Shown in pieces: positions 1 through 34,737 of a stretch of DNA of 34,737 nucleotides (its first letter is position 1; every line of letters starts with the position of its first letter). The DNA comes from Lachnospiraceae bacterium (GTDB lineage Bacteria > Bacillota > Clostridia > Lachnospirales > Lachnospiraceae): NCBI GenBank assembly GCA_024681985.1, contig JAIKZU010000115.1, positions 1-34,737 of the forward strand, given 5' to 3'. The notes under the pieces were generated by a model. That model worked only from the letters and a program-made list of their open reading frames with translations. It was not told the origin of the DNA and did no database searches. The position numbers and the translations under genes were made by a program.

Positions 1-1
1 T

Positions 2-658
2 GTCTTTGGAAGGGAGGAGAGCTATTGCCAAAAGATTGATACCGACATCCGTACATGGAATGCATCTGAGATGGAAGCGGGGGAGGAGAGCTCTGCATAC
101 CGGGTTTCTGTCACTACGATCAAGGCCACAGAGGAAATGAAGGCCAGGGCAAAGGAAAAACAGGAAAGTCCAGGGCGTGCGGTGTTAGATGAAATTCTTG
201 AGCAGACATCTGCGCCGGAAAAGCCCGAAGACCGGAAAAACACAGAGAATGAAGAGGCGAGACCGGCACCCTTTTCATCCGTGCCCCGACCATCAGGAGA
301 GCCGGCGTCGGCTGATGGCACGGGGGATGCCCACGAGCCGGGGAAGTATGATTTGCCGGAGACTTCAGGTGCAATGCCGCCAAGGGATCAGGAAAACGGC
401 GCACAGCCGCCGGAGGAGGAAACCTTGCCGCCGGACGAGAGTGAACAGGACAATATGACACATCCATCCGGTGATGAGAGATTGCTTCCGGACGGCGATC
501 CCCCGGATACCGATCAGACACCGGCAGAACCCGGTCAGACACCGCCGACGGATGGGCGGATATCCTCCGAGAAAAGTCCGATGGAAAACAATCCGATACC
601 GCCTGCAGGGGGTACACCATCCCCACCGAAAAGCGGCTCCGACGCGGATATCCCATAA
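2..658 (+). CDS. Partial unrecognised protein, acidic Pro-rich C-terminal tail
   Basis: The reading frame of the 71..658 ORF is open back to the first bases of the window (GTC TTT GGA AGG ...), so this is probably the 3' part of a gene starting upstream; the Met at 71 has no convincing ribosome site. The visible roughly 218 residues begin with a mixed charged segment (to about residue 80) and then become low complexity, rich in Pro, Glu, Asp, Gly and Ser (for example PPDTDQTPAEPGQTPP). No domain, membrane segment or sorting signal is visible. Such tails are typical of disordered linkers or C-terminal extensions, but the family cannot be named from this piece. An antisense ORF (120..656 -) is regarded as its shadow. 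Confidence 0.55.
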   Translation, partial: VFGREESYCQKIDTDIRTWNASEMEAGEESSAYRVSVTTIKATEEMKARAKEKQESPGRAVLDEILEQTSAPEKPEDRKNTENEEARPAPFSSVPRPSGEPASADGTGDAHEPGKYDLPETSGAMPPRDQENGAQPPEEETLPPDESEQDNMTHPSGDERLLPDGDPPDTDQTPAEPGQTPPTDGRISSEKSPMENNPIPPAGGTPSPPKSGSDADIP

Positions 659-738
659 CCCTTGCTTTTTGTGATACAATTTTAATGAGTTTATGCCGAT
701 ATAAGAGACGGAAAGATATGCGATGAGGCAGTGCGCAA

Positions 739-888
739 ATGTCCGTCAGACAGTTTTGTCCTCAGTGGGACGATACAGAAATTCAACCTGACATTTGATA
801 TTTCTTGGAAATTGATGAAAGATATCTGCCCCTGTTTTATGATTTAAAGACCGTGGTGGCAGATTTGATTACAGAAGAGCAGATATGA
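739..888 (+). pseudogene. Short reading frame broken by one in-frame TGA
   Basis: Starting at the ATG at 739 the frame reads MSVRQFCPQWDDTEIQPDI, hits TGA at 796-798, then continues open in the same frame (YFLEIDERYLPLFYDLKTVV...) to a TGA at 886-888. That last stop overlaps the ATG of the following hydrolase gene as ATGA, the arrangement of translationally coupled genes. The second half looks protein-like in composition. Another in-frame stop lies just before 739. I infer a decayed gene remnant; the family is not recognised. A chance open frame of about 30 codons is the alternative. Confidence 0.3.
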
Positions 889-1595
889 AATCAAGACTGA
901 AAATACTTATGGCGGTGACCTTATTTTTGGTCGTCGCCTTTTTTATTTATGTAAATATCTATTATCCGGCGGGACATAAGGCAAAGGAGGCGCTTGTTTC
1001 CGACGATACGGTGGTGGTGCAGCCGACAGCGGACGGGTATTTCTTTGACGGAGCTTCGACGACGGATGCGTTCGTATTTTATCCCGGCGGAAAGGTGGAC
1101 TGTGAGGCCTACGCACCGCTTTTGCGGCGCATTGCGCAGAATGGACCGGATGTCTTTCTGATCGACATGCCGTTTCGGCTGGCGATCTTTGACCAAAATG
1201 CCGCCGAGCGGGTGATGGCAGAGTACGAATACCCGCACTGGTATGTGGGCGGACACTCTCTGGGCGGTGCCATGGCAGCAAAATACGCCGCAGAACACGG
1301 AGAAGATTTAGACGGCGTCATTCTGCTCGCCGCTTATCCCATCAAGCCTCTGGACGAGGATTTGACGGAAATTCTCATCTACGGCACAAGGGACGGCGTT
1401 ATAAACCGCGACTGGTTAGCCAAAAGCCGTGCCTATGCGCCGAGACGCTACATCGAGCATGCGATCGCCGGTGGAAATCATGCGTATTTTGGTGATTACG
1501 GGGAGCAGAAGGGGGACGAAAGGGCGCTCATTTCTGCGGATTTTCAGCAGGAAGAGGCGGCGGTACTGATCGACAGCTGCATCAACGGCAAATAG
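885..1595 (+). CDS. Membrane-anchored alpha/beta hydrolase
   Basis: A 236-aa protein with an N-terminal hydrophobic helix (about residues 7-24) acting as membrane anchor or uncleaved signal, followed by a compact alpha/beta-hydrolase domain facing outside. The nucleophile elbow GGHSLGGAMAA (about residue 125), an acid site in YGTRDGV and a late histidine in GGNHAYFGDYG form the expected Ser-Asp-His triad. This pattern fits the small 'alpha/beta hydrolase fold-5' esterase-like family; the substrate is unknown. The start at 885 has only a weak upstream AGAAGAG and overlaps the stop of the preceding broken frame. It is convergent with the minus-strand kinase gene, with a hairpin between them. 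Confidence 0.8.
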   Translation: MKSRLKILMAVTLFLVVAFFIYVNIYYPAGHKAKEALVSDDTVVVQPTADGYFFDGASTTDAFVFYPGGKVDCEAYAPLLRRIAQNGPDVFLIDMPFRLAIFDQNAAERVMAEYEYPHWYVGGHSLGGAMAAKYAAEHGEDLDGVILLAAYPIKPLDEDLTEILIYGTRDGVINRDWLAKSRAYAPRRYIEHAIAGGNHAYFGDYGEQKGDERALISADFQQEEAAVLIDSCINGK

Positions 1596-1636
1596 TAGCT
1601 GATATCCCCTATATCACGCACGTACTCTTTCACGTA

Positions 1637-1675
1637 CAAAATGAGCCCTTGACACCGTCCCCGAGGCTCATTTTG
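1637..1675. terminator. Bidirectional hairpin terminator between convergent genes
   Basis: AAAATGAGCC (1638-1647) and GGCTCATTTT (1665-1674) form a perfect 10-bp stem, 11 with the flanking C/G, around a 17-nt loop. On either strand the stem ends in a T run, so it can terminate both the hydrolase gene and the minus-strand kinase gene. The kinase stop codon lies inside the right arm. Confidence 0.65.
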
Positions 1676-3641
1676 AGAATTCGACGATGGCCTTGAAGAG
1701 GTCGCCGTCGATGGAGAGCGTTAGGCTGCCGCCCATGGATTCCGTCAGGCTTTTGGCGATGGAAAGTCCTAAGCCGTTGCCGTCGGTGTAGCGGGATTTG
1801 TCGCCACGGACGAACCGCTCCATCAGTTCATCGGCAGAGATGTTTAATTCCTCTCTGGAGGTGTTTCGGAACACGAACCGTAGTTTTTCATCGGCTTCCT
1901 CCAGGCTGATGTAGGCTCTGGTGCCCGACTGGGCATACTTTACGATGTTGTTCATGAGATTGTCGAATACTCTCCAAAGATATCGGCTGTCCGCCGTCAG
2001 GTAGAGATCATTCTCCGGTATGTTGGTTACCACGCTGATGCGGTTCTGCTCCAGCCGGTCGGTAAACTCTCCCACAGATTGGTTCAGAAGCACCCCCGCA
2101 TTCACCCGTTCCATATGATAATCCACATTACCTGTGGCGGCTTTTGAGGCTTCGATCAAGTCTTCAATGAGCTTCTTTAACCGCTTGGACTGTCTGTCCA
2201 AAACCTCCAAGTATTCTTTTACCTTTTCACTTTCCGGTTGCTCTTTTTCCAAGAGATCTACATAGTTGATGATGGAAGTAAGGGGTGTCTTGATGTCATG
2301 AGATACGTTGGTGATGAGTTCCGTCTTCATCCGTTCACTTTTTGTCCGTTCTTCCAGTGCAACGGTAATGCCGGACTGGATCTCATTCATGGCCTTTGCG
2401 TGCTCTTCCATGAAAAGGGGCATCCCCTGTAGATCCACCTGGGCTGTGGTGTCGCCCTCGGCAAGTGAAAGGGCAGCACCTTTGATCCTGGCGTAATAGG
2501 CCAGAAATCTGTGGAGCAGGAAGGTGACGATGATCTTTTCCACAAGCCAGAAGGGAAAAAATGAGCCGGAGTCCGAGGCCGCGATAAAAATAAGTTCAAG
2601 GATGGAAACCAGGATGTATACGATCCAGATCCGGTTCGTCCATTTGATCGTTGCGCGAACGAGCTTGGATTCCGCATGCAGTTTCTTTAACCATTTGATA
2701 GGAAGATTGATGCATCTGCCGATCAAACTGTTCTTCCATACATGGTGCAATTTGATATTTACCGCGATATTGGAACTCCACAAAAAACCGATGAGCATGG
2801 CGGCGCAGCCTCCCAACACCACAAACATCCCCAATAACCCGAAGGCAATGCTGGAGATGGCGTAGAACAGTTCAGCCATAAGTCCAAAGATAATACCTTC
2901 TAAAACCAGCATGAGCACAAATGCCAGATCCGCAGGGATCCTTTCAATGAAGCCTTCCGTGATCCCTTCCACGCCCTTTTTATGACCGGCGGCACACAGA
3001 AACAGGATCCAGCATCCAAAGGCCAGGGCAAAGGAGACAAGGGTAGCCAGGGGCAAAAAGTACTTCATGGTAGGTGCGGCATCGGAAAAAGCTTTCGCCT
3101 GGGCGTAAAAGTCCACAGGGTTTTTATTTACGGCCATCTTTTCCTCATTGGGGAAGCAGATAAAGGTGTAGTAAGTAAGATCCGGGTTTCTATCGATCCC
3201 GTAGGAGGAAATGTCGTTTCCGTTCCAGGGATCTAAAAACCGCTCGCTGAGACGTATTTCCGTCTGCTCACCGATGCCGAAGACGTCAATAAAAGCATCC
3301 TTTGGGACCCGGATCCCGCTAAAGTTCCGATACAGATAGTTGCTGTCCAAATCCAGGTTCATTTCCGAGATGTCATCTCCCGCGATGATCCCATAGTAAC
3401 AGTTCATGGATTCCAATCGATCGGAGGTGTAGCCCCGGTCCGCCTCGTAAAAGACCCAGGCGGCATAATCCTGCGCGGCGTACTCCTTCAGTTCCTTGTC
3501 AAAATCGGATGTGTTGCTGGAAAAAAGTCCAAAGCTTCCGAAAACAGCACATAAAAAGATCAAAACCGCAAAGGCAAACGCCGATATGGTACTAATGATC
3601 CCCAGAAAGATCTTTCCGGTCCTTGTATAAAATAATTTCAT
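1668..3641 (-). CDS. Multi-TM sensor histidine kinase (OmpR-system partner)
   Basis: A 657-aa HisKA-type sensor kinase. N-terminal TM helix (about residues 12-36), an extracytoplasmic stretch to about 195, then several TM helices to about 375, a short HAMP-like region and the kinase core. The H-box is NVSHDIKTPLTS with phospho-acceptor His448; the N-box is DNLMNNIVKYA and the G-box GNGLGLSIAKS. It lies 7 nt downstream of its response regulator on the minus strand and the two must be co-transcribed. Large clostridial kinases of this layout often sense cell-envelope stress or peptides, but nothing here fixes the signal. The gene runs into the shared hairpin terminator. Confidence 0.9.
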   Translation of the reverse strand: MKLFYTRTGKIFLGIISTISAFAFAVLIFLCAVFGSFGLFSSNTSDFDKELKEYAAQDYAAWVFYEADRGYTSDRLESMNCYYGIIAGDDISEMNLDLDSNYLYRNFSGIRVPKDAFIDVFGIGEQTEIRLSERFLDPWNGNDISSYGIDRNPDLTYYTFICFPNEEKMAVNKNPVDFYAQAKAFSDAAPTMKYFLPLATLVSFALAFGCWILFLCAAGHKKGVEGITEGFIERIPADLAFVLMLVLEGIIFGLMAELFYAISSIAFGLLGMFVVLGGCAAMLIGFLWSSNIAVNIKLHHVWKNSLIGRCINLPIKWLKKLHAESKLVRATIKWTNRIWIVYILVSILELIFIAASDSGSFFPFWLVEKIIVTFLLHRFLAYYARIKGAALSLAEGDTTAQVDLQGMPLFMEEHAKAMNEIQSGITVALEERTKSERMKTELITNVSHDIKTPLTSIINYVDLLEKEQPESEKVKEYLEVLDRQSKRLKKLIEDLIEASKAATGNVDYHMERVNAGVLLNQSVGEFTDRLEQNRISVVTNIPENDLYLTADSRYLWRVFDNLMNNIVKYAQSGTRAYISLEEADEKLRFVFRNTSREELNISADELMERFVRGDKSRYTDGNGLGLSIAKSLTESMGGSLTLSIDGDLFKAIVEFSK

Positions 3642-3648
3642 ATCATCC

Positions 3649-4356
3649 TCACTCCATTTTATATCCGTGCCCCCAGACGGCTTTTAAATATCTGGGATTG
3701 GCACTGTCATACTCCAGTTTCTCCCTAAGGTGCCGGATGTGCACGGCCACGGTACTTTCGGCACCGATCACTGTATCCTTCCAGACACTTTCATAGATCT
3801 CATGAGGAGAGAGCACTTCACCCCGTCGGGTCATCAACAGCTTTAAAATGTCATATTCCAAGGGCGTTAAAGAAACGGGGTTTCCGTCCAGGGTGACTTC
3901 CTTCGCTTTATCGTTCAGTTCGATACCGCCGATGACGAGGATTCCTGTATCTGTCCCGTCCGGAGATGCGTTCTGCGTTCCTAATATCGTATAGCGGCGC
4001 AGCTGGGATTTTACCCTGGCCATCAGTTCCACCGGATTAAAGGGCTTTGTTACGTAGTCGTCCGCGCCCACAGTTAGGCCGATGACTTTGTCTGCATCCT
4101 CGCTTTTTGCAGTCAGCATGATGATGGGTACGTTGGAGATCTTTCGGATCTCCGCCATAGCGGCGATCCCGTCCATTTCCGGCATCATCACGTCCAAAAG
4201 GATCAACTGGATCTCTTTTCCTTCCGGGCTTTTCATAAAATCCAGTGCCTGCTTTCCGTTTGAAGCGGAGCTTACCTGCATCCCTTCACCTTCCAGATAG
4301 ATCCGAAGAGCGGATACGATATCCGGCTCATCATCGCATATGAGAATATGATACAT
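3649..4356 (-). CDS. OmpR/PhoB-family response regulator
   Basis: Receiver domain (about residues 1-118: ICDDEPDIV acidic pocket, phospho-acceptor Asp in LILLDVMMPEMDG, switch Thr in IIMLTAKS, Lys in YVTKPFNP) followed by a C-terminal winged helix (about 135-235: LTPLEYDILKLL, TVAVHIRHLREKLE, AVWGHGYKME). The ORF track starts 13 codons earlier, but I choose MYHILICDDE at 4356 because GGGAGG lies just upstream on the minus strand and the extra residues do not belong to the receiver fold. Length 235 aa is normal for the family. First gene of a two-gene operon with the sensor kinase. Confidence 0.92.
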   Translation of the reverse strand: MYHILICDDEPDIVSALRIYLEGEGMQVSSASNGKQALDFMKSPEGKEIQLILLDVMMPEMDGIAAMAEIRKISNVPIIMLTAKSEDADKVIGLTVGADDYVTKPFNPVELMARVKSQLRRYTILGTQNASPDGTDTGILVIGGIELNDKAKEVTLDGNPVSLTPLEYDILKLLMTRRGEVLSPHEIYESVWKDTVIGAESTVAVHIRHLREKLEYDSANPRYLKAVWGHGYKME

Positions 4357-4403
4357 GTTCCCTCCCGTTGGTGATGCCGCAAAACGTGGCAACACGAGTT
4401 ACC

Positions 4404-4432
4404 TTTATGATCGATCACAAATTCATTGTAAA
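4404..4432 (-). promoter_or_regulatory. Candidate promoter of the minus-strand regulator/kinase operon
   Basis: On the minus strand TTTACA (plus 4427-4432) and CATAAA (plus 4404-4409) are separated by exactly 17 nt. A perfect 10-bp palindrome TGATCGATCA (4408-4417) overlaps the spacer and the -10 and could be an operator, for example for autoregulation. The -10 matches consensus at only four positions. Confidence 0.45.
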
Positions 4433-4487
4433 GGTTATTATTTTAAGTTCCAAGTAGGGAAATCTTTAAGAATTGATTAAGAAATCA

Positions 4488-4496
4488 TGATATAAT
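4488..4496 (+). promoter_or_regulatory. Extended -10 promoter for cstA
   Basis: TGATATAAT is a perfect extended -10 element (TGn plus TATAAT). No good -35 is present at 17 nt (best TTAAGA at 4466, spacer 19), as is usual for extended -10 promoters. The predicted start near 4503 gives cstA an untranslated leader of about 80 nt. A weak -35 suggests dependence on an activator. Confidence 0.55.
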
Positions 4497-4524
4497 AACA
4501 AATACGTAAAGAAACGAGGTGCAG

Positions 4525-4560
4525 AATGAGCCCCCGGGACGGTGGTAGGGGATCATTTTA
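4525..4560 (+). promoter_or_regulatory. Leader hairpin upstream of cstA, possible attenuator
   Basis: AATGAGCCCC (4525-4534) pairs with GGGGATCATT (4548-4557) with one mismatch in ten and a 13-nt loop, followed by a short T run. It sits in the predicted 5' leader, about 25 nt before the cstA start. Its left arm resembles that of the terminator at 1637. It could be an intrinsic attenuator, but the U tract is short. Confidence 0.35.
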
Positions 4561-4582
4561 AGCAGAAGACAAGGAGACTGGC

Positions 4583-6007
4583 ATGATATCATTATTTATT
4601 TCATTTGTGTTTTTAATTGTTGGTTACAATGTCTACGGAAGGTTTGTGGAAAGAGTGTTTGCCCCGGATGACAGGCAGACCCCGGCCTATGCAAAGCAGG
4701 ACGGAGTGGACTTTGTTCCCATGCCCACCTGGAAGGCCATCCTGATACAGCTTTTAAACATCGCGGGAACGGGTCCCATCTTTGGTGCCCTCATGGGAGC
4801 CTGCTTCGGACCGGTGGTTTTTTTGTGGATCATATTGGGATCCGTTTTGGGCGGTGCAGTGCACGATTATATGTCGGGTATGATATCGGAACGGCATGAC
4901 GGTGCTTCCATAGCGGAGTTGTCCGGGATCTATCTGGGGCCTGTGGCAAAGTGGGTCATGCGGCTGTTTTCCGTTTTGCTTTTGCTTTTGACCGGTACGG
5001 TGTTTGTGACCTCTCCGGCCGCACTTTTGGCTAAACTGACGCCGGATACTTTAAGCCTGTCGGTCTGGATCGTGATCATTTTAATCTATTACGTTCTGGC
5101 CACTTTACTGCCCATCGATAAAGTCATCGGCAGATTTTACCCCATCTTCGGGGTGGTGCTCATTGCAATGGCGGTGGGGATCTTCAGCGGGATCTTTACC
5201 GGGGGATATCATGTCCCCGAGATCACACTTCAAAACCTGCATCCGGAGGGATTGCCCATCTGGCCCTTTATGTTCGTGACGGTGGCCTGCGGTGCCATCT
5301 CCGGATTTCACGCCACCCAGTCCCCTATGGTGGCCAAATGCATCAAATCGGAAAAACTGGGACGAAAGGTTTTTTACGGAGCCATGATCGCGGAATCCGT
5401 TATCGCGCTGGCCTGGGCAGAAGGAGGCGTGGCCTTTTACGGTACCACCGGCGGCCTGTACAATGCCATTACCGAAGCAGGTCAATCCGGCGTGGTCTAT
5501 GAGATCTCCACCGGTATGCTGGGGACCGTGGGAGGGATCCTGGCGATCATCGGCGTGGTGGCCTGTCCCATTACCTCCGGGGATACGGCCTTTCGCTCGG
5601 CACGCTTGATCCTGGCGGAGATCACCGGGCTGGATCAAAAAAAGATCAAAAACCGACTGCTCATCACCGTTCCTCTATTAGGATTGGGAGCGTTCCTTAC
5701 CCAGCTGAACTTTAATGTGCTCTGGCGCTATTTTTCCTGGAGCAACCAGACCCTGGCCATGATCTCTCTTTGGGTGGCCACGGCATATCTTTTAAAAACA
5801 CACAAGAAAAAGGCAGTTAGCCTCATCACAGCACTTCCGGCGTCCTTTATGACAGCTGTCAGCGTGACCTATATACTTATTGCCGACGAAGGATTAAAGC
5901 TTTCTGCCTCCGTTAGCTATCCCATCGGCATTGTAGCTGCCATCGGCTTGTTTGTGATCTACCTGGTACTGGGTGCCCGGATCGATCCTAAAGGGGAGAC
6001 AAAGTAA
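4583..6007 (+). CDS. cstA: CstA-family carbon-starvation transporter
   Basis: A 474-aa, strongly hydrophobic protein with about 12 TM helices. The N-terminus has the family signatures NVYGRFVERVF, QLLNIAGTGPIFGALMGA and LGGAVHDYMSGMISERH, and further on TQSPMVAKCI and GDTAFRSARL. It lacks the extended form of E. coli CstA and BtsT (about 700 aa), matching the shorter Gram-positive variant. Characterised relatives are proton-coupled importers of pyruvate and/or peptides. The start at 4583 follows AAGGAGA at good distance. The adjacent LytS-like kinase and regulator mirror the BtsS/BtsR-BtsT pyruvate system of enterobacteria, so pyruvate is the best guess for substrate; this is inference. Confidence 0.9.
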   Translation: MISLFISFVFLIVGYNVYGRFVERVFAPDDRQTPAYAKQDGVDFVPMPTWKAILIQLLNIAGTGPIFGALMGACFGPVVFLWIILGSVLGGAVHDYMSGMISERHDGASIAELSGIYLGPVAKWVMRLFSVLLLLLTGTVFVTSPAALLAKLTPDTLSLSVWIVIILIYYVLATLLPIDKVIGRFYPIFGVVLIAMAVGIFSGIFTGGYHVPEITLQNLHPEGLPIWPFMFVTVACGAISGFHATQSPMVAKCIKSEKLGRKVFYGAMIAESVIALAWAEGGVAFYGTTGGLYNAITEAGQSGVVYEISTGMLGTVGGILAIIGVVACPITSGDTAFRSARLILAEITGLDQKKIKNRLLITVPLLGLGAFLTQLNFNVLWRYFSWSNQTLAMISLWVATAYLLKTHKKKAVSLITALPASFMTAVSVTYILIADEGLKLSASVSYPIGIVAAIGLFVIYLVLGARIDPKGETK

Positions 6008-6041
6008 CATGAACCGCGTACTGTCCCTGTGGAATTCTTGT

Positions 6042-6066
6042 AGGATACGGGAGAGTATCCTTGGTT
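6042..6066 (+). terminator. Small hairpin between cstA and the kinase gene
   Basis: AGGATAC (6042-6048) and GTATCCT (6055-6061) form a perfect 7-bp stem with a 6-nt loop, followed by TGGTTTTGG. It may partly terminate cstA transcription or protect the mRNA end. The U tract is interrupted, so this is a weak call. Confidence 0.35.
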
Positions 6067-6097
6067 TTGGAACGATAGTAAAATAAGGGTATGTTTT

Positions 6098-7360
6098 ATG
6101 TTTGAAGTTCCCGAACTGCAGACGTTGGGAGCGCTTAATCTGGCGCTGATCCTGCAGTTGGGCGGCGTTTTGATCGTAGCCGCCGTGGATCCTTACATCA
6201 AAAAAGAAAAGCGCATCCTGGTATTTTCCGTGGTGCTCATTGTGGCATATTTGCTGGCCGAACCCCAGATGGAAGCCGGGTTCGGCGATGTCCTGTTCCG
6301 GAACGATCCGGTGTTCTGGGCTATCCTGTCGTCGGCCGTAGGCTACACCCTTCGACCGGTGGTGATCTATCTGTACATACGGATCACGGATAACGATAAG
6401 GGGAAAAAGATCCTTTGGGCACTTTTGGCATTTAATGCCCTCGTCAGTTTTTCCGCATTCTTTGTTCCCTGGGCGTATACCTTTGATGAACTGCTCCACT
6501 TCCACAGAGGACCTTTGGGATATGTTCCTTTTATCGTAAGTCTCATCATGGTGATCTGGCTTCTGGTGGGAACGGCATTAACATATAAAGGATTGCGCAG
6601 GAGAGAAGGGGTGGTACCTACGGTAATCTCCCTGGCGGTCTTGCTGTCTGTCTGGATGGATCTGCAGCTTGGCTTTTCTCCCCCCGTCTCCTTTTTGACA
6701 GTGGCTATGTCTGAAAGCTGCGTGTTCTTTTTTATCTGGCTGCATCTGCAGTTCGTAAGGGAGCACGAGGCGGCGCTAAGGGCGGAACAGAGGATCCGGA
6801 TCATGGTCTCCCAGATCCAGCCCCACTTTTTGTTCAACACCTTGTCAACCATCCAGGCGCTCATCGACATCGACCCGGAGCGGGCGTCGGACATCATCGG
6901 AAAATTTGCCATGTATCTGCGACAGAATATCGATGCCTTAAGTCGGGAATCCCTGATCCCTGTCCGGCAGGAACTGGAACATACAAGGACCTACTCCGAT
7001 ATTGAAAAGGTCCGTTTTCCTTCCATCCGCATCGAATATGATATTCAGGACGAGGATTTTTCCGTTCCGGCGCTTACGATCCAGCCGGTGGTGGAAAACG
7101 CCATTCGCCACGGTGTGAGGGGGAAAAAACACGGATGGGTGTCCGTCAGTACCTATCGGGACGGCGATGAACATGTGATCAGTATCAGAGACAACGGTGT
7201 CGGCTTTGATGTGGAGAGTCTGAAAGATTATGAAGGCGCCAGCGATCATATCGGCGTGCAAAATGTCCGGGATCGCATCACCGACATGACAGGCGGTACC
7301 TACTTTGTGGAAAGCGTGGTAGGCGAAGGCACCTCGGTGGTAATGAGAATACCTGTATAA
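6098..7360 (+). CDS. LytS/YpdA-like sensor histidine kinase
   Basis: A 420-aa kinase. Residues 1 to about 220 are a membrane module of about seven helices with an outside loop PWAYTFDELLHFHRG. The His_kinase domain follows, with QIQPHFLFNTLSTI (phospho-acceptor His243), then HATPase boxes QPVVENAIRHG, ISIRDNGVGFD and GVQNVRDRI. The PHFxxNTL class includes LytS, BtsS and YpdA; unlike BtsS/YpdA no GAF domain lies between membrane and kinase regions. Start chosen at 6098 with AAGGG 8 nt upstream. The regulator starts 10 nt after its stop. Together with cstA this looks like a nutrient-sensing two-component unit. The membrane module resembles those of the two downstream membrane proteins. Confidence 0.88.
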   Translation: MFEVPELQTLGALNLALILQLGGVLIVAAVDPYIKKEKRILVFSVVLIVAYLLAEPQMEAGFGDVLFRNDPVFWAILSSAVGYTLRPVVIYLYIRITDNDKGKKILWALLAFNALVSFSAFFVPWAYTFDELLHFHRGPLGYVPFIVSLIMVIWLLVGTALTYKGLRRREGVVPTVISLAVLLSVWMDLQLGFSPPVSFLTVAMSESCVFFFIWLHLQFVREHEAALRAEQRIRIMVSQIQPHFLFNTLSTIQALIDIDPERASDIIGKFAMYLRQNIDALSRESLIPVRQELEHTRTYSDIEKVRFPSIRIEYDIQDEDFSVPALTIQPVVENAIRHGVRGKKHGWVSVSTYRDGDEHVISIRDNGVGFDVESLKDYEGASDHIGVQNVRDRITDMTGGTYFVESVVGEGTSVVMRIPV

Positions 7361-7370
7361 AGGAAGAGCT

Positions 7371-8183
7371 ATGACAGCGATCTGTGTGGATGATGAGGAA
7401 CTGATCCTGCAAAGGACAGTCTCTCTTGTGAAAAAAACGGAAAAGTTTGATACGGTGGTATCCTTTACGGATGCACGGGAGGCCTTATCCTACGTGGAAG
7501 GTAACAAGGCAGATCTGGCCCTTTTGGATATCGACATGCCCGGTATGGGAGGCCTGGATCTGGCTAATGCCATGATCGACGCATGTCCCGGGATCCGGGT
7601 GATCTTTTTGACCGGCTATTCCGAGTATGCGGTGGATGCCTATGCCATGCATGCCACCGGATATCTGTTGAAACCCGTAAGCTATGACAGACTCTTGGCA
7701 GAGATCGAATATGCCCTGGATACGAAGGAGAAGGAATCCGATGCTGAGCACAAAGCGGACAAACCGAAAGTTTGCATTGAGACATTTGGCTACTTCAATA
7801 TCCTGGTGGACGGCAGGCCGGTTTCCTTTAAGCGTTCAAAGGCAAAGGAACTCATCGCCTGTCTGGTGGATCGTCATGGACAGTTTGTTTCCAGAAAAGA
7901 TCTCTTTTATATCCTGTGGGAGGATGACGACTATGACAGAGCGAAACAGAAGTATTTCGACACGGTCATCCGAAGCCTGCGGGATACCTTAGAGGAGTAC
8001 GGGATCGCAGATATTTTTGAAATGGAAAAAGGCCTGATGCGGGTGGTCCCGGAAAAGGTGGACTGCGACCTCTACCGATTTTTGGATAAGGATAAAGCCG
8101 CTATGGAAAGTTTTCGCGGAGAATATATGAGTTCCTATTCCTGGGCCAGTGTCACGGAGGGATATCTGGCAGGATTAGAATAA
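7371..8183 (+). CDS. Response regulator with SARP/winged-helix output domain
   Basis: A 270-aa response regulator. Receiver (about residues 1-118) has ICVDDEELIL, phospho-acceptor Asp in LALLDIDMPGMGG, IFLTGYSEYAVDAYA and Lys in GYLLKPVS; the wording of this region is typical of regulators paired with LytS-type kinases. Instead of a LytTR DNA-binding domain, the C-terminus (about 135-250) reads FGYFNILVDGRPVSFKRSKAKE ... as in OmpR/SARP-type winged helices that begin 'length-of-strand then repeat HTH', with KYFDTVIRSLRDTLEE as recognition helix region. RBS AAGGAAG precedes the ATG. Likely target: the cstA promoter or its own operon. Confidence 0.85.
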   Translation: MTAICVDDEELILQRTVSLVKKTEKFDTVVSFTDAREALSYVEGNKADLALLDIDMPGMGGLDLANAMIDACPGIRVIFLTGYSEYAVDAYAMHATGYLLKPVSYDRLLAEIEYALDTKEKESDAEHKADKPKVCIETFGYFNILVDGRPVSFKRSKAKELIACLVDRHGQFVSRKDLFYILWEDDDYDRAKQKYFDTVIRSLRDTLEEYGIADIFEMEKGLMRVVPEKVDCDLYRFLDKDKAAMESFRGEYMSSYSWASVTEGYLAGLE

Positions 8184-8201
8184 AAAAGAAGGGAGAAGAA
8201 A

Positions 8202-8915
8202 ATGTTTTTACCGTTGACTGAAGAAAATATATCCACCCTTTTGATCGACGGCTCCGTGCTCTTGCTTTTGGCGGGAGTACTGATGGAGACCGGGATCATG
8301 CGACGACGAGGGAAGGATGATGACAAACTGTTTTTTTTGCTGGTGGTCTTAAACATGGCGCTGGCAGTCTCCGACATCATCACCTATCTGGCGGACCGAA
8401 AGGATTTTGTGGGGGCCAGATTCTTTAACATGGGAGGAATCACTTTATTTTACATGATCTTTGTCTTGATGTTCATGGTGTGGTATCACTACTGCCTGGT
8501 CCGGTTCCGGGGGCATGACAGTTCTAAAGTGAGAGGATCCCGGGCCTTCTTCCTGCCGGGGATCATAACGGAGGTACTGCTTTTGATCAATCTCTTTACC
8601 GGGTGGTTCTTTTCTGTGGATGAGAGTAATACCTATCATCACGGGGTGTTGTTCGTTCCGCTGTTTTTAGTGATGGGATATTTTGTAGCATTGAGTCTGA
8701 TTTCCATCGTCAGATACAGGGCGGGAGTGGAAAAGGATAAACTGATCCCTGTATGGATCTATTTACTTCCGATCCTCATCGGAATGGTGGTTCCTTTCGT
8801 TTTCGGAGGGATATCTCTTGCGGCCATCGGTTGCGCCATGTCGGTTGTGTTTACGCACCTTGGCAGCGCCGCCGAGATCGTAAATTATGACGCGGAAGGA
8901 GGGAAGAAAGTATGA
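8202..8915 (+). CDS. Stand-alone multi-TM sensor-like membrane protein
   Basis: A 237-aa membrane protein with about seven predicted helices and hardly any soluble part. A loop between helices reads NLFTGWFFSVDESNTYHHG, closely matching NLFTGWLFWYDD in the next gene and the corresponding loop of the kinase at 6098. This arrangement is seen as the N-terminal sensor of many clostridial GGDEF proteins; here it stands alone with only a short charged tail. RBS GGGAG before the ATG; 18 nt after the response regulator, and its stop overlaps the next ATG (ATGA). No enzymatic motif is visible. It may be an accessory sensor or ligand-binding partner. Confidence 0.7.
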   Translation: MFLPLTEENISTLLIDGSVLLLLAGVLMETGIMRRRGKDDDKLFFLLVVLNMALAVSDIITYLADRKDFVGARFFNMGGITLFYMIFVLMFMVWYHYCLVRFRGHDSSKVRGSRAFFLPGIITEVLLLINLFTGWFFSVDESNTYHHGVLFVPLFLVMGYFVALSLISIVRYRAGVEKDKLIPVWIYLLPILIGMVVPFVFGGISLAAIGCAMSVVFTHLGSAAEIVNYDAEGGKKV

Positions 8916-9937
8916 ACGGAGCAGATACAACGATCTATGCGAACCTGGTTTCTATCATGCTGTCTCTGGGATTGATGGCCTTGGTCCGGAAGCTTAAGAC
9001 AAAGGACGCTATGGAAAAAAGACTTTTCCTCCTGTTGCTGTTTTTGGTACTCAATATGTCCATATTCTATATCCTGTGTGTGTATGCACAGACCGGCGAC
9101 CTTCCCGTTGGAAAAACGGGAGCGCTCATCCTGGATACCGTATTGGAAGTGCTGATCACCCTCTTTGCATTTGACTGGTTTGTGTATGTGGATTATAGGA
9201 TATTCCACAGTGTGGATCATCTGAAGCGCAATATGAAGGTCCTCACCGTTCCGGCGATCCTGGTGGTAGTATTCAACGCCGTGAATCTTTTTACGGGTTG
9301 GTTGTTTTGGTATGATGATGCGCTCGTGTGCCATGAAACGGATTTTTATGTGATCTGTGATTTGGCGCGTCTGTTGTATTTCATCGGTTCCCTGGTCTAT
9401 CTGGAGATCGAAAAACGTAAGAACAAGAGGATGCGGTTCTTCTCCGTAAAGTCTTTCTTTATACCTTTGATGTTCTACGTGCTGTTGTTCTACTTTACAC
9501 CCTATGCCACGGCGGCCCTGGGATTATCCATCGGTCTTGCCCTGATCTATGTGCAGAATATCAACAGCTTATGCTATCAGGATACGGAGACCGGGTTTTA
9601 TAACCTCCTGTATTTACAGGAACTGCGACGTCGGATCGAAAAAGGTGACTATGAACTGAGCAGCGCCATTATGTATACGCTTTCGGAGGGAGACCGACGC
9701 CAAATGGCAAAGCTTATCGATGATCAGCTGCCGGAGGATTGTGACACGATCCGGTGCGGTAGGGATACGGTGGTGACTCTGGCAAGCGTAAAAGAGAAGG
9801 CGCCTCTCCACATGCTTTCTGAGGATGTGGAAATGAGTTTTGAAGAAGCAAAGATTCCTGTTTCCGTTACATATGCACTGAAGAAGAAAAAGGAAAGCGA
9901 AACAGAGTTTTTAGACCGTTTTTTGGAGAAAGCATAG
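8912..9937 (+). CDS. Multi-TM protein with degenerate GGDEF domain
   Basis: A 341-aa protein: about seven TM helices (residues 1 to about 215) with the loop NLFTGWLFWYDD, then a roughly 115-residue cytoplasmic domain. The domain starts like a GGDEF domain (CYQDTETGFYNLLYLQEL against the usual DxLTGLxNR) and ends like one (KIPVSVTYALKKK), but the signature is TIRCGRDTVVTLA instead of RxGGDEFxxxL, the metal/substrate segment DIDxFKxxND is missing and the domain is about 45 residues short. It should not make cyclic-di-GMP and may be a binding or protein-interaction remnant. ATGA overlap with the upstream gene; the next gene starts directly at its stop. Confidence 0.75.
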   Translation: MNGADTTIYANLVSIMLSLGLMALVRKLKTKDAMEKRLFLLLLFLVLNMSIFYILCVYAQTGDLPVGKTGALILDTVLEVLITLFAFDWFVYVDYRIFHSVDHLKRNMKVLTVPAILVVVFNAVNLFTGWLFWYDDALVCHETDFYVICDLARLLYFIGSLVYLEIEKRKNKRMRFFSVKSFFIPLMFYVLLFYFTPYATAALGLSIGLALIYVQNINSLCYQDTETGFYNLLYLQELRRRIEKGDYELSSAIMYTLSEGDRRQMAKLIDDQLPEDCDTIRCGRDTVVTLASVKEKAPLHMLSEDVEMSFEEAKIPVSVTYALKKKKESETEFLDRFLEKA

Positions 9938-10789
9938 ATGGAATATAAAGTAATTGAAATTGACGGCGACAATGTGGAAGAATTTTCCGATTATATCAAC
10001 GAGGACCTGGCGGAACAGATGGATCGGGAGTTTTACAGGGGTATCGGTGCAAAAAACGACAAAGATGAACCCTGTGGCGCCATGGTCTTTGAACTGAAGG
10101 ATTCGGAAAGCGAAGAAGATACGAAAAGCCGGATCAGAATGTTAAATGCCGTGGACGAAGATGCCAAAAATGCCATCTTTACGGAGTACGCAAATGTGGT
10201 CTCGGAGGAAGAGGTGATGGAAAGCTTCTACGAATCTCCGGACAAGGATCTGTGTCAGTATTTGGAGAACAATGGGTTTTCCTTAAGCACGACGGAATCG
10301 AAGGATCTCGTGATCACCGCGGAGGAGATCAAAAAGATCGCCATGCTCTTAAAAGGGAAAAAAGCGCCCGCCTATATCGAGAGCCTTTCGGAAGCTTCGG
10401 TGCTGCAATACCGCAGGTTCGTAAAAGAATGCCTGTTTAAAGGATATAAGGGGCTGATGGATGATCTGGCCTATATCCCGAAGAACTGGTTTGAGACAGA
10501 GGTTTCCTCCTGTGTCATAACGGATGATGAAGTAAACGGCGTATTTTTGATCAAAAAATCCGCCTCCGGAAGTCTTTATACCATGCTCTTTACCGCTTTC
10601 GGCGCAGATTACCAGAGAAACCTGGGGCTCATGATGGCCTATACGGCACAAAAGATCTTGGAATTGTATCCGGAAGATGTAAAGGTGGTGGTCCGTCGGC
10701 ACAATGCCGTGGTGCAGAAACTGACGGATAAGTTTTTCGCAGGCAGTAAAGGAAAGGATGTGTTCAGCGGAAATCGAAGTGAAGGCTGA
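9938..10789 (+). CDS. Unrecognised 283-aa protein, possible GNAT-like fold
   Basis: A soluble acidic protein starting immediately after the upstream stop codon (TAG ATG), so translation is probably coupled. No strong family motif is visible. The pattern suggests two GNAT-like halves: an N-terminal half with DEPCGAMVFELKD and a C-terminal half with SCVITDDEVNGVFLIKKS followed by a helix QRNLGLMMAYTAQKILE and a VVVRRHNAVVQKL strand-helix, but the usual acetyl-CoA loop Q/RxxGxG/A is poor (YQRNLGLMM). Function unknown; its position makes it part of the CstA/kinase/sensor unit. The stop lies in a long imperfect hairpin. Confidence 0.65.
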   Translation: MEYKVIEIDGDNVEEFSDYINEDLAEQMDREFYRGIGAKNDKDEPCGAMVFELKDSESEEDTKSRIRMLNAVDEDAKNAIFTEYANVVSEEEVMESFYESPDKDLCQYLENNGFSLSTTESKDLVITAEEIKKIAMLLKGKKAPAYIESLSEASVLQYRRFVKECLFKGYKGLMDDLAYIPKNWFETEVSSCVITDDEVNGVFLIKKSASGSLYTMLFTAFGADYQRNLGLMMAYTAQKILELYPEDVKVVVRRHNAVVQKLTDKFFAGSKGKDVFSGNRSEG

Positions 10790-10799
10790 CACATCCTTT
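10753..10799 (+). terminator. Long imperfect hairpin at operon end
   Basis: AAAGGATGTGTTCAGC (10753-10768) pairs with GCTGACACATCCTTT (10785-10799), a 15-bp stem with one bulged base and a 16-nt loop, ending in TTT. It spans the last codons and stop of the 283-aa gene and is the likely end of the 6.1-10.8 kb transcript. Confidence 0.55.
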
Positions 10800-10834
10800 A
10801 GATAAACGTTTTCGTAGTATTGCCGGGTCTTGAA

Positions 10835-11080
10835 CTACAGATAGTAGATGGGCATGGCATCACCGATGCCAAAAGCTTCGCCGGCCTCGGCGTCCCGGGT
10901 CAGGACCTGGGAGATATCTTCATATACGACTTTCTTTACCACTTCCTCGGACATACCCGTGATGACGGCTGTGTCCGCTACGGGAGTGGTCTTTTTTTCT
11001 GCCGTGATCTTTTCAACTGTGGACTTTTTCGCCCCGGTGGTCTTTTTTGCGGCTTTTGCCGCAGTACTTTTTCCTGCCAT
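10835..11080 (-). CDS. Small Lys/Ala/Thr-rich protein (histone-H1-like tail)
   Basis: An 81-aa minus-strand protein. GGAGG lies 8 nt before the ATG, supporting real translation. The first 35 residues are basic and repetitive (KSTAAKAAKKTTGAKKSTVE), like histone-H1-type or nucleoid-binding tails; the remainder is an acidic segment (EEVVKKVVYEDISQVLTRDAE). No known domain was recognised. The basic tail suggests nucleic-acid or polyanion binding, which is inference from composition only. It lies downstream of the PHP gene on the same strand. Confidence 0.6.
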   Translation of the reverse strand: MAGKSTAAKAAKKTTGAKKSTVEKITAEKKTTPVADTAVITGMSEEVVKKVVYEDISQVLTRDAEAGEAFGIGDAMPIYYL

Positions 11081-11100
11081 TCTTTTTTCCTCCGTTCATT

Positions 11101-11126
11101 TGATCTTTCGATCCATTCAAAGATCA
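11101..11126 (-). promoter_or_regulatory. Hairpin in the leader of the small basic-protein gene
   Basis: TGATCTTT (11101-11108) and AAAGATCA (11119-11126) form a perfect 8-bp stem with a 10-nt loop, about 20 nt upstream of the small gene's start on the minus strand. It has no U tract in the minus direction, so it is not a clear terminator of the PHP gene. Role unknown. Confidence 0.3.
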
Positions 11127-11148
11127 GGATCTTATATTTTCAATTTTT

Positions 11149-11892
11149 TTAGGCATATTTCTTTTTCAGTTCCAAGGGATGCACCCGATTTAGATCCGAT
11201 CCGTTTAAGATCAGCTCTTTGGGAAAGTTCGTCTCTCGCAGTAAAGATAACCCATAGCCAAAGTCACCCACCCCTTTTCCTCCGTGGCTGTCACTGGACA
11301 GAAAGATGGGCAGCGATATCCTGCGACAGATCTCCAAAATGATCCGGTCGTTTTTTGCGCAGTCCTTTCGGTAAGCGTCCGGCATCAAAGAAGCATTGTT
11401 CAGCTCCGGGAAAACGGCTTTTTTCTTTGCGGCGGATAGGAGTCTTTCATAGTCCGCCGGAAATGTGCCATCATCCGGATGCCCCAGGATCAATACCTTT
11501 GGATGATCCATCGCACCGATATAGGCATCGGTGTAGTCCCTTTGGGGATCCGGGGTGATCACCTTATTATGCAGACTGATGATGGAATAGTCCAGCTTTT
11601 CTAAAATGTCCTCCGGCAGATCCACTTTTCCCTTTGCATCCAGGATGTTTAGTTCTGCACCGTAGTATACCCGAAGGCCGTATCGTATTTTGGGAGCCAG
11701 AAACAGGCTGCGAAAATAGGACGCTTTGCAGGACCCCGGAAAGGCGGGTGCATGATCTGTGATCCCGATGGCAGTCATCCCCCGTGCAGCTGCCTGCCGG
11801 ATCACCTCGGTGGCGGGATCCGTCGTTCCGTGACCGGAGGCAACGGTGTGGATATGCAGATCGGTTGTATACTCCAAAGAACTTGTATTCAT
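11149..11892 (-). CDS. PHP-domain phosphoesterase (YcdX-like)
   Basis: A 247-aa protein with the PHP metal-site motifs in order: DLHIHTVASGHG near residue 11, GITDHAPAFPG, YYGAELNILD, a histidine in ISLHNK, GHPDDG, ELNNAS and FLSSDSHGGKG. This set matches the YcdX/histidinol-phosphatase-like branch, trinuclear-metal phosphatases acting on small phosphate esters; the substrate is unknown. The start at 11892 has no Shine-Dalgarno site, and the -10 of a good promoter lies 6 nt upstream, so the mRNA is probably leaderless. It is divergent from the microcompartment operon and shares its control region. Confidence 0.85.
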   Translation of the reverse strand: MNTSSLEYTTDLHIHTVASGHGTTDPATEVIRQAAARGMTAIGITDHAPAFPGSCKASYFRSLFLAPKIRYGLRVYYGAELNILDAKGKVDLPEDILEKLDYSIISLHNKVITPDPQRDYTDAYIGAMDHPKVLILGHPDDGTFPADYERLLSAAKKKAVFPELNNASLMPDAYRKDCAKNDRIILEICRRISLPIFLSSDSHGGKGVGDFGYGLSLLRETNFPKELILNGSDLNRVHPLELKKKYA

Positions 11893-11898
11893 GGTGTT

Positions 11899-11927
11899 AT
11901 TTTATAAACCTTTTTATAAGATGTCAA
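11899..11927 (-). promoter_or_regulatory. Sigma-A promoter of the PHP gene, predicted leaderless
   Basis: On the minus strand TTGACA (plus 11922-11927), a 17-nt spacer and TAAAAT (plus 11899-11904). The start of transcription about 7 nt after the -10 would fall on the A of the ATG at 11892. Confidence 0.7.
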
Positions 11928-11930
11928 CAG

Positions 11931-11971
11931 AAAACCACAAAGAAACAACAAAAACCACATAAATTATGTGG
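11931..11971. promoter_or_regulatory. Operator-like repeats between divergent promoters
   Basis: Two direct repeats AAAACCACA begin at 11931 and 11951, exactly 20 bp apart. The second runs into a perfect 17-bp palindrome CCACATAA-A-TTATGTGG (11955-11971) ending 7 bp before the -35 of the BMC promoter. Candidates for binding are the DeoR regulator at 20206 or the AraC-type response regulator at 24348; both families use repeats in this spacing range. Which one binds cannot be told from sequence. Confidence 0.55.
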
Positions 11972-11978
11972 GATTATG

Positions 11979-12007
11979 TTGACATTCCAAAAAGATGGCT
12001 ATATAAT
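11979..12007 (+). promoter_or_regulatory. Consensus sigma-A promoter of the microcompartment operon
   Basis: TTGACA (11979-11984), a 17-nt spacer and TATAAT (12002-12007): a full consensus match. Predicted start near 12014, so the leader to the first gene is only about 15 nt and contains the AAAGGAGT ribosome site at 12015. So strong a core promoter normally needs a repressor. Confidence 0.85.
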
Positions 12008-12028
12008 CAACGCCAAAGGAGTGGTTTT

Positions 12029-12394
12029 ATGAACGAAATGAGTGCAACAAAACAGAGGATCATTCAGGAACTGGTGCCCGGTAAACAGGTTACCCTGGCC
12101 CATATCATTGCCAGTCCCGATGAGATCCTGTATGTGAAACTGGGATTGGATCCCCAGACATCTCTCACGCGGTCGGCCATCGGCGTTCTGACCGTAAGCC
12201 CTGCGGAGACAGCCATCATCATGGCGGATATCGCCTTAAAGGCAGCAGATGTGGAGTTGGGATTTGTGGATCGCCTGTCCGGGTCTTTGATCATCACAGG
12301 CTCCGTTTCTTCCGTAGAAGCCTCCGTAAATGCGATCCTTTCCTATGTGGAGGAAAAGCTTGGTTACACTACCGTGCCCGTAACTCGGACATAA
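12029..12394 (+). CDS. pduU: BMC-H shell protein, PduU/EutS type
   Basis: First gene of the microcompartment operon. The 121-aa protein has the circularly permuted BMC fold typical of PduU/EutS: RIIQELVPGKQVTLAHIIA near the N-terminus, then a strand-helix core with SPAETAIIMADIALKAADVE and GFVDRLSGSLIITGSVSSVE. Family hexamers form a shell facet with a small beta-barrel plugging the pore. The ORF track starts at 11966, but that would lie before the -10 element; the ATG at 12029 follows AAAGGAGT by 6 nt. No Fe-S or unusual cysteine is visible. Confidence 0.92.
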   Translation: MNEMSATKQRIIQELVPGKQVTLAHIIASPDEILYVKLGLDPQTSLTRSAIGVLTVSPAETAIIMADIALKAADVELGFVDRLSGSLIITGSVSSVEASVNAILSYVEEKLGYTTVPVTRT

Positions 12395-12437
12395 AAAACG
12401 GTTCTTAAAACAATCATAATAAAGAAGGAGAAAAAAC

Positions 12438-13238
12438 ATGGCATTGAACGAGTACGAAATCAAAAAACAGATCTGTGACATCGGAAAGCGGATCTACGAC
12501 CGCAACATGGTTGCAGCCAACGACGGAAACATCTCCGTTAAGTTGAACGACAATGAGTTCCTCTGCACCCCCACCGGCGTGTCCAAGGGATTCATGACAC
12601 CGGAGTTTATCTGTAAGGTAGATGCGGAAGGAAAGGTACTGCAGGCGAATAAAGGCTTCCGTCCTTCTTCCGAGATCAAGATGCATATGCGGGTATATCA
12701 GAAGCGCCCGGACGTAGGTTCTGTAGTGCATGCGCATCCCACTTTTGCGACGGCATTTGCCATTGCGGGGATCCCGCTGACACAGCCCATCATGCCGGAA
12801 GCAGTGATCGCCCTTGGCTGCGTACCCATCGCACCTTACGGAACACCTTCCACCATGGAGATCCCGGACGCGGTAGAGCCTTATCTGGAGCACTTCGATC
12901 AGGTTCTATTGGAGAGCCACGGCGCTCTGACCTGGGGACAGGATCTGCAGACAGCATATTACAAGATGGAATCCGTAGAATTCTATGCGGAACTTTTATA
13001 CAAGGCCAGACAGTTGGGCGGACCGAAGGAATTCGATGAAAAGACGGTACAGAGACTGTATGAGATCCGTCGTCAGATGGGTCTGCCGGGCAGACATCCT
13101 GCTGACCTTTGCCAGAACAAGGGACAGGCCAACTGCCATAACTGCGGCAACTGCTCTTCTTCCGGCGCAAACGGCGGTGCTTCCGAAGAGATGATCTCCG
13201 AGATCACCAGAAAAGTTTTGGCTTCTCTTGGTAAATAA
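12438..13238 (+). CDS. Microcompartment class II aldolase (rhamnulose/fuculose-1-P)
   Basis: A 266-aa class II aldolase/adducin-family enzyme that cleaves a deoxy-ketose-1-phosphate to DHAP and lactaldehyde. Zn ligands and base are visible in VVHAHPTFATAF (HxH), SSEIKMHMRVY (Glu) and LLESHGALTWG (His). The catalytic domain ends near residue 220; then comes a linker with LCQNKGQANCHNCGNC (CX7CX2CX2C) and a final helix EEMISEITRKVLASL, an encapsulation peptide placed at the C-terminus. With RhaM, RhaB and a rhamnose-type transporter downstream, rhamnulose-1-phosphate is the likely substrate; fuculose-1-phosphate may also be used. RBS AAGGAG at normal spacing. Confidence 0.9.
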   Translation: MALNEYEIKKQICDIGKRIYDRNMVAANDGNISVKLNDNEFLCTPTGVSKGFMTPEFICKVDAEGKVLQANKGFRPSSEIKMHMRVYQKRPDVGSVVHAHPTFATAFAIAGIPLTQPIMPEAVIALGCVPIAPYGTPSTMEIPDAVEPYLEHFDQVLLESHGALTWGQDLQTAYYKMESVEFYAELLYKARQLGGPKEFDEKTVQRLYEIRRQMGLPGRHPADLCQNKGQANCHNCGNCSSSGANGGASEEMISEITRKVLASLGK

Positions 13239-13284
13239 GCAGCGAGCAAGGCTTTAAAGCGTAAGCAGAAAGGAAGTAAGGAAA

Positions 13285-14676
13285 TTGGCTGTTGATGAAA
13301 GAGTTGTACGCGAGATCGTACAAAAAGTAATGGCCTCTGTTCAGTTGGACGGCGAACCGACACAGGCACACGGTGTGTTTAAAGATATGGATTCCGCCGT
13401 GGAAGCCGCCTATGAGGCACAAAAGAAGGTTCGGGTCATGACCCTGGACCAAAGAGAAAAGATCATTTCCATCATGCGCAGAAAGACCCGTGAGAATGCC
13501 GAGATCCTGGCAAACATGGGTGTGACGGAAACAAAGATGGGAAATGTGGGAGATAAGATCCTGAAGCATCAGCTGGTGGCGGACAAGACACCGGGTACGG
13601 AGGATATCACCACCACAGCCTGGTCCGGTGACCGGGGACTGACGCTGGTGGAGATGGGACCCTTCGGAGTCATCGGCTCCATCACTCCCACCACCAATCC
13701 TTCGGAGACGGTGATCTGCAACACCATCGGCATGTTTGCAGCAGGGAATACGGTCGTATTCAATCCCCATCCGAAGGCAATCAAAACCTCCATCTTTGCC
13801 ATCAATCTGATGAATGAGGCATCTTTGGAGGGAGGCGGTCCCGACAATATCGCCGTAACCGTGGAACATCCCACACTGGATACTTCCAATGTGATGATGA
13901 AACATAAAAAGATCCCGCTTCTGTGCGCTACCGGAGGTCCCGGTGTGGTAACAGCGGTACTCTCCTCCGGAAAGAGAGCCATCGGCGCGGGAGCCGGAAA
14001 TCCGCCGGCTTTTGTGGATGAGACCGCAGACGTGCGAAAGGCAGCAAGGGATATCGTAAATGGTTGTACCTTTGACAACAATCTGCCCTGTATCGCGGAA
14101 AAGGAGATCGTAGCGGTGGATTCCATCTGCGACGAACTCATGAATTACATGGTTAGTGAGAATGGATGCTACCTGGCGGACAAGAGTGTACAGGACAAAC
14201 TCATTGCCACGGTACTGACGGAAAAAGGCGCCTTAAACAGAGATTGCGTGGGCCGCGATGCAAAAACCCTGCTTTCCATGGTGGGGATCAACGTGAGCGC
14301 GGACATCCGCTGTATCACCTTCGAAGGACCGAAGGAACATCCGCTGATCACGGAGGAGCTGATGATGCCCATCTTAGGGGTGGTCAGAGTAAAAGATTTC
14401 AAGGAAGGTGTGGAGACAGCCAAGTGGCTGGAACATGGCAACCGCCATTCCGCACACATCCATTCCAAAAATGTGGATCATATCACAGAGTATGCCAGAG
14501 CACTGGATACGGCGATCCTGGTGAAAAACGGACCCAGTTATGCGGCGCTTGGTTTCGGCGGGGAAGGCTTCCCTACCTTTACCATTGCATCCCGGACCGG
14601 GGAGGGCCTGACCAGCGCATCCACATTTACCAAACGACGTCGCTGCGTAATGAGCGACAGCTTATGCATACGATAG
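13285..14676 (+). CDS. pduP: CoA-acylating propionaldehyde dehydrogenase with encapsulation peptide
   Basis: A 463-aa PduP/EutE-family aldehyde dehydrogenase that converts propanal, CoA and NAD+ to propionyl-CoA and NADH. TTG start at 13285, 8 nt after AGGAAG. Residues 4-18 (DERVVREIVQKVMAS) are an amphipathic encapsulation helix, followed by a flexible linker to about residue 35. Catalytic Cys269 lies in NNLPCIAEKE; the cofactor region has GSITPTTNPSETV and CATGGPGVVTAV, and FGGEGFPTFTIASRTGEG closes the fold. Its stop codon overlaps the AGGAGG site of the alcohol dehydrogenase gene, so the two are tightly linked. In the microcompartment it is paired with that enzyme for NAD recycling. Confidence 0.92.
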   Translation: MAVDERVVREIVQKVMASVQLDGEPTQAHGVFKDMDSAVEAAYEAQKKVRVMTLDQREKIISIMRRKTRENAEILANMGVTETKMGNVGDKILKHQLVADKTPGTEDITTTAWSGDRGLTLVEMGPFGVIGSITPTTNPSETVICNTIGMFAAGNTVVFNPHPKAIKTSIFAINLMNEASLEGGGPDNIAVTVEHPTLDTSNVMMKHKKIPLLCATGGPGVVTAVLSSGKRAIGAGAGNPPAFVDETADVRKAARDIVNGCTFDNNLPCIAEKEIVAVDSICDELMNYMVSENGCYLADKSVQDKLIATVLTEKGALNRDCVGRDAKTLLSMVGINVSADIRCITFEGPKEHPLITEELMMPILGVVRVKDFKEGVETAKWLEHGNRHSAHIHSKNVDHITEYARALDTAILVKNGPSYAALGFGGEGFPTFTIASRTGEGLTSASTFTKRRRCVMSDSLCIR

Positions 14677-14689
14677 GAGGTGAAAACGT

Positions 14690-15931
14690 ATGGCAGTAAA
14701 CGAGCAGGATGTACAAAAGATCGTCAGACAGATCTTGAGTGAGATGGGAAATACTTCCGCCGGGGCCGAACCCGCAAGGGGAGCGTTTACCTCTTATACA
14801 TCCTTAGGAAACACCTCTGCCGGACAGATTCCCAAGACCGCTCATGTTGCGGTACTGGTGGAAAAGGAACGGTTCGAGGTAAAGGAATATCCCATCCCTC
14901 CGGTAGGAGATGACGATATTCTAGTCCGGGTGGAGGGCTGCGGTGTCTGCGGTACCGATGCTCACGAGTTCAAGAGAGATCCCTTCAACCTGATCCCGGT
15001 AGCTTTGGGACATGAAGGAACGGGCGAGATCGTAGCCATGGGCAAGAACGTGAAAAAGGACAGCGCCGGAAAAGATCTCCACATCGGAGACAAGGTGGTA
15101 ACCTGCATGATCTTCCACGACGACCCGGAGATCACCATGTTTGACTTGAACAAACAAAACGTAGGAGATGCGGATGTATACGGTCTTCTTCCGGATGACG
15201 ATTATCACCTGAACGGATGGTTCTCTGACTACATCTTCATCCGCAAAGGATCCACCATCTTTAATGTGAGCGATCTGGACTTAGACAGCCGGATCCTGAT
15301 CGAGCCGGCAGCGGTTTTGGTACACGCGGTGGAGAGAGCCAAGAGCACCAACATCTTACGGTTCAACTCCCGGGTAGCCGTACAGGGCTGCGGCCCCATC
15401 GGACTTTTGTGTATCGCAGTGCTGCGCACCATGGGGATCGAGAACATCACGGCGGTGGACGGCAATGAACAAAGACTTGCATTTGCCAAGCGCTTAGGTG
15501 CTGACCAGACCGTAAACTTCATGGAACACCAGGGGATCGAAGCCTTGACAAAGGCGGTGTACGATTCCTTTGGCGGACATTTGGCGGATTTCGCATTCCA
15601 GTGCACGGGTAATCCCAAGGCACACGCGAACATCTACAAGTTCATCCGCAACGGCGGCGGTCTTTGTGAACTGGGATTCTTCGTCAACGGCGGTGACGCC
15701 CAGATCAATCCCCACTTCGATCTTTGCTCAAAGGAGATCAATCTGGTGGGCTCCTGGGTATACACCTTAAGAGACTACGGTACCACCTTTGACTTCTTAA
15801 AGAGAGCAAAGGCCATCGGACTTCCGGTTTCGGAGTTGATCACACATAAATTCAAACTGGATGATATCAACGAGGCGTTAAAGACAAACCTGGCTATGAC
15901 CGGTTTAAAGATCGCCATCGTAAATCAGTAA
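14690..15931 (+). CDS. Zinc-type (MDR) alcohol dehydrogenase with encapsulation peptide
   Basis: A 413-aa medium-chain dehydrogenase, not the iron-type PduQ. Residues 4-18 (NEQDVQKIVRQILSE) form an encapsulation helix, then a linker with GNTSAG twice, then the MDR core from about residue 48. Catalytic zinc motifs: GCGVCGTDAHEF and ALGHEGTGEI. The four-Cys structural zinc lobe is missing (only one Cys in that stretch). Rossmann motif VQGCGPIGLL with an Asp after the second strand (AVDGNEQR) points to NAD. Likely reduces propanal to 1-propanol and possibly lactaldehyde to 1,2-propanediol; no other alcohol dehydrogenase is in the window. Strong RBS AGGAGGTG. Confidence 0.88.
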   Translation: MAVNEQDVQKIVRQILSEMGNTSAGAEPARGAFTSYTSLGNTSAGQIPKTAHVAVLVEKERFEVKEYPIPPVGDDDILVRVEGCGVCGTDAHEFKRDPFNLIPVALGHEGTGEIVAMGKNVKKDSAGKDLHIGDKVVTCMIFHDDPEITMFDLNKQNVGDADVYGLLPDDDYHLNGWFSDYIFIRKGSTIFNVSDLDLDSRILIEPAAVLVHAVERAKSTNILRFNSRVAVQGCGPIGLLCIAVLRTMGIENITAVDGNEQRLAFAKRLGADQTVNFMEHQGIEALTKAVYDSFGGHLADFAFQCTGNPKAHANIYKFIRNGGGLCELGFFVNGGDAQINPHFDLCSKEINLVGSWVYTLRDYGTTFDFLKRAKAIGLPVSELITHKFKLDDINEALKTNLAMTGLKIAIVNQ

Positions 15932-15987
15932 GTCGCCGAGCGACAAAGAGTAACAGGTAACACTTGCACGGGTAAACGGAGCAGATT

Positions 15988-16305
15988 ATGGAACATCAGG
16001 CAGTAGGACTATTGGAAGTATACGGATTGGTTTGTGCATTCTTGGCAGCAGATGCCGGGTGCAAGGCAGGGAATGTGACCCTGGAGGTCTTTGACAAAAA
16101 CAAACCCGCAAACGCCGACGCTCTTCCGGTACCTCTTTTGGTCACCATTAAATTCCGCGGTGCGGTTTCGGATGTAAAGGAGGCTATGGCCGCTGCATCC
16201 GAGATGGCAAAAAAGACCACGGGGATCGTCTGTTCCCACATCATACCGTCTCCCACGGAAGATACGGAAAAAATGTTAAAGATCAGTGCATTGGATAAGA
16301 ATTAA
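15988..16305 (+). CDS. BMC-H shell protein with enlarged pore loop
   Basis: A 105-aa single-domain BMC protein: GLLEVYGLVCAFLAADAGCKAGNV, LLVTIKFRGAVSDVKEAM and HIIPSPTED mark the fold. At the hexamer pore, where PduA-like proteins have KIGSG, this one has a longer loop NKPANADALPVP, an insertion of about 8 residues rich in Pro/Ala/Asn. That should narrow, gate or otherwise change the pore. Cysteines at the loop-facing helix (AGCKAG) and near the C-terminus (IVCSHI) are present but no Fe-S motif is evident. Preceded by GGTAAACGGAGC rather than a clean SD. First of four consecutive BMC-H genes. Confidence 0.88.
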   Translation: MEHQAVGLLEVYGLVCAFLAADAGCKAGNVTLEVFDKNKPANADALPVPLLVTIKFRGAVSDVKEAMAAASEMAKKTTGIVCSHIIPSPTEDTEKMLKISALDKN

Positions 16306-16326
16306 AGATAACAGGAGGAAAAAAAG

Positions 16327-16614
16327 ATGTCACAGTCACTTGAAGCATTAGGAATGGTAGAGACCAGAGGTCTTACAGCAGCCATCGAGGCAGCTGATGC
16401 AATGACCAAGGCGGCAGAGGTAACTCTGATCGGCACGGAAAAGATCGGATCCGGTCTCGTAACCGTCATGGTAAGAGGTGATGTAGGAGCTGTTAAGGCT
16501 GCCGTTGAAGCTGGTACTACCGCAGCTTCCAGACTGGGCGAGCTGGTAGCGACCCACGTGATCCCCAGACCCCACAATGACGTAGAGATGATCTTACCCA
16601 AGTTTAAGGGCTAA
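16327..16614 (+). CDS. pduA: BMC-H shell protein, PduA/EutM type (copy 1)
   Basis: A 95-aa canonical shell hexamer protein: [20 protein letters not shown], pore loop [16 protein letters not shown], and [15 protein letters not shown] at the end. The KIGSG pore is that of PduA, which passes 1,2-propanediol. It is identical in 81 of 95 positions (my count by eye) to the BMC-H at 17049, with one different BMC-H gene between them. RBS AGGAGG at normal spacing. Expected major facet protein. Confidence 0.93.
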
Positions 16615-16646
16615 GAAAAGGAACGAAAAGAGGAGAAGGCTAAGAA

Positions 16647-17015
16647 ATGAGCAGTGCCTACGGATTTATAGAAATTAGCGGTGTGGTGGCAGCCATCGAT
16701 GTGCTGGATACCATGTGCAAAGCCGCGGATGTGACCCTGGCCACCTGGGAGAGAAAACTGGGCGGTCGGTTGGTGACGCTGGTGGTAGAGGGAGAAGTAG
16801 AGGCAGTAAAGACAGCGGTAGCAGCCGGAGTCGAGCATGCCAATATCCGAAAGCCCGTGGCTTCCGGAGTGATCCCCAATCCTCATGAGGAGATCCGTAA
16901 GATCGTGGCCATTTCCGCAAGCCGTTTCAAAGGAAAGGGAGAATTACCCTCCGACGCAAAGATGCTCGGACAGGATCCCCCGGATTTCAATGTGAAGGAA
17001 CAAATGGAAAAATAA
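16647..17015 (+). CDS. BMC-H shell protein with C-terminal extension
   Basis: A 122-aa BMC protein: YGFIEISGVVAAIDVLDTMCK and SGVIPNPHEEIRKI frame the domain. The pore loop ERKLGGRLVTLVV puts an Arg next to the central glycines in place of GSG, giving a positively charged pore that could favour anionic metabolites. After residue about 95 a polar tail (FKGKGELPSDAKMLGQDPPD) of about 27 residues extends beyond the fold; it has no Cys cluster, unlike PduK tails. Start at 16647 is preceded by GAGGAGAAGG. Sits between the two near-identical PduA-like copies. Confidence 0.88.
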   Translation: MSSAYGFIEISGVVAAIDVLDTMCKAADVTLATWERKLGGRLVTLVVEGEVEAVKTAVAAGVEHANIRKPVASGVIPNPHEEIRKIVAISASRFKGKGELPSDAKMLGQDPPDFNVKEQMEK

Positions 17016-17048
17016 ACAAAAAGTTACAGATCAAAGGAGGTAATGATT

Positions 17049-17336
17049 ATGGCACAGTCACTTGAAGCATTAGGATTGGTGGAAACCAGAGGTTTGGTTG
17101 CAGCCATTGAGGCAGCTGACCAGATGTGCAAGGCAGCGAACGTAACACTGGTAGGTACGGAGAAGATCGGATCCGGTCTCGTGACCGTAATGGTAAGAGG
17201 CGATGTAGGAGCCGTTAAGTCTTCCGTGGAAGCAGGATCTTCCGCAGCATCCGCTCTCGGCGAGCTGGTAGCGACTCACGTGATCCCCAGACCTCACAAC
17301 GACGTTGAGATGATCCTGCCTAAGGTAAAGGCTTAA
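17049..17336 (+). CDS. pduA: BMC-H shell protein, PduA/EutM type (copy 2)
   Basis: A 95-aa canonical BMC-H with KIGSG pore. The ORF track begins at 17043 (MIMAQSL), but that ATG is only 2 nt after AGGAGG, while the ATG at 17049 is 8 nt away and gives the same N-terminus (MAQSLEALG) as the paralogue at 16327. Differences from copy 1 are mostly conservative and concentrated in helices (for example DQMCKAANV against DAMTKAAEV), leaving the pore unchanged. A PduA/PduJ-like pair is the obvious comparison. Confidence 0.93.
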
Positions 17337-17358
17337 GGAAGAGAAAGGAAGGCTTTGA

Positions 17359-17997
17359 TTGGACGCAAGCAGTGTAGAATATATTACAAGGCTGGTTCTT
17401 TCGGCCATGAACAGTGCAGATGATGATGTCAAAATGGCGGTGCCTGTTGGGGTATCCGCCAGACACATACATCTGACCCAGTCCGATGTGGAGAAGCTTT
17501 TTGGGCCGGGCTATCAGCTCACCAAAAAGAAGGAACTGATGGGCGGCCAATGGGCTGCCAATGAACAGTGCACACTGGTGGGACTGAAACTGCGTGCCAT
17601 CGAAAACGTTCGGATCTTAGGACCGGTTCGAAAGGCATCCCAGGTGGAGATCTCCGCCACGGACGCCAGAACCTTAGGAATCAGCGCTCCCCTTAGGCAG
17701 AGCGGGGATACCAAAGGGTCCGCGCCGATCGCACTGGTGGGACCGAAAGGAGCCATTTATCTCGAAGAAGGATGCATCGTTGCGGCACGTCATATCCATA
17801 TGACCCCTGTGGAGGCATCTCAGGCGGGTCTAAAGGACGGAGATTACGTGTCCGTAAAAATGGGGAATGAACGAGGCGCGGTACTGGACAATGTCAAGAT
17901 CCGCGTAGACGAGTCCTTTTCCCTGGAAATGCACATCGACACGGATGAGGCAAATGCATGCCAGATCCGACAGGGCGATGTCGCATACATCATTTAG
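17359..17997 (+). CDS. pduL: Phosphate propanoyltransferase PduL
   Basis: A 212-aa PduL-type phosphotransacylase converting propionyl-CoA and phosphate to propionyl-phosphate and CoA, recycling CoA inside the compartment. The two pseudo-symmetric beta-barrel halves carry the zinc motifs SARHIHLTQSDV (about residue 38) and AARHIHMTPVEA (about 145), with GPVRKASQVEIS between. TTG start at 17359, 6 nt after AAGGAAGG. Residues 2-18 (DASSVEYITRLVLSAMN) match the encapsulation helix of the aldehyde and alcohol dehydrogenases. A propionate or acetate kinase for the product is not in the window. Confidence 0.93.
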   Translation: MDASSVEYITRLVLSAMNSADDDVKMAVPVGVSARHIHLTQSDVEKLFGPGYQLTKKKELMGGQWAANEQCTLVGLKLRAIENVRILGPVRKASQVEISATDARTLGISAPLRQSGDTKGSAPIALVGPKGAIYLEEGCIVAARHIHMTPVEASQAGLKDGDYVSVKMGNERGAVLDNVKIRVDESFSLEMHIDTDEANACQIRQGDVAYII

Positions 17998-18011
17998 CGA
18001 GGGATCAAATA

Positions 18012-18293
18012 ATGATTATCGGAACAGTGATGGGTAGCATCTTTTCTACCCGAAAAAGCGAAAAACTGGTCGGAAACAAATTTATGATCGTTCGTCCGGA
18101 AAAGACCATGGCAGGAAACGGCAATGATCTCATAGCCATCGATATCATCGGCGCCGGCATCGGCGAAAAGGTTTTGGTGGCCACGGGCTCCGCGGCACGG
18201 ATCGGTTGTGACAAAGCAGATGCGCCGGTAGATGCCGCTATTGTTGGTATCGTAGACGAAGGACAGGACGGTATGGAGGTCATTTCCCAATGA
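18012..18293 (+). CDS. pduN: BMC-P vertex protein, PduN/EutN/CcmL type
   Basis: A 93-aa pentamer-forming vertex protein: MIIGTVMGSIFSTRKSEKL at the start and GSAARIGCDKADAPVDAAIVG near the end are diagnostic of the EutN/CcmL family. The ORF track start (17958) lies inside pduL; the ATG at 18012 follows GAGGG at 8 nt and gives the conserved N-terminus. It is the only vertex protein in the window. Its stop overlaps the ATG of the pduS-like gene (ATGA). Confidence 0.93.
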   Translation: MIIGTVMGSIFSTRKSEKLVGNKFMIVRPEKTMAGNGNDLIAIDIIGAGIGEKVLVATGSAARIGCDKADAPVDAAIVGIVDEGQDGMEVISQ

Positions 18294-19615
18294 CTTTGGA
18301 CGAGTTAAAAACAATTGCAAGAGAAAACGGTGTAGTGGGAGCCGGCGGTGCCGGCTTTCCGTCCTACGCCAAAATGACGGAAAAAGCAGACACGGTGATC
18401 CTAAACTGCGTGGAATGCGAACCGCTTTTGAAACTGCACAGACAGCTTTTGGCGGCTCACGGGCAGGATATCGTAAAGATGCTGGATCTGGTGCGGGATG
18501 CCATGGGAGCCAAAGAGGCAGTCATCGGCATCAAAAGTGAATACAAAGAGACCATCGACGCCATCAGTGGCGTTGTGGATCAATATGAAAATGTGAGAAT
18601 ACACACCCTTCGTTCCGCTTATCCCATGGGGGACGAAGTGGTGTTGATATATGAAGTGACGGGGAGAGTGATCCGTCCCGGCGGACTGCCCATTGACGAA
18701 AATGTGGTGGTCTACAACGTGGAGACCATGTACAATCTCTATCGGGCGGCTTTCGAAGGAACTCCGGTTTCGGACAAGGTAGTGTCCATCGTGGGAGAGA
18801 TCGATACCCCGAAGACCCTGCGGCTTCCCTTAGGAATGCGAGTGGAGGATGCGGTAAGACTGGCAGGAAAGGTGACCACACCCCATCCCGTCTATCTCAT
18901 GGGCGGCCCCATGATGGGACGTTTCGGCAGCAAAGATACGGTGATCACAAAGACCACCAATGCCATCATCATATTGCCCGAAGGACATAAATTGAAACAG
19001 AAGGCCAATAAGGATCTTCGGACGGAAAAGAGAAGAGCCTCCTCGGCGTGCTGCCAGTGCAGGACCTGTACGGATCTTTGCAGCCGGCATGCGCTGGGAC
19101 ACCCCATCGAACCCCACAGGGTGATGCGTGCCGTATCGGGCGGAGACAGTGCGGACCTTTCCGTATTTGTAAACACCATGTACTGCAGCGGCTGCGGTAT
19201 CTGTGAGATGTATGCATGTCCCCAGGGACTTTCTCCAAAGACCATCATCCAGGAGTTTAAGGGAGCCCTTCGAAAAGGCGGTATCAAGCCGGAAGCCATA
19301 GAATCTTCTCCGGTGGCAGAAGGTCGCGAGGAGCGAAAGGTTCCGGTACATCGTCTGGCCATGCGTTTGGGACTTTCACAGTATGATAAGGAAGCTCCCC
19401 TTTATGACAGCTGCACAGAGGCAGGAACTGTAAGCATCCCTTTGGGACAGCATATCGGTGCACCGGCAAAGGCAGTGGTAAAAAAAGGTGACCAGGTAAA
19501 AAAAGGACAACAGATCGCCCAAGCGGCAGAGGGATTGTCCGTAGGCATACACAGTTCCATAGACGGAGTCATCCTATCCGTCAGTGAGACGGACATAAAG
19601 ATAGAAAAAAGGTAA
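18290..19615 (+). CDS. pduS: PduS/RnfC-like iron-sulfur flavoprotein
   Basis: A 441-aa RnfC-type electron-transfer protein. Order: Gly-rich NADH/FMN site GVVGAGGAGFPSYAKM (about residue 12), RnfC core with SLBB-like segment, two 4Fe-4S motifs CCQCRTCTDLC and CSGCGICEMYACP (about 258-315), and a C-terminal barrel-sandwich (GQHIGAPAKAVVKKGDQV). In B12-dependent Pdu systems PduS is a cobalamin reductase; no cobalamin gene exists here, so oxidation of NADH or feeding electrons across the shell is more likely (inference). Overlaps the vertex-protein gene by 4 nt and directly precedes the BMC-T whose pore may hold an Fe-S cluster. Confidence 0.9.
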   Translation: MTLDELKTIARENGVVGAGGAGFPSYAKMTEKADTVILNCVECEPLLKLHRQLLAAHGQDIVKMLDLVRDAMGAKEAVIGIKSEYKETIDAISGVVDQYENVRIHTLRSAYPMGDEVVLIYEVTGRVIRPGGLPIDENVVVYNVETMYNLYRAAFEGTPVSDKVVSIVGEIDTPKTLRLPLGMRVEDAVRLAGKVTTPHPVYLMGGPMMGRFGSKDTVITKTTNAIIILPEGHKLKQKANKDLRTEKRRASSACCQCRTCTDLCSRHALGHPIEPHRVMRAVSGGDSADLSVFVNTMYCSGCGICEMYACPQGLSPKTIIQEFKGALRKGGIKPEAIESSPVAEGREERKVPVHRLAMRLGLSQYDKEAPLYDSCTEAGTVSIPLGQHIGAPAKAVVKKGDQVKKGQQIAQAAEGLSVGIHSSIDGVILSVSETDIKIEKR

Positions 19616-19627
19616 GGAGTCGGACAG

Positions 19628-20176
19628 ATGGCAAGAGCAATAGGAATGGTAGAATGTACCACGGTTTCCACAGGTTACAGGGCGGCGGATGAAATGTCAA
19701 AGACCGCAGAGGTGGAGCTGCTGATGGCAGAAGTGACCTGCCCCGGTAAGTTCGTGATCCTTATCACCGGAGAACTTTCCGCCGTACGGGCTTCCGTAGA
19801 CAGAGCCCAAAACGCATATGCGGACAAGGTGATCGATACCTTTGTTTTGGGAAATCCCCATGAATCCATCTTTCCGGCGATCTACGGAACGGCGGAGAGA
19901 GCGGATCTCGAAGCCTTGGGCGTATTGGAGACCTATGACGTGGCGGCTCTCATCGTAGCGGCGGATGTGGCGGCAAAGACAGCCATCGTGGATCTTTTGG
20001 AGATCCGGCTGGCAAAAGGCATGTGCGGCAAGAGTTACATGACCCTGACGGGCTCCGTTTCCGCAGTACAGGCGGCTATCGACAGTGCAAAGGCAGCAGC
20101 GGGCGACAAGGGGATGTTCTTGGACGAGGCAGTGATCCCCAGACCTTCTGCGGAACTGATGCCTTATATATTCTGA
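19628..20176 (+). CDS. pduT: BMC-T shell protein, PduT type with Cys38
   Basis: A 182-aa tandem-domain shell protein forming pseudohexameric trimers. Domain 1 MARAIGMVECTTVSTGYRAAD, domain 2 from EALGVLETYDVAALIVAADV. The first pore loop is EVTCPGKF with the Cys at position 38, the same position as the cysteine that holds a central [4Fe-4S] cluster in PduT, so an Fe-S pore for electron exchange is predicted. The second domain has AKGMCGKSYM at its pore loop, adding another cysteine. It lies 12 nt after the PduS-like gene, its proposed redox partner. It is the only BMC-T in the window. Confidence 0.92.
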   Translation: MARAIGMVECTTVSTGYRAADEMSKTAEVELLMAEVTCPGKFVILITGELSAVRASVDRAQNAYADKVIDTFVLGNPHESIFPAIYGTAERADLEALGVLETYDVAALIVAADVAAKTAIVDLLEIRLAKGMCGKSYMTLTGSVSAVQAAIDSAKAAAGDKGMFLDEAVIPRPSAELMPYIF

Positions 20177-20205
20177 CCGAAACATCATAAACAGGAGATT
20201 GATCT

Positions 20206-20988
20206 ATGCTGAGTGCGGAACGCAGAAATCTGATCTTAAAGCAGGTGCAGGAAGAAAAAAAGGTAGTGGTAAGTCAGTTGAGCCGCACCTTTGATGTTTC
20301 CGAAGAGACCATCCGAAGAGACTTGGAAAAACTGGAGGAAGAAGGCTACGTGGTAAAAAGCTACGGCGGAGCCATCTTAAAAGAGGACATCGGCAGAGAC
20401 CTTCCCTTTAACGTACGCTACCGAATGAATCCGGAGGGGAAAGCTTTGATCGCCCGGCTGGCGGCGGAAGAGATCCGGGACAATGACTATATATTCATGG
20501 ATGCGTCTTCCACCACCATCTTTTTATCCCAGGCCCTCCGGAAAAAAGAATTCGAAAAACTCACGGTGATCACCAACTCCATTGAAAATGCGGTGATCCT
20601 GGGTTCCCACCCCGGATGTGAGATCGTTCTTTCCGGCGGATCCCTTCGATCCGAATCCATGTCCCTGATGGGACCGAAGGCCCTGGATTTTATCAGCGCA
20701 TATCATGTGAGCAAAGCCTTCATTTCCTGCCGCGGCATCGACTTAAACCACGGCGTGACGGAAGGCAGTGATGAGATCGCCGGCATCAAGCAGGCGGTGA
20801 TCAAAAACGCAGACAACATTTATCTCTTGGCAGACAAAGATAAATTGGACCAGGTTTCCTTTGCAAAGACCTGTGAGTTGGGAAAGATCCACACCCTGAT
20901 CACGGATGAAAGACCGAATGAAAACTGGGAGACCACTCTTTATGAGAGAAATATCCGGCTCATCTGTCCGGAAGAAACACAGGCGTAA
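20206..20988 (+). CDS. DeoR-family transcriptional regulator
   Basis: A 260-aa regulator: N-terminal winged HTH (VVVSQLSRTFDVSEETIRRD, then LEEEGYVVKSYGGA, the DeoR signature) and a C-terminal sugar-phosphate isomerase-like sensor domain with MDASSTTIFLSQAL, VITNSIEN, VLSGGSLRSES and LLADKDKLDQ. Family members are usually repressors released by a phosphorylated sugar intermediate, here perhaps rhamnulose-1-P, fuculose-1-P or DHAP. RBS AGGAG precedes the ATG. It is inside the operon it probably controls; the 11931-11971 repeats are candidate operators. Confidence 0.9.
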   Translation: MLSAERRNLILKQVQEEKKVVVSQLSRTFDVSEETIRRDLEKLEEEGYVVKSYGGAILKEDIGRDLPFNVRYRMNPEGKALIARLAAEEIRDNDYIFMDASSTTIFLSQALRKKEFEKLTVITNSIENAVILGSHPGCEIVLSGGSLRSESMSLMGPKALDFISAYHVSKAFISCRGIDLNHGVTEGSDEIAGIKQAVIKNADNIYLLADKDKLDQVSFAKTCELGKIHTLITDERPNENWETTLYERNIRLICPEETQA

Positions 20989-21014
20989 GTTTTATTATTT
21001 GGGAGAAATGTCAT

Positions 21015-23546
21015 ATGAAAGACTTTGATAGCACACCGGTGCAAAAATCCGAGCGTATCACCAGACTGGTAAGACATCTGTTCGAAAAGATGCCGGAGAT
21101 CGAGCCTGTAAGGGCAGAGCTGATCACCGAGTCCTACCGTTCCACGGAGGGACTGCCGGAGACCACGCGGAAAGCTTTAGCTTTCGATCATATTTTAAAG
21201 AATCTGCCCATCATCATCCGTCCGGAGGAGCTGATCGTGGGAAGTACCACCATCGCACCCCGGGGATGTCAGACCTATCCGGAGTTTTCCTACGAGTGGC
21301 TGGAGGCAGAGTTTGATACGGTGGAGCATCGTTCGGCAGATCCTTTTTACATCTCCGAAGATACCAAAGCACGCTTGAAGGCTGTGAATCCCTATTGGAA
21401 GGGAAAGACCACTTCGGAACTGGCCAGAGCCTATATGGCACCCGAAACCTTACGGGCAATGGATCACAATGTGTTTACCCCGGGAAATTATTATTATAAT
21501 GGGGTGGGCCATGTCAATGTGCACTACGACAGGGTGATAAAGGAAGGCCTGTCCGGTATCATCGCGCAGACCAAAGAGGCCTTGGATGCCCTTACCTTCT
21601 GTGATCCGGAGTACGCTACCAAGCGGCGCTTCTTAGAAGCCGTCATCATTTCCTGCAGCGCGGTCATTCATTATGCGAAGCGCTACAGTCGACTGGCAAA
21701 AGAGGAAGCAGAAAAAGAGAAGGACGCAAAGAGAAAAGCAGAGCTTTTAAAAATATCCGAAGTATGCGACCATGTGCCCCTGCATCCTGCCAGAAATTTC
21801 TGGGAAGCATGCCAGGCATTCTGGTTCGTGCAGCAGACCATACAGATCGAGTCCTCCGGACATTCCATTTCTCCGGGACGCTTTGACCAGTATATGTATC
21901 CTTACTATGCATCGGACTTAAAAGCCGGTACCATGACACGGGAGGAAGCCCAGGAACTCATCGACTGTGTATGGGTGAAGTTAAACGACTTGAACAAGGT
22001 GCGGGATGCGGTCTCTGCAGAAGGCTTTGCGGGATATTCCCTGTTCCAAAACCTCATCGTGGGAGGCCAGACACCGGAGGGAGAGGATGCCACCAATGAT
22101 CTTTCCTTCATGTGCTTAGACGCCACCAAGCATGTATTTTTACCCCAGCCTTCCATTTCCATCCGGGTATGGAACGGTTCCGCCCAGGAGCTTTTGATCC
22201 GGGCGGCGGAGGTGACCAGGACCGGCATCGGTTTCCCGGCGTATTACAACGATGAGATCATCATTCCTTCCATGGAAAATCGGGGCATTCCCCTTTCCGA
22301 CGCCAGAAACTACAGCATCATCGGCTGTGTGGAACCCCATGTTCCCGGCAAAGAGGACGGATGGCATGATGCCGCATTCTTTAATATGGTGCGTCCTTTG
22401 GAGATGGTCTTCTACAACGGTTATGACCAGGGAGAGGAAGCATCGATCCATACCGGAAATGTGGAGAACTTTACTTCCTACGAGGAATTCAAAGCGGCGT
22501 ATAAAAAGCAGATGGAATATAACATCGCTCTTTTGGTCAATGCCAATAATGCCATTGACCGGGCCCATGCCGAGAGAAGTCCTCTGCCCTTTGAGTCGGC
22601 TTTGATCGACGACTGCATCGGGAAGGGAAAACCTTTACAGAGCGGCGGAGCCGTTTATAATTTTACCGGTCCCCAGGGCTTTGGTATCGCCAATGTGGCG
22701 GATTCCCTCTACACCGTAAAGAAGCTGGTATTCGAAGAAAAACGCTTTACCTTAGGGGAATTAAAGCGGGCCATGGAGATGAATTTCGGAAAGGGATTTG
22801 ACGAGATCACCGCCCGGGAGACAGCGGCGCAGGTGGCCCGGGAAATGAAAAGACAGGGAAAAGTTGCCACGGAAGATATCATTTCCGGCACCATCCGACA
22901 GGTACTTACCATGGAGCTTCCTCCGGAAGAAAAAAACCGGATGGAGGAGATCTGGCAGATGATCGACGACCTTCCCAAATACGGAAATGATATTGACGAG
23001 GTGGATGAGATCGCCCGGGAAGCGGCGCATTTTTATACGAAACCGCTGCCGAATTACAAAAATCCCAGAGGGGGCATCTTCCAAGCGGGACTCTATCCCG
23101 TATCCGCAAACGTTCCTTTGGGAGCACAGACCGGTGCCACCCCTGACGGACGTCTGGCCCATATGCCGGTGGCGGACGGAGTTTCCCCCACCAACGGAAA
23201 GGACCTCCATGGCCCCACGGCATCCTGCAATTCCGTTGCCAGATTGGATCACGGGGATGCTTCCAACGGTACGCTGTTCAATATGAAGATCCATCCTACT
23301 GCCATGAGCGGTGAAAAGGGACTTGCGGATTTTGTTTCGCTGGTGCGGGGCTTCTTTGATCAGAAGGGTATGCACATGCAGTTTAACGTGGTGGACAAAG
23401 AAACTCTCCTGGATGCCCAGGCACATCCGGAACGGTACCAGGGACTGGTGGTCCGGGTTGCCGGATATTCGGCGCTCTTTACCACACTTTCCAAGTCACT
23501 GCAGGACGATATAATCAGGAGAACGGCCCAGGGCCAGTACAGATAA
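21015..23546 (+). CDS. Glycyl radical 1,2-propanediol dehydratase (B12-independent)
   Basis: An 843-aa glycyl radical enzyme that dehydrates 1,2-propanediol to propanal. The thiyl-radical site is IIGCVEPHVPGKED with Cys438 and Glu440, and the glycyl loop is VRVAGYSALF with Gly817, 27 residues from the C-terminus. HNVFTPGNYYYNGVGH carries the substrate-binding His known from glycerol and diol dehydratases; the CVEP tetrad marks diol dehydratases rather than pyruvate formate-lyase. The N-terminus begins directly with the enzyme fold (SERITRLVRHLFEKMPEI), with no separate encapsulation peptide. Glycerol dehydratase is the main alternative; the rhamnose and PduP context favours propanediol. The activase gene starts 1 nt after its stop. 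Confidence 0.92.
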   Translation: MKDFDSTPVQKSERITRLVRHLFEKMPEIEPVRAELITESYRSTEGLPETTRKALAFDHILKNLPIIIRPEELIVGSTTIAPRGCQTYPEFSYEWLEAEFDTVEHRSADPFYISEDTKARLKAVNPYWKGKTTSELARAYMAPETLRAMDHNVFTPGNYYYNGVGHVNVHYDRVIKEGLSGIIAQTKEALDALTFCDPEYATKRRFLEAVIISCSAVIHYAKRYSRLAKEEAEKEKDAKRKAELLKISEVCDHVPLHPARNFWEACQAFWFVQQTIQIESSGHSISPGRFDQYMYPYYASDLKAGTMTREEAQELIDCVWVKLNDLNKVRDAVSAEGFAGYSLFQNLIVGGQTPEGEDATNDLSFMCLDATKHVFLPQPSISIRVWNGSAQELLIRAAEVTRTGIGFPAYYNDEIIIPSMENRGIPLSDARNYSIIGCVEPHVPGKEDGWHDAAFFNMVRPLEMVFYNGYDQGEEASIHTGNVENFTSYEEFKAAYKKQMEYNIALLVNANNAIDRAHAERSPLPFESALIDDCIGKGKPLQSGGAVYNFTGPQGFGIANVADSLYTVKKLVFEEKRFTLGELKRAMEMNFGKGFDEITARETAAQVAREMKRQGKVATEDIISGTIRQVLTMELPPEEKNRMEEIWQMIDDLPKYGNDIDEVDEIAREAAHFYTKPLPNYKNPRGGIFQAGLYPVSANVPLGAQTGATPDGRLAHMPVADGVSPTNGKDLHGPTASCNSVARLDHGDASNGTLFNMKIHPTAMSGEKGLADFVSLVRGFFDQKGMHMQFNVVDKETLLDAQAHPERYQGLVVRVAGYSALFTTLSKSLQDDIIRRTAQGQYR

Positions 23547-23547
23547 T

Positions 23548-24348
23548 ATGATCGATAATTCCTATCTAAACGTTAAAGGCAGGATATTTGATATCCAGAG
23601 ATATTCCATACATGACGGCATCGGCATACGGACCATTGTCTTTTTGAAGGGTTGCGTGTTAAGATGCAGATGGTGCTGTAATCCGGAATCTCAGAGTTAT
23701 GAGATCGAGACCATGATGGTAAACGGACGTCCCCGCACCTATGGACAGGATGTCACGGTCCGGGAAGTCATGGAGACCGTACGGCGGGATATGCCGTATT
23801 ACAACCGTTCGGACGGGGGACTTACCCTATCCGGCGGAGAGAGTCTCTTGCAGATCAAATTTGCGGAAGCCCTCCTTCGGGCCGGCAAAGATCTGGGGGT
23901 CAATACGGCACTGGAAAGCATGGGCTATGCTGATTTTTCCGATATCCGACGGATCCTTCCTTTTTTGGATACCTATCTGATGGACATCAAACACATGGAT
24001 CCCATCAAGCACAAGGAATGGTGCGGCAAGGAAAACACTCTCATGACGGAGAATGCCAAAAAGATCGCCGCATCCCGCCAGACGAAGCTTGTGATCCGGG
24101 TGCCGGTGATCCCGGGATTTAATGATACCGAACAGGAGATCTTAGACATTGCTCGTTTTGCGGATTCCCTTCCGGGAGTGGAGGAGATCGACCTCTTGCC
24201 CTATCATAATTTCGGTGAAGGAAAGTATGCGGGACTGGGACGACCCTATCCCATGGGAGATGCGAAACGGCCGACGGATGACTTCATGCAAGCCCTGAAA
24301 TCTCAGGTGGAGGGGAAGACCGATCTGTATTGTCAGATCGGCGGCTGA
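23548..24348 (+). CDS. Glycyl radical enzyme activase (radical SAM), compact form
   Basis: A 266-aa radical-SAM activase that installs the glycyl radical on the dehydratase. The SAM cluster motif is KGCVLRCRWCCNPES (CX3CX2C) near residue 35, followed by the Gly-rich SAM site TLSGGESLLQ and a late strand IRVPVIPGFND. The ferredoxin-like insert with two extra 4Fe-4S clusters found in many activases, including that of glycerol dehydratase, is absent: between WCCNPES and VREVMETV are only about 30 residues without Cys. In size it resembles pyruvate formate-lyase activase. It follows the dehydratase by 1 nt and its TGA overlaps the next start (ATGA type). Confidence 0.92.
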   Translation: MIDNSYLNVKGRIFDIQRYSIHDGIGIRTIVFLKGCVLRCRWCCNPESQSYEIETMMVNGRPRTYGQDVTVREVMETVRRDMPYYNRSDGGLTLSGGESLLQIKFAEALLRAGKDLGVNTALESMGYADFSDIRRILPFLDTYLMDIKHMDPIKHKEWCGKENTLMTENAKKIAASRQTKLVIRVPVIPGFNDTEQEILDIARFADSLPGVEEIDLLPYHNFGEGKYAGLGRPYPMGDAKRPTDDFMQALKSQVEGKTDLYCQIGG

Positions 24349-25886
24349 TGATGAAACTTTTGATCGTAGATGATGAAAAACTGACCCGGGAAGGGCTTTT
24401 GACAGCCGTAAACTGGGAAGAACTCGGCATTACCGAGATAGACACTGCAGCCAACGGAGAGGAGGGTCTTTCCATAGGAAAGGCCTTTCACCCCGACATG
24501 GTCTTAACGGACGTTCGGATGCCCCGCATGACGGGGATCGAGATGGCGGAAGAACTGCAGCAGATCTATCCCGATACTGCCGTTATTTTTATGAGCGGAT
24601 ATTCGGACAAGGAGTATCTGAAGGCAGCCATCAAATTAAATGCCGTCAGCTATGTGGAAAAACCCATTAATCTAAGGGAAGTCGTTGATGCAGTCCGGGA
24701 AGCCTCCATGCAGATCGAGGAAAAGCAGATGGCGGCCCGGGGACAAAAGGCCCGGGAGACGGAGGAAAAGGTAAAACTCTGCGAACGGATCATGCACGGC
24801 ATCCGGCCAAAGGATTTTTCTGACCTTTCCCTGCCAAGGGATATGCACGAGACGGATTCTTTTTGCGCTCTGGTGACGGAGTTTGAAAAAAGCGAACGCA
24901 TCAGCTTTGCGGAGCTGTCCACCAAGGTGTTGTCCGAGCTTTCTCTGCTTTTGAAAGAAAAGAAACAAAATATCATATACGCCTTCAGGGAAGGACATCT
25001 GTTATGTCTGTTCGTATACGGTGTATCCGTAAATAAGGAGAACATGGCGGAAGTGATCCGCTTCATGCGGAAAAACTGTGACTATCTGGGAAATTTCACC
25101 CAGGCTTTGGGCACGGTGGTTTCCGGTATGGGAAATGCCTACCTTTCCTATACATCGGCGGTGGCCCTATTACAGCAGGCCTTTTACTGTGAGAAAAATT
25201 CGGATCTTTTTGAACTGGAGGAACCCCGGTATACGCCTCCGGCCATATCGGATCACTCGGCGGAGTTTTCCGAGGCATTGAAAAAAAGAGACCGGGCCGG
25301 TTGTGACCGGATTCTTTCCGAAGTGGAAAAACAGTTCATGATGCCTTGTATGCTCCTGCCCAGTCAGACCAGGGACATTTATTATAAGCTTTTTATTCAA
25401 CTGCAGAAGGCGGCGGAACAGTCCAGGATCGCTTCATTTCTCATCGAGGAAAAGAATTCCCTGTTTGATATGGTAAACGAGGCACCCTCCTGTCCTGCGT
25501 TACATCGGTTGTTGCGGGAGCGGGTGGCGGACTTTTTTGACCAGTCGAAAAATCACAGAGAGGACAACAGCCTCGTATATGCCATCGAGGAATTTGTGCA
25601 TATGAATTATCAGAATGAGTCCCTTTCCGTTAAATCCATCAGTGATTATGTGAACCGCTCCACTTCTTATGTATGCACTTTGTTTAAAAATGAAAGCGGA
25701 ATGACGCTGAATCAGTATATCACCAAATATCGTCTGGAAAACGCAAAGGAGATGCTGGGGGATCCCCGTTATAAGATCACTGAGGTGGCATCCCGCTGCG
25801 GCTATAACGACGTGAATTATTTCGGTAAGATCTTTAAGAAATACACCGGCAGTTCCCCTTCGGAATACAGAGGAGGCTTGTTGTGA
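24348..25886 (+). CDS. AraC-type response regulator (YesN family)
   Basis: A protein of about 512 aa. Receiver domain (about 1-120): KLLIVDDEKLTREGLL, phospho-acceptor Asp in MVLTDVRMPRMTG, FMSGYSDKEYL, YVEKPINL. A middle region of about 280 residues has no recognised domain. The C-terminal AraC DNA-binding domain (about 415-512) has SVKSISDYVNRSTSYVCTLF and ITEVASRCGYNDVNYFGKIF. The ORF track starts at 24330 inside the activase; ATG 24348 or 24351, at the activase stop, gives the proper receiver N-terminus. GTGA overlap with the kinase gene. Probably activates sugar uptake and/or microcompartment genes. Confidence 0.9.
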   Translation: MMKLLIVDDEKLTREGLLTAVNWEELGITEIDTAANGEEGLSIGKAFHPDMVLTDVRMPRMTGIEMAEELQQIYPDTAVIFMSGYSDKEYLKAAIKLNAVSYVEKPINLREVVDAVREASMQIEEKQMAARGQKARETEEKVKLCERIMHGIRPKDFSDLSLPRDMHETDSFCALVTEFEKSERISFAELSTKVLSELSLLLKEKKQNIIYAFREGHLLCLFVYGVSVNKENMAEVIRFMRKNCDYLGNFTQALGTVVSGMGNAYLSYTSAVALLQQAFYCEKNSDLFELEEPRYTPPAISDHSAEFSEALKKRDRAGCDRILSEVEKQFMMPCMLLPSQTRDIYYKLFIQLQKAAEQSRIASFLIEEKNSLFDMVNEAPSCPALHRLLRERVADFFDQSKNHREDNSLVYAIEEFVHMNYQNESLSVKSISDYVNRSTSYVCTLFKNESGMTLNQYITKYRLENAKEMLGDPRYKITEVASRCGYNDVNYFGKIFKKYTGSSPSEYRGGLL

Positions 25887-27688
25887 TCATTCGAAAAATG
25901 CATGATGCTTCCATTCAGGTGAAGCTTTTGATCTCCTATATGCTCTTGATCATCGTGCCTTCCCTTTTGGTCCTGTATCTGGCCCGGACTACCATGCTGG
26001 ATCTGGTAACGGGAGACACCATCGATCAGTCCTTTGCCCTCTCCAAGCAGAGTGCTTCCGCACTGGAGGCCATTATCAACCCGCTGCCCACCATGGGCTC
26101 CGTCCTTCAGCGAAATGCATTGATCCGGCAGATGTGTACCGGTGCGGCCTCCCCGGAGGAAAAGATCCGGATGTCCAGGGATGAGGCGCAGCTTACGGAA
26201 TTGAATTCTGTTTTGTACAATGACATCGACCGCAGTCTGGTCACCTCCATTCATGTCTATACGGAACTGGTGCCTTCCACCATGTATCACAACGTCATTA
26301 CGGGGAATTTCTTTTTGCCGGAGAGCAGTATTTCCAGTTCCTATTGGCACGGTATCATGGTCTCCACCAACAAGACCGAACTGTATTGTCCGTCTTTTTA
26401 TCTGACCAAGCAGGAGATCGAAGAATACGGAGACCTGGCTTATGTGCAAAAGCTCTATCCCAATGCACGGATCTCCGATGTATCTCCCTCTTATCTGGTG
26501 ATCTATTTTTCTTCGGAAAAATTAAAGACCGTTTTGGAACAGGATGTGTCCACTCATCAGGGTGCTTCCTATATCATCAATGAACGTGACTCCATCGTAT
26601 CCTCCTCCGATGAGAATCAGGTAGGTCTGTATTTTATGAGCTACGACACCGTCCGGGGATTGTCTTCGGAAAAGAACGGTTACACGGAAAAGACCGTGAT
26701 GGAAGAGGATGTCTATGCCACCAGTTACCGCTTGGGAGATTCCGACTGGTATATGGTGACCGTCATGCCCCAGGCCCCGATCCTTAACCGGGGGCGGGAC
26801 ATCATCTTAAATCTGATGCTCATTTACTTCTTGACCCTGACGGTGGCATTGGTGTTCGCACTGGTGCTTTCCAATTCCCTGATCCGCAGGATCGCCCGGA
26901 TCAACAGTTCCATGCGGGACGCCCGGGAGGCTCTGCCGGTACCCCTGCCGGAACCTACGGTCCACGATGAGATCGGGGAACTGACCCGCAGCTATAACCA
27001 TATGGCAAACGAGATCAACACTTTGATGGAGAGGGAAAAAGAAGCCGCCAAAAACCTGCGAAAGACGGAAGTACGGGCCCTGCAGGCCCAGATCAATCCC
27101 CATTTCCTATACAACACCATGGATATGATCAGCTGGATGGCCCAGACGGGAAAAGGAGATGACGTGACTTCCGCCGTGCGGGCGCTGTCGGAGTTTTACA
27201 AACTGACGCTCAGCAAAAAGGATATCTACGCCGACATCCGTTCGGAAAGAGAGCATGTAAAGCTGTACCTAAAGCTGCAGAACATGCGCTATGAAGGAAA
27301 GTTGCATCTCATCGATGATATCCCGGATGAGCTGAATGATATAAGGATCCCCAAACTGACCCTGCAGCCCATCGTGGAAAATGCTGTACTCCACGGCATA
27401 TTGGAAAAAGAATCGGCAGAGGGGACCATCCTGCTCACGGCCTGGACGGAAGAGGATCATGTCATCATCCTGGTCTCCGATGACGGCGTGGGAATGGATG
27501 AGGAAACCAAGCGGCTGATCCTTTCGGGGAACACAAAAAATACCGGCGGTACCAACATCGCCATCGTAAATACCCACCGTAGACTGAAAATGCTCTTTGG
27601 CGAAGAATACGGGTTGAAGTATGAAAGCGCCCCGGGAGAGGGGACGGAAGTGATGATCACACTTCCGAAAGAAACCAATCAATCATAA
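25883..27688 (+). CDS. YesM-type sensor histidine kinase with Cache-like sensor
   Basis: A 601-aa kinase with GTG start at 25883, 6 nt after AGGAGG. TM1 about residues 15-35, a large outside domain of about 265 residues ending in a Cache/PAS-like half (INERDSIVSSSDENQVGLYF ... GDSDWYMVTVMP), TM2 about 310-335, HAMP (SSMRDAREALPVPLPEP), then His_kinase motif LQAQINPHFLYNTMDMI with His407 and HATPase motifs QPIVENAVLHG and VSDDGVGMD. These kinases commonly sense extracellular sugars, directly or via a binding protein; placement between the BMC operon and a rhamnose-type importer suggests rhamnose or a plant/mucin glycan fragment. Confidence 0.9.
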   Translation: MIIRKMHDASIQVKLLISYMLLIIVPSLLVLYLARTTMLDLVTGDTIDQSFALSKQSASALEAIINPLPTMGSVLQRNALIRQMCTGAASPEEKIRMSRDEAQLTELNSVLYNDIDRSLVTSIHVYTELVPSTMYHNVITGNFFLPESSISSSYWHGIMVSTNKTELYCPSFYLTKQEIEEYGDLAYVQKLYPNARISDVSPSYLVIYFSSEKLKTVLEQDVSTHQGASYIINERDSIVSSSDENQVGLYFMSYDTVRGLSSEKNGYTEKTVMEEDVYATSYRLGDSDWYMVTVMPQAPILNRGRDIILNLMLIYFLTLTVALVFALVLSNSLIRRIARINSSMRDAREALPVPLPEPTVHDEIGELTRSYNHMANEINTLMEREKEAAKNLRKTEVRALQAQINPHFLYNTMDMISWMAQTGKGDDVTSAVRALSEFYKLTLSKKDIYADIRSEREHVKLYLKLQNMRYEGKLHLIDDIPDELNDIRIPKLTLQPIVENAVLHGILEKESAEGTILLTAWTEEDHVIILVSDDGVGMDEETKRLILSGNTKNTGGTNIAIVNTHRRLKMLFGEEYGLKYESAPGEGTEVMITLPKETNQS

Positions 27689-27713
27689 ATCATCATGAGG
27701 AGGAGGAGAAGGA

Positions 27714-28349
27714 ATGGAACGCAATACGTTTGCTCTATCCGTAAAGGAAGGAAAGAAGCTTGCTTTCAGAAAAGGGCTGGGAGAAAAGTGGAGTGACATC
27801 ACCGCACTTTTGGATGAAAAAAAGGCATCCAATTTCAGTATCTGGCAGATCGAAGGGGTAGTGTTTGCCTATTATGAAACGGAGGAAGAAGCACCGGAAT
27901 TATATGGGGGATTAAAAGAGATTTTCGATGGGATGGAAGATGCCTTTGACTGGATCTCGGATCCTACCCAAAAGATGCGCCTCATGTATCATAACTTCGG
28001 TATCATAAGATCCTCCAAGGAGCTGATCCGTCACCGGGTGTTTGTGACCCGTTTAAAAGAAGGGTTTGAAGAAGAGTATAAAGCTCGTCATGATGTTTTG
28101 GTGGAACAGAGGAACGGAGTGCCCGACGAAGGCCCGGATTCCAATTTTTCCATCTGGTACGCCGGCGGTTTTATCATGGGATATGACGAGATCGATACCA
28201 CCATGGAAAAGGATGAGACCGCCGAGGAACACGAGGCAACAAAAGCATGGGAAGAGCGGATGCTGGAGATCATGGAGTGGCTCACGGACGACGTGGACTG
28301 GTTGACGGATCTGCATCACGACCATGTGGTGAGGATCGGACATCATTAA
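27714..28349 (+). CDS. rhaM: Tandem two-domain L-rhamnose mutarotase-like protein
   Basis: A 211-aa protein made of two RhaM-like domains (about 1-100 and 107-211), twice the usual 104 aa. RhaM interconverts rhamnose anomers for the isomerase. Aligned with E. coli RhaM, the C-terminal half keeps the catalytic Tyr and His as Y122-x3-H126 (EEYKARHDVL), whereas the N-terminal half has F18 and L22 at those places (LAFRKGLGEKW) and should be inactive, though it keeps the Trp equivalent to W26. Both halves share the strand NFSIW. Since RhaM is a dimer, the fusion looks like a built-in heterodimer. Good RBS GAGGAGGAG; 25 nt after the kinase gene. Confidence 0.82.
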   Translation: MERNTFALSVKEGKKLAFRKGLGEKWSDITALLDEKKASNFSIWQIEGVVFAYYETEEEAPELYGGLKEIFDGMEDAFDWISDPTQKMRLMYHNFGIIRSSKELIRHRVFVTRLKEGFEEEYKARHDVLVEQRNGVPDEGPDSNFSIWYAGGFIMGYDEIDTTMEKDETAEEHEATKAWEERMLEIMEWLTDDVDWLTDLHHDHVVRIGHH

Positions 28350-28364
28350 AAAAGATTTTCCCAT

Positions 28365-28412
28365 AAAATAAAAAATTTTACGATTTCAGTGGAAAACCCC
28401 CTGTGCTAAAGT
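28365..28412 (+). promoter_or_regulatory. Candidate regulated promoter of the ABC operon
   Basis: A 20-bp element AAAATAAAAAATTTTACGAT (28365-28384) lies 22 nt before a -10-like TAAAGT (28407-28412); no consensus -35 is present at 17 nt (TTTCAG). The same element with one mismatch stands at the same distance upstream of a -10-like hexamer before the binding-protein gene (31968). The A/T-rich part could be an UP element; the fixed geometry with weak -35 boxes suggests an activator site. Confidence 0.5.
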
Positions 28413-28467
28413 GATGATTAGTGAAAAGTAAATGTCGCTAATAATAAGGATGAAAGGGGGACAGGAA

Positions 28468-29985
28468 ATGGCTGAGGATATCATTCTGGAGCTGAAGGGG
28501 ATCACAAAGATCTTTCCCGGCGTAAAGGCGCTGAATAACGTGCAGTTCCAGTTGAGACGCGGAGAAGTGCATGCGCTCATGGGCGAAAACGGAGCCGGCA
28601 AATCCACGTTTATCAAAGTCATCACCGGAGTACACAGTGCTGAAGAAGGCCATATGTATTTGAACGGACAGGAGGTCTTTTTCAAAGGACCGTTGGATGC
28701 GCAGGAGGCGGGTATCGCCGCCGTATACCAGCATCCTACGTCCTATCCGGAACTTTCCGTTACGGAAAATATTTTCATGGGTCATGAGACCGTCAAAGGA
28801 GGTATCATTCAGTGGCGCGAGATGAACGCCAAGGCCCAGGAACTTTTAGACAGTCTGGATGCGGATTTCAAGGCGACGGACGAAGTCGGTGCCTTATCCG
28901 TGGCACAGCAGCAGATGATGGAGATCGCAAAAGCGTTATCCACCAATGCGCAGATCTTTATTTTAGACGAGCCCACGGCAGCTCTTACGGCAAATGAGTC
29001 GGAGAAGCTCTACGGCATCGTCGACAAATTACGTGAGGACGGTAAGTCCGTCATCTTTATTTCCCACAGATTTGAAGATATGTACCGGCTGGCCAGCCGG
29101 GTTACGGTGTTCCGTGACAGCCAGTATATCGGCACCTATGATGTGGACGGTATTTCCAATGCGGATCTGATCAAGGCCATGGTAGGTCGTGAGATCACGG
29201 ATATGTACCCGAAGCAGGAGATCAAACTCGGTGAAGAGATGCTGCGGGTGGAAGGCATGAGCCGCGTCGGCTATTTCAAGGATGTATCCTTCGATGTAAA
29301 GGCCGGAGAGATCGTAGGCTTAACAGGCCTGGTAGGAGCCGGACGTACGGAGACCATCGAGTCCGTTTGCGGTATCACCAAACCGGACAGCGGAAAGGTT
29401 TACCTCCAAGGCAAACCCATCACCATTAAGAATCCTTCCGATGCCATGGAAGCAGGCATCATCTTATTGCCGGAGGATCGTCAGAGACAGGGACTGATCC
29501 TTTCCTGGGGCTTGGGCAGAAACGTGACCCTTCCCATCCAGGATGTTCTGGCAAACAAGGGATTCAATGACGAGAAAAAGGAAAGAGAACTTTCCAAAAA
29601 GCATTTGGAGGATGTGGACACCAAGGCGGTCACCATCTTCCAGCCTGCAAGTTCCTTATCCGGCGGCAATCAGCAGAAGGTTGTGGTGGCCAAGGCTTTG
29701 GCCCAGTCCCACATGAAAGTGGTGATCATGGACGAGCCTACCAAGGGTATCGATGTAGGCGCTAAAAAAGAGATCTACGAGATCATGGGTGATCTGGCAA
29801 AGAAAGGCTACGGCATCATCATGATCTCTTCCGAAATGCCGGAGATCATCGGTATGTGCGATCGTATCTTTGTAATGTGTAACGGTCGTGTATCCGGCTG
29901 TCTGGACCGTTCCGAAGTGACACAGGAGAAGATCCTGGAGCTTTCCATGGAACAGTCGGGCACCAAGAAGGGAGGAGCAGCATAA
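28468..29985 (+). CDS. Sugar ABC transporter ATPase, RbsA/rhamnose type
   Basis: A 505-aa fused two-domain ATPase. Domain 1: Walker A GENGAGKST, signature LSVAQQQMMEIAKALS, Walker B IFILDEPTAALT. Domain 2: degenerate Walker A GLVGAGRTET, signature LSGGNQQKVVVAKAL, Walker B VVIMDEPTKGIDVG. This active/degenerate pattern is standard for carbohydrate CUT2 importers. The ORF track begins at 28432 (MSLIIRM...), but the ATG at 28468 follows AGGGGG at 7 nt and matches the family N-terminus. Two permeases and a binding protein follow. Rhamnose is inferred from the neighbours rhaM and rhaB and from the binding-protein sequence. Confidence 0.92.
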   Translation: MAEDIILELKGITKIFPGVKALNNVQFQLRRGEVHALMGENGAGKSTFIKVITGVHSAEEGHMYLNGQEVFFKGPLDAQEAGIAAVYQHPTSYPELSVTENIFMGHETVKGGIIQWREMNAKAQELLDSLDADFKATDEVGALSVAQQQMMEIAKALSTNAQIFILDEPTAALTANESEKLYGIVDKLREDGKSVIFISHRFEDMYRLASRVTVFRDSQYIGTYDVDGISNADLIKAMVGREITDMYPKQEIKLGEEMLRVEGMSRVGYFKDVSFDVKAGEIVGLTGLVGAGRTETIESVCGITKPDSGKVYLQGKPITIKNPSDAMEAGIILLPEDRQRQGLILSWGLGRNVTLPIQDVLANKGFNDEKKERELSKKHLEDVDTKAVTIFQPASSLSGGNQQKVVVAKALAQSHMKVVIMDEPTKGIDVGAKKEIYEIMGDLAKKGYGIIMISSEMPEIIGMCDRIFVMCNGRVSGCLDRSEVTQEKILELSMEQSGTKKGGAA

Positions 29986-30965
29986 TGAAAAAGAAAAGTT
30001 TATGGCAGACCCTGACGGGCTCCCGTGAGATGAGCCTGGTGGCGGTGCTGATCGTGCTTCTCATCGTAATCACGATCTTAAGCCCTTCCTTTTTATCACC
30101 TACGAATATCTCACAGATCTTTCGTAACAATGCGCTGACCTTACTGATGGCCATCGGAATGCTCTGTGTCATGCTGACAGCGGGGATCGATATTTCCATT
30201 ACGTCTACACTGGCTTTTGCAGGAATGACTATCGGTATGCTGCAGAAATATGACGTGATCCACAACACCTTCCTTCTGTTTCTCATCGGTACCGGCATCG
30301 GTATCGTATGCGGACTCTTAAACGGCGTGATCATCGCAAAGGCAAAGGTGGCTCCCATTATCTGCACCATGGGCTTTATGTACATCTGGCGAGGCATGGC
30401 ATACGTGGTATCCGGCAATGCCTGGGCCAGCGGTGCCGACGTGGCAGGCTTTTCCGATTTCGGAAAGGAAGGATCCCCGGGACCCTACATCATTTTGATC
30501 GTGGCTTATGTGATCTTTTTCATCGTGATGAAGTGGACCCGCTTCGGCCGCAAGATCTATGCTGTGGGAAGTAACGCAGAAGCAGCCCGGATCTCCGGTA
30601 TCAATGTGGATCGCACCGTCATCAGCGTGTACACCATCATGGGACTTCTTGCCGGATTGGCCGGTGTGCTTTCCGTTTCCATCTACGCTTCAGCGCAGCC
30701 CAACATGCAGTATGCAAAGGAAATGGACGTGATCGCAGCCTGCGTGATCGGCGGCGTATCCATGAACGGCGGACGCGGAAGTGTGGCAGGTACTTTCCTG
30801 GGCGCACTGATCATCGCGATCATCGCGAAGGCCCTTCCTCTGGTGGGAATCGATGCCATCGCGCAGAACCTTGTAAAGGGTATCATCATCCTGGCAGTGG
30901 TCATCTTGAACGTGATCACTCAGAGAATGATGGATCATCAGAATTTGGTAAGGAGGGAGATGTAA
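29985..30965 (+). CDS. Sugar ABC transporter permease 1 (CUT2)
   Basis: A 326-aa permease of the RbsC/BPD_transp_2 family with about 8-10 TM helices. Family motifs include MLCVMLTAGIDISITSTLAF near residue 57, GLLNGVIIAKAKVAPIICTMG, and GGVSMNGGRGSVAGTFLGAL toward the end. The ATG overlaps the ATPase stop by one base (TAATG). It pairs with the second permease to form a heterodimeric channel, as in rhamnose RhaP/RhaQ. Confidence 0.9.
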   Translation: MKKKSLWQTLTGSREMSLVAVLIVLLIVITILSPSFLSPTNISQIFRNNALTLLMAIGMLCVMLTAGIDISITSTLAFAGMTIGMLQKYDVIHNTFLLFLIGTGIGIVCGLLNGVIIAKAKVAPIICTMGFMYIWRGMAYVVSGNAWASGADVAGFSDFGKEGSPGPYIILIVAYVIFFIVMKWTRFGRKIYAVGSNAEAARISGINVDRTVISVYTIMGLLAGLAGVLSVSIYASAQPNMQYAKEMDVIAACVIGGVSMNGGRGSVAGTFLGALIIAIIAKALPLVGIDAIAQNLVKGIIILAVVILNVITQRMMDHQNLVRREM

Positions 30966-30966
30966 G

Positions 30967-31974
30967 ATGGCTGGAAAATCCGGTAGAGAAATATCCGCCG
31001 TCCCCGAGGGCGGATTAAAAGAAAAGCTCCTTACCTGGGAAGGAGCACTGATCCTGATCTTCGTCGCGGTCAACATTTTGGGTGTGATCATCTCACCCGT
31101 ATACAACGCGACCAATGTGTTAAGAGAGATGCCCAAATATCTGGCAGAGGCCTTTATGGTATTCGGTATGGGTTACATCCTGGTGCTGGGAGACATCGAT
31201 ATCTCCGTTGGTTCCATCGTATGTCTGTCCGCCACCATGGCCTGCTTCGCCGGAAACGCCGGACTTCCCTTCGGCGTAGTGGTTTTGGTATGTGTGCTGA
31301 CGGGACTTTGCTGCGGCATGTTCAACGGACTCATCGCCACAAAGTTTACGGAGCTTCCCACCATGATCGTTACCTTGGGAACCCAGATCGTGTTCCGCGG
31401 TATCGCGGAAGTGTCTTTGGGCAGCGGCGGATCCATCTCCATGCAGAATACGGAAGGTCTGTCCCTCATTGCGAAAAAGATCGGACCTTTTCCCATTTCA
31501 TTTTTCGTCCTGTTGATCTTTGCCATCGTATTCATCACACTGTTGTCAAAGACCACTTTCGGCCGTAAGCTCTACGCCATCGGTTCAAACCAGACGGCAG
31601 CCAAGTATGCGGGTATCAATGTACAGGGATCCCGATTCTTCTGCTTCTCCCTGTTGGGATTCTTATCCGGCGTATCGGCACTGTTTTTGCTCTCTACCTT
31701 ATACGGAGCAAACACTACCACCGGAAACGGATTTGAAATGGAAGTCATTGCCATGTGCGTATTCGGAGGCATTGCCACCACCGGTGGAAAGGGTAACCTC
31801 ATCGGCGGATTCATCGCAGCCTTCATCATCTTCTGCTTAAAGATCGCTCTGGGACAGAGAAACATCAACACCCAGCTGATCCTTGTGATCATTGGCCTGA
31901 TGCTGATCGTCTCCGTTGTGATCCCGGGACTCGGTTCCTATTTTGGCGCAAAGAAAAAATCTACCACAAAATAA
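30967..31974 (+). CDS. Sugar ABC transporter permease 2 (CUT2)
   Basis: A 335-aa second BPD_transp_2 permease, about 8-10 TM helices, starting 1 nt after the first. A charged N-terminal tail (about 25 residues) precedes TM1 (LILIFVAVNILGVII). Motifs ILVLGDIDISVGSIVCLSAT, TTFGRKLYAIGSNQTAAKYA and GGIATTGGKGNLIGGF are family-typical. The RBS GGAGG lies within the end of permease 1, consistent with coupled translation. Confidence 0.9.
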   Translation: MAGKSGREISAVPEGGLKEKLLTWEGALILIFVAVNILGVIISPVYNATNVLREMPKYLAEAFMVFGMGYILVLGDIDISVGSIVCLSATMACFAGNAGLPFGVVVLVCVLTGLCCGMFNGLIATKFTELPTMIVTLGTQIVFRGIAEVSLGSGGSISMQNTEGLSLIAKKIGPFPISFFVLLIFAIVFITLLSKTTFGRKLYAIGSNQTAAKYAGINVQGSRFFCFSLLGFLSGVSALFLLSTLYGANTTTGNGFEMEVIAMCVFGGIATTGGKGNLIGGFIAAFIIFCLKIALGQRNINTQLILVIIGLMLIVSVVIPGLGSYFGAKKKSTTK

Positions 31975-32015
31975 AAAAATTTACGATAGTTTTATAAAAA
32001 ACCATTTGGTAGGAT
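31968..32015 (+). promoter_or_regulatory. Candidate regulated promoter of the binding-protein gene
   Basis: AAAATAAAAAAATTTACGAT (31968-31987) matches the element at 28365 in 19 of 20 positions and again lies 22 nt before a -10-like hexamer, TAGGAT (32010-32015). It overlaps the permease stop codon. A separate promoter would give the binding protein a higher copy number than the membrane parts, as is usual for ABC importers. Confidence 0.5.
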
Positions 32016-32060
32016 TTAGTCATCAGTAATACAAAACAAATCAAAGGAGGATAATGTATT

Positions 32061-33188
32061 ATGAAGAAAAAGGTACTTGGTCTGTTACTGGCCGCAACAA
32101 TGTCCATCGGTATGCTGGCCGGATGTGGCGGCTCCGGATCTGCTGATACAAGCGCATCAACCGATACCGCAGCAACCACCGAAGAAGCAGCTCCTGCTGC
32201 AGATACTTCTTCCGAAGAGGCAGCTCCCGCAGCAGCAGCTTCCGGCGAAGGAAAGACCTACGCACTGGTTACCAAGTCTGCAGGTAATGCATTCATGGAA
32301 CTGTTGGGACAGGGCTTTAAGGAAGCAGTTGAGGCTTCCGGCGGCACAGCCATCATCAAGGATCCCGCATCCGCTACAGCTGATGCACAGATCTCCGAGA
32401 TCTCTTCTCTGATCTCTCAGGGTGTTGATTCCATCCTCGTAGCTGCTAACGATGAGAACGCTCTGCAGGCAGTTCTGCAGGAGGCTTCCGATGCAGGTAT
32501 CAAGATCCTCACCGTTGACTCCGACGTTGCTGCCAACAGCCGTGCAGTATTCGTAAACCAGGCTTCCACCGAGCTCATCGGCCAGACCCTTTTGGATGCT
32601 TGCTATGACATCGCAGGCGGCGAAGGACAGTATGCGATCCTTTCCGCTACATCTCAGGCAACCAACCAGAACGCATGGATCGAAGCTATGAAGGCAGCTG
32701 CTGAAGCTGACTCCAAGTATGCAAACCTTGAGCTTGTTGAAGTTGCTTATGGTGATGACGAGCCGCAGAAGTCTACCGACCAGACACAGGCACTTCTTGA
32801 GAAGTATCCCGACCTGAAGGTTATCTGCGCACCGACCACCGTTGGTATCGCTGCTGCAGCTAAGGTTCTTCAGGACTCCGGTTCTTCCGTTAAGTTGACA
32901 GGTCTTGGACTTCCTTCCGAAATGGTTGAGTACATCGGCGAAGACGATGCACATTCTTGCCCTTATATGTATCTGTGGAACATGATCGACCTTGGTAACC
33001 TTGCAGGTTACACATCCGTTGCTCTCGTTAACGGCGATCTGACAGGTGCTGTAGGTGATACCTACGAAGCAGGCAGCATGGGAACCTTCGAAGTAGTTGA
33101 CGTAAACGGAGCTACACAGGTTATCCTTGGTAACCCCTTCAAGTTTGATGCTTCCAACGTACAGGAGTGGGCTGATAAGGGAATGTAA
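32061..33188 (+). CDS. Rhamnose-type sugar-binding lipoprotein
   Basis: A 375-aa exported lipoprotein: signal peptide with lipobox MLAGCGGSG (Cys at about 21), then a Ser/Thr/Ala/Glu-rich linker to about residue 65, then a periplasmic-binding-protein-1 domain (Peripla_BP_4). The C-terminal part, TGLGLPSEMVEYIGEDDAHS followed by YLWNMIDLGNLAGYTS and ILGNPFKFDASNVQEW, resembles the RhaS-type rhamnose-binding protein of rhizobial rhamnose importers. Strong RBS AAAGGAGG. The gene uses many more GCT/CTT/GTT codons than its neighbours, a sign of high expression. It delivers sugar to the two upstream permeases and could also inform the YesM-type kinase. Confidence 0.9.
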   Translation: MKKKVLGLLLAATMSIGMLAGCGGSGSADTSASTDTAATTEEAAPAADTSSEEAAPAAAASGEGKTYALVTKSAGNAFMELLGQGFKEAVEASGGTAIIKDPASATADAQISEISSLISQGVDSILVAANDENALQAVLQEASDAGIKILTVDSDVAANSRAVFVNQASTELIGQTLLDACYDIAGGEGQYAILSATSQATNQNAWIEAMKAAAEADSKYANLELVEVAYGDDEPQKSTDQTQALLEKYPDLKVICAPTTVGIAAAAKVLQDSGSSVKLTGLGLPSEMVEYIGEDDAHSCPYMYLWNMIDLGNLAGYTSVALVNGDLTGAVGDTYEAGSMGTFEVVDVNGATQVILGNPFKFDASNVQEWADKGM

Positions 33189-33191
33189 TAT

Positions 33192-33761
33192 ATGAATGAG
33201 AACTTATGGTCTTATGAGTATAAGAAAGAGACCGTCCGCGAAAAGCGGGCGGCTCTTCTTTTACAGATGAAAGAATCGGACGGAGAGGACTCTCCCGAAT
33301 ATCGTTTCCGAAAGGAGATCTTCGATCATCGTTACACAACGAAAGACGGACAGGAGATCGATACGTTTATCAGGGGATGGGTACTGCTGTCTTATTATCA
33401 AAAAGGATTTGTCTTTCCGGGAGACAGGAACAGAGCTCATGGCGAAGCGGACGAGACCTTGAAGGAATGGTTTGCGGACAAGGTATACGAGCCGGAGAGC
33501 ATGGAGGAGAGGGTGGTCTTGGATGAGTTATATAATATGACGCTCCTTTATCTCACCCTTTGTGAAGACGACAAAAACTTCGGATCGTTGATCCTGGGGA
33601 TCGGCAGGATGAAGGAAGACCGTCTCCATGACAAGATCGCTCATACCATCCGCTCCATGGCGGTGGATCTTCCGAAGAGACTTGGAATGGAACGGCAATT
33701 CAAACTGTTTACGAGAGCCGCCAGAGAGGCTTTCCGTGACAGATACGGTAAGGATCTATAG
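33192..33761 (+). CDS. Unrecognised 189-aa protein between binding protein and rhaB
   Basis: A soluble, charged, mostly helical protein starting 3 nt after the binding-protein stop; AAGGGA lies 9 nt upstream. No signal peptide, membrane helix or known motif is visible. Features: basic N-terminus (YEYKKETVREKRAALLLQMK), a central hydrophobic helix (FIRGWVLLSYYQKGFVF) and a basic C-terminal segment (LFTRAAREAFRDRYGKDL). The position inside the rhamnose operon directly before rhamnulokinase suggests a role in rhamnose catabolism or its control, but this is context only. Confidence 0.75.
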   Translation: MNENLWSYEYKKETVREKRAALLLQMKESDGEDSPEYRFRKEIFDHRYTTKDGQEIDTFIRGWVLLSYYQKGFVFPGDRNRAHGEADETLKEWFADKVYEPESMEERVVLDELYNMTLLYLTLCEDDKNFGSLILGIGRMKEDRLHDKIAHTIRSMAVDLPKRLGMERQFKLFTRAAREAFRDRYGKDL

Positions 33762-33770
33762 GGGGAAACT

Positions 33771-34737
33771 ATGGGAAACTATTATCTTTCGGTGGATTTG
33801 GGCGCCAGCAGCGGAAGACATATACTCTTTTCCTTAAATGACGGAAAGATCGAAATGGAAGAGATCTACCGTTTTGAAAACGGTATGAAACACACAGACG
33901 GCAAACTCGTCTGGGATACGAATCGGATCTTTTTCGAGATCATAAACGGTATGAAAGAGTGCAAGAAGCTGGGCAAGATCCCTGCGGTCATGTCCATTGA
34001 TACCTGGGGTGTGGATTATGTGCTCCTGGATGAAAAGGACCGCCTGTTGGGAGATACTTACGGATACCGGGATCATCGGACCGACGGGATGGACCGACTG
34101 GTCTACGACATCATTTCCGAGGATGAGCTGTATGCGCGTACCGGGACCCAAAAGGCGATATTCAATACCATTTATCAGCTCATGGCGGATAAGGAAAAAC
34201 GTCCGGAGGTATTGGCAAAGGCCAAAACATTTTTAATGATGCCGGATTATCTTTTATTCCGTCTGACGGGGACAAAGGCATCGGAGTATACCAATGCCAC
34301 CACCACACAACTGGTGGATCCTGCCACCAAACAGTGGGATTACGATCTGATACAGCGGTTAGGCCTGCCCCGGGATATCTTTTTGGAATTGCAGCATCCC
34401 GGAAACAACCTGGGACTTTTGTCAAAGGAGATCGAAGAAGAGGTAGGATTTACCTGCCATGTGATCCAGTGTGCGTCCCACGATACGGCTTCCGCGGTGA
34501 TGTCCATGCCTACCACCGGAGACGACGGACTCTATATAAGTTCCGGCACCTGGTCTTTGATGGGGGTGGAGAATAAAGAAGCCTTCTGTCGTCCCGTGGA
34601 TAAGGAAGGTAATTTTACCAATGAGGGCGGTTACGATTATCGTTTCCGCTATTTAACGAACATCATGGGTCTGTGGATGATCCAGTCGGTACGTCACGAG
34701 GATAATGATCGCCTCTCCTTTGCGGAGTATGCAACTT
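33771..34737 (+). CDS. rhaB: Rhamnulokinase RhaB, 5' part (cut by window end)
   Basis: Open frame from ATG 33771 (RBS AGGGGGAA) to the window end, about 322 of the expected 480-490 residues; absent from the ORF track because the stop is outside. FGGY-family kinase that phosphorylates L-rhamnulose at O1. Seen: phosphate-binding loop YLSVDLGASSGRHILF, VMSIDTWGVDYVLLD with the likely catalytic Asp region, YRDHRTDGMD, the substrate-side FNTIYQLMADKE, and CASHDTASAVMSMP with SSGTWSLMGVE. The FNTIYQL and DTWGVDY wording is characteristic of RhaB rather than fuculokinase or glycerol kinase. Its product feeds the aldolase at 12438. Confidence 0.9.
   Translation, partial: MGNYYLSVDLGASSGRHILFSLNDGKIEMEEIYRFENGMKHTDGKLVWDTNRIFFEIINGMKECKKLGKIPAVMSIDTWGVDYVLLDEKDRLLGDTYGYRDHRTDGMDRLVYDIISEDELYARTGTQKAIFNTIYQLMADKEKRPEVLAKAKTFLMMPDYLLFRLTGTKASEYTNATTTQLVDPATKQWDYDLIQRLGLPRDIFLELQHPGNNLGLLSKEIEEEVGFTCHVIQCASHDTASAVMSMPTTGDDGLYISSGTWSLMGVENKEAFCRPVDKEGNFTNEGGYDYRFRYLTNIMGLWMIQSVRHEDNDRLSFAEYAT

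Follow-up and report, generated by a model that had tools for sequence, protein, structure and literature searches.

Gene Content and Context of the rhaM2 Locus

The window analyzed here (i.e., the whole stretch of 34,737 nt representing positions 1 to 34,737 of contig JAIKZU010000115.1 from the Lachnospiraceae bacterium assembly GCA_024681985.1) contains a gene for a tandem RhaM-family protein, designated rhaM2 here, which is located between a propanediol bacterial microcompartment (BMC) locus upstream and a RhaS-type importer with rhamnulokinase downstream (Table 1). Its ATG start is preceded by a strong Shine-Dalgarno stretch (gaggaggaggagaagga) and lies 25 bases behind the stop codon of the histidine kinase gene; about 80–120 bases separate rhaM2 from the downstream sugar ABC importer. 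The earlier note on this DNA had described a 211-aa protein with two RhaM-like halves, and the Pfam model rhaM (PF05336) does match the protein twice. The whole protein scored 52.8 bits (cut-off 23.4), which places it in this family; the C-half alone scored 35.3 bits and the N-half alone 21.5 bits, i.e., slightly below the cut-off, which is exceeded by the N-halves of most homologues. The NCBI L-rhamnose mutarotase equivalog model (TIGR02625) gave 32.5 bits, far below its cut-off of 99.6, which leaves rhaM2 outside the equivalog. RhaM has subunits of about 104 aa, works as a dimer, and uses a Tyr and a His in catalysis; rhaM2 carries two domains, rather than one of this size, in a single chain.

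Table 1. Coordinates of the features found at and around rhaM2 in the window.
Feature	Position	Strand	Evidence
Glycyl-radical propanediol microcompartment locus (aldolase, PduP, alcohol dehydrogenase, PduL, PduS, PduT-like, DeoR, glycyl-radical dehydratase, activase)	12438..24348	+	NCBIfam
AraC-type response regulator	24330–25886	+	Pfam
His_kinase sensor, directly upstream of rhaM2	25883–27688	+	Pfam
rhaM2, tandem RhaM-family protein (211 aa)	27714..28349	+	ORF, Shine-Dalgarno, two PF05336 stretches, 87 tandem relatives, AF2 model
N-half, residues 1–100, RhaM fold without catalytic His (F18, L22, W26; no Trp at 76/77)	27714..28013	+	1x8d profile match, half model, PDB matches, column counts
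Residues 88–96 (MRLMYHNFG), most conserved run of the N-half, last N-half strand in full model	27975..28001	+	Column counts, AF2 model
C-half, residues 103–211 (keeps Y122, R125, H126, N144, W179; changed F145 (Y41), V130 (W26), E180 (W77))	28020..28346	+	PF05336 35.3 bits, invariant columns
Codons Y122 to H126, Y-x3-H pair	28077..28091	+	Translation, alignment with E. coli RhaM Y18/H22
Sugar ABC importer (ATPase, two permeases, RhaS-type binding protein)	28432..33188	+	Pfam
RhaS-type binding protein	32061–33188	+	TIGR02637 RhaS, 303 bits (cut-off 342)
DUF6553 protein, between RhaS-type binding protein and rhaB	33192–33761	+	PF20190, 135 bits
Rhamnulokinase rhaB, truncated by contig end	33771..34736	+	TIGR02627, E 3e-111

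Among the neighboring genes, the glycyl-radical activase (23548–24348, + strand) is only 266 aa long, spans about 35 fewer model positions between its ends when compared to TIGR02494, and looks as if an extra iron-sulphur cluster insert were missing. The region 4583–10789 (+ strand) encodes a CstA-type carrier followed by a histidine kinase/response regulator pair and three proteins with no Pfam match (8202–8915, 8912–9937, and 9938–10789). No copy of the DUF6553 gene was found near the tandem gene among 80 related loci. A near relative (L034) has no response regulator and kinase corresponding to those at 24330–27688; its tandem gene directly follows the activase gene.

Residue Pattern of the Two Halves

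A search of 397 genomes of the window's family identified 16 tandem proteins, and scanning 84,980 species genomes yielded 168 relatives, the best 80 of which were retained; all residue counts given here refer to 87 distinct tandem sequences. Alignment to E. coli RhaM, with the reference sequence taken from the K-12 record, showed that the residue numbering of the earlier note was correct. The substrate contacts in E. coli RhaM are taken here to be Y18, H22, Y41, W76, and W77 (UniProt P32156). In the C-half, Y122, H126, and V130 stand at E. coli Y18, H22, and W26, respectively, and Y122, R125, H126, N144, F145, W148, W179, and E180 are invariant (87/87). The Tyr/His pair previously assigned to positions 122/126 is thus present in all 87 proteins, and the Y-x3-H motif (Tyr18, His22) occurs in the C-half only. 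C-halves keep Y18, H22, N40, and W76 of RhaM and carry F at position 41, E at position 77, and mostly V or I at position 26. Y18, H22, N40, Y41, and W76 are present in each of the 23 single RhaM-family proteins used for comparison; none of the 23 has E at position 77, where some carry A, N, or D, and conservation of the second Trp is therefore not general in the wider family. The combination of Tyr41 with Trp76-Trp77 was found in neither half, as these positions are F, W, and E in the C-half, and F or M followed by mostly no Trp in the N-half.

The family profile aligned the N-half with E. coli RhaM 1x8d (E 2e-7), placing F18, L22, and W26 opposite Y18, H22, and W26. His is absent from N-half position 22 in all 87 tandem proteins (L in 83, V in three, and I in one), and the loss of this His is therefore old and fixed. 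Position 18 is Y in 50 and F in 37 of the proteins; of the F18/L22 pair emphasized previously, the absence of His is a general property and Phe18 is not fixed. W26 is present in all 87 N-halves, in agreement with the claim that this Trp was kept by the N-half and missing from the C-half. N-halves also keep N40, have lost H22 and Y41 (position 41 being F or M), and have lost W76/W77 with few exceptions. Their invariant polar residues are R3, N40, S42, and E55, and 25 of their positions show at least 95% identity; the run at 88–96 includes M88, L90, M91, and G96 in 87/87, R89 in 86/87, and Y92 in 85/87 proteins. Another conserved His in the N-half site, which the earlier note had named as a finding that would speak against it, was not found among the 87 proteins, as no N-half His is invariant and position 93 is H in 60, Q in 16, E in 10, and Y in one. 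Y53 was considered as a substitute Tyr in the N-half site and rejected, since most Lachnospiraceae RhaM proteins also have Tyr there. The residue pattern is a family trait, i.e., more than chance in one sequence. The description of rhaM2 as a mutarotase with one dead half consequently holds for the catalytic His, which is lost throughout the N-halves, but the C-half is not simply intact; its alterations (Trp77 to Glu, Tyr41 to Phe, and loss of Trp26) had, apart from the missing Trp26, gone unnoticed in the earlier note.

Predicted Structure

An AlphaFold2 model of the full-length protein, computed with the family alignment (pLDDT 87.6, pTM 0.81), contains two beta-alpha-beta-beta-alpha-beta-beta domains, in both of which the strands and helices follow one another in the same sequence. 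A PDB search with the full chain gave tandem ABM-type barrels as the best matches and the RhaM structures 6hhn and 1x8d lower. The isolated N-half was modeled with a pLDDT of 89.4, and its top three PDB matches (6hhn, 1x8d, and 7byu; TM about 0.5–0.6) are all rhamnose/fucose mutarotases; TM values were 0.62 against 6hhn and 0.61–0.63 against 1x8d, and the modeled N-half has the RhaM fold. On the basis of the profile match to 1x8d (see above) and this fold search, a chance likeness of the N-half to RhaM was rejected. Strand E89–95 forms in the full-length model and is absent from the isolated N-half, where the pLDDT of residues 91–100 falls to 57. In these models, the behavior of the 88–96 run is compatible with a strand resting on the C-half, as would be expected for a fused dimer; it could also be an end effect of the cut at residue 100.

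Origin, Distribution, and Selection

A tree was built from three sets of 23 sequences each (N-halves, C-halves, and single proteins); with 116 columns, this short alignment limits the resolution. N-halves, C-halves, and single proteins formed three clades, and the N- and C-halves were grouped with a support of 100/96. The two halves are sister clades apart from the 23 single-domain members, upholding the proposed duplication and fusion and indicating one old event; judging from this tree, the duplication-fusion probably occurred once, in an ancestor within Lachnospirales. A fusion of two unrelated family members was rejected because the halves group together against the 23 single proteins, although 116 columns leave room for unsampled relatives. 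The stem branch of the C clade is long (1.64 changes per column) and was followed by slow evolution. Tandem proteins occur in the window's family and in a second family of its order (9/295 genomes), and none came from the remaining 398 genomes sampled across the phylum; the few tandem records whose titles point outside Lachnospirales carry metagenome-bin labels. Two proteins (L017 and L018) represent a deep branch of the tandem family with about 40% identity to the window protein, and weaker-scoring tandem proteins were observed in another family of the order (G475, G521, G536, and G558).

Mean pairwise identity is 0.70 for the C-half versus 0.51 for the N-half, with the C-half being higher in 99% of pairs. 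Median dN/dS is 0.146 for the N-half (maximum 0.58) and 0.054 for the C-half among 64 unsaturated pairs. Both halves are under purifying selection, and the N-half is not decaying; together with the retained RhaM fold, this suggests that the N-half is kept for something.

Link to Rhamnose Genes

Rhamnose surroundings like those in the window were found for 10 of the 87 tandem genes, in five separate places in the tree. Most other tandem homologues are lone genes with varied neighbors; among the neighboring clusters, only part of which were named, no family except the rhamnose importer was outstanding as a conserved operon partner. For most homologues, the link to rhamnose therefore rests on co-occurrence, with related genomes not being independent points. 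A strong rhamnulokinase match (E < 1e-100) was present in 16/16 tandem-bearing genomes, as compared to 162/381 others among the 397 genomes (Fisher p 1.8e-6, relatedness ignored). Of the two isomerase types, RhaA and RhaI, the search covered rhaA (TIGR01748); this gene turned up neither in the draft genome containing the window nor in seven other tandem genomes.

A single-domain RhaM-family gene is also present in 8 of the 16 tandem-bearing genomes. At one locus (L052, about 10001–11050), a rhamnose importer is followed by the tandem gene and then by a gene for an ordinary 103-aa RhaM, which represents a natural pair for comparison of the fused and unfused forms. Because both forms coexist, the tandem gene is not just a replacement, and simple replacement of RhaM by the tandem protein was rejected.

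Proposed Function and Alternative Explanations

On balance, and with moderate confidence, we favor the interpretation that the rhaM2 family acts in the rhamnose pathway as a mutarotase or ring-opener with a single site, with an active C-half and the N-half as a fixed dimer partner. The two halves would pack like both subunits of the RhaM dimer, with the last strand of the N-half probably laid on the C-half. The working site would be in the C-half only and would be built from Tyr122, His126, Trp179, and the invariant Glu180, the last of these replacing the second Trp of RhaM; this site may catalyze ring opening and closure of L-rhamnose or a closely related sugar. The sugar would enter via the adjacent RhaS-type importer, and the product would feed an isomerase, rhamnulokinase, and later the 1,2-propanediol microcompartment. 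The N-half, lacking the catalytic His as well as the Trp pair, may have been retained as a permanent partner needed for a complete fold, and perhaps also forms one side of the C-half site. A regulatory N-half or an active site shared between the halves, both raised in the earlier note, would likewise be conceivable. As described for YhcH, the role of an anomerase can be to provide a sugar in its open form, and a similar purpose has been suggested for rhamnose mutarotases encoded beside isomerases (PMC8141875). The absence of W26, Y41, and W77 of RhaM from the C-half counts against the one-site reading.

Two of these substitutions (at positions 41 and 77) are also arguments for a C-half with changed chemistry or substrate, in which Glu180 would be a new acid/base beside His126, acting on another aldose or ketose or in a related proton transfer, rather than as an L-rhamnose mutarotase. 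We regard this as unlikely, although several observations speak for it: Glu at 77 and Phe at 41 occur in all C-halves (87/87 for Glu) and Tyr41 in 23/23 single members, none of which has Glu at 77, and the long stem of the C clade with slow evolution afterwards, the score far below the RhaM equivalog cut-off, and the coexistence with ordinary RhaM, even in adjacent genes, point in the same direction. However, single members already vary at position 77 (A, N, D), and the genomic link points to rhamnose genes. A further step along this line, which we consider rather unlikely, would make the tandem proteins a separate enzyme family and not L-rhamnose mutarotases at all, with one copy as scaffold and a new His126-Glu180 site serving another step or another sugar in anaerobic deoxyhexose use beside ordinary RhaM.

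It is also conceivable, but improbable in our judgment, that rhaM2 encodes a non-catalytic sugar binder that senses rhamnose or hands it over, e.g., to the neighboring two-component system or transporter. The gene is directly behind the response regulator and kinase genes in the window and at one related locus (L033), and the N-half keeps its invariant polar residues (R3, N40, S42, and E55) without the His; however, a mere binder would hardly need Tyr122 and His126, which are conserved in 87/87 proteins, the near relative L034 has no adjacent two-component genes, and most homologues are not near such a system. The faster divergence of the N-half might suggest that rhaM2 is a normal RhaM to which a functionless, decayed copy in the process of being lost is attached; this reading is already contradicted by the N-half dN/dS, which did not exceed 0.58 in the 64 usable pairs, and by the 25 highly conserved N-half positions among 87 proteins, and we consider it very improbable.

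The gene is carried by common gut bacteria, including Blautia, Mediterraneibacter, Schaedlerella, and others, and automatic annotation likely labels the tandem protein as L-rhamnose mutarotase despite its differing key residues. If the one-site mutarotase reading holds, rhaM2 would illustrate cleanly how a homodimeric enzyme can become a single-site protein encoded in one chain; since some genomes harbor both the ancestral RhaM and the fused version, one could test directly what a second site is worth and whether the dead half acts as a scaffold. If the substrate has changed, the tandem protein would represent a so far unassigned step in the fermentation of deoxyhexoses.

Comparison with Known Systems

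No paper on a tandem or two-domain RhaM was found in the literature. Compared with RhaM/YiiL (PF05336; E. coli 1x8d, Rhizobium leguminosarum RhaU 2qlw, and Formosa 6hhn), both halves belong to the family by sequence, the model of the N-half is closest to 6hhn and 1x8d, and the C-half keeps Y18, H22, N40, and W76. The tandem protein differs in having two domains in one chain, an N-half without H22, W76, and W77, a C-half with F for Y41, mostly V or I for W26, and E for W77, and a score below the TIGR02625 cut-off. The gene rhaU is in an operon with importer and kinase genes (PMC3870299), and rhaM2 is likewise found beside a RhaS-type importer and a kinase. The L-fucose mutarotase of Acidovorax (7byu), also of the RhaM family, is the third-best fold match of the N-half and shares the link to a deoxyhexose pathway; it is, however, a single-domain protein and shows lower similarity.

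The best whole-chain matches were tandem antibiotic-monooxygenase-type barrels (WhiE-ORFI 9lmn, Abx(+)O 9ltx, FN1347 3mcs, and HmoB 3tvz), in which two ferredoxin-like halves also replace a dimer; fused barrels of this fold are thus already known elsewhere, although these proteins have a different chemistry, 6–14% identity, and TM values of only about 0.3–0.5. The fucose/rhamnose BMC locus of Clostridium phytofermentans and Roseburia inulinivorans has a gene set similar to that upstream of rhaM2, with a glycyl-radical propanediol dehydratase (PMC3557285). There, an E. coli-like mutarotase is encoded in a separate operon, Cphy_1148–1149, away from the BMC (PMC3557285), whereas the tandem gene described here is located between the BMC and importer genes.
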